The translations under genes and the position numbers were made by a program. Below the pieces are notes generated by a model. The model saw only the letters and a list, made by a program, of their open reading frames with translations, ran no database searches and had not been told where the DNA came from. This document shows, in pieces, positions 1 to 37,296 of a stretch of DNA of 37,296 nt (positions within the stretch are counted from its first letter, which is position 1; every line of letters begins with the position of its first letter). The stretch is from a virus, in the IMG/VR virus record IMGVR_UViG_3300032797_000272, positions 1-37,296 of that record. One strand, written 5' to 3'.

Positions 1-540
1 GGCCAGATCAGTCGTCAGGTTGGTCACATCGCTCTCGGCGTGGGCGTGGCTCGGCAACGTGCCGGTCAGTGTTCCGTTGAAACTAATGTCGTGAGCCGTC
101 AGGTTCCAGCGGTAAGAAGCGCCACCCAGGTAGCCGACTGAACTGTTGGGAAGTACGTCGCCGGAGAAGTACTTGTCGCCACCGAATGTCTGGGAAGCTA
201 TCGAAACGATCCCCGCAGCGGCTCCGGTCGCCACCGGCAGGTAGGTTGCCGCCACCGTCCCGCTCGTGATGTCCGCGCCGGCGTGGTAATGCGGCGGGAT
301 TCCGACCGCCGTGGCCAGCGTCACCCATTCCAGCTTGCCGCCGACCAGATCGCACACGCGCAGACCAACGGTGGAATCGAACGACAGCCGACCGCGCAAG
401 GGGCAAGGATTGGATGGAAGCGCATAGGGATAGAAATTCATCCAGCGCGGGGCGATATTGGAGCCTGGCACCTGCGCACAGCAGACCGTAGGCTGTAGGC
501 CGTAGGCTGTAGCCAAAAGCAGCAAGATCAGCGTTCTCAT
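1..540 (-). CDS. Tail-fibre-like protein with N-terminal signal sequence (partial)
   Basis: I translated this frame directly: it opens at an ATG at 538-540 and stays open for 180 codons to the left edge, so the C-terminus is missing. Residues 1-23 form a hydrophobic signal-like segment (run of Leu ending CCAQ), partly encoded by a repeated word (taggctg, 487-513). Later residues are Gly/Ala/Thr-rich, with HYHAGADITSG and LPSHAHAESDVTN. These His-x-His turns and 'xxITSGT' phrases are common in trimeric phage tail fibres. It follows the distal tail gene at 543 with a 2-base gap, so it is the next late gene. The fibre assignment is by style and position; a secreted accessory protein is the alternative. 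An exported start on a fibre gene would be odd. Confidence 0.6.
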   Translation of the reverse strand, partial: MRTLILLLLATAYGLQPTVCCAQVPGSNIAPRWMNFYPYALPSNPCPLRGRLSFDSTVGLRVCDLVGGKLEWVTLATAVGIPPHYHAGADITSGTVAATYLPVATGAAAGIVSIASQTFGGDKYFSGDVLPNSSVGYLGGASYRWNLTAHDISFNGTLTGTLPSHAHAESDVTNLTTDLA

Positions 541-542
541 AG

Positions 543-1967
543 TCAATACCTTAATTGGATCACCAGGCCCTCACCGGGCGTCGTGCTACCCACCTGAAGG
601 ATTTCGTAATCGAGTGAATCATCCGCGGCCAGGGCCGGAAGGGAAGCGCCGCTCAGGCCGTCCGAGATTGTTTCACCATCCGCAATCGTCAGCACGGCAT
701 ACTGGGCGCCGTTCACGCGGATGCGGACAATCAGATCCGCGCCTGTTGGCCCGGCGGTTTCGGTCCACATATAGAGATCGCGGAGGGAGGTCGCGAACGG
801 TACTGGCAGCGGGATCTCTGCCGGCTCGCCAACGCCCAGCACGCCCGGCACGCGGAAAACGAAGTCGCCGCCGCGGTTGGTGCGAAGACCCTGGCGGCCG
901 CCGACCACCGGGTAGGGATCGGAGCAGAGCCCCAAGTAATCGTTCGTTTTGGCGGGCCCATCCCCGAAGACGTTGGTCAGCGAGAACTGGATCGAGGCGA
1001 CGCGGGCGCATGGCAGCTCCACGTTGTATTTCCAGGAACCGACTGGCGCCCCTGGTTCACCTATGTCATCGAAAAAGCCGAGCGGGAAGGGGGCCGTGGC
1101 CACCACGCCCTCCAGGCGGTAAATGTCCGCGCCGATCAAATGCTCCGCCATCGACGAACCAAGTTGCTCGCGTGCGCAGGTCACCGTTCCTGCGCCCGGA
1201 TCCCTTGCAGTAACCCGCATATCTTCGCTGTCAATCGCCAGGTCGTCGCCAATCTCCAGGCCCGCCACGCCGCCGGCCGGGTAGAATGTGATCGGGTCGG
1301 TGTGATCGTCGATGATGGGCCATTGCAGGATCTTATGCACGCCCGCTATTTCGTCGATGTAGCGGAGGAAGAGGGTGCCGGTCGCCACGCTGTGGAGATT
1401 CGTGAAGTCGGCGAATCCCAATGCGGATATATGGAGCACTCCATCGCGGTCGTAAGCCTCCGCAGCGAAATTCCCCGGCGCCGGCGGGACGCCGGTGTCG
1501 CCGGAATCGGGCGGACCGCTGGGGGGCAGGGCGTAGCCGATGTTGACTACCGTGACCGTCGGCGAGGTGTCGGGGACCTCGAACTGCTGGGCGCTGAGGG
1601 CCACAATGGCCCCATCGGCCGCCAGAACCCAGCCGAGCGAAGCGTCGCCCTCGGTGTCCGGATCGATCGAGGCCGACCAGTAGAAGCCGGAGCCGGAATT
1701 GTAGTGCAGCCAGGATTGCTGATCGTCGTCCGCGGCGGGCAGCACAGGGGCCGATTCCGGGCGGTACAGGGCCTCCTGGGCGAACAAAACGCCCTTGGCC
1801 ATGGTTGGGGTCAGCCCCGCGCCCGCCGAGAGCGTGAAGCCGGCGATGACGCCGGGGCGGTCCATGTTCGGAGGGGCTAAGATCAGCATGGCCACCCCCG
1901 GAAGGCAGAAGGCGGAAAGCAGAAGGCAGAAAACCGCAAGGCGAAACTCGAAAATGGAAACGCGCAT
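543..1967 (-). CDS. Distal tail / tail-tip protein, function unassigned
   Basis: This is a 474-aa frame with no stop interruptions, in late-operon orientation, downstream of the 150-aa gene ending at 1969. The start is uncertain. ATG at 1967 leaves one base after the upstream stop but gives a hydrophobic N-terminus (residues 4-27) encoded by ctgcctt-type tandem words. ATG at 1889 would remove that segment and give 448 aa. The remainder looks beta-rich, with repeated Gly/Asp/Pro turns and no catalytic motif that I recognise. Its place after the tape measure and hub-like genes and before the fibre-like gene suggests a tail-tip or fibre-attachment protein. The product name is inferred from position only. 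Confidence 0.6.
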   Translation of the reverse strand: MRVSIFEFRLAVFCLLLSAFCLPGVAMLILAPPNMDRPGVIAGFTLSAGAGLTPTMAKGVLFAQEALYRPESAPVLPAADDDQQSWLHYNSGSGFYWSASIDPDTEGDASLGWVLAADGAIVALSAQQFEVPDTSPTVTVVNIGYALPPSGPPDSGDTGVPPAPGNFAAEAYDRDGVLHISALGFADFTNLHSVATGTLFLRYIDEIAGVHKILQWPIIDDHTDPITFYPAGGVAGLEIGDDLAIDSEDMRVTARDPGAGTVTCAREQLGSSMAEHLIGADIYRLEGVVATAPFPLGFFDDIGEPGAPVGSWKYNVELPCARVASIQFSLTNVFGDGPAKTNDYLGLCSDPYPVVGGRQGLRTNRGGDFVFRVPGVLGVGEPAEIPLPVPFATSLRDLYMWTETAGPTGADLIVRIRVNGAQYAVLTIADGETISDGLSGASLPALAADDSLDYEILQVGSTTPGEGLVIQLRY

Positions 1968-1968
1968 T

Positions 1969-2421
1969 TCACCGCAACCTCTTGGCGATGGTGAGGACCG
2001 ACAGCACGCCGTCATGCGTGGGGGTGCTGGCGCCGCCCTCCTTGTAATAGGTCACGTCGCAGTGGACCAGGCCGTTGGTCTCGTCCACGTAATAGCTCTC
2101 GAACAGGCGATAGCCGGCGCCGCCATTGGCGCCCAGGATGATGGCGCCGCCCTGCCCGCGGGTGGCCGAGCCGTTATACCGCAGGCCCCAGATGTACCGG
2201 AGCTCGTCGCGCGAATAGACGTAGGCATCGGCCGGGGACACCGGCAGGGCCACCGTTTCACCATCGAGGTAGTCGGCGACAAACTCCTCGGTACGCACGG
2301 CGGCGAATTGCGCATCGCTGTTGAGCGCTTTCGCGGTGGTGCTGGTGATGGGATTCGGCGCGTCGAAGGTGGACGCAGGGATGGCCGTGAATCCGGGCTG
2401 TTCGGGCAATGTCAAAGACAT
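1969..2421 (-). CDS. Hypothetical tail protein (150 aa)
   Basis: This is a compact beta-type protein with no signal peptide or TM segment. The middle part (about residues 60-125) is Tyr/Gly-rich with a repeated aromatic pattern (YVYSRDELRYIWGLRYNG). That is typical of small structural tail proteins, but I cannot name the family. It lies between a 447-aa hub-like gene (ends 2464) and the 474-aa gene (starts 1967), all on the minus strand with very short gaps, so co-transcription in the late operon is likely. No strong Shine-Dalgarno is visible before the ATG at 2421. Confidence 0.6.
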   Translation of the reverse strand: MSLTLPEQPGFTAIPASTFDAPNPITSTTAKALNSDAQFAAVRTEEFVADYLDGETVALPVSPADAYVYSRDELRYIWGLRYNGSATRGQGGAIILGANGGAGYRLFESYYVDETNGLVHCDVTYYKEGGASTPTHDGVLSVLTIAKRLR

Positions 2422-2463
2422 AGGAACCAGCTTTCAGCGGGCGACCACGGGGGGTCGCCCCTA

Positions 2464-3807
2464 CTAATACAGCGGCGAAGTGCCGATCAAAAAATCGCGG
2501 CTGCTGGGCGAAAAGCAGTAGGCTACCGCGGCCCCCGTCAAGCCGGTGTCCAGCAGCGTGTACCTCATCCGGCCGCTCGAATAATCCGGGTCGCGGTCGA
2601 TTACCTCGACCAGGCGATTGACGCCCAGGCCGCCGGTCAACAAGTTCGGCACCTTGGCGTGATTCAATGTGACGTAATCGCCCACCCACACCGGCAGCGA
2701 GAGCAGGAAGGCGTCCACGGAATAAAGCGGAGCGCCGCCGCGCAGGGCGGTGGGGGTGCCGGCGAAGCGCTTGAACAGCCGCGAGGCCACTTCCTCGCAG
2801 AACCATTGCGCACCCCAGGCCGTCCGCAGGCCCTTGGACTCGATCACCTGCTGTTGGCCGCGGCCATAGGTGCTGATTGAGGTGGCGTCCACGTAGACCA
2901 ACTGGTTCTGGAATTCACCACCCGAGTCGGCATCGATACGGAAGACGATGGTGTTGACGATCGGCTGGCGATCGATCTCCGGCAGCGCGATGCAGTTGTC
3001 GGCAGTGAAGGAGAAGGCCGAGCCCGGCCCGGCAGCCGGCCCGCGAAATGCCCGCGCGGAAACCGTGCCGTCCGGAGCGACGATGGGATACATGGCGCAG
3101 GGCTTGAAAATCTCGGTCTCCAGAAATTGCTTGGCCTCGAACGGCTCGATCAAATGGAACTCAAACGGGCGGCAGGCGCGGAACAGGCCCTCGGAGAAGG
3201 CATCGAGGGCCAGCAATCCGGCGCGATCGATTTCCGCGAGCGGGCGGCCGAGGCCGAACAGTAGCACGGCCTGGATGATCTCGGCTGGCGTGCCTTGCAG
3301 GATCCAGGGATTCGATTCGCTGAGTGGGTTGCCGTTTTCCGGGTGCATGTACACGGTGCGCTTGGCGTTCATCCAGCGATCGCGGGCCCGGAAAAGCCAA
3401 CCGTTGTAGGTGCGGTTCGGGGTGACCTTGTAGACCTGCTGGACGTTCAGTGGAACAAACTCAGTCCAATCCAGGCCGGGATAGCCGACGCTCAGCGTTG
3501 CCAGCTTGCCCTCGTAGGTGGTGGCGCCCACCGCGGCGCGCACGGTGCCGCCGACGTCCACTACCTCACACTCCAGCTCGCCGATGGACGTGGACCCGTT
3601 CAGGACATCGATGCTCTGCGTCGAGCCGCGGGGGATTTTCAGCCATGGCTTGTAATCGAGCGCCGGATCAGTAATGCCGGTGATGCCCTCGGCGGTCAGA
3701 TCGTGCGTGGTATAGACGCGGGCCACCCCGGAGAAGGCCAGGGCGTAGATGGGCTTCTTGGCCAGAAGCTCGTTGGCGTCGTCCCAGTTTGGATTGGTGC
3801 CGATCAT
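2464..3807 (-). CDS. Tail hub-like / minor tail protein (447 aa)
   Basis: This large late gene lies downstream of the tape-measure gene. The N-terminal third (about residues 10-130) is beta-rich, with phrases such as DYKPWLKIPRGSTQSIDV. The middle is helical (about 170-230). The C-terminal half contains ASRLFKRFAGTPTALRG and WVGDYVTLNH. The layout of short beta domains around a helical insert recalls tail hub proteins of siphoviruses (gp27-like/Dit-Tal region), but I see no diagnostic motif. By order (tape measure, 152-aa protein, this gene, tip proteins) it is probably the hub or the protein that opens the tail tip. It ends 42 bases before the next gene. Confidence 0.6.
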   Translation of the reverse strand: MIGTNPNWDDANELLAKKPIYALAFSGVARVYTTHDLTAEGITGITDPALDYKPWLKIPRGSTQSIDVLNGSTSIGELECEVVDVGGTVRAAVGATTYEGKLATLSVGYPGLDWTEFVPLNVQQVYKVTPNRTYNGWLFRARDRWMNAKRTVYMHPENGNPLSESNPWILQGTPAEIIQAVLLFGLGRPLAEIDRAGLLALDAFSEGLFRACRPFEFHLIEPFEAKQFLETEIFKPCAMYPIVAPDGTVSARAFRGPAAGPGSAFSFTADNCIALPEIDRQPIVNTIVFRIDADSGGEFQNQLVYVDATSISTYGRGQQQVIESKGLRTAWGAQWFCEEVASRLFKRFAGTPTALRGGAPLYSVDAFLLSLPVWVGDYVTLNHAKVPNLLTGGLGVNRLVEVIDRDPDYSSGRMRYTLLDTGLTGAAVAYCFSPSSRDFLIGTSPLY

Positions 3808-3814
3808 TCAGCCA

Positions 3815-3880
3815 GGTCCAAAGTCCAATCCCGCGGTGCGGGATTGGATGCCGCACCGCGGCATCCAAAGTCCAAAGTCA
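3815..3880. repeat. Composite palindromic element, copy 1
   Basis: Two adjacent perfect hairpins lie between tandem ccaaagt words. Hairpin A is at 3827-3845 (aatcccgcggtgcgggatt) and hairpin B at 3846-3866 (gatgccgcaccgcggcatc core). The same A/B pair recurs at 16548-16590 and 25821-25861 in the opposite order. It lies in the 213-bp gap between tail genes (3808-4020). The rest of that gap holds cagatttcg/gtaatctgc words and no gene that I can support. Confidence 0.85.
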
Positions 3881-4020
3881 GCCTTCGCCCCACAGTTCGG
3901 TGGTGATTGCGCCGGGAGCCGGGAAAGCCTTAGCCGCAGATTTCGCAGATTTCACCGATGGGACAGGCGCGGGCGGTTTCGGTTCCCTCTGCGTAATCTG
4001 CGTAATCTGCGGCTTCTCTT

Positions 4021-4479
4021 TCACTCGCTTACCCCGTAGAACGCTTCGTACACCTCTCCGGCGTCGGCCGGGGCCTGCGCGTCCGGGATAATGCGCAGCT
4101 CGAAGGCGTGAGAATAGCCGCCGGGACCGACGCGCGCCGGCGCCCACTCCTCGGTCTCCAGCGTGCAGTTGTAATAAATCTGGCCGCCGGCGACGGGATA
4201 GAATTTGAATGACCCGCCGGCCAGCGCCCAATGAAACCAGGTGGCCCAGTCCTCGAGCACGTCATCGTTTGATGGGTTCGCGCCCACCATCAGCTTCGGC
4301 ACGGTAAACCCGATCAGAAACTCGATGCGCTCGAGGACCGTCTCGACCGCGCCGGAGGTAGCCAGGTTGCGGTGGCGCACGGCGGGGCCGCGGCACACGA
4401 AATCCGCCACGCCGCGCTTCACGGCCAGCGTGATGTCGCCGTTCCCGCCCGGAGTGTAGACGATCGATGGCGGAGCCAT
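4021..4479 (-). CDS. Distal tail protein candidate (152 aa)
   Basis: This is a soluble beta-rich protein immediately downstream of the tape-measure gene, the usual place for a small distal-tail or tape-measure-associated minor tail protein. Visible phrases are VLERIEFLIGFTVPKL (residues about 45-60), LEDWATWFHWALAGGSFKFY (about 74-93) and SHAFELRII near the C-terminus. The F-Y-P pattern after a W-rich helix resembles minor tail proteins, but I cannot place it in a named family. The gene starts at ATG 4479. The 75 bp between it and the tape-measure stop are filled by tandem agctgat/agctctc words that can fold into a hairpin. Confidence 0.65.
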   Translation of the reverse strand: MAPPSIVYTPGGNGDITLAVKRGVADFVCRGPAVRHRNLATSGAVETVLERIEFLIGFTVPKLMVGANPSNDDVLEDWATWFHWALAGGSFKFYPVAGGQIYYNCTLETEEWAPARVGPGGYSHAFELRIIPDAQAPADAGEVYEAFYGVSE

Positions 4480-4481
4480 GA

Positions 4482-4556
4482 AGCTCTCAGCTTTCAGCTC
4501 TCAGCTCTCAGCTAAAACCGGCCTAGCTGAAAGCTGATAGCTGACGGCTGACAGCT
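4482..4556. repeat. Tandem agctctc/agctgat words forming an inverted pair
   Basis: Copies of agctctc/agctttc on the left and agctgaaagctgatagctgac on the right flank aaaaccggcc. The two halves are near-inverse complements and could form a long stem between the tape-measure stop and the next gene. It fills almost the whole spacer. Confidence 0.8.
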
Positions 4557-6561
4557 ATCCCGCGGTTGCCGGCTGCAACTGGCGCGTCTGAGTGGCCACC
4601 AACCGCACGTCCCGGTTCTGCACGGCATCGTTGATGATGTCGGTCAACTCCTCGATGCCGGAGGCGCCGATGATATGTCCGTTGACCACGATGGAAATTC
4701 GGGGGCCGGAAGAGGCTGGAGACTGGAGGCTGGAGGCTGGAGAAGCCGCCGAGCCTGCCGCGCCCCCAGCGGCCCCAGCACCGGCGCCGATGCCTCCGCC
4801 GCCGCCGCCCACGCTGGCCGCGGCCGCGGCGATGTTTTGTCCGGCGACAATGCCATACTGGGCGGCAGAAGCGAAATGGAGCGCGGCGGCCCAGTAATCG
4901 CCCCAAGCGGCGGCCGCCAGCCCGGCGGCGACCTCTTCGTGGATCTTCACGGCCGCCACCACGACCATGCCGGCGATCTGCGCGGCGGCGATCGCGGCGC
5001 AGTGTTTTCCCGCGCCGGCGGCGACCTGCTGCAGCACCATGCCCCAGGCCACGATGGTGTTGTTTACGAGCTGCTGGTGGTAAGCCAGCTCGTCCAGGTC
5101 CCGGATTTGCCCGCGGATCGAGGCCTGGCGGATGGCGTCGTTGTCGCGGATGGCCTGCTCTTCCTGCCGCAGCAAAAGGACGCGCGCATACTGCCCGCTA
5201 CGGGCGGCATTCACCACCTGCATTTCGAGGTGCTCGAGCTGCTTGGCGGCATCAAGAAACGCCTTGATTCTGCGGGCCTGCAATTTCTCAAACTCGGAAA
5301 CAGCGTGCTTTTCGGCGGCGATCATGCGCCCGAGCTGCTCGACGCGCATGTGCTCCGAGAGGGCCTGGTAGCGGGCCTGCTCCTCGAGTAGCCTGGCGTT
5401 GGTTTGCTTCTGGAGCTCCTGTAGTTTCAGGCCCACGCCGCGCTCGATTTCGAGCAGGACGTCGCCATAGACCGCCTCAGCAGCGGCGACGACTTTGGCG
5501 GCGTCGATGCGGCCCTGAGCGGCCTTGCGGGTTTCCTCGAGGTCCTTTTCGGCGGCGGCGCGCTTGCGGAGATACCATTCCTCGATGGCGCGCAGCGGCT
5601 TTTCTTCCTCGCCGAGCGCGGCCGTCTCGAGCCGCAAAGCGGCCAGCATCTCGCCCATGCGGTCGCGGACGGCCTCGCCGGCTTTTCTTTCGGCGGCAGC
5701 CAGATCGCCGGTGGATTTGGTCACCGCCGTGACCGCGGCGGCCCGCGCCATTTGCGCTTTTACCAGGGCATCCAGGGTAGTGAGCTGTTGGGCCGACAAA
5801 TCCGCGATTTTGTTCTCACCCGAGTACTGTTGTATGAGGGCAGCCACTAGCTGGCCTTTAAGCGCCACGCCGCCCGCGGCATGAGCCTGGAACACGGCCT
5901 CGACTTTGTTGCGCTCGCCGGCAGCGGCGATCTCGGCGTTGATCCCACTGAGCCGCTGCTGGACATCCTTCACGTAATCTTTTGAAATGCCCAGCAGCGC
6001 CTCGTTCAACTGCAATTGCAGGCGGAACTTCTCGATGTGGGCCTGGGCGGTATTGACGCCTTCGAGGCCCGCGAGTTTCTCCGCGAATTTCGCTTTCAGG
6101 ATCTCGACTTGGAGATCGCGAACCTTCTCGAGTTCCTTCGCGTTTTCCTCGAAGAGTTTTTTCTCCTCGGCTGACAACCTGCCGATCTCGCCGATGAATT
6201 TCGTCAAGTGCTCGATGCCGACGGCCAGCATCTGTATCAACCCGATAATGGCGATGGTGCTGAAGGCGGCGGCCATGGCCGGGCCGATGCCTTCCAGGCT
6301 GGCCAGCCAGGCGGAGACGTAGCGCGGCGCGGCCACGCCAACCTCAGCGCCCAACCCGCGCATGGCCATCTTTGCCTCGCCGATGCGGTATTCGGCCTTC
6401 TCGCTGGCCGCACCCAATCCGCCCATGCTCTGGATGCCGGCTGTTTGGACCTGCGCGAGCGAGCCGGAGATTTCTTTTTCAGCCAGGGCGACGGCGCTCA
6501 CCGCCCGCGATGGGTCGCTGGAAATCTCGAACAACAACCCCAAGGCGGAACTAGAGGCCAC
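4555..6561 (-). CDS. Tail tape-measure protein (668 aa)
   Basis: This is the largest tail gene. Its product sets tail length and occupies the tube lumen. Residues about 80-115 form a hydrophobic stretch (MAAAFSTIAIIGLIQML). Residues 130-470 are long Ala/Glu/Leu helices with coiled-coil character. Residues about 515-590 are Ala/Gly-rich and membrane-compatible. A Gly-rich linker (GGGGGGIGAGAGAAGG) and a short C-terminal domain follow. The start is a GTG at 6559-6561 with agggggtga a few bases upstream. It follows the chaperone gene in function but is separated from it by the plus-strand cassette (6562-7787). A tandem word near 4728-4742 is translated in frame as a C-terminal linker (SLQSPASS). 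Confidence 0.9.
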   Translation of the reverse strand: MASSSALGLLFEISSDPSRAVSAVALAEKEISGSLAQVQTAGIQSMGGLGAASEKAEYRIGEAKMAMRGLGAEVGVAAPRYVSAWLASLEGIGPAMAAAFSTIAIIGLIQMLAVGIEHLTKFIGEIGRLSAEEKKLFEENAKELEKVRDLQVEILKAKFAEKLAGLEGVNTAQAHIEKFRLQLQLNEALLGISKDYVKDVQQRLSGINAEIAAAGERNKVEAVFQAHAAGGVALKGQLVAALIQQYSGENKIADLSAQQLTTLDALVKAQMARAAAVTAVTKSTGDLAAAERKAGEAVRDRMGEMLAALRLETAALGEEEKPLRAIEEWYLRKRAAAEKDLEETRKAAQGRIDAAKVVAAAEAVYGDVLLEIERGVGLKLQELQKQTNARLLEEQARYQALSEHMRVEQLGRMIAAEKHAVSEFEKLQARRIKAFLDAAKQLEHLEMQVVNAARSGQYARVLLLRQEEQAIRDNDAIRQASIRGQIRDLDELAYHQQLVNNTIVAWGMVLQQVAAGAGKHCAAIAAAQIAGMVVVAAVKIHEEVAAGLAAAAWGDYWAAALHFASAAQYGIVAGQNIAAAAASVGGGGGGIGAGAGAAGGAAGSAASPASSLQSPASSGPRISIVVNGHIIGASGIEELTDIINDAVQNRDVRLVATQTRQLQPATAG

Positions 6562-6603
6562 GGGTCACCCCCTGGCGCCGGCCGGCGGAGGCAAAGATTG
6601 TGC

Positions 6604-6609
6604 TTGACA
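6604..6609 (+). promoter_or_regulatory. Candidate -35 box of the plus-strand cassette
   Basis: A perfect TTGACA lies about 100 bp upstream of the first cassette gene. At 17-bp spacing the -10 would be caggct (6627-6632), which is weak, so this is tentative. Short inverted words (gggct...agccc, 6611-6626) follow it. The region 6562-6707 holds no supported gene. Confidence 0.35.
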
Positions 6610-6707
6610 AGGGCTGGCGGGAAGCCCAGGCTTGGAGGGTAACGGGAGCCCGGCAGGGAGTGAACCCGCCAGGCCCCCTAACCATCATGGGTTTGGAGGA
6701 CCCACAA

Positions 6708-7007
6708 ATGGCTAATCGAAGTTGTAAATCAGCTTTGAAATCTCCGCAACCTGTTTTTCCGGTTTCGCCCTTCATCAGCCAGGCCGAGATTCTGGATGTG
6801 TTGCGCCTCCGGTCGCAATACGGATTGCTGAAGTTCGAACTGGAGACCGCAGAAAATTCCGTGCTCAAGAAACTGGAAGGGGGCGCCAGAATCGAGGCCG
6901 GGCCGTATGCATGCGGCGAAACCAACACGCACTTGGTGGTCTGGGAGGATGAGGATTTCCGCGGGGTCGAATGGCGCCGCGAGAAGAGAGAGGGGGTACT
7001 GGCATGA
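6708..7007 (+). CDS. Cassette protein 1, unknown function (99 aa)
   Basis: This gene is on the strand opposite to the surrounding tail operon. I chose ATG 6708 because ggagga (6694-6699) sits 8 bases upstream. An in-frame start at 6600 would overlap the candidate promoter and lacks such a site. The N-terminal 20 residues are basic and Pro-rich. Residues about 23-58 are predicted amphipathic helix (ISQAEILDVLRLRSQYGLLK). Then come an acidic/Gly turn (EGGARIEAGPYACG) and a short beta segment (THLVVWEDEDF). There is no signal peptide or TM. The stop overlaps the next start (ATGA), so the two proteins are probably made in fixed ratio and may be partners. I do not recognise the family. Confidence 0.8.
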   Translation: MANRSCKSALKSPQPVFPVSPFISQAEILDVLRLRSQYGLLKFELETAENSVLKKLEGGARIEAGPYACGETNTHLVVWEDEDFRGVEWRREKREGVLA

Positions 7008-7573
7008 AGCGCATCCAGGTGGCAATTCAAGGAGCGAGCAGTTTGTTGATGCACCGCTTTGGGGAGCAGGCGGAGGCCGATGTCGCACGCGGCACTAGCC
7101 ACGCGATCACTCGACCCACTGCGGCAGAGGCCGCCGAACAGGCGGCCTATCGGATGAAGACCGGGGACAATAAATTGGGCAACCTCTACGTGCCGACGCG
7201 GGCGCTTCTGGCCGCCATGCGGCAGGCGGCGGGTCTGCACCGCATTGGCCGGCGCGGGGCGCGAAGCATCGTTTGTGCCGCGGTGTTTATCGACGGCGAA
7301 GAGTTGGATTTGGGGACCAAGGACTACACGATCAACTCTCAGCCGGTGGTGATCCGGGCCACGAAGGGCCGCATATTGCGCCACAGGCCCCAGTTGCATT
7401 CCTGGAAACTCTCGTTCATGCTGAGTTACCGAGAAGATTTGATCCAGGATGAAGGTCTGCTTCGGCGGATTCTGGAGGACGCCGGCGCTCAGATCGGCCT
7501 GCTGGATTTCCGGCCGCAGTGCGGCGGTCCTCACGGAACTTTCGTGGTCAGCCGCTGGCAGCCGGTAAAATGA
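7004..7573 (+). CDS. Cassette protein 2, possible Cas7/RAMP-like nucleic-acid-binding protein (189 aa)
   Basis: It starts at ATG 7004 within ATGA, with agaggggg a few bases upstream, and ends directly before the pentamer array. Seen: beta strand 1 then IQGASSLLMHRF (residues 8-19); NLYVPTRALLAAMRQAAG (60-77); a basic stretch HRIGRRGAR (79-87); ILRHRPQLHSWKLSF (124-138); and a C-terminal GLLDFRPQCGGPHGTFVV (165-182). Known: Cas7-type RAMP proteins have a first beta strand ending in a small-residue turn, a 'YIPGSSLKGALR'-like helix start and a Gly-rich loop before the last strand. Inferred: the layout here is parallel to that, and the basic residues suit RNA or DNA binding. Not proven; it could be another ferredoxin-fold phage protein. 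Confidence 0.75.
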   Translation: MKRIQVAIQGASSLLMHRFGEQAEADVARGTSHAITRPTAAEAAEQAAYRMKTGDNKLGNLYVPTRALLAAMRQAAGLHRIGRRGARSIVCAAVFIDGEELDLGTKDYTINSQPVVIRATKGRILRHRPQLHSWKLSFMLSYREDLIQDEGLLRRILEDAGAQIGLLDFRPQCGGPHGTFVVSRWQPVK

Positions 7574-7577
7574 TTTC

Positions 7578-7737
7578 GGTAGGGCTTGGCGGGGCTTGGT
7601 CTGGTTTGGCGAGGCATGGTGGGGCGCGCTGAGGTCCGGCACGGCAAGGCGAGGCACGGTTTGGCCAGGTTTGGTTCGGTAGGGTCGGGCGGGGTCGGGT
7701 TGGCTCGGCCATGGCATGGCGAGGCAGGGCAGGGCGA
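7578..7737 (+). repeat. Array of 32 phased pentamers, G-[G/C]-Y-N-N
   Basis: The array starts 4 bases after the stop of cassette protein 2. All 32 consecutive 5-base units begin with G. Base 2 is G in 29 and C in 3 (units at 7628, 7703, 7708). Base 3 is a pyrimidine in all 32. Bases 4-5 vary, and 14 of the 16 dinucleotides occur (TA and GT are absent). No unit is lost or gained, so the 5-base phase holds for 160 bases. A 5-base period does not fit a codon-level repeat. The array lies between the cassette genes and their terminator, so it should be part of their transcript. Confidence 0.95.
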
Positions 7738-7778
7738 GCAGGGCGGCGACTAACATCATCGCCCTGCTCCTTCTTTTT
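7736..7778 (+). terminator. Intrinsic terminator of the plus-strand cassette
   Basis: A perfect 10-bp stem, gagcagggcg (7736-7745) with cgccctgctc (7760-7769), has a 14-base loop and is followed by cttcttttt (7770-7778). It works in the plus direction only. The first arm overlaps the last pentamer, so array and terminator are joined. Confidence 0.88.
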
Positions 7779-7787
7779 GTGCAGCCG

Positions 7788-7912
7788 CTACTGATTCCCA
7801 TCCTGCACCTTCGCTTGCGTCTCTAAGAGCCACTGGCCGTAAACTTCTGCGGCAGCGAGATCAAACTCCAGGGCCAGGAGTCCGTCAAGTTCCAAGAATG
7901 CGCTCGGGCGGC
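7788..7912 (-). other. Frameshift extension (T-type) of the tail assembly chaperone
   Basis: Past the short stop at 7885-7887, the +1 (equivalently -2) frame continues to TAG at 7788-7790. It encodes a coding-like acidic helix (FLELDGLLALEF, then DLAAAEVYGQWLLETQAKVQ). A plausible slip site is the CCC-G sequence near 7908-7912: a proline tRNA on CCC can re-pair with CCG in the +1 frame. A gtgggg run just upstream could support a -2 slip. Known: G/GT frameshifting is conserved in long-tailed phages, mostly -1, with +1 and -2 cases recorded. The exact slip site is inferred. Confidence 0.6.
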
Positions 7913-8307
7913 AGCCCCACAACTTCGCCGCTTGCCCCAGCAGCAGCAGGTCCGGTCCGTTCAGGAAACCCGGCGAGGCTATCCGCCTCGGCCTCCTCGA
8001 GAACGAATGCGCGCAACACTGCCAGGTCCGCGGCCGCGAGCAACAGCGGATCCAGGCCGGCCGGCTCGACGATCGAGCGGCGCAGGATTTCGATCAGCAG
8101 CTCGCCATCGCGCACGATGGCGTCCGGCGTGAGGCTCTGGCGATCACCGGCGGCGACTTTGGCCAGTATCGCGGAGGGCAGGTGGCCGGCCAGGGCTACG
8201 TAATCAAATGGCGACACGCGCCGGGCCAGCAATGACAGCCCGGACGGCAGCTCGAGGCGGCGCATGGCGCGGGCCTTGAAATCGTCGATGGTGGAGACAT
8301 TGCTCAT
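7885..8307 (-). CDS. Tail assembly chaperone, short (G-type) form (140 aa)
   Basis: By position between the tail-tube genes and the tape-measure gene, this is the tail assembly chaperone, which coats the tape measure during assembly and is absent from the virion. I chose ATG 8307 because an aggagc site precedes it; the frame upstream of that is tandem gtgacaa words. The protein is largely helical: an N-terminal STIDDFKARAMRRLELPSGL, then DYVALAGHLPSAILAKVA, then helices with LLIEILRRSIVEPAGLD and LRAFVLEEAEADS, and a short Gly/Ala tail. Its C-terminal end overlaps a second open frame (7788-7912) that looks coding, as expected for G/GT frameshifting in this gene pair. Confidence 0.75.
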   Translation of the reverse strand: MSNVSTIDDFKARAMRRLELPSGLSLLARRVSPFDYVALAGHLPSAILAKVAAGDRQSLTPDAIVRDGELLIEILRRSIVEPAGLDPLLLAAADLAVLRAFVLEEAEADSLAGFPERTGPAAAGASGEVVGLPPERILGT

Positions 8308-8334
8308 TGCCTGCTCCTCGGTAGAAGTGACAAG

Positions 8335-8394
8335 TGACAAGTGACAAGTGACGAGCGGGGCCTCTTGTCACTGGTCACTCGTCACTCGTCACTT
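8335..8394. repeat. Tandem gtgacaa words in inverted arrangement
   Basis: Three to four direct copies of aagtgac face copies of gtcact(c/t) across gagcggggcc, so transcripts could form a long imperfect hairpin. It fills the spacer between the tube-like gene stop (8389) and the chaperone start. Confidence 0.85.
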
Positions 8395-9009
8395 AGTCCT
8401 TACTATCTGCATCAACTCATCGCCGCGCACGCGCGTGGTATCGGCGTAAGCCTTGAACTTCAGCTTGTAGGTGCTCTCCTTGGCGCGCTCGAAGTGCAGC
8501 GCGATGGCCGAGACGATGAATGCCTTGTACAGCATCCAGTAGACGAACTTGCCGGCCACGGCGCGGTTGGGGGCCACGGCCAGCACCGTGACGGGAGTCA
8601 CCGCGGCGTCAGCCTGCCCGCCGATCTGCAGCGCCTGGGAGTTGGCCAGCGCGGTGTAGAGCGCGAGATTGGCGGAGCTGAGCAGCGTCTGCAGGCGGGT
8701 GAGATTCGTCTCTTTCATCACGAAATCGATTTCCGCCTCGATGGAATCGAAGGCCACGTCCACCGGCATCTCGAATTGATCGGCGTGGATCTCGTTGAGC
8801 TTTTCGGTGATGGTGGGCATGGTGGGGGCTTCGACAAGGCCGGCGTGGAAGCCGGCGGCGCTGGTGGGCTGACCGCTGGCATCGAGCACCAGGGTATTGG
8901 CGTCGGCGGTGGGCGTCAGGCTCGAAGCCGGCGCGACGATGTTGATGTAAACGTCGGCGGGGGCCTGGAAAATGTTGGCCGGCGTGTAAACTTTTGTGAT
9001 GTTCGCCAT
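8389..9009 (-). CDS. Tail-tube-like protein 1 (206 aa)
   Basis: This is a paralogue-like partner of the gene at 9052-9933. Both begin with M-A-x-x-x-K-hydrophobic-TPA and FQ(A/G)PAD, carry PT(I/K)..LNEIHADQFEMPVDVAF-type segments with matching order, and end in MQIVR. I chose ATG 9009 because a gaggag site (9020-9025 on the minus strand) precedes it. Known: tail-tube proteins polymerise as hexameric rings around the tape measure, and the gene lies just before the chaperone gene, as here. It lacks the roughly 65-residue Gly-rich insert of its neighbour. Which of the two is the main tube subunit cannot be decided from sequence. Confidence 0.7.
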   Translation of the reverse strand: MANITKVYTPANIFQAPADVYINIVAPASSLTPTADANTLVLDASGQPTSAAGFHAGLVEAPTMPTITEKLNEIHADQFEMPVDVAFDSIEAEIDFVMKETNLTRLQTLLSSANLALYTALANSQALQIGGQADAAVTPVTVLAVAPNRAVAGKFVYWMLYKAFIVSAIALHFERAKESTYKLKFKAYADTTRVRGDELMQIVRTK

Positions 9010-9051
9010 ATGATTCAACTCCTCAGGGGCACAGCCTGAAGGCTATGCTAC

Positions 9052-9933
9052 TTACGTCATCCTCACGATCTGCATGGCCATGTCCTTGGCCACCCGCGAG
9101 GTGTCGAGCAACAGTTTCCATTTCAGCTTCAGAACGGTTTCCTTGCCGCGCTGCACGGGCATGGGAATGGCCGAGGCGATGTACGCCTTATAGGCCAGCG
9201 CGTAGATATATTTGTTCGCGGCGTCGCGCCGTGGAGCCACCAGCATCAGCGTGGTAACCAGCGCGTCGCTCGAGGGGCTGGAGCCGATCTGCAGCAGCTC
9301 GGTGGCGGGGTTGACGGCGCCGATCACCAGGTCCCAAAACGAGGCGCTGAACAGCCCGGCGAAAAATCGCTGGAGGTTGGCGAAGACCAGCTCCTTCACG
9401 GTGAAATCGATCTCCGCCGCCTGGGAAACGAAGGCGGCGTCCACGGCCGCGGAATACTGGTCGGCGTGGATGGGATTGAATTTCGGCGTCACCGTGCAGG
9501 TGGCCGGGCTCTCGGTGAGACCCAGGTAAACGCCGGCGGTGATGGTGGAAATGGTGATGGTGCAGCCGGTGCCAATCCCGCCCACGGTGGCCAGGGTGCT
9601 GGCCACGGAATAGCCCGAGCCGCCGCGGAGCACGGCCACGGTGGCGACCACGCCATCAGCGACGGTGAGCACGCGGATCAGGCCGTTGGCGGCGCCGCCC
9701 TGGACCACTGTGAGCGTATCGCCGACGGCATAGCCCGTGCCGCCGGCGCCGAGGGCCACCGTGGCGATCTCGCCCTTGGTGCCGATGGGCGGCTGGCCCT
9801 TGCTGTCGAGCTGCAGGGTGTTGGTGTACTGCACGGGGGGGACGGCCGAGGCCGGCGCCTGCACGCCCAGGTAGATGTCCGCCGGGCCCTGAAAAACGTC
9901 GGCGGGGGTGAACAGCTTAGAAACTGTTGCCAT
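9052..9933 (-). CDS. Tail-tube-like protein 2 with Gly-rich inserted domain (293 aa)
   Basis: I chose ATG 9933 because of aggag 6 bases upstream. N- and C-terminal parts match the 206-aa neighbour (KLFTPADVFQGPADIY start; VDAAFVSQAAEIDFTVKEL; MQIVRMT end). Residues about 50-115 are an extra domain made of two similar beta units (GTGYAVGDTLTVV and GSGYSVASTLATV). This type of repeat appears in surface-exposed, virion-decorating inserts. The insert may project from the tail surface and bind the host or envelope, while the core builds the ring. Two tube-like genes in tandem suggest duplication followed by insertion. Confidence 0.7.
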   Translation of the reverse strand: MATVSKLFTPADVFQGPADIYLGVQAPASAVPPVQYTNTLQLDSKGQPPIGTKGEIATVALGAGGTGYAVGDTLTVVQGGAANGLIRVLTVADGVVATVAVLRGGSGYSVASTLATVGGIGTGCTITISTITAGVYLGLTESPATCTVTPKFNPIHADQYSAAVDAAFVSQAAEIDFTVKELVFANLQRFFAGLFSASFWDLVIGAVNPATELLQIGSSPSSDALVTTLMLVAPRRDAANKYIYALAYKAYIASAIPMPVQRGKETVLKLKWKLLLDTSRVAKDMAMQIVRMT

Positions 9934-9947
9934 TGAAATCTCCTTAG

Positions 9948-10032
9948 ACTGCAGGCTGCAGGCTGCAGGCTGCAGGGACACCCGAGTCGCCGGGTGGCTT
10001 TCCTGTAGCCTGTAGCCTGCAGCCTGCAGCCT
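9948..10032. repeat. Tandem gcaggct / gtagcct words with hairpin
   Basis: Four copies of ctgcagg on the left and copies of tgtagcc/cagcctg on the right flank cacccgagtcgccgggtgg, itself a small hairpin. The two sets of words are inverse complements. Confidence 0.85.
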
Positions 10033-10035
10033 TGC

Positions 10036-10587
10036 TCATGCTTCTTCCATCTCGGCGATCACCTGCAAAGTGGCCGCCATCTCGAAGCCTTTTTTCCCGC
10101 GCCCGATTTCGTTCAGCTCGTGGGCGCTCACGAAAAGTTCTTTCACCGAGCCGGCAGCCAGCGCCGCGGCGGTGATAGTGCCCAGCACGCGATGGGTCAG
10201 CGTGTGCGTACTGTAGAGCTGGGCCAGGCCGTCACCGCCGTCCGCCAGGGTCATGAAAACCATATCGAGGGCCCGGGCGTAATCCTGGACCAGCTCGGCC
10301 AGGACCTCGGCATCCTGATGGGCCACGGCCACGCCGCACTGGATCTCGACGGCGTATTTCCTGGCGCCCACGGCGGCGCGATCGAATGCCAGGCGCATGG
10401 GGGCGATGACGATAGCCGGAAATTGCGGGATGGCCACCGGCGCGAATTGCCAGGTGACGATCGAGGCCAGGACGTTTGCGCCGCCCACGGCATCGAGCGC
10501 GGCGCGCATGTCGCGCTGGCAGATGGCCATCAATTGGCGCACCAGCGGCTTGGTGTAGGCCGCGTTGTATTGGCTGCTCCATGCCAT
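10036..10587 (-). CDS. Tail terminator / head-tail joining protein candidate (183 aa)
   Basis: The start is taken at ATG 10587; the upstream in-frame codons to 10641 are gtgatga words. The protein is alpha/beta, with an N-terminal helix of YTKPLVRQLMAICQRDMRAAL type, a beta segment AIPQFPAIVIAPM, and a C-terminal MAATLQVIAEMEEA. A central strand/helix order around AVEIQCGVAVAHQDAEVLAE would suit tail terminator proteins, which cap the tube and join it to the neck. The assignment comes from position between the virion-morphogenesis gene and the tube genes. I cannot assign a family. Confidence 0.6.
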   Translation of the reverse strand: MAWSSQYNAAYTKPLVRQLMAICQRDMRAALDAVGGANVLASIVTWQFAPVAIPQFPAIVIAPMRLAFDRAAVGARKYAVEIQCGVAVAHQDAEVLAELVQDYARALDMVFMTLADGGDGLAQLYSTHTLTHRVLGTITAAALAAGSVKELFVSAHELNEIGRGKKGFEMAATLQVIAEMEEA

Positions 10588-10596
10588 GGTAAAAGC

Positions 10597-10657
10597 AGTG
10601 ATGAGTGATGAGTGATGAGTGACAAGTGGGCTGCTCCTCACTCGTCACTTGTCACTT
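10597..10657. repeat. Tandem gtgatga words in inverted arrangement
   Basis: Three copies of agtgatg, then agtgacaagtg, face ctcactcgtcacttgtcact. The two halves are complementary. This is the spacer between two late genes. Confidence 0.85.
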
Positions 10658-10659
10658 CT

Positions 10660-11262
10660 TCACAGTCCCAACATCTCCTGGCCGATCATTCGGGCGCGCA
10701 GCGGGTCCACCGCGGCGTCGGCCGCCTGGGCCACGGCAAAGCCGGTCTGGCGGGCGAGCTGCGCCAGCCGGCCAACCAGCGCGGAGCGCATCTTGCGCTT
10801 CATGGCGTCGGTGAGCGCCAAAATTTTCCGCATGGGCATGCCGCGCCCGGTGCCCGGTCCCACCGCCACGGCGGGTTTTTGAAAGCCTTTGCCGGTGCCG
10901 GTCTGATGAAAGAGCGCGTAGGGCACCAGCGATCCCCAGATCAATTTCTCGCGGGTGATCTCCTCGACGTGTCCGGCGCCGGCTTCCGTGAACGAGGCTT
11001 CGAGGGCCCCGGTCTCGCGCAAGATCGCGGGATTGCCCTTGCGCTTGAACGTCGAAGGAGCCAGGGTCTGCCACTCGCCGCGCCCCGCGGTTCGGAACAT
11101 CTCGAGCGTGTAGTATTCGAGCACATCATGAGCGATCAGGCGAAAGGCCGGGGACCAATCGCGCAGCTCGGTGGCCAAGTTGCCGATGGCGGTGTGGAAT
11201 AGCGTCTCACCGCCGCGGCGGCCCTGGTAGTTCCAGCTATAACCGAGCTTCAGTTCGAGCAT
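10660..11262 (-). CDS. Phage virion morphogenesis protein (Mu gpG / tail-completion S family)
   Basis: The start is ATG 11262 (MLELKLGY). Visible family features are WQTLAPSTFKRKG (about residues 67-79), ILRETGALEASF (about 83-94) and a GSLVPYALFHQTGTG segment. The pattern of W-x-x-L-x-x-(S/T)-T, then L-x-x-TG-x-L-x-x-S and a Y-A-x-x-H-Q is the signature of the Mu virion morphogenesis / P2 tail-completion family. These proteins act at the head-tail junction. The C-terminal third is helical and basic. Position just after the DUF1320-type gene matches the Mu order (gp36, gp37/G). Confidence 0.8.
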   Translation of the reverse strand: MLELKLGYSWNYQGRRGGETLFHTAIGNLATELRDWSPAFRLIAHDVLEYYTLEMFRTAGRGEWQTLAPSTFKRKGNPAILRETGALEASFTEAGAGHVEEITREKLIWGSLVPYALFHQTGTGKGFQKPAVAVGPGTGRGMPMRKILALTDAMKRKMRSALVGRLAQLARQTGFAVAQAADAAVDPLRARMIGQEMLGL

Positions 11263-11270
11263 AAGAAAGA

Positions 11271-11328
11271 CAGGCTGCAGGCTGTAGGCTGCAGGACCTG
11301 TAGTCTGCAGCCTGTAGTCTGTAGCCTT
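11271..11328. repeat. Tandem aggctgc / gtagtct words
   Basis: Direct copies of caggctg/taggctg face copies of gcagcctgtagtctgtagcc, giving a potential hairpin that fills the spacer between the morphogenesis gene and its upstream neighbour. Confidence 0.82.
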
Positions 11329-11330
11329 TC

Positions 11331-11810
11331 TCAAAACACTTGGCCGCGGCCGAAGGAGCGGTTCTCGCCACGATCGGCGGGGGTCGAATCCGTATCCGTC
11401 TCGGCGCCGGCGATGCCGCCGAGCTGCGGCCGCACTTCCTTGTGCGCGGCCTCGCTGCGGAAAAAGGCGTCGTGCAGGCCGGCCTGGATTTCCTTGAGCA
11501 CCATCTCGAACCTTTTCCGATGCGCGGCGGCCAGGGAGTACTCGCCGGGCTGCAGCGTCATGGTGCCCTCGAGGGCATCGCCCAGGTCGCCGATGGCGCC
11601 GTCCTCATTGAGGGTGCGCAGCCAGGCGGTCTGGTCCGTGGTCAGCACCAGGGCATCGGGATCGGTGCCGCGGGAAAGCAGCGCGGAGCGAATCTGCGCT
11701 TTGCGGCCGTCGATCCAGGCCTGTATCTGGGCGTCGGAGACGGAGCCGGTCTGTGCCCGCTTGAACTGCGGGAAGTGCGCGCAAAGGTTGTCCACGGTGC
11801 AGTAGCTCAT
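11331..11810 (-). CDS. DUF1320 / Mu gp36-like neck protein (159 aa)
   Basis: The N-terminus (MSYCTVDNLCAHFP), then VSDAQIQAWIDGRKAQIRS and a later helix AAAHRKRFEMVLKEIQAG, follow the Mu gp36 layout: a helical protein with an early 'Y-t-t-x-d-L' start and an inter-helix segment. Family members join head and tail. The C-terminus here is extended and polar (about residues 130-159: TDTDSTPADRGENRS), slightly longer than usual. The order (this gene, virion morphogenesis gene) is as in Mu. The start codon at 11810 is preceded by tandem ggactag words. Confidence 0.75.
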   Translation of the reverse strand: MSYCTVDNLCAHFPQFKRAQTGSVSDAQIQAWIDGRKAQIRSALLSRGTDPDALVLTTDQTAWLRTLNEDGAIGDLGDALEGTMTLQPGEYSLAAAHRKRFEMVLKEIQAGLHDAFFRSEAAHKEVRPQLGGIAGAETDTDSTPADRGENRSFGRGQVF

Positions 11811-11813
11811 AAG

Positions 11814-11872
11814 CTAGGGACCAGGGACTAGGGACTCGGGTACTAGCCCCTAGCCCCTAACCCCTAGCCCCT
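11814..11872. repeat. Tandem ggactag / cccctag words
   Basis: Copies of agggact(a/c) face copies of cccctag. The halves are inverse complements and form a candidate hairpin between two late genes. Confidence 0.82.
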
Positions 11873-11878
11873 CTCTCC

Positions 11879-12217
11879 TCAGTACCACACGTCCAGTACC
11901 ACGCTGGTAGGGCCGGCGGCCTCGACGTGGAGATAGATGTTCGTTGCGTCGGGGTCGGCTTTCTCCCACACGTTCCCGGAAGCGCGCGCGCGAATGCTGA
12001 TGGCGCGCGGGGTCCGGGGGAGTCCGTGGGGCACGGTGTTGTCGGAGTCGGCCACCAAGCCGGTGACCGCCAGGCGGGCGTGGGACTCGCGCACGCCGTT
12101 ATCCTGGATGACGGTGCCCAGCTTGGTGGTGCTGACGGCGATGACGGCCCAGGCGCTGACGGCCAGCAGGAGCGCCCCGATCAGCAGCAAGGCGATGGTC
12201 AATTTTTTGTTTTTCAC
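11879..12217 (-). CDS. Membrane-anchored or exported small protein (112 aa)
   Basis: Residues 1-27 form a basic start (MKNKK) followed by a strongly hydrophobic segment of Leu/Ile/Ala: an uncleaved anchor or signal. The rest is soluble and beta-rich (TKLGTVIQDNGVRESHARLAV; near the end SVVLDVWY). I do not recognise the family. It sits between the 72-aa gene (12214-12432), which it overlaps by 4 bases, and the DUF1320-type gene. It is therefore in the head-neck operon although it looks exported, one of several such late genes in this phage. A capsid-associated role cannot be excluded. Confidence 0.65.
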   Translation of the reverse strand: MKNKKLTIALLLIGALLLAVSAWAVIAVSTTKLGTVIQDNGVRESHARLAVTGLVADSDNTVPHGLPRTPRAISIRARASGNVWEKADPDATNIYLHVEAAGPTSVVLDVWY

Positions 12218-12432
12218 TTGGGCGTCTCCTTCCCGACGCGCACCGGACCGGGACGCGCCGGCGGCGGCGCCGTGGCGGTGACGGTGCCGGGTTTTTCCTC
12301 GGGTGGCGCGTAAGGCCGCGCAGCATGCTCGAACTCGAGCAGGCGCTTGGCCAGCGCCTCGTCCACGTCGTGGACGCCGCGGCCGTACAATTTGCCGTCG
12401 GCATCAATGGGGTGAATCAATTCGACTTTCAC
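12214..12432 (-). CDS. Small head-region protein (72 aa)
   Basis: The start is taken as GTG 12432, because aaggag lies 6 bases upstream; the upstream codons to 12465 overlap tandem words. The N-terminus KVELIHPIDADGKLYGRGV followed by DVDEALAKRLLEFEHA follows a pattern common in small proteins next to the major capsid gene in Mu-like phages: a short beta unit, then a helix, then a Pro-rich tail. The tail (GTVTATAPPPARPGPVR) is disordered. Its stop overlaps the next start by 4 bases, so translation is coupled. A function in capsid joining is inferred from context only. Confidence 0.6.
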   Translation of the reverse strand: MKVELIHPIDADGKLYGRGVHDVDEALAKRLLEFEHAARPYAPPEEKPGTVTATAPPPARPGPVRVGKETPK

Positions 12433-12450
12433 GTTTTGCTCCTTCGTATC

Positions 12451-12512
12451 AGTTCCAGGTTCCAAGTTCCAAGTTCTTCAACCTTGAACCTGGAACATGG
12501 AACCTGAAACCA
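12451..12512. repeat. Tandem gttccaa / ggaacct words
   Basis: Direct copies of aggttcc/aagttcc face copies of gaacctggaacatgg, forming a candidate hairpin between the capsid stop and the next gene. Confidence 0.82.
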
Positions 12513-12518
12513 CGTTTT

Positions 12519-13487
12519 TTACGCCACGGCATTGACCCACAGGAAACCGCAGTGGGTGTCGATGAACTGCTGGGCGTAGTAGAACCGGATGCCCAGCATG
12601 GTGGAGTCCTTGCCCTCGGCCCTCCAGCGCTTCACCAGCATTCCACCGCGGCCGCTTTCGCGCAGATCGACGCCGCCGGGTCCGCCGTCGGGGCGCACGA
12701 TCCAGCAGAAGGTATAGCCCAGGGCGGCCACGCGCTTGCCGGGCGCCGGCGGGCGATAGAACAGCAGCGCGTTCCTGCCCCAGGTGTAGGTCAGGGCATC
12801 GGCGCGGCCGCGGGTGGTGTTGTAGAGCGACTCGCCCAGGATGATCTTTTCGATCTCCAGGACTTCGGCGAGCTGCTCGAGGTTGATGGGCGGCTTCACC
12901 GTGTATTTGAAACGCTCGATGATCCGCGGGTGGTTGCGCAGGGCGCGGAACACCGGCCTCGAGATTTGCAGCCGGTTGGGCAGCAGCCCGGTGGCCCCCT
13001 GGATGGTTTCCTTCTGCGTCTCGATGGCATTCACCGGGTCGGAGTTCTGGTAATCGGACCACTGAGAGGTGCCGGCCAGGGTGGCGTTCTGCGCGATGTT
13101 GCCGACCACGATCAGCCCCGCCGCGTTGCGCTCCTTGCGCAGCAGGATCTTCTCGGTGATCTTTTCGGTGAACTCGATGTCCAGGTCGGCGCCCGGATCC
13201 GCGTTGGCGGCCAGCGGATCGGGGATGGCGATGTTGTAGCCGTGGCCGTCGGCGTAGTAGTACCCGCGGCTGTCGAGATCGACTTCGATGTCGTTGGCAT
13301 CGGCGCCGGGGCTCAGGTCGTCGGGCTCGTCGAGGAAATGCTGTTTCGAGAACTGGAAGAACAGGTCGGACTGCTTATCGACGGGGACCACCGGGAAAAT
13401 CTCCTCGTCGATATGGGCCAGGTTCTGGTACGCCACGCTGATGTTGGTCATGGCCTGATCAACGTGCGCGGTCATGGGGGTGAGCAT
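12519..13487 (-). CDS. Major capsid protein (HK97-fold, Mu-like)
   Basis: The start is ATG 13487 (MLTPMTAHVDQAM), with gaggag about 11 bases upstream. It has 322 aa, similar to other transposable-phage coat proteins. It shows an N-arm with NISVAYQNLAHIDEEIFP (15-32), an E-loop-like region around ADGHGYNIAIPDPLAANAD, a long spine-helix candidate LDIEFTEKITEKILLRKERN (about 104-123), and a C-terminal beta part (TMLGIRFYYAQQFIDTHCG). The gene follows a decorator gene and a protease/scaffold gene, the standard head order. Chain identity is inferred from order, length and secondary structure. Confidence 0.85.
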   Translation of the reverse strand: MLTPMTAHVDQAMTNISVAYQNLAHIDEEIFPVVPVDKQSDLFFQFSKQHFLDEPDDLSPGADANDIEVDLDSRGYYYADGHGYNIAIPDPLAANADPGADLDIEFTEKITEKILLRKERNAAGLIVVGNIAQNATLAGTSQWSDYQNSDPVNAIETQKETIQGATGLLPNRLQISRPVFRALRNHPRIIERFKYTVKPPINLEQLAEVLEIEKIILGESLYNTTRGRADALTYTWGRNALLFYRPPAPGKRVAALGYTFCWIVRPDGGPGGVDLRESGRGGMLVKRWRAEGKDSTMLGIRFYYAQQFIDTHCGFLWVNAVA

Positions 13488-13670
13488 ATTCTGAGTCTCC
13501 TCGCCCGTATTCGGGCTATTGGCCCGCGCCGGGCGCGGGCATCTCCATTCCCCGGCGTTCACTGGCCGACACGGCGGAGAGAACAACAATCGGGCGATCC
13601 GGCCACGAAAGCCCGGCGGGCCCCGCCCGCCGGTCCCCGAGGACGGGATCAGCGGGCGGGCCCTTGACAT
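13488..13670. other. 183-bp spacer with GC-rich hairpins before the capsid gene
   Basis: It holds ggcccgcgccgggcgcgggc (an imperfect palindrome) and gcccgtattcgggc, which recurs as gcccgcattcgggc near 15855 and 30154. No gene is supported: frames here lack a ribosome site. It may form the leader for strong capsid expression. Confidence 0.6.
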
Positions 13671-14150
13671 TTACGAGTGGCGCACGACCAGCGTCAGGCG
13701 CACGCGGATCACGTCGCCGGCCTGGCCGGCGGCTTCCTCGGCCTGGCCGACTTCATAGACCACGGTGCCGGCCACCTCGTTGATGGTCTTCACGCGGCCC
13801 TGGTTGTCGGCGACATTCAGCCGGTCGCCGCGGGCGATGACGCCTGCCGCCACGCACTGCGAGATGCCGGCCTTCCGCACCCGGACCGCGCGTCCCAGGC
13901 CGCTGGCGGGGATGGCCCCGGCGGGCCAGGCGGTGCCGCTCACGATCTGGTAGACGCCGGCCGCGAAATCCGTGGTGGCATCAGGGATGATCGAGTTCTG
14001 GGCGATGCCCAGGGGGTTGGCGGCATTGGCGGCGGCGGGTACTCCGCAGCCGTTGGCGTAGTTCGCGTGGGCTTCAACGACCACGGTGAATTTGCCGATC
14101 TCCACGTTGGCATCGTTGCGATAGGTTTTGTCGAGAATCTGTTCACTCAT
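13671..14150 (-). CDS. Head decoration protein, DUF2190-like (159 aa)
   Basis: It is beta-rich, with a pattern of IARGDRLNVADNQGRVKTI (about 109-127) and QAGDVIRVRL near the C-terminus. In this family a long segment with G-x-A-x-x-x-x-x-G-D-x-x-x-x-x-x-x-G-R is typical, and members are capsid decoration or cement proteins located next to the coat gene. The N-terminus begins MSEQILDKTYRNDA. The gene lies between the protease/scaffold gene and the capsid gene in the same strand order seen in Mu-like phages. There is no signal peptide. Confidence 0.75.
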   Translation of the reverse strand: MSEQILDKTYRNDANVEIGKFTVVVEAHANYANGCGVPAAANAANPLGIAQNSIIPDATTDFAAGVYQIVSGTAWPAGAIPASGLGRAVRVRKAGISQCVAAGVIARGDRLNVADNQGRVKTINEVAGTVVYEVGQAEEAAGQAGDVIRVRLTLVVRHS

Positions 14151-14170
14151 TTCGTTGGCTCCTTGAAAAG

Positions 14171-14241
14171 CAGGTGCTAGGTATTAGGTGCCAGGTGTTA
14201 GGCGGCAGGTCTGATACCTAACACCTGACACCTAACACCTG
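14171..14241. repeat. Tandem taggtgt / cctaaca words
   Basis: Copies of ggt(g/a)ctaggt(a/g)ttaggtg face copies of acctaacacctgacacctaac. They are inverse complements and fill the spacer between the protease gene and the decorator gene. Confidence 0.82.
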
Positions 14242-14247
14242 TTTGAT

Positions 14248-14847
14248 TCACTCCTTGGTCCGGATCGTGCTAGCCTTCTCGTACTCGGCCCAAACCGCCG
14301 GGTTCTCGCGGGCGAAGCGGGCCAGGGCCTTGGCGTAGGGAATTTTCTTCTCGGCCATGAGCTGGGCGACGCCGGCATTGACCGTTTCCTTGGCGGTCAT
14401 GGTTTCGCCGCCCGAGATCCCGCGGCTGGTCAGGTCGATCACCGGCTTGGCCTCGGCCAGCACGGCCGCGGCGGCATCGTAGTTGGCCCCCGCCAGCACG
14501 AAGAAATTCTCGCGCTGCTTGGGCAGGATCTTTCCGGCGGCCACGGCGGTATCCACCAGCGCCGCGATTTTCTGCGCGCGGAGGTAGCCGGCCATCGAGA
14601 GTTTCCCCTCGCTGGTGCGGCGCTCCGCGAGCATCAGGATCTCCGCGGGCTTGGCCTTGGCGGCCTCGGCCAGGAACGCGGTGTCGGCGGCCGCGATTTC
14701 GCGGGCCTTCACGTCGTCGGCATCGGGCTCGTCTTTGGGCAGCTTGCCATCGACCAGACCCACCATCTCGTCGCCCTCGAAGACCCCGACACGGCCCTTG
14801 TGCTCGCCGTCGGCGAGACATTTCAGTTTGAAGTTCTTGACTGCCAT
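14248..14847 (-). CDS. Internal-start scaffold protein, Mu gpZ-like (199 aa)
   Basis: An in-frame ATG at 14847 inside the protease gene is preceded by aaggag on the minus strand, about 9 bases away, which is a strong ribosome site. It would give MAVKNFKLKC followed by helical Ala/Lys/Glu-rich sequence (AAKAKPAEILMLAE), as expected of a scaffold. Known: Mu gene I also makes the scaffold gpZ from an internal start in the same frame. Inferred: the same arrangement operates here. Part of a tandem cagattt word lies just upstream. Confidence 0.7.
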   Translation of the reverse strand: MAVKNFKLKCLADGEHKGRVGVFEGDEMVGLVDGKLPKDEPDADDVKAREIAAADTAFLAEAAKAKPAEILMLAERRTSEGKLSMAGYLRAQKIAALVDTAVAAGKILPKQRENFFVLAGANYDAAAAVLAEAKPVIDLTSRGISGGETMTAKETVNAGVAQLMAEKKIPYAKALARFARENPAVWAEYEKASTIRTKE

Positions 14848-15831
14848 CTTCTTCTTCTCCTTATCTGTGAAATCTGTGGCTGATTGTTCCAGGCGGCGGT
14901 GGGATTCGGAGAGGGCCACCGCCTCGAGCAGTTGCGGATAATCGGCCGCGCCAATCTCGATGGGCGGCAGATGCTGTAGGAATGGCCGGATCAGGATGGC
15001 GCCGGCCTTGAGCGCCGTGCCGATGGATTTGCCGTGCTCATCCTTGCCCGCCCAGGTGAACTCGGGCGAGAAATAGCGCAGCTCCTTGTTGCGGATGGCA
15101 GCCAGGCAGGCGGGCGTCAGGTCGGCCCAGGCCCACAGGATTTTCTGGCCCTCGAGGAAAGGCTCGATGGTATCGGGGCGCTTGATCCATCCGGCGGCGC
15201 GCAGGAACTCAGGGGGAAGCACGGCGCCTTCGGCGGCCAGGCCGGAGTAATGCTGGTAGTCGAGGGGCCTTTCGCGCTGGGCCAGGTTGCGCCGCATCTC
15301 CTCGAGATCCTTGACCGTGATATCGAAGTGTTTGCCGTCCTGCTCGAAGTTCTCGCCGGTATAGGCGATGGCGATGCGGACCAGGCCGTCGCGGACCTCG
15401 GAGGCTGAAATGTAGCTGGTTTCCACCTCCTGCGCCTCGCCAATTGAGGCTTGGTCATCCTTGATCTCATAGGGGAACCTGAGAAGTCTCCCTTGATGCT
15501 CGACGATGGCGTAGGAAGGGAACACTTCTTTTACCCAGCAGTAGTTACTCCCGTCTTTCTTGGGCGGGAATTTCTTTTCAAGGGCGGCGCGGATCATTGA
15601 CTGGATGCGATCGTAGCTGATCTCTGCCAGCTTCGTTTTCTCCGCGGCCGCGGCTTCCTCGCGCTTCTTCATGACCCCGTTGGCCTGCGCGAAGGCGGAG
15701 GCCTCAGCGTCTTTGTTGCTCTGGCCGTCTTTCTTGGCCGCGGCATAGGCCGAGTTCCAGACTTCGAGCCACTGCTTTTTGAATTCAGCAGGAACGCTGT
15801 CCGGGACTTCGCTCACATTGCTGTAGGGCAT
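14248..15831 (-). CDS. Prohead protease with ChaB-like N-terminus, Mu gpI family (527 aa)
   Basis: The start is ATG 15831. Residues 1-55 (PDSVPAEFKKQWLEVWNSAY...) match a ChaB-like domain, seen in some phage protease/scaffold fusions. Residues about 60-130 are a joining segment. Residues about 130-300 are the protease-like domain, with VRDGLVRIAIAYTGENFEQDG, PLDYQHYSG and LRYFSPEFTWAGKDE, matching Mu gpI (serine protease of the head assembly). Residues 320-527 are the scaffold-type C-terminus. The catalytic residues cannot be fixed by eye. A second start at 14847 would give the scaffold alone. The role is to build and then clear the head interior. Confidence 0.82.
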   Translation of the reverse strand: MPYSNVSEVPDSVPAEFKKQWLEVWNSAYAAAKKDGQSNKDAEASAFAQANGVMKKREEAAAAEKTKLAEISYDRIQSMIRAALEKKFPPKKDGSNYCWVKEVFPSYAIVEHQGRLLRFPYEIKDDQASIGEAQEVETSYISASEVRDGLVRIAIAYTGENFEQDGKHFDITVKDLEEMRRNLAQRERPLDYQHYSGLAAEGAVLPPEFLRAAGWIKRPDTIEPFLEGQKILWAWADLTPACLAAIRNKELRYFSPEFTWAGKDEHGKSIGTALKAGAILIRPFLQHLPPIEIGAADYPQLLEAVALSESHRRLEQSATDFTDKEKKKMAVKNFKLKCLADGEHKGRVGVFEGDEMVGLVDGKLPKDEPDADDVKAREIAAADTAFLAEAAKAKPAEILMLAERRTSEGKLSMAGYLRAQKIAALVDTAVAAGKILPKQRENFFVLAGANYDAAAAVLAEAKPVIDLTSRGISGGETMTAKETVNAGVAQLMAEKKIPYAKALARFARENPAVWAEYEKASTIRTKE

Positions 15832-15837
15832 ATGCAG

Positions 15838-15886
15838 CTCCAAGCTGTCAGCTCGCCCGCATTCGGGCTATCAGCTATCAGCTTTT
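15838..15886. repeat. Short agctgtc words with gcccgcattcgggc hairpin
   Basis: Copies of agctgtcagct and agctatcagct flank gcccgcattcgggc, a small perfect hairpin also found near 13503 (with t for c) and 30154. It lies in the spacer between two head genes. Confidence 0.75.
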
Positions 15887-16528
15887 CTCCCCGCCGAAGA
15901 ACTTGGCGATCTCGGCGAGCTGGGCCTTCAGCGCGTCGGAAGCGCCAGTGAATTCGAGCTGCGCGGTGCGCAGCTTCACCGTGACTTCGGGCGCCGCGCC
16001 ATTGATCGGCGCCGTTTGCGCCTGTCGGGCCAGCACAATCGCCGTGGCCGCCTTAGGATTGCGGCGCTGCGCGGGCACCCGCTCGCTCACGCTCGCGGCT
16101 CTGTTGGGCGGGGCAGCCGCCTTCGGGCCGCCCACGCCCTTCACCGGCGTGATCCCTTCCGCCTTTAGCCGCTTGTGGATCGTCTCCCAGGCGGGGCCGT
16201 ATTTGCGTGTCAGCTCCGAGATCGATACACCGGCCCTGGCATCGGCAAATAGCGCCTGCCAGTCGCATGGATTCGTTTTCGGCATTCTGTTTGCCTCCTG
16301 CCTGGGAACCGCTTCCTTCGCTTCGCTCCGGTCGCGGCTTTGTTGCTTTTCTGCTCCGCGTGAATCCGCGTTAATCCGCGGATTGTTTTCTTTCGGCGGG
16401 AACGGATCGCGCCCATTCTCCGCCAGCTTCCAGCAGGCCACGCACATGGGCGTGTCGCGGCCCTTCCACCCGACGATCCGGTGCGCCGGCGTCGTGGCCC
16501 CATGCGCTTTATGCGGCTCGCAATGCAT
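15878..16528 (-). CDS. Hypothetical protein with CxxC and HTH-like segment (216 aa)
   Basis: The start is taken at ATG 16528 (MHCEPHKAHG); the upstream in-frame codons lie in the palindromic element. Seen: MCVACWKLAEN around residues 28-38 (a CxxC, with another Cys/His pair at the N-terminus, so possibly zinc-binding). A mid-protein ISELTRKYGPAWETIHKRLK (about residues 105-124) reads as a helix-turn-helix. The C-terminal end is acidic/helical (ALKAQLAEIAKFFGG). The linker contains translated tandem-word sequence (PRINADSRGAEK). I do not recognise the family. It sits in the head module, so it may regulate or be an accessory. Confidence 0.6.
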   Translation of the reverse strand: MHCEPHKAHGATTPAHRIVGWKGRDTPMCVACWKLAENGRDPFPPKENNPRINADSRGAEKQQSRDRSEAKEAVPRQEANRMPKTNPCDWQALFADARAGVSISELTRKYGPAWETIHKRLKAEGITPVKGVGGPKAAAPPNRAASVSERVPAQRRNPKAATAIVLARQAQTAPINGAAPEVTVKLRTAQLEFTGASDALKAQLAEIAKFFGGEKS

Positions 16529-16547
16529 GGCAACAGACCTGAGACCT

Positions 16548-16590
16548 GGGATGCCGCACTGCGGCATCCCACATCCCGCACCGCGGGATG
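16548..16590. repeat. Composite palindromic element, copy 2
   Basis: Hairpin B (gatgccgcactgcggcatc core, 16548-16570) is followed by hairpin A (catcccgcaccgcgggatg, 16572-16590), with gacctg(a/g)g words around it. It has the same architecture as copies at 3815-3880 and 25806-25879. Confidence 0.88.
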
Positions 16591-16658
16591 GGACCTGGGG
16601 CTAAAGGCCGGGCCTTCCCGAGCCCCCAGCCCCTAACACCTGGCCCCTGGCCCCTTCC

Positions 16659-17147
16659 TCACGGCGCGTAATAGCCCGCCACCCGCGTGCAGACGATGGT
16701 ATGGGCGATCTGGGCCGAGGGCACGAAGGTCACGGCGGTCCCCGGCACCGTCGATCGCAATCCCGTCGGATAGACCTCCGCGATCTGACGGTTCGTGGCA
16801 CTAGCGGCGCCCGCCGCGAGGATCGTGGCCAGTGACCAGACCGGACTGCCCGTCAGGTTGGTGGTGGACATGGTGGCCACGCTCGTGGTGCCAGTGATGT
16901 CGGAAGTCAAATCGATGAACACGCCGGTGATGTAAACGTACTGCCCGGCGGGCGGCGTGATGGTCACCGTGCCGTTGGCAGTGGTGGTGTTGACGGTGGC
17001 GCAGCTTGTGGCGCCGCCCAGCGAGGTCGCCAGAAAGGTAGCCGCATCCGTCCGGCTGCCGGATTGCTGGATGGCGGTGGGCGCCTGGCCGAAGGCCGCC
17101 GTGCAAACGAACGCAACGAGCAAAAGCGAAATCAGAATGTGCTTCAT
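16659..17147 (-). CDS. Secreted beta-rich protein A (162 aa, tandem paralogue)
   Basis: It starts with a clear signal peptide: MKHILISLLLVAFVCTAAFG with a likely AFG/Q cleavage. The mature part shares nearly the whole pattern of the neighbouring gene (17283-17771): SRTDAATFL near the N-terminus, then NGTVTITPPAGQYVYITGV, VATMSTTNLTGSP and the C-terminal STVPGTAVTFVPSAQ and CTRVAGYYAP. The mature proteins look alike over their whole length, so they are tandem duplicates. It lies in the head operon between the 216-aa gene and its twin. The role is unknown: export or a virion surface role are both possible. Confidence 0.8.
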   Translation of the reverse strand: MKHILISLLLVAFVCTAAFGQAPTAIQQSGSRTDAATFLATSLGGATSCATVNTTTANGTVTITPPAGQYVYITGVFIDLTSDITGTTSVATMSTTNLTGSPVWSLATILAAGAASATNRQIAEVYPTGLRSTVPGTAVTFVPSAQIAHTIVCTRVAGYYAP

Positions 17148-17169
17148 GATCGTTCTTTCTCCTTTTCGA

Positions 17170-17281
17170 GTTTCAAGCTGTCAGTTAAAAGGAGGCTACA
17201 GGCGCCAGGCTCCAGGCTCCAGGAATACCCGAGTCTCCCGTTGACTTTCCTATAGCCTGTGGCCTGTGGCCTGTGGCCTTC
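17170..17281. repeat. Tandem ggctcca / cctgtgg words between the paralogues
   Basis: Copies of ggctcca, then three copies of tggcctg, flank a gagtctcccgttgact core. This is the spacer of the duplicated secreted genes. Confidence 0.78.
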
Positions 17282-17282
17282 T

Positions 17283-17771
17283 TTACGGCGCGAAATAACC
17301 CGCCACCCGCGTGCAAAAAATCGCATGATTGGTCTGCGCGCTGGGAACGAAGGTCACTGCCGTGCCGGGCACCGTGGATTTCAGCGCAGTCGGAAATGTC
17401 TCCGAGATTTGGCGCATGGTGCCGTTGGCGCCGGCGGTCGGGACGATAGTGGCCAGCGACCAGATGGGGCTGCCGGTCAGGTTGGTGGTTGACATGGTGG
17501 CCACCTGGCTCACGCCGGTCACGTCGGCAACGATGTCGATGTAGACGCCGGTGATGTAGACGTAATTGCCGGCGGGCGGGGTGATGGTCACCGTCCCGGC
17601 GGCCGCCGTGCTGTTGACGGTGGCGCACAGGGTGGCGGCGGCCGGCGGCCCTTGCAGGAAGGTGGCCGCGTCGGTGCGGCTGCTCGATTGCTGGACGGCG
17701 GTGGGCGCCTGCCCGAAGGCTGCGAGCGAAACCAGCAAAATAACCAGAATCGAAATCACGATGTTTTTCAT
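17283..17771 (-). CDS. Secreted beta-rich protein B (162 aa, tandem paralogue)
   Basis: The start is ATG 17771. Signal peptide: MKNIVISILVILLVSLAAFG with an AFG/Q cleavage like its twin. The mature sequence has SRTDAATFLQG, AGTVTITPPAGNYVYITGV, VATMSTTNLTGSP and a C-terminal CTRVAGYFAP, matching the paralogue at 16659-17147 segment by segment, with scattered substitutions. It is upstream of it in the same operon. A conserved two-Cys pattern (early CATVN, late CTRV) may form a disulphide in the periplasm. The function is unknown. Confidence 0.8.
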   Translation of the reverse strand: MKNIVISILVILLVSLAAFGQAPTAVQQSSSRTDAATFLQGPPAAATLCATVNSTAAAGTVTITPPAGNYVYITGVYIDIVADVTGVSQVATMSTTNLTGSPIWSLATIVPTAGANGTMRQISETFPTALKSTVPGTAVTFVPSAQTNHAIFCTRVAGYFAP

Positions 17772-17817
17772 GGTCCTTCTCTCTCCTTTGTACGGCGGCC
17801 TTTCCACCGCCGGTGAA

Positions 17818-17884
17818 TTTATCCGCGGATTACGCGGATTACGCGGAAAGCAAATCCGTGGAATCCGCGGAATCCGCGGATTGC
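17818..17884. repeat. Tandem atccgcggatt / acgcgg words
   Basis: A run of ccgcggattacgcggattacgcgg faces aatccgtggaatccgcgg. The words are themselves partly palindromic (ccgcgg). Similar words are embedded in the transposase gene (near 34323-34350) and elsewhere. Confidence 0.8.
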
Positions 17885-17889
17885 TTTTC

Positions 17890-18321
17890 CTACTTGGAAC
17901 AAAAACTCCTGCGCACCGCGTTACACGGCGGCAACAGGTTGGCCGCCGGGCACTCCCCCAGCGGACACACGGACGTCCGCAGCAGATCCGGCTGGATCAT
18001 GATCTGATGCGTGGTGGTGGGGACCTGGTCGGTGACCCACACGATCCCCGCCTGCGGCTGGCCGATCGGACAGCGCACCGTGCCGCAGTCCACCACGTAG
18101 AGCGTGGTGCCGGTGGTATTCACGTTGTCCAGGCACACGTAATCGCCGGCATAAAACCGCGTCGCGGTGAACGAAATCACGGTGGCCGGCATGTACGGCC
18201 ACAGGGCGGCCAGGGGCGTGCGGGGCGGCGGCAGCGGCGGCTGCACCTGCGCCTGAACCGATCCGCAGATTGCGCAGATGGCGCAGAAAACCAAAACCAT
18301 CAAAAACTTTTTGCTCTTCAT
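17890..18321 (-). CDS. Secreted Cys-containing protein (143 aa)
   Basis: The N-terminus MKSKKFLMVLVFCAICAICG is signal-like and is partly formed by a repeated word (tgcgcag type) that reads as CAICAIC in this frame. The mature part has a VCLDNVNTTGTTLYVVDCG segment (about residues 62-80) and six or more Cys (among them CPIGQ, CPLGECPAANLLPPC, FCSK), so disulphides in an oxidising space are likely. It is in the same operon as two other secreted proteins. The family is unknown. Confidence 0.7.
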   Translation of the reverse strand: MKSKKFLMVLVFCAICAICGSVQAQVQPPLPPPRTPLAALWPYMPATVISFTATRFYAGDYVCLDNVNTTGTTLYVVDCGTVRCPIGQPQAGIVWVTDQVPTTTHQIMIQPDLLRTSVCPLGECPAANLLPPCNAVRRSFCSK

Positions 18322-18334
18322 CGTTCTCTCCTCG

Positions 18335-18375
18335 CTGATAGCTGAAAGCTGAAAGCTGAAAGCTAACAGCTATCG
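18335..18375. repeat. Tandem gctgaaa words
   Basis: Three to four copies of agctgaaa are followed by agctaacagctatcg. The words end at the stop region of the next gene. Confidence 0.8.
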
Positions 18376-18894
18376 ATAGATGACGGTCACCGTTGCCGGC
18401 GCCGACGTGCCGTAGCCGCCGGAGCAGGCGAAAGTAAACTTGGTCAATTGGCCGAATCCGAGGGCGTCGGTGGCCGAGACCGCGCTGGTATAAACGCCGG
18501 TGCCTATACCGAGGCGATTGATCACCGACCAGGCGTTGATCGTGCCGGTCGTCACGGTTACGGATGCAGCGGAGCCCAAGCTCAGGTAATTCGTGCCGTC
18601 ATACGTGGTGTACATCTGAACCGTGCAGGTGGTGTAGACCCCGACGACGGTGCCGAACTTCCACTGGATCATAGCCTCGTGAGTCGAGGTGGTCGGCACC
18701 GCCGCGCTGTCGATAGTGGCGGCCAGCACGGCCACCGTCTCGCTCGACACGGTGAAGCCGGTGGGCCGCGGCTGCACCCGAACTTGGCTGTAGGCTATAG
18801 GCTGTAGGCTGTAGACCATAGCCAACAGCAGCAGGGTCACTCGCAGTTTGCGTCCTCCAGCCTCCAGCCTCCGGACTCCAGCCTCTCTCTTCAT
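18370..18894 (-). CDS. Secreted beta-sandwich-like protein (174 aa)
   Basis: The N-terminal 37 residues contain Arg-rich and hydrophobic parts (VTLLLLAMVYSLQPIAYSQ) that read as a signal peptide. The tandem words gtaggctata and cctccagcct encode it in frame, so the signal peptide is built from the phage's repeat words. The mature part is Thr/Ser/Gly-rich and beta-sheet-like: VAVLAATIDSAAVPTTSTHE, CTVQMYTTYDGTNYLSLGSA, FTFACSGGYGTSAPATVTV. It overlaps the portal gene by 4 bases (18891-18894), so translation is coupled to the portal protein. The role is unknown. Confidence 0.75.
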   Translation of the reverse strand: MKREAGVRRLEAGGRKLRVTLLLLAMVYSLQPIAYSQVRVQPRPTGFTVSSETVAVLAATIDSAAVPTTSTHEAMIQWKFGTVVGVYTTCTVQMYTTYDGTNYLSLGSAASVTVTTGTINAWSVINRLGIGTGVYTSAVSATDALGFGQLTKFTFACSGGYGTSAPATVTVIYR

Positions 18895-21305
18895 TGCATT
18901 ACTCCTTCATCGGAAAAAATCGGCATCAACTGACCCCGGCAGGCGTCGCCGCCGTCGCAATCGTCGCCGGGCGACCAGTCCACCTCGGCCAGCGATTCCC
19001 ATTCCTGGCCGTCGCCGGCGGCGCAGGCTCCGCAGGTGTTCTGGTCCATGGCCTCGGCGCGGGCGTAGCGGGCGATCTCGCCCTGGAGCTCGCCGAAGGC
19101 GGCCCAGCGGCCGCCGGTCACCGCGGCGCGCGCGGCTTCAGTGGCGATGCGGTCGAGCCAGGAGTCGGCACCGCCGGTGAGGTCGGCGAGCACGCCGGCC
19201 TCCAGCGCCTGCCCCTCGAGGCCTTTTTTGTAGGCATCTACTGCGGCCGCGCGCGCGCGGGAGGTCAGGCCGTTATTCAGATCGCTGACCGATGCCTCGG
19301 CAATCAATGTGGGCTTGTCCTGCTCCGCCGATTCCGCAAGATTCACCGCAGAGGACGCGGAGGAACGCAGAGGTTCTTGGTTTGTTTTCTCCTCTGTGTT
19401 CCTCTGCGCCCTCTGTGGTGTCACTTTTTTGCGTTCATCGTAGACGGCCTGGCGGCCATAGGCGTGGGCCACGGCCAGTGAGCGCGCCAGGCGCGAAACC
19501 ATGGCATGGGGGAACGGCAGCTCGAGTTTATCGAGCGTGGCCGGATCGTACTTGGCGACCCGCGCGGCGGCCTCACGGACCAGGGCGGGCTTGGCGGCGC
19601 GCAGGATTCGGGCGATGACCGCCGCGGTTTTATCGCTGCGGTCGGCGTGCCCATCCCAATCGTGCTTCAGCTCATGGGGCTTGAGCGCGCGCGTCAATGG
19701 CCGTCCCCCGGCCGTCGCATGTTCGGACAGCGCCGCCGGCCTGGGAACCGCTCCCTGCGTCCGCCGCGGCGGACTCTGGTCGCGGCTCTGTTGCTGCTTT
19801 CCGCCTTCGGTCTTCGGCGCAATCTGCGCAATCTGTGGCTTCGGCCCACCCTCTTCCACGGTCTGCGGATTCGCGCCTTCCTCCGTCACGCGCTGGGCGA
19901 CCGGCGCGTAGCGGATCCGCGCTTGGCCTTCTTTGAGCAATGGCATCCCAAGTTTCTTCGCGGCCCAGTTGTCGCGTTCAAGGCTTGGCTCGATCAGATC
20001 CACGTTCGCGGCCGCCACATCTTTGATCACAGCGAGCAGATCGAGGACATTCAGCACAGCAATGTGCGGGATGATCAGCTTGGGATAGGGCAGCGGTTTT
20101 CCGGGCGCGCGCGGAAAATTGAAATCCACCAGGCGCCGGATGGTGGTGCCGCTGATGGTGTCGCAGACCGAGCTGGCCAGGCCCTGCAGTGACATCTGGA
20201 AGAAATCCACCATCACGTTGCCCACCGCGCGCGAGCCGGTCTGCGTAGTGCCCAGCGTGGCGAACATGGCCAGACCGGAGCGCATGATCTGCTCCGAGCA
20301 ATGCTGGATGAACGGCAGGGGGTCGTAGATGCGGCCGTTGATGCCCTGGAAAACCATCTCCCAGCCGTTGGGCAGGGCCAGGCCGGTATTCTCGTGCGCG
20401 GCCAGGTTGGCCACCCATTGTTTGGCCGAGTCCATGTCCTCCTTCGAGGGGTTGAGCGCGGCGGTGATCTTCGGGACGCCCATGGCGTTGCGCTCGGCGG
20501 CGATCGAGGTAATGCGGTAAAGGGCCTGCTTGATGTACCAGGGCTGATAGGCGAAGCGCAGGGTCGAGATGCCGTAAAAGTTTGCGCCTTCCTGGTGCAG
20601 GGAAAACAGGGTGAACTTGTCGGCGGGGACCTTGACGTTTACGAATTGCTGGCCGCGGTAGCCCCACTGCTCGATGGACTGGAGGGTCTCGCCGTCCGGC
20701 TCGACGTGGAAGCGATAGAAGGTGAGGGGAAGCCGCGGGGCCAGGCGGCGCAGGCGCACGCGGTCGCCGTCGATGGTCCACAAGTCCTCGTGGCCGGCGC
20801 ATCCGAAATCGCAGCATAGCAGCGCGTTCTCGATCACCGACTCCCAGCGCTGGGTGAACTTCATGCCCAGGGAGTTCTCGTATTCGAGGCCGCCGAAAAG
20901 GTTTTCCTTGACGAACTTCGCTTCCTCTTTGGCCTGGTCGTAGTCCGGCTCATTTTCTTTCACGCCGGGGATGACGTCGCAGTCCGCCGAGCGGATGGGC
21001 AGCTTCTGGCACCACAGCAGGGCGGCCACATCGGCGTCGGAGCGCCGCATTTTTTCGTAGGTCATGAAAGCGTTGCGGCCGCGAAGCGTGGCGTTGTATT
21101 CCTGGAGGTCGGTGACGAAGCCGGAGACGATAGGCGTGCCCGTCGCCCCATAGCTCGACGTGTCCGGACTTTGGACTTTGGACTTTGGACTTTGGACCTC
21201 GGTCTCGGGCACGGGCGCGGATCCGGCGGGGGAAAGCAGCGGCGCCGGCGAGACGCCCGTCTCGCCCAGGCCCACCATCCTCCGGATTGTGTCCACGACG
21301 TTCAT
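18891..21305 (-). CDS. Fused portal (Mu gp29, DUF935) and head-morphogenesis (Mu gp30/F) protein (804 aa)
   Basis: The start is ATG 21305. Residues about 55-500 are portal-like: SGFVTDLQEYNATLRGRNAF, then VENEPDYDQAKEE-type helices, PRLPLTFYRFHVEPDGETL, DKFTLFSLHQEGANFYGIST and RAVGNVMVDFFQMSLQGLAS. A Pro/Gln-rich linker (about 500-570) holds translated tandem words. Residues about 570-804 are an F-like head-morphogenesis domain, ending with CGACAAGDGQEW (Cys pattern of this family) and DDCDGGDACRGQ. In Mu these are two genes; here no stop separates them. The portal forms the packaging vertex and F helps DNA injection or assembly. Confidence 0.85.
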   Translation of the reverse strand: MNVVDTIRRMVGLGETGVSPAPLLSPAGSAPVPETEVQSPKSKVQSPDTSSYGATGTPIVSGFVTDLQEYNATLRGRNAFMTYEKMRRSDADVAALLWCQKLPIRSADCDVIPGVKENEPDYDQAKEEAKFVKENLFGGLEYENSLGMKFTQRWESVIENALLCCDFGCAGHEDLWTIDGDRVRLRRLAPRLPLTFYRFHVEPDGETLQSIEQWGYRGQQFVNVKVPADKFTLFSLHQEGANFYGISTLRFAYQPWYIKQALYRITSIAAERNAMGVPKITAALNPSKEDMDSAKQWVANLAAHENTGLALPNGWEMVFQGINGRIYDPLPFIQHCSEQIMRSGLAMFATLGTTQTGSRAVGNVMVDFFQMSLQGLASSVCDTISGTTIRRLVDFNFPRAPGKPLPYPKLIIPHIAVLNVLDLLAVIKDVAAANVDLIEPSLERDNWAAKKLGMPLLKEGQARIRYAPVAQRVTEEGANPQTVEEGGPKPQIAQIAPKTEGGKQQQSRDQSPPRRTQGAVPRPAALSEHATAGGRPLTRALKPHELKHDWDGHADRSDKTAAVIARILRAAKPALVREAAARVAKYDPATLDKLELPFPHAMVSRLARSLAVAHAYGRQAVYDERKKVTPQRAQRNTEEKTNQEPLRSSASSAVNLAESAEQDKPTLIAEASVSDLNNGLTSRARAAAVDAYKKGLEGQALEAGVLADLTGGADSWLDRIATEAARAAVTGGRWAAFGELQGEIARYARAEAMDQNTCGACAAGDGQEWESLAEVDWSPGDDCDGGDACRGQLMPIFSDEGVMQ

Positions 21306-21317
21306 GTCAACCGCAGC

Positions 21318-21420
21318 GGAGCCACAGATTGCGCAGATTGCGCAGATGAGGAATCCGTAAAATCCGCGCAATCTGTGGCTCTTGTTCCGCACTCCGCACT
21401 CCACACTCCGCATTCCGCAC
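21318..21420. repeat. Tandem gcagatt, aatccg and cactccg words
   Basis: The words cagattgcg x3, then aatccg, then cactccgcactccacactccgcattccg. They fill the gap between the terminase stop and the portal start. Confidence 0.8.
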
Positions 21421-22817
21421 TAGAATTCCACTCCCGCCAGCGGCATGGGCTGCCACTCGGCGGCGCGCGCGTTGCCCACCAGGATGCCCTCGCTCAGATG
21501 CGCGCCGCGGCTGTCGGCAGCCAGGTCCGCGAGCGCCAGCGCCCAGTATTCATCGGCGTGGCCGGCATCGCTACGCACGGCATCGAACCTCAAATTCCCG
21601 CTGGCCGTGGTCTCGCGCTTGATGGCTCCGATGGCCCGCTCGAGCGCCGGACAATTCTCCGGAATCTTATCGAGCCGCTCCTCGAATCGGCGGCGCACGA
21701 TAACCGACATGGCTTCCTTGCGCTCGCCGGTGAAAGTGACGCCTTCCGCTTTTCCGCCATGTTTCTGCGCGAGCTGCTCGCAGAGCTGCATGCCCAGGCC
21801 GGTGGCATCGCCGCAGGCCCGGCGCATCTTCGGATGCTGGAGCAGCGCGTCGAGCACCTGGTACTGCTGCTCGAAAGTGGCGCGCTCGAGGGTAATCAGG
21901 CCGCGGCAGAAACCCACGTCGCCGATGCGTTCCTGGATGTAGATGGCGGTGCGATCGCGCTTGCGCCCAATATCGAATCCCGCATAGAGAGAACCCTCGA
22001 CCGGGCGCTCGGGATCCCAGTCCGCCCGCGCGCCGGGATTACGCGCTGCGGCGATCAGCTCGAGCGGGATCCACATCTCGGCGGCGCTCACGAACTGGCA
22101 GCAAAATTCCTGTTGCCAGGCTTCCTCGTCACCGGCCAGCTTGCGCAGCTCGTGAAGATCGAGCGGCACGCCGATTTTTGCGAGCTGTGGCGCGGCTGCG
22201 GTGATGTCCGTCCAATGGCAGGACCAGATGCCTTGCTGGCGGCCGGCCGGCGGGACGCCAACGCTACATCCGGCCTCGCGGGCCAGGTCGTAGTATTTGC
22301 CCTGCTGGTAGTGCGGCGTGCTGACCACCAGCAAACGATGCCCGCGCAGCGTCGAGGCCGACGCGCCTTTCCATAGCTCGTAGCTGTCGCGGTGGAAACC
22401 GAACTCATCCAGGAAGACGTTTCCGCCAAAGCCGCGCGCGGCGTCGGGATGCGCGGTGAGCGCCGTGATCTCGCTGCCATTCGGCATCTCGATCACGAAC
22501 TTATGGGCCTCGATGCCCTCGAAGAACAGCCCGCTGCCGCTTTCACGGATCGTTTTGGCTTCGTCCAGATCGGCCTCGATCTGGCGCATGGCTACGAGAT
22601 GGTTGCGAACCTCACGGATGGCTTCCTTGGCGGTATCCTGGGTGCGCGAGATAATGAGCCAGCGGGTGCGGCGGGAGGCGCAATCGAGGGCGATCTCGTA
22701 GGTGGTGGCGAAGGTGAAGCCGATGCGGCGGGCCTTGACCGCAAGCTTGTAGCGCGATTGGTCCCTGATCCAATCGCGCTGGTAGCCGGTCATGGGCACC
22801 AGGGCCTTATTCGGCAT
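21420..22817 (-). CDS. Terminase large subunit (Mu gp28-like, 465 aa)
   Basis: The start is taken at ATG 22817 (MPNKALVPM), overlapping the small terminase by 11 bases. Residues 10-45 contain YQRDWIRDQSRYKLAVKARR with a Walker A variant KARRIGFT (28-35); Walker B is NVFLDE (133-138). The C-terminal half has YAGFDIGRKRDRTAIY, the first nuclease strand with an Asp, and later DEYWALALADLAA, a second acidic site. Together they give the ATPase plus RNase-H-like nuclease of large terminases that pack DNA through the portal. The next gene is the portal fusion, as in Mu. Confidence 0.9.
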   Translation of the reverse strand: MPNKALVPMTGYQRDWIRDQSRYKLAVKARRIGFTFATTYEIALDCASRRTRWLIISRTQDTAKEAIREVRNHLVAMRQIEADLDEAKTIRESGSGLFFEGIEAHKFVIEMPNGSEITALTAHPDAARGFGGNVFLDEFGFHRDSYELWKGASASTLRGHRLLVVSTPHYQQGKYYDLAREAGCSVGVPPAGRQQGIWSCHWTDITAAAPQLAKIGVPLDLHELRKLAGDEEAWQQEFCCQFVSAAEMWIPLELIAAARNPGARADWDPERPVEGSLYAGFDIGRKRDRTAIYIQERIGDVGFCRGLITLERATFEQQYQVLDALLQHPKMRRACGDATGLGMQLCEQLAQKHGGKAEGVTFTGERKEAMSVIVRRRFEERLDKIPENCPALERAIGAIKRETTASGNLRFDAVRSDAGHADEYWALALADLAADSRGAHLSEGILVGNARAAEWQPMPLAGVEF

Positions 22818-23394
22818 CCGCTTCGCTGAGACCATACACATCCAAAATCTTGCGGCGGAGATCCGGCGAGATCGACTCCCCGGCCTTCTCCACCGCTTCC
22901 TTGGCTTGCCCTGCCTGTTTCCTGATGGCCGCCAGTTTCGTTTTCATGCTCTCGAATTTCTCGCGGTCCAGCGCCAGGCGCGCGCTCTGCTGTTCGAGCG
23001 CGGCGCGCTTCAGCCGGATTTTTTCGGCCTCCAGGTTGGCCCACTGCACGTTCACCGCGTCCGCGCCGGTGAATGATTCGGGATCCTCCATCAGAGCCTG
23101 CGTCGCCAAGGCCTGGATCAATTCTGAGGCCGTGCCCGGCACCGCTTTGGCGGCTTCCAGCATAGCGATGGACTGTTCGCGGGCCGCCGCCCGCCGGCAT
23201 TTATCGGCCTCCAGCGCGCGCAGTTCCCGGCTGACCGTCCGTTCGCTGATGGCCGCGCATTCCTCCTCGCCCAACAGCTCGATCAGATCGCGGTGGACGG
23301 CGGCGGCCGTTTTCCCGGCGCGGAAACCATCGGCGATTGCCCGCCGGGCGTGCTCGGCCAATTGATCGACCTTCTTATGCACCCGCCTGCTCAT
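22807..23394 (-). CDS. Small terminase-like protein, DUF3486 / Mu gp27 (195 aa)
   Basis: The N-terminus is helix-turn-helix-like (VDQLAEHARRAIADGFRAGK, then AAVHRDLIELLGEEEC and ISERTVSRELRALE). It is followed by long helices with LEAEKIRLKRAALEQQSARL, ending in ISPDLRRKILDVYGL. In Mu-like phages this family pairs with the large terminase, and the gene order matches. It overlaps the small gene upstream (23391) and the terminase start. The helical C-terminus may contact the large subunit. Confidence 0.85.
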   Translation of the reverse strand: MSRRVHKKVDQLAEHARRAIADGFRAGKTAAAVHRDLIELLGEEECAAISERTVSRELRALEADKCRRAAAREQSIAMLEAAKAVPGTASELIQALATQALMEDPESFTGADAVNVQWANLEAEKIRLKRAALEQQSARLALDREKFESMKTKLAAIRKQAGQAKEAVEKAGESISPDLRRKILDVYGLSEADAE

Positions 23395-23540
23395 GTCGGC
23401 TTTCCAGTGCCCCGTTTCGGATTGCGAATGCGCCGGCGCGGCAAGATCGAGTCAATGTATTTCCGGGTGAAGCCCTGCCGGCGGAGCATCACCCGCAGTT
23501 CGGTGTCGCTCGGATTCCATCGCGTTTTTCGTTTGCTCAT
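23391..23540 (-). CDS. Small basic protein (49 aa)
   Basis: I found this by translating the gap between two genes. ATG 23540, stop TGA at 23391-23393 overlapping the next ATG (23392-23394), so it is coupled to the small terminase gene. It begins MSKRKTRWNPSDTELRVMLR, continues QGFTRKYIDSILPRR and is strongly basic at both ends. The length and charge suit a DNA-binding or packaging accessory protein, but no family is recognised. Confidence 0.6.
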   Translation of the reverse strand: MSKRKTRWNPSDTELRVMLRRQGFTRKYIDSILPRRRIRNPKRGTGKPT

Positions 23541-23576
23541 AATCCGCCTAATCTGCGCAATCTGTGGCTACCGGCC

Positions 23577-23921
23577 CTACTCGAAATCAATTCCCGGATC
23601 CGCCGGGATGTTGCGGTCCACCAGGTCCTGGCCCTTGGGCGTCAATTTCACGGCGATGATATCGCTGGGCCGGCCGGCGCCGATCTTTGCGCGCTGGCGG
23701 TCATAGCCCGGTATGTCCTTGCGCCGCTGCAGAGTTGTGTACTCTTTGCCCGCCAGGTAATCGAGCGGCCGGCCGAGTTCACGCGCCGATAGGGAAACAC
23801 CCAGCGTATCGAGCGTGCGCAGGAGCAGGCCGAAACTCATGGCCGAGCCCAGGGCGCCGTTGTCGCTCAGCACCTGGAGGATGCGGCCACGCTGCCACTG
23901 TTCCGTTCGCGCCATCGTCAT
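23577..23921 (-). CDS. VpaChn25_0724-like phage protein, Mu gp26 position (114 aa)
   Basis: It has a winged-helix-like layout: QWQRGRILQVLSDNG, then MSFGLLLRTLDTLGVSLSAR, ELGRPLDYLAGKEYTTLQRR, and a C-terminal beta hairpin IIAVKLTPKGQDLVDRNI. This fits the VpaChn25_0724 family found at this place in Mu-like phages, before the small terminase. The family lacks a clear function; wing and helix suggest DNA or protein contact. The start overlaps the stop of the upstream gene by 4 bases (23918-23921). Confidence 0.75.
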   Translation of the reverse strand: MTMARTEQWQRGRILQVLSDNGALGSAMSFGLLLRTLDTLGVSLSARELGRPLDYLAGKEYTTLQRRKDIPGYDRQRAKIGAGRPSDIIAVKLTPKGQDLVDRNIPADPGIDFE

Positions 23922-24421
23922 GCGTTCTCTCCTCGCGCTCCGGTTGCGCCGGTCGCCCCGGTTGCGCCGGTTTCGCCGGTTGCGCCGGTTTCGCCGGTTG
24001 CGCCGGTCTCGCCCCGAGCTCCGGACGGTCCCATGGGCCCGATCAATCGGACGTCGCCGTGCATCGCTTCGATTTTTCCGCTCAGCCGCTCGATCTGCCC
24101 GGATAGCGCGCGGCAGGCGGCTCGAACGTCATCCTCGCTCGTAAATCGCTCCGAAATCACTGCCGCTAATTTGCCTTGCGAGCTAGCCATGTCGCGGATG
24201 GCGCCGATGGCCGGGCCGGCGTGGCGGTCGAGCAAAAACCCGCCCAGCCCAATCACCAGAAGCGCCGGGCCCCAGTTGGTTATTTGCGCCACCACCTGCG
24301 GCGATCCTTGCAGCAGCGCCATCACCGCCGCGCCGATACCGATGCCGGCGGCGCCGGCGCCCACCGCCTTGGTCGCCGCCGCGGTCTTGCCGTTCTCCGG
24401 TTTCGCTGTTGCATCAGCCAT
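23918..24421 (-). CDS. Membrane protein with coiled coil and collagen-like tail (167 aa)
   Basis: The N-terminal half has two hydrophobic stretches: about residues 20-42 (GAGAAGIGIGAAVMALL) and 50-65 (WGPALLVIGLGGFLL). A helical region (EDDVRAACRALSGQIERLSG) follows, then a Gly-x-y tail from about residue 126: GPMGPSGARGETGATGET, with repeated GAT/GET triplets and an Arg. The collagen-like tail would trimerise; at DNA level it is the ccggttgcgccggtttcg repeat around 23941-24020. A role in lysis, adsorption or anchoring is possible. No family is recognised. Confidence 0.7.
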   Translation of the reverse strand: MADATAKPENGKTAAATKAVGAGAAGIGIGAAVMALLQGSPQVVAQITNWGPALLVIGLGGFLLDRHAGPAIGAIRDMASSQGKLAAVISERFTSEDDVRAACRALSGQIERLSGKIEAMHGDVRLIGPMGPSGARGETGATGETGATGETGATGATGATGARGENA

Positions 24422-24426
24422 AAAGA

Positions 24427-24462
24427 AGCTCTCAGCTCTCAGCTCTCAGCTATCAGCTTTCA
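24427..24462. repeat. Tandem agctctc words
   Basis: Four copies of agctctc/agctatc/agctttc lie in the stop region of the 109-aa gene; the same word occurs at 4482. Confidence 0.8.
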
Positions 24463-24775
24463 GGTTGTCCGCTTCCGCCAGGGCATCGACCGCGCGGGAA
24501 GCCGGAATCTTCAAGTCCTTTGGGGCGTTGGCGCGCCACAGGGCGTAGGTAGCGCCGGCCATGGCCGCCAGGGCCTGCCCATGAGCGAGGAAATTGTTCG
24601 CGGCCAGGTCATGCACCCCGGCGTAATAAAGGGCATTGCCGGCCAAGCCCAGCGTGCCGGCATAAACGCAGAAGGCCGTGACAGCCAGGGCGATGAGCAG
24701 CCGCGCGTACCTGTCCAGGTAGTGATCGGTGATCAGCGTGCTGATCGGCTTCGTGATGTTGGTGAAGTCGAACAT
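24446..24775 (-). CDS. Small two-TM membrane protein, holin-like candidate (109 aa)
   Basis: The start is taken at ATG 24775 (MFDFTNITKPIS), 2 bases downstream of the upstream gene's stop. It has an N-terminal amphipathic part, TM1 LLIALAVTAFCVYAGTLGLAG (about residues 25-45) and TM2 FLAHGQALAAMAGATYALW (about 60-80), then a polar C-terminus. Size, two TMs and position next to the amidase suggest a holin, which triggers lysis. The upstream gene is also membrane-related, so this may be a lysis membrane pair. Evidence is topological only. Confidence 0.55.
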   Translation of the reverse strand: MFDFTNITKPISTLITDHYLDRYARLLIALAVTAFCVYAGTLGLAGNALYYAGVHDLAANNFLAHGQALAAMAGATYALWRANAPKDLKIPASRAVDALAEADNLKADS

Positions 24776-24777
24776 AC

Positions 24778-25503
24778 CTAGAGCTTCAAGCCGAGGGTCA
24801 CGCTCAGCATCGGCTGGTAGTCGCCCAGGCTCGATTTGTATATGCGCACCAGGGGCACGATCGACCACTTGCTTCCGGGCTTCAGAGGGATGGGCGCCAT
24901 GGCTCCGCCGGTCCAAGTCCAGCCTAGGTTGGTGCCAGAAGCCGAAGCCCCAACGGCCACCAGGCCCAGAATATGCGTGCCGCCGAACTGGTGGAGGTCT
25001 CGCGCGATCCCGGTGGAGACCGAGGCGTCCACGACAAACGGCCGGAAGTTTTTGCTGGTGATATCCATGAGCCAGATGTTGTAGTTATTGGGAGTGAGGT
25101 CGAGCAGGCCCCAGGCCAGGCCGGTGACCGGCGGGCGGACCTGCTGGTTGAAGCTGGCGCCGGCGCCGACCATCGACGGGCTTGCCGCCATCTGGGCGCG
25201 TGCGCTCACCGCGGAGGCGCACAAGAGGCAGAGCAAAACCAGCGGCAGCTTGGCCTTCGGCAGCACCCCGCGAATGAACTCCTCGAATTTGGCGAAGCGC
25301 GCGGCATCGGCGGCCACGATCAGTCCCGCACCGATCAGGATGAAGTGCACGTTGGCCGCCAGGTAGCCGGCGATGCTTCCGGGCGCCTGCCAGCCTCCGG
25401 CGGGATCGTAGCCAATGCCGACGCAGAGCAGCCCGCCGAGCACTTTCATCAGCACGCCGACACCGGCGATGGTAGTCGCGTAATTCTTCAGCCAGCCTCT
25501 CAT
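24778..25503 (-). CDS. Membrane protein with internal signal and beta-rich C-terminus (241 aa)
   Basis: The start is ATG 25503, with ggagagg upstream. Its ATG overlaps the TGA of the amidase gene (ATGA). The N-terminal part contains TM stretches about residues 5-30 (TTIAGVGVLMKVLGGLL) and 45-65 (VHFILIGAGLIVAADA). A second hydrophobic part LPLVLLCLLCASAVSARAQ (residues about 84-102) looks like an internal signal peptide. After it comes a beta-strand-rich segment ending VTLGLKL, which resembles a small outer-membrane barrel. This could be a fused lysis membrane protein and envelope protein. No family is recognised. Confidence 0.6.
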   Translation of the reverse strand: MRGWLKNYATTIAGVGVLMKVLGGLLCVGIGYDPAGGWQAPGSIAGYLAANVHFILIGAGLIVAADAARFAKFEEFIRGVLPKAKLPLVLLCLLCASAVSARAQMAASPSMVGAGASFNQQVRPPVTGLAWGLLDLTPNNYNIWLMDITSKNFRPFVVDASVSTGIARDLHQFGGTHILGLVAVGASASGTNLGWTWTGGAMAPIPLKPGSKWSIVPLVRIYKSSLGDYQPMLSVTLGLKL

Positions 25504-26296
25504 ATATTTTCCTCTCCGGTTTTCTCCGCGCCCTCCGCGCCCTCTGCGGTGAAATGTTTTCCGATGGTCGCAGCGATCGCTTCGCAAATCTCCAGCTTGA
25601 TTTTCGTGTCAATGAGTGACGGGTAATCCACCGAGGAATCTATGAATCCCAACTCGATGAGTATGGAAGGATCGAAAGCGAGCACGGCCAGGCGGGGGCG
25701 CTCGACCACGCCGGCGCCGTGCGGCGGGATGATAGGCTTGAGCGCATCGGAAACGGCGCGGGCAATCGCCGCGCTGCGCTTGGTGCGCCATAGAACTTCG
25801 TGACCTGAGACCTGGGAGCTGGGATGCCGCGGTGCGGCATCCCATCCCGCACTGCGGGATGGGACTTTGGACTTTGGACTTCTTCCGGTGCCGCGTTGCA
25901 GTGCAGCGAAATCAGCAGATCAGCTTTGGCGCGCTTGGCGATGCGCGCGCGCTCGAGCAGGCGGCAGGGTTTGCTCTGGTCGGTGCGCGTGAGTTGCGTC
26001 CGGAACCCGCGCTGGCTCAACGCGGAATCCAGTGCATAGGCGTACTGCAAAGCGATTTCCGCCTCGGTGGCTTCGACCTGCTTGCGGCCCCTGGTGTCGC
26101 GCGACCAGCGCACGGCACCGGGATCGAAGCGCCCGGCATCGAGCTTGCCATGGCCGGCATCGATCACGATGAGGCCGGAGGCTGGAGGCTGGAGCCTGGA
26201 GGGAAGAAGACCGGGAGCGGATTGCTCCGCCCCCGGCTGAGGGCCGGTAGCCCGGCCCGTGGGCGCCTTCATCGGCGACTGGTCCTGTTCACTCAT
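25500..26296 (-). pseudogene. N-acetylmuramoyl-L-alanine amidase (endolysin) disrupted by a 74-bp insertion
   Basis: Amidase_3 features are clear. N-terminal domain from about residue 42: IVIDAGHGKLDAG (Zn His), VEATEAEIALQYAYAL (Glu), LLISLHCNAAP (His). The frame after NAAPEE is interrupted by the palindromic element (25806-25879). Past it, a different frame continues with GHEVLWRTKRSAAIARA and ILIELGFIDSS (catalytic Glu). Removing 74 bases joins APEE to GHEVLW in frame, as expected of the intact enzyme. The intact form would cut the peptidoglycan stem for lysis. The product is probably truncated, or rescued only if the element is bypassed. The N-terminal linker is translated tandem word (RLQPPASGL). 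Confidence 0.85.
25806..25879. repeat. Composite palindromic element, copy 3, inside the amidase gene
   Basis: Hairpin B (25821-25843) and hairpin A (25843-25861), flanked by gacctggg and actttgg words: the same composite structure as copies 1 and 2. Its 74 bases shift the amidase frame. This is direct evidence that the element arrives by insertion. Confidence 0.88.
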
Positions 26297-26304
26297 CTGT
26301 AAGT

Positions 26305-26338
26305 GCCCGGCGGCTGCCCTCGGATGCAGCCGCCGGGC
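26305..26338. promoter_or_regulatory. Perfect 13-bp hairpin upstream of the amidase start
   Basis: gcccggcggctgc (26305-26317) pairs with gcagccgccgggc (26326-26338) across an 8-base loop. It ends 8 bases upstream of the amidase ATG (26296). No T-run follows in either direction, so it is not a classical terminator; it may control translation or processing. Confidence 0.75.
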
Positions 26339-26391
26339 TCGTCACGGGGATGCGGTTCAGCCTCGACAATTTCACGCGGGAATGTTTGATG

Positions 26392-26640
26392 TCAAATCGC
26401 GGAAAACGCGGAAAGCTTTCCCCGTTTTTCTCGAAACGGGCAGGAGAGGCAGGGAATCGCCTCCGCAACCTGGCGCGCGCTGGGGGCATGGACGTGGATC
26501 GTGGCACGAGCCTCCGCCTGCCGGCTGGGCACCAGTCCGCGGCGGACCCAGTTGCGCAGGGTGCGCGGTTCGATTTTCAGGAGCCGGGCGACTCGGCTGA
26601 GCCGCTCCCATTCCGCCAACGGTCCTCGTCGTGATTTCAT
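26392..26640 (-). CDS. MerR/excisionase-like small HTH protein (82 aa)
   Basis: WERLSRVARLLKIEPRTLRN (about residues 11-30) followed by WVRRGLVPSRQAEARATI is the winged HTH pattern of MerR/Xis-type regulators: helix, turn, recognition helix, wing. The C-terminal end is basic and partly word-derived (FREKRGKLSAFSAI). It is in the early-middle region next to another HTH protein (26657-27178), so it may be a middle/late activator or an accessory DNA-bending factor. The ribosome site is weak. Confidence 0.55.
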   Translation of the reverse strand: MKSRRGPLAEWERLSRVARLLKIEPRTLRNWVRRGLVPSRQAEARATIHVHAPSARQVAEAIPCLSCPFREKRGKLSAFSAI

Positions 26641-26656
26641 AAAAGCTCTCAGGTTT

Positions 26657-27178
26657 CTACGCCGGGCGGCGCAATTCCGCGCCGATCACCATGGCCCGCA
26701 CCCGCTCGAGCAACGCTTGACGGGCCGCGGCGGACAGGGTGCTTGCGTCGCGCAGGATAGCGCGCGATGTCTCATCCGTGGGCCAGGGAACCACCAACCA
26801 GGCCGAAGGAATCCCGAGGGCGTGCGCCACGCGCGGGATGCCAACGCATTGCGGCACGATCTCATGTAGCTCCCACCTATAGAGGTGGCTCCGGCGGAAA
26901 CGGCTGCCCATGCGGCTGCCCAACTGGACGCGGGTGAGGCCGGCAATCTGGCGCCAGTACCGCAGGGCCTCGGCGAAATCCACGGCCTCTCCCATAACCG
27001 GCGGGGATATCGCCGGCTGGGACCCGCAGATGGGGATGGCGAGCGCAGGCGCGGTGACCAGCCGTATGGTCGCCCCGTTGTACCAGCATCGTCGGCAGCG
27101 GTTGGCCACGGTCGGATATTGGACCATGCCGCATCGCGGGCACCGCACCGCCTCCGATCGATGTTTATCTGTGTTCAT
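26657..27178 (-). CDS. Zinc-ribbon plus XRE-type HTH regulator (173 aa)
   Basis: The N-terminal zinc ribbon is CPRCGMVQY...CRRCW (Cys pairs near residues 13-16 and 28-31). After a linker, an HTH of XRE/Cro type: FAEALRYWRQIAGLTRVQLG, then SRMGSRFRRSHLYRWELHEI, and a C-terminal helical extension. It could be the regulator that activates the middle or late operon (the Mor/C role), but it is not in the Mor family by sequence. The start at 27178 overlaps tandem gcagatg words, so a later start cannot be excluded. Confidence 0.65.
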   Translation of the reverse strand: MNTDKHRSEAVRCPRCGMVQYPTVANRCRRCWYNGATIRLVTAPALAIPICGSQPAISPPVMGEAVDFAEALRYWRQIAGLTRVQLGSRMGSRFRRSHLYRWELHEIVPQCVGIPRVAHALGIPSAWLVVPWPTDETSRAILRDASTLSAAARQALLERVRAMVIGAELRRPA

Positions 27179-27193
27179 CTGCGCAATCTGCGG

Positions 27194-27688
27194 CTAAAAC
27201 GGCACCCCGTCCAACGTCTCGGTCGGCCGCCATGTTTTCAATTCCTCCCGGATCTCGGTCTTGCTTTTCCCGGCTTTACGCGCGCCAATGTTCATCAGGG
27301 CCTCGATGGCGCGCCAGCACTGTTGCCGGCTGAGGGCGGTGGGGTACTCCACGCGAAAAAGTTTCCGCAGCAGACCGGCCAGGCGCGCGCGGTTGTCGGC
27401 CCATCCCAGCCACTTTTCGAGCTGGCGGATTTTCCAGAGCTGCGCGTCGCTGGGGGTGCCGGCGCGGTCGCCGCGGGCAATTTCCTTAATGCAGAAGACT
27501 AACTCCGCGTCGCTACAATCATTGGCGGAACTTACTGGACGGCCGATTTTCAGGGCCATCCACGCCAGTCGCTCGGCGCGGGATTTGGCGGCGCCGCTGA
27601 CCGGACAGTATTCGCGCCAGGCGGCCATGAAGTGCCGTAAAAGGCGCCGAGTGATGAGTGATGAGTGATGAGTGACGAGTTCAGGCAT
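27194..27688 (-). CDS. GemA/Mu gp16-like regulatory protein (164 aa)
   Basis: The start is taken at ATG 27688, with ggagg 5 bases upstream, so the word-derived MPELVTHHSSLITRRL is translated. Helical segments: CSDAELVFCIKEIARGDRAG, then TPSDAQLWKIRQLEKWLGW, LAGLLRKLFRVEY and QQCWRAIEALMNIGAR. The later half (Q-x-x-K-I-R-x-L-x-x-x-L-G-W, then the 'A-x-x-x-I-E-A-L' helix) follows the GemA / DUF1018 pattern known from Mu gp16, an early regulatory gene. The first half is unlike typical members, so I rate it moderate. Confidence 0.6.
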   Translation of the reverse strand: MPELVTHHSSLITRRLLRHFMAAWREYCPVSGAAKSRAERLAWMALKIGRPVSSANDCSDAELVFCIKEIARGDRAGTPSDAQLWKIRQLEKWLGWADNRARLAGLLRKLFRVEYPTALSRQQCWRAIEALMNIGARKAGKSKTEIREELKTWRPTETLDGVPF

Positions 27689-27899
27689 CGGGGCCTCCAG
27701 CCGTGGATTCCGCGGAGTTCGCGGATTGCCGGACTTCTAAGCATTGCAACCAGGCCACGTTGACGGCTTCCGTGAGATCGGCCAGCAATTCGAGCGCATG
27801 TTCGATGATGACATAATGGATGCAAGCCGATTCGCGGATCGCTATGGGATGTTCGCGGTCCGGGCGATCAAACCACGCCAGACGTTTTTTGTTGGGCAT
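27681..27899 (-). CDS. Hypothetical small acidic protein (72 aa)
   Basis: It is predicted helical: IHYVIIEHALELLADLTEAV followed by NVAWLQCLEVRQSANSAEST. The stop overlaps the downstream start by 8 bases. The C-terminal end contains translated tandem words (SANSAEST). The function is unknown. It sits between the HerA-like gene and the GemA-like gene in the early operon. Confidence 0.55.
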   Translation of the reverse strand: MPNKKRLAWFDRPDREHPIAIRESACIHYVIIEHALELLADLTEAVNVAWLQCLEVRQSANSAESTAGGPDA

Positions 27900-27928
27900 C
27901 TTCAGCGCAGCCTTTCATCTGTGTCCCA

Positions 27929-29692
27929 TTACTCCAGAAAGAGAATGTCCCTGGCCCGAATCATGCCGCCGCCCAGGTACTCGATCAGGCCGAGCGAGCG
28001 CAGCCGCCCGCGCGGGTTGTTGTAGGCCCCGCCGTCTGGAGCGTATCTGGCCTCTCCCGCGCAATCGTCGTTCGAGATGCTGTCGGGGTAGTGATTCAGG
28101 ATCACGCGGAGGATCTTGCTTTCAGGGCCGGGCAACCTGTCGATGATGGCTTGGTGCAATGCCGCCGTGGTGAGCGGCGTTTCGGGCTCAGCCGCACACC
28201 CGCGTCCCTCGGGAGTCAAGCGCATAAAGTTCGACCCGACGTATTCGATCAAGCCCTTGGTTCGGAGCGCGCCACACGGATTATTGAATGCTCCGCCGCC
28301 GAAGGTGTAGCCGGCCAGAAAGGCCACGGCGGTCCGCTCGGGCTGATCAACGCCGATGGTCTCCATCCAAGCGATAGCGTCGAGAATGCGATGCTCCGGG
28401 CCGGTTAACTGGCCGTCATTGATAGGGGGATGTGGGACCGGGGACCTGCGACCTGAGGGAAAACTGACCTTGGACCTGGGACCTGGGACCTGCGCCGGAG
28501 CCGGAGGCCGGGATGGTGTTGAGGCGGGCGCCGTTGGGATGGCGCCGATCAGCGGCTGCATCGCCTCGATCCAACCCATCATGGTTCTGGCCTGCTCTCG
28601 CAACCCCGACAGTCTCCGCTCCAGTTCGCGCAGCAATTTCCGATTCGCTTCGGCCGATTCGTGGGCCGCTTTCTCATGTCCCTCGTGCCAAGCCTTCTTG
28701 ACCGCCTCGGGATCGGCGGCTGGCGCGGCTTTCGGCGCGATGGCCGCGGCGCGCTTCAATTCCGCGATTTGCCGGCGGAGTTCCTTGGGATCTTCGGCCT
28801 TGGCGCGCTCGATGGTGGCCGCCATCTCTTTTCGGATGCGGTCCAGATCAATCGGCGCCAGTTCCCGCGCTACCGCCGCTGTGCCGACCTGCGGGGTGCT
28901 GGAAGCGTTGAAGGTGTCCTTCTTGCCGATGTTGATGGTTTTGGAAATCTGCAACCACTGCGGACTCCAGACGTGCGCCTGGCCGACCGCGAGTTTAGGA
29001 AGGAACCCGGCAACGTCCAGGTCCAACCCTTTTTCCTCGATCCAGGATTCGATGGCCTTGCGCTCGTGGGGGCCGGTCATCTGAAAGGCGAAGAGGCATT
29101 CCGTTTGGTTCAGGGCCTTCTTATTGACCTCTTGGGGGCGCTGCGAGATCAGAGAAACGCCGATACCGAAGTTGCGGCCGAGTTTTTCCATGCGCTGAAA
29201 GGCGTGCAGCATGTGCTCCTCGCCTTTCTGCGGGTTCTGCGGGATCAGTTCCTGGCATTCTTCGATGAAGACGTGGACCGCCGATGGCGCGGCCTTCTTG
29301 CGGAAATAGAAGCGGCTGGCCCAATCCATTCCGAAGCGGGCTTTGTCGGAATCGTGCTCGAATTGGCTGATGTCCAGGACCATCGAGAGCCCGCGGTCCA
29401 CGATCAGATCCGCCATCAACTCGCCGCCCCTGGATTCCAGCGGCACGTCGCCATGCAGGCCGCCGAAAACCGGAACAGCCAAGCCGGGGGCCTTGCCGTC
29501 CGCGGCCAGCCGGATTCCGTACCACACGCCCACGGCGTCCAGGATCACTACCTGGGCCTTGGCCAGCAGCATTTCCTCGGCAAGTTTGCTGGCGGCATAC
29601 GTTTTTCCGGACCCAGTGCGCCCGAGGAAGGCGAACTTCTGGGTAACCGCATCGAGCGGCAGCGCCAGGTCGGGACTGATTTTCAAGGTCAT
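27929..29692 (-). CDS. HerA/FtsK-superfamily ATPase with two C-terminal winged-helix repeats (587 aa)
   Basis: The start is ATG 29692. Walker A is GRTGSGKT (24-31), Walker B VFIEE (141-145), and the conserved SQRP segment is at 183-186, in the order of HerA-type DNA-translocating ATPases. A helical middle (about 290-375) follows. The C-terminus contains two related winged-helix units, each about 70 aa: LTGPEHRILDAIAWME and LPGPESKILRVILNHY, each ending with R-x-K-G-L-I-E-Y or R-S-L-G-L-I-E-Y. In Mu this position does not carry such a protein, so it is accessory: it may act on phage or host DNA. A linker with tandem words (PGPRSKVS) lies between. Confidence 0.8.
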   Translation of the reverse strand: MTLKISPDLALPLDAVTQKFAFLGRTGSGKTYAASKLAEEMLLAKAQVVILDAVGVWYGIRLAADGKAPGLAVPVFGGLHGDVPLESRGGELMADLIVDRGLSMVLDISQFEHDSDKARFGMDWASRFYFRKKAAPSAVHVFIEECQELIPQNPQKGEEHMLHAFQRMEKLGRNFGIGVSLISQRPQEVNKKALNQTECLFAFQMTGPHERKAIESWIEEKGLDLDVAGFLPKLAVGQAHVWSPQWLQISKTINIGKKDTFNASSTPQVGTAAVARELAPIDLDRIRKEMAATIERAKAEDPKELRRQIAELKRAAAIAPKAAPAADPEAVKKAWHEGHEKAAHESAEANRKLLRELERRLSGLREQARTMMGWIEAMQPLIGAIPTAPASTPSRPPAPAQVPGPRSKVSFPSGRRSPVPHPPINDGQLTGPEHRILDAIAWMETIGVDQPERTAVAFLAGYTFGGGAFNNPCGALRTKGLIEYVGSNFMRLTPEGRGCAAEPETPLTTAALHQAIIDRLPGPESKILRVILNHYPDSISNDDCAGEARYAPDGGAYNNPRGRLRSLGLIEYLGGGMIRARDILFLE

Positions 29693-29710
29693 ATTTTCGT
29701 GCCTCAAATC

Positions 29711-30100
29711 TCAGGTCCCAGGTGCCAAGTCTCCGAACTCAAATCCGAGTTGGCCGAGCATCTCCCGGTAGCGCGTCCACTCATGTCCGGCCAGGGCGCA
29801 GATCAGGGCCAGTTCGCTTAGGGCCTGGCGACGCAGGACGCGAATGGTGGCGGCCATTTCGGCGGGCGTGTCGATCAGGTAATAGCCGTTCAGTTTCCCG
29901 CGCGAGGCGCCGATGGGGATCTTGTGTTGCAGACGCAGCCCACGAACCGCCGCTTTCACCTGGTAGTCCCTCAACCGGGTGCGCCGCTGGAGCTCCGCGC
30001 CGGTGATGGCGTAGCGCTGTCCGCGCCGCCAGATCAGCTCATCCCATACCGCGCTCTGGTCGGCGGTGAGCAGGTCCGGATTGGGGTTGGGGTAGTTCAT
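29711..30100 (-). CDS. Hypothetical HTH-like protein (129 aa)
   Basis: A winged-helix-like N-terminus, AVWDELIWRRGQRYAITGAE, then RTRLRDYQVKAAVRGLRLQH with the wing HKIPIGASRGKLNGYYLI, and a C-terminal helical part (TRYREMLGQLGFEFG). The pattern of helix, basic helix and wing with K-I-P-I-G-(A/S) resembles small phage DNA-binding proteins that read as a replication or regulatory factor. It is next to the HerA-like gene, perhaps its partner. No family is assigned. Confidence 0.6.
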   Translation of the reverse strand: MNYPNPNPDLLTADQSAVWDELIWRRGQRYAITGAELQRRTRLRDYQVKAAVRGLRLQHKIPIGASRGKLNGYYLIDTPAEMAATIRVLRRQALSELALICALAGHEWTRYREMLGQLGFEFGDLAPGT

Positions 30101-30103
30101 AAG

Positions 30104-30736
30104 CTAGGGGCTAGGGGCTAGGGCTTGCTGCCTTCCGCCTTCCGCCTTCTGCTTGCCCGCATTCGGGCTTCCGCCTTCCGCTCTCTGCCTGCGGATCCAG
30201 ATGCGGCGCGGGATGCGCTCCCAGCCGCGGCGGATGCGCCAGCGCTGCTCCCGCTCGTAGCGTCCGCTGCAATCGCTGCATAGCGGGCGATTGCCGCGCT
30301 CGCATGTTTCCCCGCAGGCACGGCATTCTCGGGGCTGCACGAATGGGCGGCATTGGCCGTTGGCACGACGCTGGCAGGGGGTGCAGATGCCGCTCAGGTT
30401 GCCGCGGCTCCTAATGGGTCTGTTGCAGCGCGAGCAGAAGCGCGGCGGGTCGGGCGGCTGCGGAGCGAGCGGCTCGCGCGGCGGAGGCGCCGGACGGCGG
30501 ACAAGGGGCTGGAACCGCAGGACCGTGTGACGCTCGAGTGCGGAGTGCGGAGTGCGGAATGCAGAATCACGAGGGCGCGCCACAAAGCTGGCGTGGTGCA
30601 GACAGACCCAGCGCCTGCGCCCGCCCCAGATGATGGCTTTCTCACCGCTGCCGACGCAGGCGGGATCCATCTGGCAGCCGCCGAAGACAAGCAGGCCGGA
30701 GGCTGGAGGCTGGAGGCTGGAGGTTGTCGCAATCAC
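30104..30736 (-). CDS. Multi-zinc-ribbon protein with word-derived linkers (210 aa)
   Basis: The start is a GTG at 30736 (GTGA overlap with the upstream stop) with ggagg 5 bases upstream. Seen: CQMDPACV, then WVCLHHASFVARP, and a zinc cluster CSRCNRPI...CTPCQRR...CRACGETC...CSDC spread over about residues 114-165. The C-terminus is Arg-rich and ends in translated tandem words (RAEGGSPNAGKQKAEGGRQ). Several linkers are word-derived (SLQPPASGL, FRTPHSALE). It looks like a nucleic-acid-binding early protein. No family is recognised. Confidence 0.6.
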   Translation of the reverse strand: MIATTSSLQPPASGLLVFGGCQMDPACVGSGEKAIIWGGRRRWVCLHHASFVARPRDSAFRTPHSALERHTVLRFQPLVRRPAPPPREPLAPQPPDPPRFCSRCNRPIRSRGNLSGICTPCQRRANGQCRPFVQPRECRACGETCERGNRPLCSDCSGRYEREQRWRIRRGWERIPRRIWIRRQRAEGGSPNAGKQKAEGGRQQALAPSP

Positions 30737-31176
30737 GAGAGCCTCCAAAGCGTCAGGATGGCGAGGGCGACGGCGACGCCCGCCACCGCGATCAGGTAGG
30801 CGCTGGCGCGCCAGGTGGCGCGGCTGCGGGCCAGGTCGCAGATGCGGCGATTCCCCAGGGCCACGGTGATTTGCGCGGAGCTGCACCCGGCCATGTATGC
30901 CGCATGCCCAACGGCGAGCACGATGGCGCGGGCCTGCGATGACAGGCTCCGGCCGCAGTCGGTACACAATGCCCAGGCATATTCGTGAGCAGTCGGCAGG
31001 GCCACAGCACGCCGGCAGCCGACGCAGATGTCAATGCGGCTGAAGGCTTGCGCGCCATGTCCCTCGCTCGGCGGACCTCCAGCCTTCGTCAGCAGGCCGG
31101 AGGCCTCCTCGATCTGGCGGACCAAGTTGGGGCATTCGCGCTCGAACCATCCGGGTTTGTATTTCTCGTCTTCCAT
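30733..31176 (-). CDS. Zinc-ribbon protein with C-terminal TM (147 aa)
   Basis: CVGCRRAVALP (about residues 51-61) and LCTDCGRSLSSQ (about 70-81) form a zinc ribbon of two CxxC pairs. A helix with AYMAGCSSAQITVALGNRR follows, and the C-terminal segment about residues 125-147 (SAYLIAVAGVAVALAILTLW) is a TM anchor. The gene's stop overlaps the next gene's GTG start (GTGA), so they are coupled. The role is unknown; it may recruit a factor to the membrane. Confidence 0.6.
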   Translation of the reverse strand: MEDEKYKPGWFERECPNLVRQIEEASGLLTKAGGPPSEGHGAQAFSRIDICVGCRRAVALPTAHEYAWALCTDCGRSLSSQARAIVLAVGHAAYMAGCSSAQITVALGNRRICDLARSRATWRASAYLIAVAGVAVALAILTLWRLS

Positions 31177-31200
31177 CGGTGTAATCTGCGCAATCTGCGG

Positions 31201-31707
31201 CTAAGTTTTTTCCGCCAGGTCGCCGAGGGCATCCAAATCGGGCTTGGCGTAAAACGTCTCGCCGCGCTCGACACGGATCCCGCAGCGGTCGAACATTTCC
31301 TCGCATTCCTCGGCGGCGTCCAGGACCGCCTCTTTATGGAGCGTGAGCCTCTGGCGGACGAATTCGCCATGCCCTTCGGCCCCCAGGGCGATGATGGCGG
31401 TGGCCTCGGTCCAGCCGCGAATGAACTCGACGGCCCGGCGCGCGCGTAGCCCGATGGCGCCGAAGGTCAATTTCAGCGAGCGCGCCTTGGGGCCCAGCGT
31501 TTTGCGTTCCTCGAGGAAAAACGCTTGTAGCGCTTCCTCGATCGTGGCGCGCTCGATGGGCATCTTGCCGGCATCCTCAGTGGCGGCATCTTTCGCCGCC
31601 TGTATACGCGTATTCATCGCCGCCTCGATCCGCGCCATCCGGATCTCGATCTCGCCCAGGCGGCGCAACAGTTGATCGGCCGCCTCCCTATTTCGTGGTG
31701 TGATCAT
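31201..31707 (-). CDS. gam: Gam-like host-nuclease inhibitor (168 aa)
   Basis: The N-terminus has long helices REAADQLLRRLGEIEIRMAR and EEALQAFFLEERKTLGPKAR, then the conserved L-x-L-T-F-G-A-I-G-x-R segment (SLKLTFGAIGLR, about residues 82-93), and a beta/helix C-terminus ending ERGETFYAKPDLDAL. This is the Mu Gam layout: a dimer that binds DNA ends and blocks RecBCD-type nucleases. Its start overlaps the stop of the 49-aa gene by 4 bases. It is an early gene, as in Mu. Confidence rests on the family motif and context. Confidence 0.85.
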   Translation of the reverse strand: MITPRNREAADQLLRRLGEIEIRMARIEAAMNTRIQAAKDAATEDAGKMPIERATIEEALQAFFLEERKTLGPKARSLKLTFGAIGLRARRAVEFIRGWTEATAIIALGAEGHGEFVRQRLTLHKEAVLDAAEECEEMFDRCGIRVERGETFYAKPDLDALGDLAEKT

Positions 31708-31853
31708 TCAATCGCCTCCGTTTTCCCTTTCGTGAACCCATGTTTCTTGACCCAGTCGAGGCTGGCATCGATCATCACGCCCAGGCCAATCAGGCTCAGT
31801 ACCGTGATGGCGGCTCCACCAGCAAACGCGAGTAGTGATAATCCGTCGCTCAT
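31704..31853 (-). CDS. Membrane microprotein 2 (49 aa)
   Basis: I translated this frame: ATG 31853, gggaggag on the minus strand about 6 bases upstream, stop TGA overlapping the Gam ATG (31704-31707). MSDGLSLLAFAGGAAITVLS then LIGLGVMIDASLDWV is a single TM followed by a basic C-terminus (KKHGFTKGK). It is in an ATGA-coupled chain of four small early genes. The role is unknown. Small TM proteins in this place might block superinfection or adjust host membrane state. Confidence 0.7.
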   Translation of the reverse strand: MSDGLSLLAFAGGAAITVLSLIGLGVMIDASLDWVKKHGFTKGKTEAIE

Positions 31854-31948
31854 TCGTCGCTCCTCCCGTAGATGCGGTCTTCGATCAGTACGCTGGCGAT
31901 GGCCACCCCCACCGCCAGAACAATCACGATCAGTACGGTCAACATCAT
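31850..31948 (-). CDS. Membrane microprotein 1 (32 aa)
   Basis: ATG 31948 with ggagg 4 bases upstream, and stop TGA overlapping the next start (31850-31853). The frame reads MMLTVLIVIVLAVGVAIASV then LIEDRIYGRSDE: one TM with a polar C-terminal tail. The overlap and strong ribosome site on both sides make it a genuine gene although it is only 32 aa. It is below the size usually annotated. Function unknown; likely a partner of the 49-aa protein. Confidence 0.7.
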   Translation of the reverse strand: MMLTVLIVIVLAVGVAIASVLIEDRIYGRSDE

Positions 31949-32139
31949 GCTGCCTCCGGAAACTCCAATTGACCCGGGGCCTGGGGCCCGGCACCTGGGG
32001 CCTCGGCTTTCAGCGGCCGATGGCAGTTGACGCACGCCGTCTCCGCCTCCACCTGGCCGTCGGCCAGGCGCTCCAGCGTGCGGAAGCACGCCCCGCAATC
32101 CACGCACCGAAATTCGATCAGCAAGCGTTTCATGCGCAC
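31945..32139 (-). CDS. Small zinc-ribbon protein, Com-like candidate (64 aa)
   Basis: FRCVDCGACF (about residues 10-19) and ETACVNCHRPLK (about 33-44) give a two-pair Cys zinc ribbon; the C-terminus is Pro/Gly-rich and word-derived. Zinc ribbons of this size in Mu-like phages include Com-type translational activators, but the fold alone does not prove it. ATG at 32133 (MKRLL) may be the true start. It is the first of the ATGA-coupled chain. Confidence 0.6.
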   Translation of the reverse strand: MRMKRLLIEFRCVDCGACFRTLERLADGQVEAETACVNCHRPLKAEAPGAGPQAPGQLEFPEAA

Positions 32140-32145
32140 CCCGCT

Positions 32146-32222
32146 TAGCTGAAAGCTGTCAGCTATCAGCTATCAGCTTTCAGCTTTTCGCCTTCTGCCT
32201 ACTGCCTTCTGCCTTCTGCCTA
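32146..32222. repeat. Tandem agctgtc/agctatc then ccttctg words
   Basis: agctgtcagctatcagctatcagctttcag runs into gccttctgcctactgccttctgcc. It fills the gap between the MuB-like gene stop and the zinc-ribbon gene. Confidence 0.82.
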
Positions 32223-33254
32223 CCGGCCCTTCATGCCCCACAAAAACCCCGCCAGATCGGCAATGGTCTTTTCCGTGATCTTCCGGCCCGCATGCTTCGA
32301 GCGGATCAGATCGATCGAGGCCAGCAACGTGCGCATCGACCCGCCCACGGCCTTGTACCAGGTCACGAAAGCCTCGTCGGCCACCTCCGTGATCCCTTCC
32401 TGCTTCACGACGTAGGCCATCTCATCGCGCGTGAATCCGGAGAGGACCGCCGTGGGCCAGATGCGCGAGCGGATGGCGCCGAGCTGCTGTGAACGCGAGC
32501 CGTGCATGCGCAACCAGAGATCCGGCGCGGCCAGCACCGCGAAATTCGCCCCGGCCAGGCGCACCGCGTCCCATAGCTCCCGGACCAGCCCAAACACGCG
32601 CGGAGTAAGCGATTCGGCTTGGTCCAGGATGATGAGTCTGGGCGTGGCGCGCAGGTCGGCGACAATGCGGCGGAACAGGGCCATGGATGTGCCGCCGGTC
32701 TCGAGGCCCAGCTCGCCGGCAATGGCGCGGAGGAACTCGAGCCGGTGCCCGCCCATCAGGGAGATCACTTCGATGGACACGGCCTCATCGCGGTGCTTCG
32801 CAAGCCAGCGGGTGACCGCCTCGGTTTTGCCCACACCGTAGTTGGCAACGATCATGCCGATGGATTCGTGCTCGAGTGCGTAATCGAGCACGTCCCAGAT
32901 GGCGCGCGGGGTCGCCAATTCGTAGAAATTCCGCACTCCGCATTCCGCACTCCGCACTCGCCGCGGCCTTGCCGCGTAATCCGCTTCCGTGAGGGCATCG
33001 CCGCCGGGGCGGAGGAGCTGGCCGCTCTCGACCAGGCGCACGACCCGCTCCACTTCCGTGAGCGTTTCCGCCGTATCGGCGTTGGTGCCGTAGTACCAGC
33101 AGGTGAAGGTTTTCGCGCTGATATTGGCCATGGCCTGGGCCAGGCCGCGCAGGCTCAGGTCCGGCCGCGCCGCAAGCAAGTCGATGATCCGCCTGCGCAG
33201 CGCCTCGGCGCTGGCTTTCCGGGTTGCCTCGCTTGTGCTCTGCATGATTGCCAT
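32220..33254 (-). CDS. MuB-like target-selection ATPase (344 aa)
   Basis: The N-terminal HTH (LRGLAQAMANISAKTFTCWY, about residues 36-55) is the MuB-type DNA-binding domain. AAA+ part: Walker A ANYGVGKT (137-144), Walker B LIILDQAE (207-214), an Arg-containing sensor region, and a C-terminal helical domain (SMRTLLASIDLIRSKHAGRK). MuB activates the transposase and marks target DNA. A translated tandem word (RRVRSAECGVRNFYE) lies between HTH and ATPase. It is downstream of the transposase gene as in Mu; the gap is 20 bp. Confidence 0.88.
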   Translation of the reverse strand: MAIMQSTSEATRKASAEALRRRIIDLLAARPDLSLRGLAQAMANISAKTFTCWYYGTNADTAETLTEVERVVRLVESGQLLRPGGDALTEADYAARPRRVRSAECGVRNFYELATPRAIWDVLDYALEHESIGMIVANYGVGKTEAVTRWLAKHRDEAVSIEVISLMGGHRLEFLRAIAGELGLETGGTSMALFRRIVADLRATPRLIILDQAESLTPRVFGLVRELWDAVRLAGANFAVLAAPDLWLRMHGSRSQQLGAIRSRIWPTAVLSGFTRDEMAYVVKQEGITEVADEAFVTWYKAVGGSMRTLLASIDLIRSKHAGRKITEKTIADLAGFLWGMKGR

Positions 33255-33274
33255 TGCGGCCAGCGGCTACGGCC

Positions 33275-35557
33275 CTACCCCTGGAAAAACCGAAACTCCC
33301 CGTCATCCTCATCGGCACCGAGAGCCGGCGGTGGAATCGCCAGTTCCACCGCCGGCCCGGTGTTCTCCGACGTGAGCGCGATTGAGGACGCGCGGGAGAA
33401 ACTGAAATTCGCATCCGCGGCCGCCGCCGCCTGCTGGATCGCCTCCGGAAGTTGCATTCCGCCTTCCGCCTTCCGCCTTCCGCCTTCCGGCAATGCCGCC
33501 CGCGCCGCCTCCCGCCGCCGCGCTCGCTCCTCGACCGGGGCTACTTCCCCGGTCTGAATCGCGGCGATGAAATCCCTGATGGTTTTCAGCGCCGAGCGCC
33601 GATCGCGCTCATCCTGCACGAACGATTCCTCGCCCATCCGCGAAAGCTCGACTGAGTCGCAGAGGCCGAGAAACCGGCCTTCGGCGTAGATCGCGCCGGT
33701 GCCGAGATCGTGCTCGTCATAGGCGAATTCCACCTGGCGGTCGTTGTAGAGCATCAAGCTCTGGCTGTCGCCGCGGAATCGGTAGTGATATTGCCGGCCG
33801 GCGAACATGGGCCGAATCTCGCCCTGGCGCACGGTGAGCAGGCGGCGCCGGTGGAAGGCGAATTGGAGTACGGCGGGATCCGCGCTGCGCCGATCGATGC
33901 CCTGGACGAGTTGCACCCAGCATTCATCGGGACTGAGCCAGGCCCGGCCCTGTGGCACGGCTTTCTCCATTCCGCGGCCTTCCAGCGGGCGCTGGTTCAG
34001 CGTGGTCAGCGCCTCGTCGTAGAGCCAGGCGGCGTACTCGATGGTGAATGGTGCACCGCGATCATCAATGAATGCCGGGTGTTCCCGCTTGCCCTTCATC
34101 CATAGTTCGTGCTCGTGGACCATGCGCGTGAATCGCTCCGGGCGGGCCTGGGGCTTGTGCCCGCACCACCAGGGCAGGGTGCGGTCGAAATTCGAGAGGC
34201 GCAGGAAATTCGGCTCGATGATCTTGCTGTGCGGCCGGAACGGCAGGGCGTGCTTTACGCGCGCGCCGAGTGAATCCATCACACCGCGCATGGCCAGGGG
34301 CAGGCCATCGATTTTTGATCCGCGAGAATCAGCGGAATCCGCGGATTGATTTCCCTCCAGGTATTCGCATCTGAAGTCCTTGCCGTTATCCCAGTAGAAC
34401 GTCGTCACACAGCGGCCGTCGCGGTAGAGCAGGCCGTGATCGAGGATGGCGCGCTTGATGCAGGCGGCGATGCTGTCGCTCGATGGCACCAGGCAGACGA
34501 TCCAGGCCAGCCATCGCCGGGTCCGCATGTCGATGGCCGCCGTCAGCCAGGGCCGGAGCAGGCGCCAGGGTTTCGCCGGATCGCGGGTCATGCAGAAAAA
34601 ATCCGCCAGGCGATGGTCCATCACGATGTATTCCAGGGGATCGAGCGCGGCCAGGTCCCGCTGGGTGACCAGGGCCTGGCGGTTGAAATAATCCTGGTCG
34701 CCGCGCGCCGCCACATCCTTTATTACTGCCGGGATTTTGGCGGCCCACAGGCGGAATGTCTCGTAGGAAGCCTGGGGCAGCGGCTCGGCGGAATCGGGGT
34801 GACCGGCGCGCCAGGCCCGTTCTTCCTCGTAGCAGCGGTAGACCTCGCGGACGGTCATTTCGCCGCGGCCGGGTTTGCCGTTGCGAGGATCCGCCGGCGC
34901 CGGCAGCAATGCCGCGGCGATATAGTGCTGCGCCGCCGGCGTGAGCACTCGAGCGCGGCCTTTATCGTTGCGATCGCGGTTGGCCAGGCCGGCCAGGTTT
35001 CGCTCCTGCCACTGTTGGATCCAGCGGTACAGCGTGCGCGCCGGGGTCTTGTGCTGGGCGGCCAGGAAGGCGACCAGCGCACCTTTTCCGGCGAACTGCC
35101 GCCATAGCGCCTGATGCCGCTCGGGGGCCACTAGCGGCTCGATGATGGCGTAGCGACGGTCGGCGACGGCGCGGTCCTCCGGGCTGAGCGAGCTGGCCAG
35201 AGGCGCCGGCAGCGCCAGCGGGAGCTGGTCCGACAGAGCCGCGACCGGAGCGCGATGCGTAGTCTGCTCCGCGCGGGAGGGAGCGGTTCCCTCTCCCAGC
35301 AGCCGCCGTACCTCATCCTCGCCCACCAGCACCTCGCGCATGATCGTGGGGTTGCCTCCATCGAGCTTGCCCCAACCATGCGTCGCCAGCCATTTCTGGC
35401 GCGGTTTCTCGGGCAGTGTGGAGAGTTGGTACATCGGCTGCGCGCGCCCGTTGCGGCCCTTCGCACCGGGGACGGATTTGAGGCGCTTCTCGATCCACCG
35501 CATCGACCAGCCGGTGACCCGGGCCACTTCATCCTTCGTCAGCAGTTTCTCTCTCAT
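33275..35557 (-). CDS. MuA-like DDE transposase (760 aa)
   Basis: The N-terminal winged HTH is residues 1-50 (TKDEVARVTGWSMRWIEKRL), then a second HTH (HKTPARTLYRWIQQWQERNL, 169-188). Catalytic RNase-H-like core: Asp 314 (IVMDHRLADF), Asp 390 (FYWDNGKDF) and Glu 448 (HSKIIEPNF), in the order of MuA D-D-E. The C-terminal beta barrel/helical part is about 560-700. Two repeat-word insertions are in frame: NQSADSADSRG (about 403-413) and a C-terminal EGGRRKAEGG. Reaction: nicking and joining of phage ends to target DNA, for integration and replication. Its start overlaps the CII-like stop by 4 bases. Confidence 0.93.
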   Translation of the reverse strand: MREKLLTKDEVARVTGWSMRWIEKRLKSVPGAKGRNGRAQPMYQLSTLPEKPRQKWLATHGWGKLDGGNPTIMREVLVGEDEVRRLLGEGTAPSRAEQTTHRAPVAALSDQLPLALPAPLASSLSPEDRAVADRRYAIIEPLVAPERHQALWRQFAGKGALVAFLAAQHKTPARTLYRWIQQWQERNLAGLANRDRNDKGRARVLTPAAQHYIAAALLPAPADPRNGKPGRGEMTVREVYRCYEEERAWRAGHPDSAEPLPQASYETFRLWAAKIPAVIKDVAARGDQDYFNRQALVTQRDLAALDPLEYIVMDHRLADFFCMTRDPAKPWRLLRPWLTAAIDMRTRRWLAWIVCLVPSSDSIAACIKRAILDHGLLYRDGRCVTTFYWDNGKDFRCEYLEGNQSADSADSRGSKIDGLPLAMRGVMDSLGARVKHALPFRPHSKIIEPNFLRLSNFDRTLPWWCGHKPQARPERFTRMVHEHELWMKGKREHPAFIDDRGAPFTIEYAAWLYDEALTTLNQRPLEGRGMEKAVPQGRAWLSPDECWVQLVQGIDRRSADPAVLQFAFHRRRLLTVRQGEIRPMFAGRQYHYRFRGDSQSLMLYNDRQVEFAYDEHDLGTGAIYAEGRFLGLCDSVELSRMGEESFVQDERDRRSALKTIRDFIAAIQTGEVAPVEERARRREAARAALPEGGRRKAEGGMQLPEAIQQAAAAADANFSFSRASSIALTSENTGPAVELAIPPPALGADEDDGEFRFFQG

Positions 35558-35991
35558 CCGGTCAATCCCTTGCGCAGCGCGCGCGTGCGGGCCACATCAG
35601 CTTCGCCCTGGTGGATTTCCGCGCGGATTTTGTGCTCGGCGAATGAAACGAGATCAGCATCCGCGATGCGCAGTCCCAGTGCCTCGGCCTGCACCCGCAC
35701 CACGCTGCTATCGCCCGTCGCCCGGCAGAAGGCGGCTACCCATTCGCATGGGAAACGGTGCGTGCCGTGGCTCGGCGCCGCACAACCATTTAGCATGTGG
35801 TGGGAGATCGGCTGAGCCAGCCGGAAGGACATTTCATCCGCGATCTGTTCTACTGATTTTCTGCTGCCCCGGATTGCCCGGCGCAGCGCTTCCTGGATGG
35901 CGTCGCGCAGCGATTCCGTTGCCGGCCCATCGAAGGGCAACATCGGAGTCAAATTATTTTGCGGCTTTGACCTTGCCATCCCCGTCCCCAT
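35554..35991 (-). CDS. CII-like regulatory protein (145 aa)
   Basis: ATESLRDAIQEALRRAIRGS (about residues 24-43), then KSVEQIADEMSFRLAQPISH (45-64), is a helix-turn-helix type segment, followed by HRFPCEWVAAFCRATGDSSV and a C-terminal helix. The pattern of 'L-R-D-A-I-x-E-A-L' and HRFP-x-E-(W/Y)-x-x-A-F-C-x-A-T-G recurs in the CII-type regulatory family of transposable phages. It would act early, next to the transposase. ATG 35979 (MARSKPQ) is an alternative start. Confidence 0.7.
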   Translation of the reverse strand: MGTGMARSKPQNNLTPMLPFDGPATESLRDAIQEALRRAIRGSRKSVEQIADEMSFRLAQPISHHMLNGCAAPSHGTHRFPCEWVAAFCRATGDSSVVRVQAEALGLRIADADLVSFAEHKIRAEIHQGEADVARTRALRKGLTG

Positions 35992-35998
35992 GGGGCGA

Positions 35999-36211
35999 TT
36001 ATTTTCTGCGGGCCGTGAGGCTGCGGGCTTCGCTTTCGATCGCAGCCTTGATCCGGCGGCTGCCCCCCAGCCCGTGGTACACCCGGCTCACCGACTGCGG
36101 CGTCACCCCAACCCGCCGCGCGATGCGCGTCAGAAAACCTCGGTGATGCCGGAGAAAAACGAGGCGTGTTGCCAGATCCAGGCTAAGATCAGATAGGTGA
36201 ATTGTCCCCAC
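35999..36211 (-). CDS. Small HTH protein, Ner-like position (70 aa)
   Basis: FLTRIARRVGVTPQSVSRVY (about residues 26-45) is a clear HTH with recognition helix. The start is GTG 36211; no ribosome site precedes it, and the candidate promoter places transcription start within a base or two of the codon, so the mRNA may be leaderless. Mu has Ner at this place: a small repressor divergent from c. The family is not proven. It is transcribed away from the repressor gene and is the first gene of the early operon. Confidence 0.65.
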   Translation of the reverse strand: MGTIHLSDLSLDLATRLVFLRHHRGFLTRIARRVGVTPQSVSRVYHGLGGSRRIKAAIESEARSLTARRK

Positions 36212-36218
36212 GGCCTGA

Positions 36219-36248
36219 AGCTTAAGGCTTATGCTTAAGGCATGTCAA
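36219..36248 (-). promoter_or_regulatory. Early promoter with overlapping direct-repeat operator
   Basis: On the minus strand TTGACA (36243-36248) lies 17 bases before TTAAGC (36220-36225), giving a promoter with start near 36212. Two copies of gcttaaggc (36220-36228 and 36233-36241, 13 bp apart) overlap the -10 and the spacer, so a repressor bound there would block the polymerase. The plus-strand gene (36256) would need a promoter in the same 44 bp. Confidence 0.6.
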
Positions 36249-36255
36249 GAGAAAA

Positions 36256-36627
36256 ATGAACCGAAAGGTAAAAAAAATTCGGGACGCTCTGGGGCTCAGC
36301 CAGGTGGAATTCGGACGGAAGATCGGTCGGTCGCTCGCTTCCGTTCAGGGATATGAGGCTGGTAGGGAAATCTCACCGCCGGCGCAGAAGGCTATCGTGC
36401 AACTTGCCCAAGAGGGCGGCCTCGGCGACCTGTGCGACGATTTTCTGGCTGAGCGCGAGGAAATCGCTCCTGGCCTGCCCATTGTCGGTCGGCCCGACAC
36501 CCGGACCGCCCATCTACACGACCTACTCGATGCGGTTCTGGCCAGCGGCCAGGATGAGCCTATCCGGGCGGTCCGGGCGGTCCTGGAGACCTTCGCCCGC
36601 CAGGTCCGCGCAAACAAACGGAGGTAA
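36256..36627 (+). CDS. XRE-family repressor (123 aa)
   Basis: MNRKVKKIRDALGLSQVEFG then RKIGRSLASVQGYEAGREIS (residues 1-40) is a typical Cro/CI-type HTH. The C-terminal half is helical (HLHDLLDAVLASGQDEPIRA) and may dimerise. The gene is divergent from the early operon, as the lysogeny repressor of Mu-like phages is, and faces the operator at 36219-36248. There is no LexA-like protease domain, so induction is not by RecA-type cleavage. The ribosome site (aagaga) is weak. Confidence 0.8.
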   Translation: MNRKVKKIRDALGLSQVEFGRKIGRSLASVQGYEAGREISPPAQKAIVQLAQEGGLGDLCDDFLAEREEIAPGLPIVGRPDTRTAHLHDLLDAVLASGQDEPIRAVRAVLETFARQVRANKRR

Positions 36628-36629
36628 AA

Positions 36630-36926
36630 ATGCCCGATAATCCCTTGCTCTATATCGTCGGGATTCTCTATCTCGCCGTCCCATTCATCCTTCTTTCCAT
36701 CCGCCGCCGCTTGGTCGAGATCCGCGACCTGCTCCGGGCTGGCGCCCTGGTTCAGTCGTCAGGCCCGTCCGTCCCTCAATCACTCGCCGAGCAGCGGGTC
36801 GAGGAGCCGTCCGGTAGCCCCCTATCGCAAGTTGCAGCGGAGCGCGCGGATCGGATCGCAGTGATCGCCGGCCTCATCATCGTCGTCGGCATGTTATTAA
36901 TGATAGTTTGGTCGGTCACCAGATAG
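36630..36926 (+). CDS. Two-TM membrane protein downstream of the repressor (98 aa)
   Basis: ATG 36630 is 2 bases after the repressor stop, with a ggagg site inside the repressor's last codons. TM1 is LLYIVGILYLAVPFILL (about residues 6-22), then a basic SIRRRLVEIRD, a polar loop and TM2 IAVIAGLIIVVGMLLMIVW (about 76-94). It is co-transcribed with the repressor, so it is expressed in the lysogen. A superinfection-exclusion or membrane-state function is inferred from this position. No family is recognised. Confidence 0.65.
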   Translation: MPDNPLLYIVGILYLAVPFILLSIRRRLVEIRDLLRAGALVQSSGPSVPQSLAEQRVEEPSGSPLSQVAAERADRIAVIAGLIIVVGMLLMIVWSVTR

Positions 36927-36951
36927 GCAGTTTTGAGTTTTTCGCCGGAAA

Positions 36952-37112
36952 TCCAAGCGAACTCCAGCGCGAGCGGGTTTGCTGCATGATAGTGCAAGTT
37001 CGCTTGGAACCAACAGTATCTAAAGGGTTTATCTAAAACGTTTTGAGTTCGCTTGGAGTTCGCTTGGATTCGGCGCCGCCGAGACGAGGAATCAATGACT
37101 TCCAAGCGAACT
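36952..37112. repeat. Five perfect copies of agttcgcttgga (transposase/regulator sites)
   Basis: Copies at 36952-36963 (minus), 36997-37008 (plus), 37046-37057 (plus), 37057-37068 (plus, sharing one base) and 37101-37112 (minus). They lie between the immunity genes and the phage end, where Mu has transposase or repressor sites. The rest of 36927-37113 holds no gene. Confidence 0.85.
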
Positions 37113-37296
37113 CGCAGCCACTTTTGCCATTTATCGCCTGTTTTGGCCCCGCTGAAAATCGCCGCCCGCGCCCCCCCCCAACCCCCGCCCCGTCAATTAC
37201 TTAACCTTACTTTGCCACCCCTCGCCTCCCCCCGCCCCCCCTCGCCATCCATCATCTGTTAAACTCTTGTCGTGAGCGTCACTTCACGACGTTCGA
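37113..37296. other. Terminal region with C-rich tract and candidate phage end
   Basis: After the last site the plus strand is pyrimidine-rich (37171-37250, with a run of nine C). Near the edge, gtcgtga...tcacgac (inverted repeat) spans 37269-37290. Read on the minus strand, TGAAGTGACGCTCACGAC begins at 37286, similar in style to Mu-type TG ends. The last 10 bases may be host. I cannot confirm the boundary, and no gene is supported here. Confidence 0.4.

Follow-up and report, generated by a model that had tools for sequence, protein, structure and literature searches.

VIPR (Viral Interference Programmable Repeat) is a CRISPR-related system with which phages act against other phages (PMC13142463, a 2026 preprint). 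In our literature search, this was the one paper describing such a system. The described systems, from Escherichia phage SUSP1 and a Pseudomonas fulva prophage, combine a RAMP-like protein, Vipr, with vrRNAs of 9-16 GGY/NN units, and staggered overlapping arrays are mentioned (PMC13142463). DNA is recognized through the NN dinucleotides with one target base skipped, mostly the wobble base; altered NN pairing abolishes silencing, and the targets are rival mobile elements, sometimes other VIPR systems (PMC13142463).

Here we describe a GGYNN array and an adjacent gene in the window, i.e. the whole 37,296-bp stretch of DNA that was analyzed, which very probably form a VIPR locus of a Mu-like phage with a guide that would repress the vipr genes of rivals. 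The contig encodes a transposase and a transposition protein of a Mu-like transposable phage, together with a Mu-type portal and terminase, a Mu-like protease and a major head protein. These phage genes lie on the minus strand and the array and the two ORFs preceding it on the plus strand, between ORF 4555-6561, a putative tape measure gene judging from its length and position, and the next minus-strand genes. As part of the preferred explanation, the VIPR locus would be a reverse-oriented cassette amid the tail genes of this phage. Its features are:

6708..7007, plus strand, ORF of 99 aa, overlaps the start codon of vipr (ATGA), candidate accessory gene
7004..7573, plus strand, vipr, 189 aa, RAMP/Cas7-like protein (phrog_4652; PDB 36pp; predicted Csm3 fold)
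7578..7737, plus strand, GGYNN (vrRNA) array of 32 units, same strand as vipr
7578..7642, plus strand, units 1-13, possible second guide
7643..7717, plus strand, units 14-28, putative guide segment with a 1-nt-skip match to vipr of other phages (antisense strand)
7718..7737, plus strand, units 29-32 (NN = GA AG AG GA), probable start of the 3' tail, beyond the point where the match stops (unit 28) and in line with the purine-rich array ends of the family
7736..7778, plus strand, hairpin (arms 7736-7746 and 7759-7769, then CTTCTTTTT; fold z-score -2.76)

The ORF at 6708-7007, for which our searches found no recognized relative, may be an accessory gene. The hairpin and the T-run behind it would make a terminator-like transcript end; a consensus terminator scan did not flag it, and a promoter scan detected no promoter. 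Minus-strand coding was considered and rejected: the 416-aa ORF at 6551-7801 has no family match and runs antisense to vipr.

The array comprises 32 contiguous, in-phase pentamers with no indel, 29 of them GGYNN and three GCYNN. The first position is G in all 32 units, the second is C in units 11, 26, and 27 and G in the other 29, the third is C in 18 units and T in 14, and the last two take 14 of the 16 possible dinucleotides. The array starts 4 bp past the stop codon of the plus-strand gene at 7004-7573, and the pentamer phase is absent immediately 5' of 7578 and 3' of 7737. No second run of 8 GGYNN was found on either strand of the 37,296-bp record, the reversed pattern gave 0 matches in the same record, and searches of Rfam and, at the nucleotide level, of phages returned no match.

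Other repeats occur in the window. It contains many short arrays of heptamers, spread over its whole length and each built from its own unit (21-33 bp, about 3-5 copies), e.g. at 8325-8352 with 8367-8393, at 9949-9976 with 10002-10032, at 21166-21197, and at 33457-33489. Several form adjacent pairs resembling inverted copies, and many are seemingly intergenic. Perfect period-7 runs of at least 21 bp number 13 in the window; 20 shuffles contained 0, and other periods gave 0-3. A separate tandem repeat at 23936-24024 has a 9-base unit, CCGGTTGCG, in about 7.6 copies.

The product of the gene at 7004-7573 is assigned to phrog_4652, as are 68/68 aligned members of its family; it is 20-47% identical to the relatives that we aligned. 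A profile of the 68 relatives has a full-length match to PDB 36pp ('SUSP1 Vipr protein') with an E value of 3e-26, and the single sequence matches the same entry with an E value of 6e-5. The AF2 model (pLDDT 94) has a RAMP fold, and its structural matches are Csm3 and other Cas7-type chains, with Z up to 12.7. Judged by profile and predicted fold, the gene encodes Vipr, a member of the VIPR RAMP family.

Array and gene are associated in searches from both sides. An IMG/VR scan for ten consecutive GGYNN units retrieved at least 120 stretches; in the arrays among the matches listed, GGY is constant and NN differs, and a vipr homolog is present at 85 of the 120 loci listed. In the converse search, 107 loci were chosen from viral and genome collections by Vipr protein similarity only, and 82 of them contain an array with 9 or more units. 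Genome contigs yielded no relatives in a single-sequence search with the window Vipr and 28 loci when searched with the Vipr alignment. Across related loci, the array shares the strand of vipr in 498 of 499 cases, and terminal units are purine-rich throughout the family. The flanks of the vipr genes chosen by protein similarity, compared without reference to any motif, are more self-similar at lags 5, 10, and 15 (0.35-0.36) than at other lags (0.24-0.29). The preliminary description had proposed that related arrays with mutations equally in all five positions, or with frequent loss of phase, would speak against a kept 5-nt phase; the relatives instead hold GGY in phase with period 5, as does the window array over its 32 units, and this favors the original proposal.

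Some relatives carry very long GGYNN runs: up to 96 units in uninterrupted phase in L023 (6311-7010), 78-79 units in L183 (from 8646) and L202 (from 3827), and very long runs also in L057 and L109. All of these far exceed the published 9-16 units per vrRNA.

We then read the NN dinucleotides as a guide with one target base skipped between units. In a first skip-1 scan of the initial locus set, the window array stood out, with its match at a vipr gene. A larger scan covered 545 arrays and 228 sequences (2.35 Mb), a set enriched for vipr genes related to the window vipr; its top skip-1 match was again that of the window array, whose units 13-28 matched vipr genes on the antisense strand, with skip 0, skip 2, and shuffled guides at background scores. 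Units 14-28 agree with the vipr genes of L151 and L211 at 27/30 positions and with those of L171 and L132 at 26/30, and units 22-27 are perfect in all 6 vipr genes compared. The match ends sharply after unit 28, and units 29-32 and 1-12 score near background against vipr genes. As controls, skips of 0, 2, and 3 reached 19, 20, and 18 of 30 against 192 vipr genes, and 1000 shuffles of unit order reached a maximum of 23/30 against the same genes.

The skipped base falls on the third codon (wobble) position of vipr, and the decoded peptide, I-I-R-H-R-P-R-L-D/E-N/K-W-N/K-V-S-F/L, is a conserved Vipr motif. The NN-based match with its one-base skip on the wobble position fits the VIPR code. An exact IMG/VR scan with units 19-28 matched nothing; with the pattern relaxed at unit 19 (units 18 and 20-28, a 20-base gapped pattern), exactly two exact matches were found in all of IMG/VR, both at the decoded vipr site and on the contigs of L151 and L171. 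No perfect target for the guide was found in the decoding scans and exact IMG/VR scans, and the guide of the window array was not found in other phages. In the parts compared, the contigs of the matched vipr genes have no structural proteins in common with the window.

These results suggest how the array is organized. The sharp stop after unit 28, together with the weaker match of the phage's own vipr (22/30), points to one guide of ordinary, published size in units 14-28, directed against rival vipr; the 15 matching units sit within the uninterrupted run of 32. On the 3' side of this single array, the purine-rich final units are followed by the hairpin, and units 29-32 are probably the start of a constant 3' tail. 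Units 1-13 could hold another guide, perhaps one that overlaps the first as in the published staggered arrays. Exact IMG/VR scans with units 1-10, 3-11, and 5-13 found no match, and a search with units 1-10 that allowed up to 3 mismatches was equally negative in 15 genomes or records with related viprs.

Based on what is published for SUSP1, from which we take expression, complex formation, DNA binding, and repression, the array would be transcribed on the vipr strand up to the hairpin with its T-run, and its RNA would be coated by the Cas7/Csm3-like Vipr with a 5-nt step. GGY, presumably fixed for the sake of the protein, would be gripped by Vipr, and each NN offered to double-stranded DNA for pairing, with one base of the target passed over from one dinucleotide to the next. 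Of the two readings of the 5-nt period that had been offered at the outset, a footprint on single-stranded RNA is the one that fits; half a turn of duplex DNA found no support. Units 14-28 would pair with vipr genes of other phages in a conserved region and, since the skip is on the wobble base, synonymous third-position changes would offer no escape. The bound rival vipr would be repressed, and the rival's VIPR system thereby disabled. Because part of the array spells other phages' vipr, it looks like a weapon against the rivals' weapons, and, as far as sequence can tell, like a clear example of a VIPR system directed against the vipr of others.

More tentatively, and with less than even confidence, we consider that the array holds two overlapping guides, that the one on the 3' side acts broadly against VIPR systems, and that the vipr of the phage itself has diverged at the target site. 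By reading the first two bases of each codon in a near-universal Vipr motif and skipping the wobble base, such a guide would recognize many rival viprs. If true, hitting the most conserved part of a rival's effector would be a general strategy among VIPR phages.

The target could also be the phage itself: the guide would repress its own (or an ancestral) vipr, and the match to other phages would be a by-product of the conserved motif. The 22/30 match of the own vipr is above background, as this self-regulation would predict. However, its 8 mismatches are scattered along the guide, other vipr genes contain at least 14 sites that reach 24/30 or better, and changes in NN pairing abolish silencing in the published system (PMC13142463), all of which makes self-regulation improbable. 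The own vipr uses TTG in 8/19 leucine codons, versus 12% TTA/TTG elsewhere; this excess is not confined to the target site and is therefore not taken as evidence of escape.

It is less probable still that the array is a passive protein scaffold, similar to the RNA bound by TRAP, in which only GGY is read and NN is neutral filler. GGY is indeed fixed and NN hypervariable across the family, but the partner is a RAMP protein and the order of the dinucleotides matches vipr only at skip 1, the match being lost on shuffling. The preliminary description had posed informative dinucleotides and the reading of GGY alone as alternatives, and had taken fast NN change as a sign of a scaffold. The first idea was borne out, but the opposition was not, as both are true in VIPR arrays: the hypervariability of NN comes from its role as the guide, and therefore rapid change in NN does not imply that it is meaningless. 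A functionless microsatellite, decayed or expanding, as which a few of the IMG/VR pattern matches listed do qualify (L104, L111, L118, and L119), can practically be dismissed here, in agreement with the initial view, given variation limited to fixed positions, 14 dinucleotides without indels, near-absolute strand linkage to vipr, and a decodable target.

A natural target was thus recovered for the guide without having been preselected, which gives the published noncontiguous code independent, computational support in a divergent phage. Decoding raw GGYNN arrays makes it possible to predict competing phages, and a long unbroken array can hold a guide of ordinary size.

TRAP binds leader RNAs with about 11 (G/U)AG triplets separated by spacers of 2-3 nt. 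The window array shares with them triplets separated by about two free nucleotides; unlike them, its triplet is GGY in 29/32 units and GCY in 3 rather than GAG or UAG, its partner is a RAMP, and its spacer nucleotides are informative. A TRAP-like scaffold was our initial idea and was dropped on finding the adjacent RAMP gene.

Class 1 CRISPR effectors form a protein filament on the guide RNA, with pairing periodically interrupted. VIPR resembles them in both respects, and the window Vipr has the RAMP fold of Cas7 and of Csm3 from the type III-A Csm complex. In contrast to Class 1 systems, the locus has a pentamer run instead of an array of constant repeats and unique spacers, and one small RAMP with a 5-nt step and two informative bases.

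The closest relatives are the SUSP1 and P. fulva systems, with which the locus shares a homologous, phage-encoded Vipr RAMP, a GGY/NN array encoded on the same strand as vipr, a decoding that skips 1 nt of the target at the wobble position, and a putative target in a gene of a competing phage, vipr being among the targets that the preprint mentions. It differs in lacking a recognized vap gene, in being carried by a Mu-like transposable phage, in the divergence of its Vipr from the aligned relatives, and in having a single unbroken 32-unit run instead of separate 9-16-unit vrRNAs with their own tails; since the preprint mentions staggered overlapping arrays, this last difference may not be a true one. 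VIPR is already published, and the window locus adds another member, with a guide apparently directed against other phages' vipr.

Follow-up and report, generated by a model that had tools for sequence, protein, structure and literature searches.

Inside the predicted endolysin gene of the virus record IMGVR_UViG_3300032797_000272 lies a short repeat that puts the second half of the gene out of frame. The question that this locus raises, and makes testable, is whether such repeats serve a phage as a source of protein loops and on/off switches or are damage only; a further question is whether the host or the phage is their maker. The window referred to throughout is the whole stretch of DNA that was analysed, 37,296 bases of that record.

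The phage and its split amidase gene

Judged by gene content, the window is a Mu-like transposable phage: a transposase, a MuB-like ATPase, Gam, GemA (with a match that scored below its curated cut-off) and Mu-type head genes were all matched in Pfam or PHROGs, and a head protease and a major head protein were also recognised. The genes placed by profile match are:

33275-35557, transposase
32220-33254, MuB-like gene
31201-31707, Mu Gam-like gene
27194-27688, GemA (weak match)
21420-22841, TerL
18891-21413, portal

The TerL protein shares 53-56% identity with TerL of prophages from two Acidobacteria MAGs (L020 and L021) and 71% with that of a 17,145-bp viral contig, IMGVR_UViG_3300031999_003892 (L011/L013/L110; hereafter, the relative), and an acidobacterial host, among soil bacteria, is therefore likely.

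Elsewhere in the window, an ORF of 592 aa (27929-29707) gave weak matches to HerA/TrwB-type ATPases and carries an in-frame heptamer array at 28465-28496. A tandem duplication of ~530 bases (16639-17165 and 17263-17789, 74-78% identical) yields two similar ORFs, 16659-17147 and 17283-17807. The small protein encoded at 23918-24421, with tail-fibre-like PHROG matches and a collagen-like Gly-X-Y repeat at its C end, shows length differences of 21 and 45 nt relative to its counterpart in the relative.

The locus of interest is an Amidase_3 gene on the minus strand, running from 26296 to 25500 and split by about 74 bases:

25877-26296, minus strand, amidase N half, frame 0, with the GHG, Glu and SLH zinc-ligand motifs (Amidase_3 profile positions 1-81, E 1e-17)
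25806-25879, inserted composite repeat, extending to about 25802-25881 by similarity to its other copies and to the heptamers
25500-25802, minus strand, amidase C half with the catalytic Glu (ELGFID), frame shifted by -1 (Amidase_3 profile positions 98-172, E 1.3e-4)
25640-26296, minus strand, the ORF as it stands, 218 aa, off the amidase frame after residue 139-140
24778-25503, minus strand, downstream ORF of about 241 aa with hydrophobic N-terminal segments, in a holin-like position

The original prediction, made from the letters of the DNA, described this gene as an endolysin amidase broken by a mobile palindromic element. Its identification of the enzyme holds: the two halves match Pfam Amidase_3 in the correct order along the profile, the C-half match taken alone being under the curated cut-off, and the N half matches endolysins in PHROGs. 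The near-invariant positions of the family (H11, E40, H94 and E161 in a 22-row alignment) are all present and, as had been expected of the four catalytic positions, are distributed over both sides of the insert, with H11, E40 and H94 in the N half and E161, the catalytic Glu, in the C half on another frame; the zinc-ligand His, Glu and His and the catalytic Glu are assigned by prediction from the family alignment columns.

No single continuous amidase frame was found, the frame shifting at the insert. The amidase sequence in frame 0 reaches NAAPEE, and the remainder, from GHEVLW to the TGA, sits one base back. Joining the flanks of 25806-25879 makes the passage from NAAPEE to GHEVLW continuous, as predicted, in one open frame that extends from the ATG at 26296 to the TGA at 25500-25502 without a stop. 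Since the insert is stop-free in all three minus-strand frames, the gene is broken by frameshift and not by an internal stop. The C half includes the peptide stretch AVSDALKPIIPPHGAGVVERPR. Its separate translation was considered and rejected: the first start, a GTG at 25709, lies deep in the conserved part, and the complete C half would therefore not be made. As far as the sequence goes, the locus is best named a split amidase gene, rather than an active amidase.

The predicted product is a truncated protein of 218 aa without the catalytic Glu. Among the window ORFs scanned with Pfam and PHROGs, many of whose proteins match nothing, no second lysis enzyme was recognised, and with the catalytic Glu lost as well, the insertion should cripple lysis. 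The C-frame stop overlaps the ATG of the downstream ORF (ATGA) in the window and the relative alike. That ORF, which matched no family, may encode a holin or other lysis partner, and because translation of the ORF as it stands ends at 25640, ~137 nt short of the ATGA overlap, its coupled expression could drop too.

The inserted repeat

Read on the plus strand, the insert consists of a heptamer array, two hairpins that share TCCCA and a second array of GGACTTT units (three in all). The parts of the insert and its other copies in the window are:

25802-25823, heptamer array that flanks the hairpins on one side (GACCTGA GACCTGG GAGCTGG)
25820-25844, hairpin 1, TGGGATGCCGC/GCGGCATCCCA (from RNA fold and copy comparison)
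25840-25864, hairpin 2, TCCCATCCCGCA/TGCGGGATGGGA, with perfect 12-bp arms (from RNA fold)
25862-25881, heptamer array on the other side of the hairpins (GGACTTT GGACTTT GGACTT; family D18), its unit also found in the portal gene at 21163-21202
16535-16602, plus strand, copy B, upstream of the start of ORF 15878-16567
3816-3879, minus strand, copy C, between ORFs 2464-3807 and 4021-4479

Copies B and C follow the same plan as the insert (copy A), to which they are 85% (E 5e-17) and 88% (E 2e-18) identical, respectively, and both are located at or between gene ends; the inserted bases thus are, as originally supposed, a composite palindrome found elsewhere in the phage. Copy A exceeds copy B by one heptamer on one side. 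The two adjoining hairpins, with arms of 11-12 bp, form a short-hairpin dimer of the kind by which REP elements are recognised, and RNA folding places both in the centroids of all copies (for the insert, centroid -31.5 kcal/mol, shuffle z -2.5). Stem feet read TGGGA/TCCCA in A and B and TTGGA/TCCAA in C; in each hairpin a single change is mirrored across the pair, and the feet track the neighbouring heptamer (GACCTGG or GACTTTG). These paired changes suggest that the hairpins formed from, or were corrected together with, the heptamer array. Co-changing feet and heptamers at 25820-25864, 16547-16590 and 3824-3864 also hint at template switching between array and hairpin.

The ends of the insert are blurred because the heptamer AAGTCC shares bases with the last Glu codons, as GGTC does with the codons for Gly-His. 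Removal of exactly 74 bases, as first proposed, does restore the frame, but this length is not unique: anything from 68 nt (between two GTC triplets) to 80 nt is equally defensible, every such length being 2 mod 3. The word mobile likewise needs qualification. The relative lacks the element both in its amidase and where the window has copy B, and intragenic arrays differ in unit or presence at matching sites, but the copies are 12-15% diverged and neither a transposase nor a target duplication is tied to them; going by presence and absence at matching sites, the repeat may be mobile.

The position of the hairpins brings up recoding, in which ribosomes would slip by -1 at A_AAG (CCA AAG), immediately ahead of the hairpins, and go on translating through the insert and the C half. 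The shift required is indeed -1, the -1 frame is open across the insert to the C half, and the fold downstream is a stable one. However, the X_XXY_YYZ heptamer of programmed -1 frameshifting is absent, the A_AAG comes with the heptamer anyway, and the stem begins ~1 base past the candidate site. The usual spacers between a frameshift site and its stem exceed this distance. Recoding is, on these grounds, very unlikely.

Searches beyond the window recovered heptamers rather than the composite repeat. In IMG/VR, searched by protein, flank pattern and palindrome pattern, there was no close relative with the insert and no related phage with the same 74 bases in a continuous frame. The exact palindrome pattern was absent from IMG/VR and found in 0 of 396 Acidobacteriota genomes. 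This amidase was found neither in those genomes (E <= 1e-20) nor among INPHARED phages, both searches being run without a positive control. BLAST against 297 Acidobacteriota genomes gave hits in five, confined almost entirely to the heptamers; GGACTTT arrays are present in acidobacterial genomes, some of them as inverted pairs.

Heptamer arrays, selection and the state of the amidase

The window contains 34 period-7 and 9 period-9 arrays, against none in 30 dinucleotide shuffles, and no arrays of period 6 or 8; related phage contigs (L011, L014, L015 and L017) have 12-17 period-7 arrays per 10 kb. Arrays also lie within the amidase, portal, MuB and transposase genes:

26170-26202, minus strand, heptamer array, in frame, within the N-terminal linker of the amidase; the relative has another heptamer there, likewise in frame
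25522-25549, minus strand, period-9 array in the C-terminal tail of the amidase, where the relative has an AGCT heptamer array
21163-21202, minus strand, the insert's own heptamer (GGACTTT unit), in frame in the portal ORF and encoding EVQSPKSKVQSP
32928-32960, minus strand, heptamer array within the MuB-like gene, in frame, where the relative has another heptamer
33453-33492, minus strand, in-frame heptamer array in the transposase; the matching stretch is non-repetitive in the relative
34326-34347, minus strand, period-9 array within the transposase, in frame, with none in the relative

Apart from the amidase insert, all intragenic arrays examined keep their frame, which leaves the insert as the sole frame-breaking case among them. 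The portal array could sit in a leader, should translation start later, because the portal profile match begins near there (residue 74). In MuB, a GTGCGGA-type array of 33 nt in the window and a GGAAGGC-type array of 51 nt in the relative occupy the same residues, both in frame, and the relative has AGCT-type heptamer arrays where the window has copy B. These differences show repeat turnover between the window and the relative.

Inverted pairs of heptamer arrays a few bases apart were also observed (8322-8394, 9945-10033, 10594-10657 and 12451-12503, with exact inverted matches of 10-19 nt); they are possibly two-way terminators or RNA stabilisers at gene ends, and similar pairs occur in the acidobacterial genomes L105 and L107.

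Comparison with the sole close relative found bears out the break, its amidase being continuous and free of the insert. The two amidases are 74% identical over the core of the N half and 84% identical in the C half. With one relative only, so that substitutions are not assignable to a branch, dN/dS is 0.217 for the N half and 0.089 for the C half, the lowest among the genes compared (0.167 to 0.382 for eight others). The C half differs by 29 synonymous and 11 nonsynonymous changes, and its mismatches are distributed 8/4/28 over codon positions 1/2/3 of its own frame. Had the window branch been unconstrained throughout, ~65 nonsynonymous changes would be expected (by simple arithmetic from dS, with half of the divergence on each branch), compared with the 11 seen in total; a 95% Poisson limit of ~18 changes or fewer leaves room for an unconstrained period of no more than about one quarter of that branch. 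Estimated in this way, the substitutions show strong purifying selection on both amidase halves, and the dN/dS and codon-position pattern rule out an old pseudogene or long decay. The amidase tails of the window and the relative are unrelated repeats, and the ATGA overlap is kept nonetheless. Together, the low C-half dN/dS and the kept overlap imply that the gene lost its frame recently or reversibly, or that the consensus is in error; the C frame would have been the working frame until recently, or still is.

The site of the insert is, judged from the family alignment, a loop of variable length in this lineage, next to a zinc ligand. The stretch from SxHxNA to GxE has 6 residues in 32 of 34 distant relatives and 13 in the relative, where an 11-residue acidic stretch without a repeat, DDDEPGDPEGH, stands at the insert site; in the window it would have 4 residues without the 74 bases and 6 (APEEVS) without 68.

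This last length bears on translational bypassing over the hairpin, the escape that the original prediction had left to the ribosome. A hop from GTC to GTC would skip 68 nt and leave a loop of the usual family length. That length is, however, equally explained as the pre-insertion site, and GTC occurs in every heptamer of its type, so that the match of codons is expected by chance. In T4 gene 60, a stop codon directly follows the take-off codon (PMC5009743); none is next to the take-off codon here, and frame 0 is open through the insert. Nothing at the locus speaks positively for bypassing, and we consider it extremely improbable.

We favour the reading, at a probability of roughly 0.58, that the amidase is off in this genome, caught in a recent state in which a repeat that settles in tolerant loops and linkers breaks the frame. 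Repeats of this kind would keep arising and changing length in phage and host DNA, and selection would retain those within genes when they are in frame, in loops and linkers. The amidase repeat lies in a predicted loop that separates SLHxNA, the third of the zinc-ligand motifs, from the GxE strand that follows; its length of 2 mod 3 takes translation out of the amidase frame, leaving the catalytic Glu missing. The element presumably entered, or altered its length, recently. It may have arrived out of frame in a single step, or in frame (as 60 or 81 nt, for example) before changing in length by a heptamer or two; the second course would square the divergence between the copies with the conservation of both amidase halves. 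Counting against a dead amidase, the conservation of the C half is equally expected of a protein that is still expressed, and the phage would be left without any recognised lysis enzyme.

The same conservation is among the points in favour of an assembly or consensus error, in which the insert is real but its length is off by a base or a heptamer, the true gene being in frame with a longer loop. The genome is known from one assembled record, and it would take no more than one consensus error in a hairpin or heptamer to restore the frame: perfect hairpins with tandem heptamers are difficult for short reads and assemblers, all other intragenic arrays examined are in frame, 74 + 7 = 81 is in frame, and the insert is open in all three frames. 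Yet the whole element is below typical short-read length, and no other gene among those compared with the relative is broken. Such an error is the first-ranked rival and, in our judgement, unlikely.

Phase variation ranks second and -1 frameshifting third. A phase-variable amidase would be toggled in the phage population by gain of one heptamer, loss of two, or loss of the whole insert; because seven is not divisible by three, the number of units sets the frame. Length changes of this sort are in keeping with the single-heptamer difference between copies A and B and with the unequal MuB arrays, and heptanucleotide slippage is known in the prophage-borne neuO (PMC9659370). On the other hand, ~3 units per side are few for fast slippage, no variant is seen in the one assembled record, and a lysis enzyme would be an odd target; phase variation is accordingly rated as quite improbable. 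Taking heptamer gain or loss together with a hairpin-driven -1 shift, we doubt that the insert is a reversible switch by which only a fraction of the amidase is active per population or infected cell. If it were, the switch would belong to a lineage of phages in which heptamer and hairpin repeats routinely reshape the genes.

Comparison with known repeat systems

Palindrome insertions in genes, heptamer arrays and in-gene tandem repeats are each already known. The literature searched contained no phage genome that such repeats, heptamers and hairpins, had remodelled and in which a lysis gene was out of frame, nor did the part of it covered describe heptamer repeats in Acidobacteriota or their phages. 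With Amidase_3 phage endolysins the present enzyme shares the catalytic motifs and a PHROG endolysin match; it differs in being split by an out-of-frame insert.

Rickettsia palindromic elements (RPE) are a family of short palindromic repeats located inside unrelated protein-coding genes (PMC10969869), and the insert resembles them, by description, as a palindromic repeat family sitting within genes. RPE are about 150 bp long and mostly in frame, whereas the insert has ~74 bp, with two hairpins in heptamer arrays, and lies out of frame in a phage gene. REP elements are short GC-rich hairpins tagged with GTAG/CGTC, some of them intragenic, and RAYT genes occur in Acidobacteria (PMC3733652). The insert has in common with them GC-rich short hairpins in pairs, two-sided changes of stem pairs and intragenic copies, but its hairpins have no GTAG or CGTC tag beside them in copies A, B and C, are flanked by heptamer arrays and are seen in only three copies. 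GTAG-tagged REP-like palindromes (GTAGGGGCGGGTTTCAAACCCGCCCCTAC) were observed in viral contigs with a related terminase:

L018, 3214-3236, 7452-7480, 8282-8310 and 13314-13342
L015, 7064-7091

The TAACTGA heptamer direct repeats of Beggiatoaceae and Cyanobacteria form interspersed short arrays (PMC4679880), and in both cases short arrays of a 7-base unit occur in many copies per genome; the phage, in contrast, has many different units, often as inverted pairs and also within genes. Borg elements contain many independent tandem-repeat arrays, some of them intragenic (PMC9879509). They too are extrachromosomal elements with arrays inside genes that differ between relatives, but the unit lengths of Borg intragenic arrays are divisible by three, whereas in the phage the units have 7 (or 9) bases, and the reading frame either survives through the total array length or is lost. 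As a rule, short palindromic and heptamer repeats are viewed as intergenic features of bacterial chromosomes; in this phage, they are abundant, lie inside essential genes and have units swapped at the same sites between related phages, and one of them puts a lysis gene out of frame while both of its halves stay conserved.
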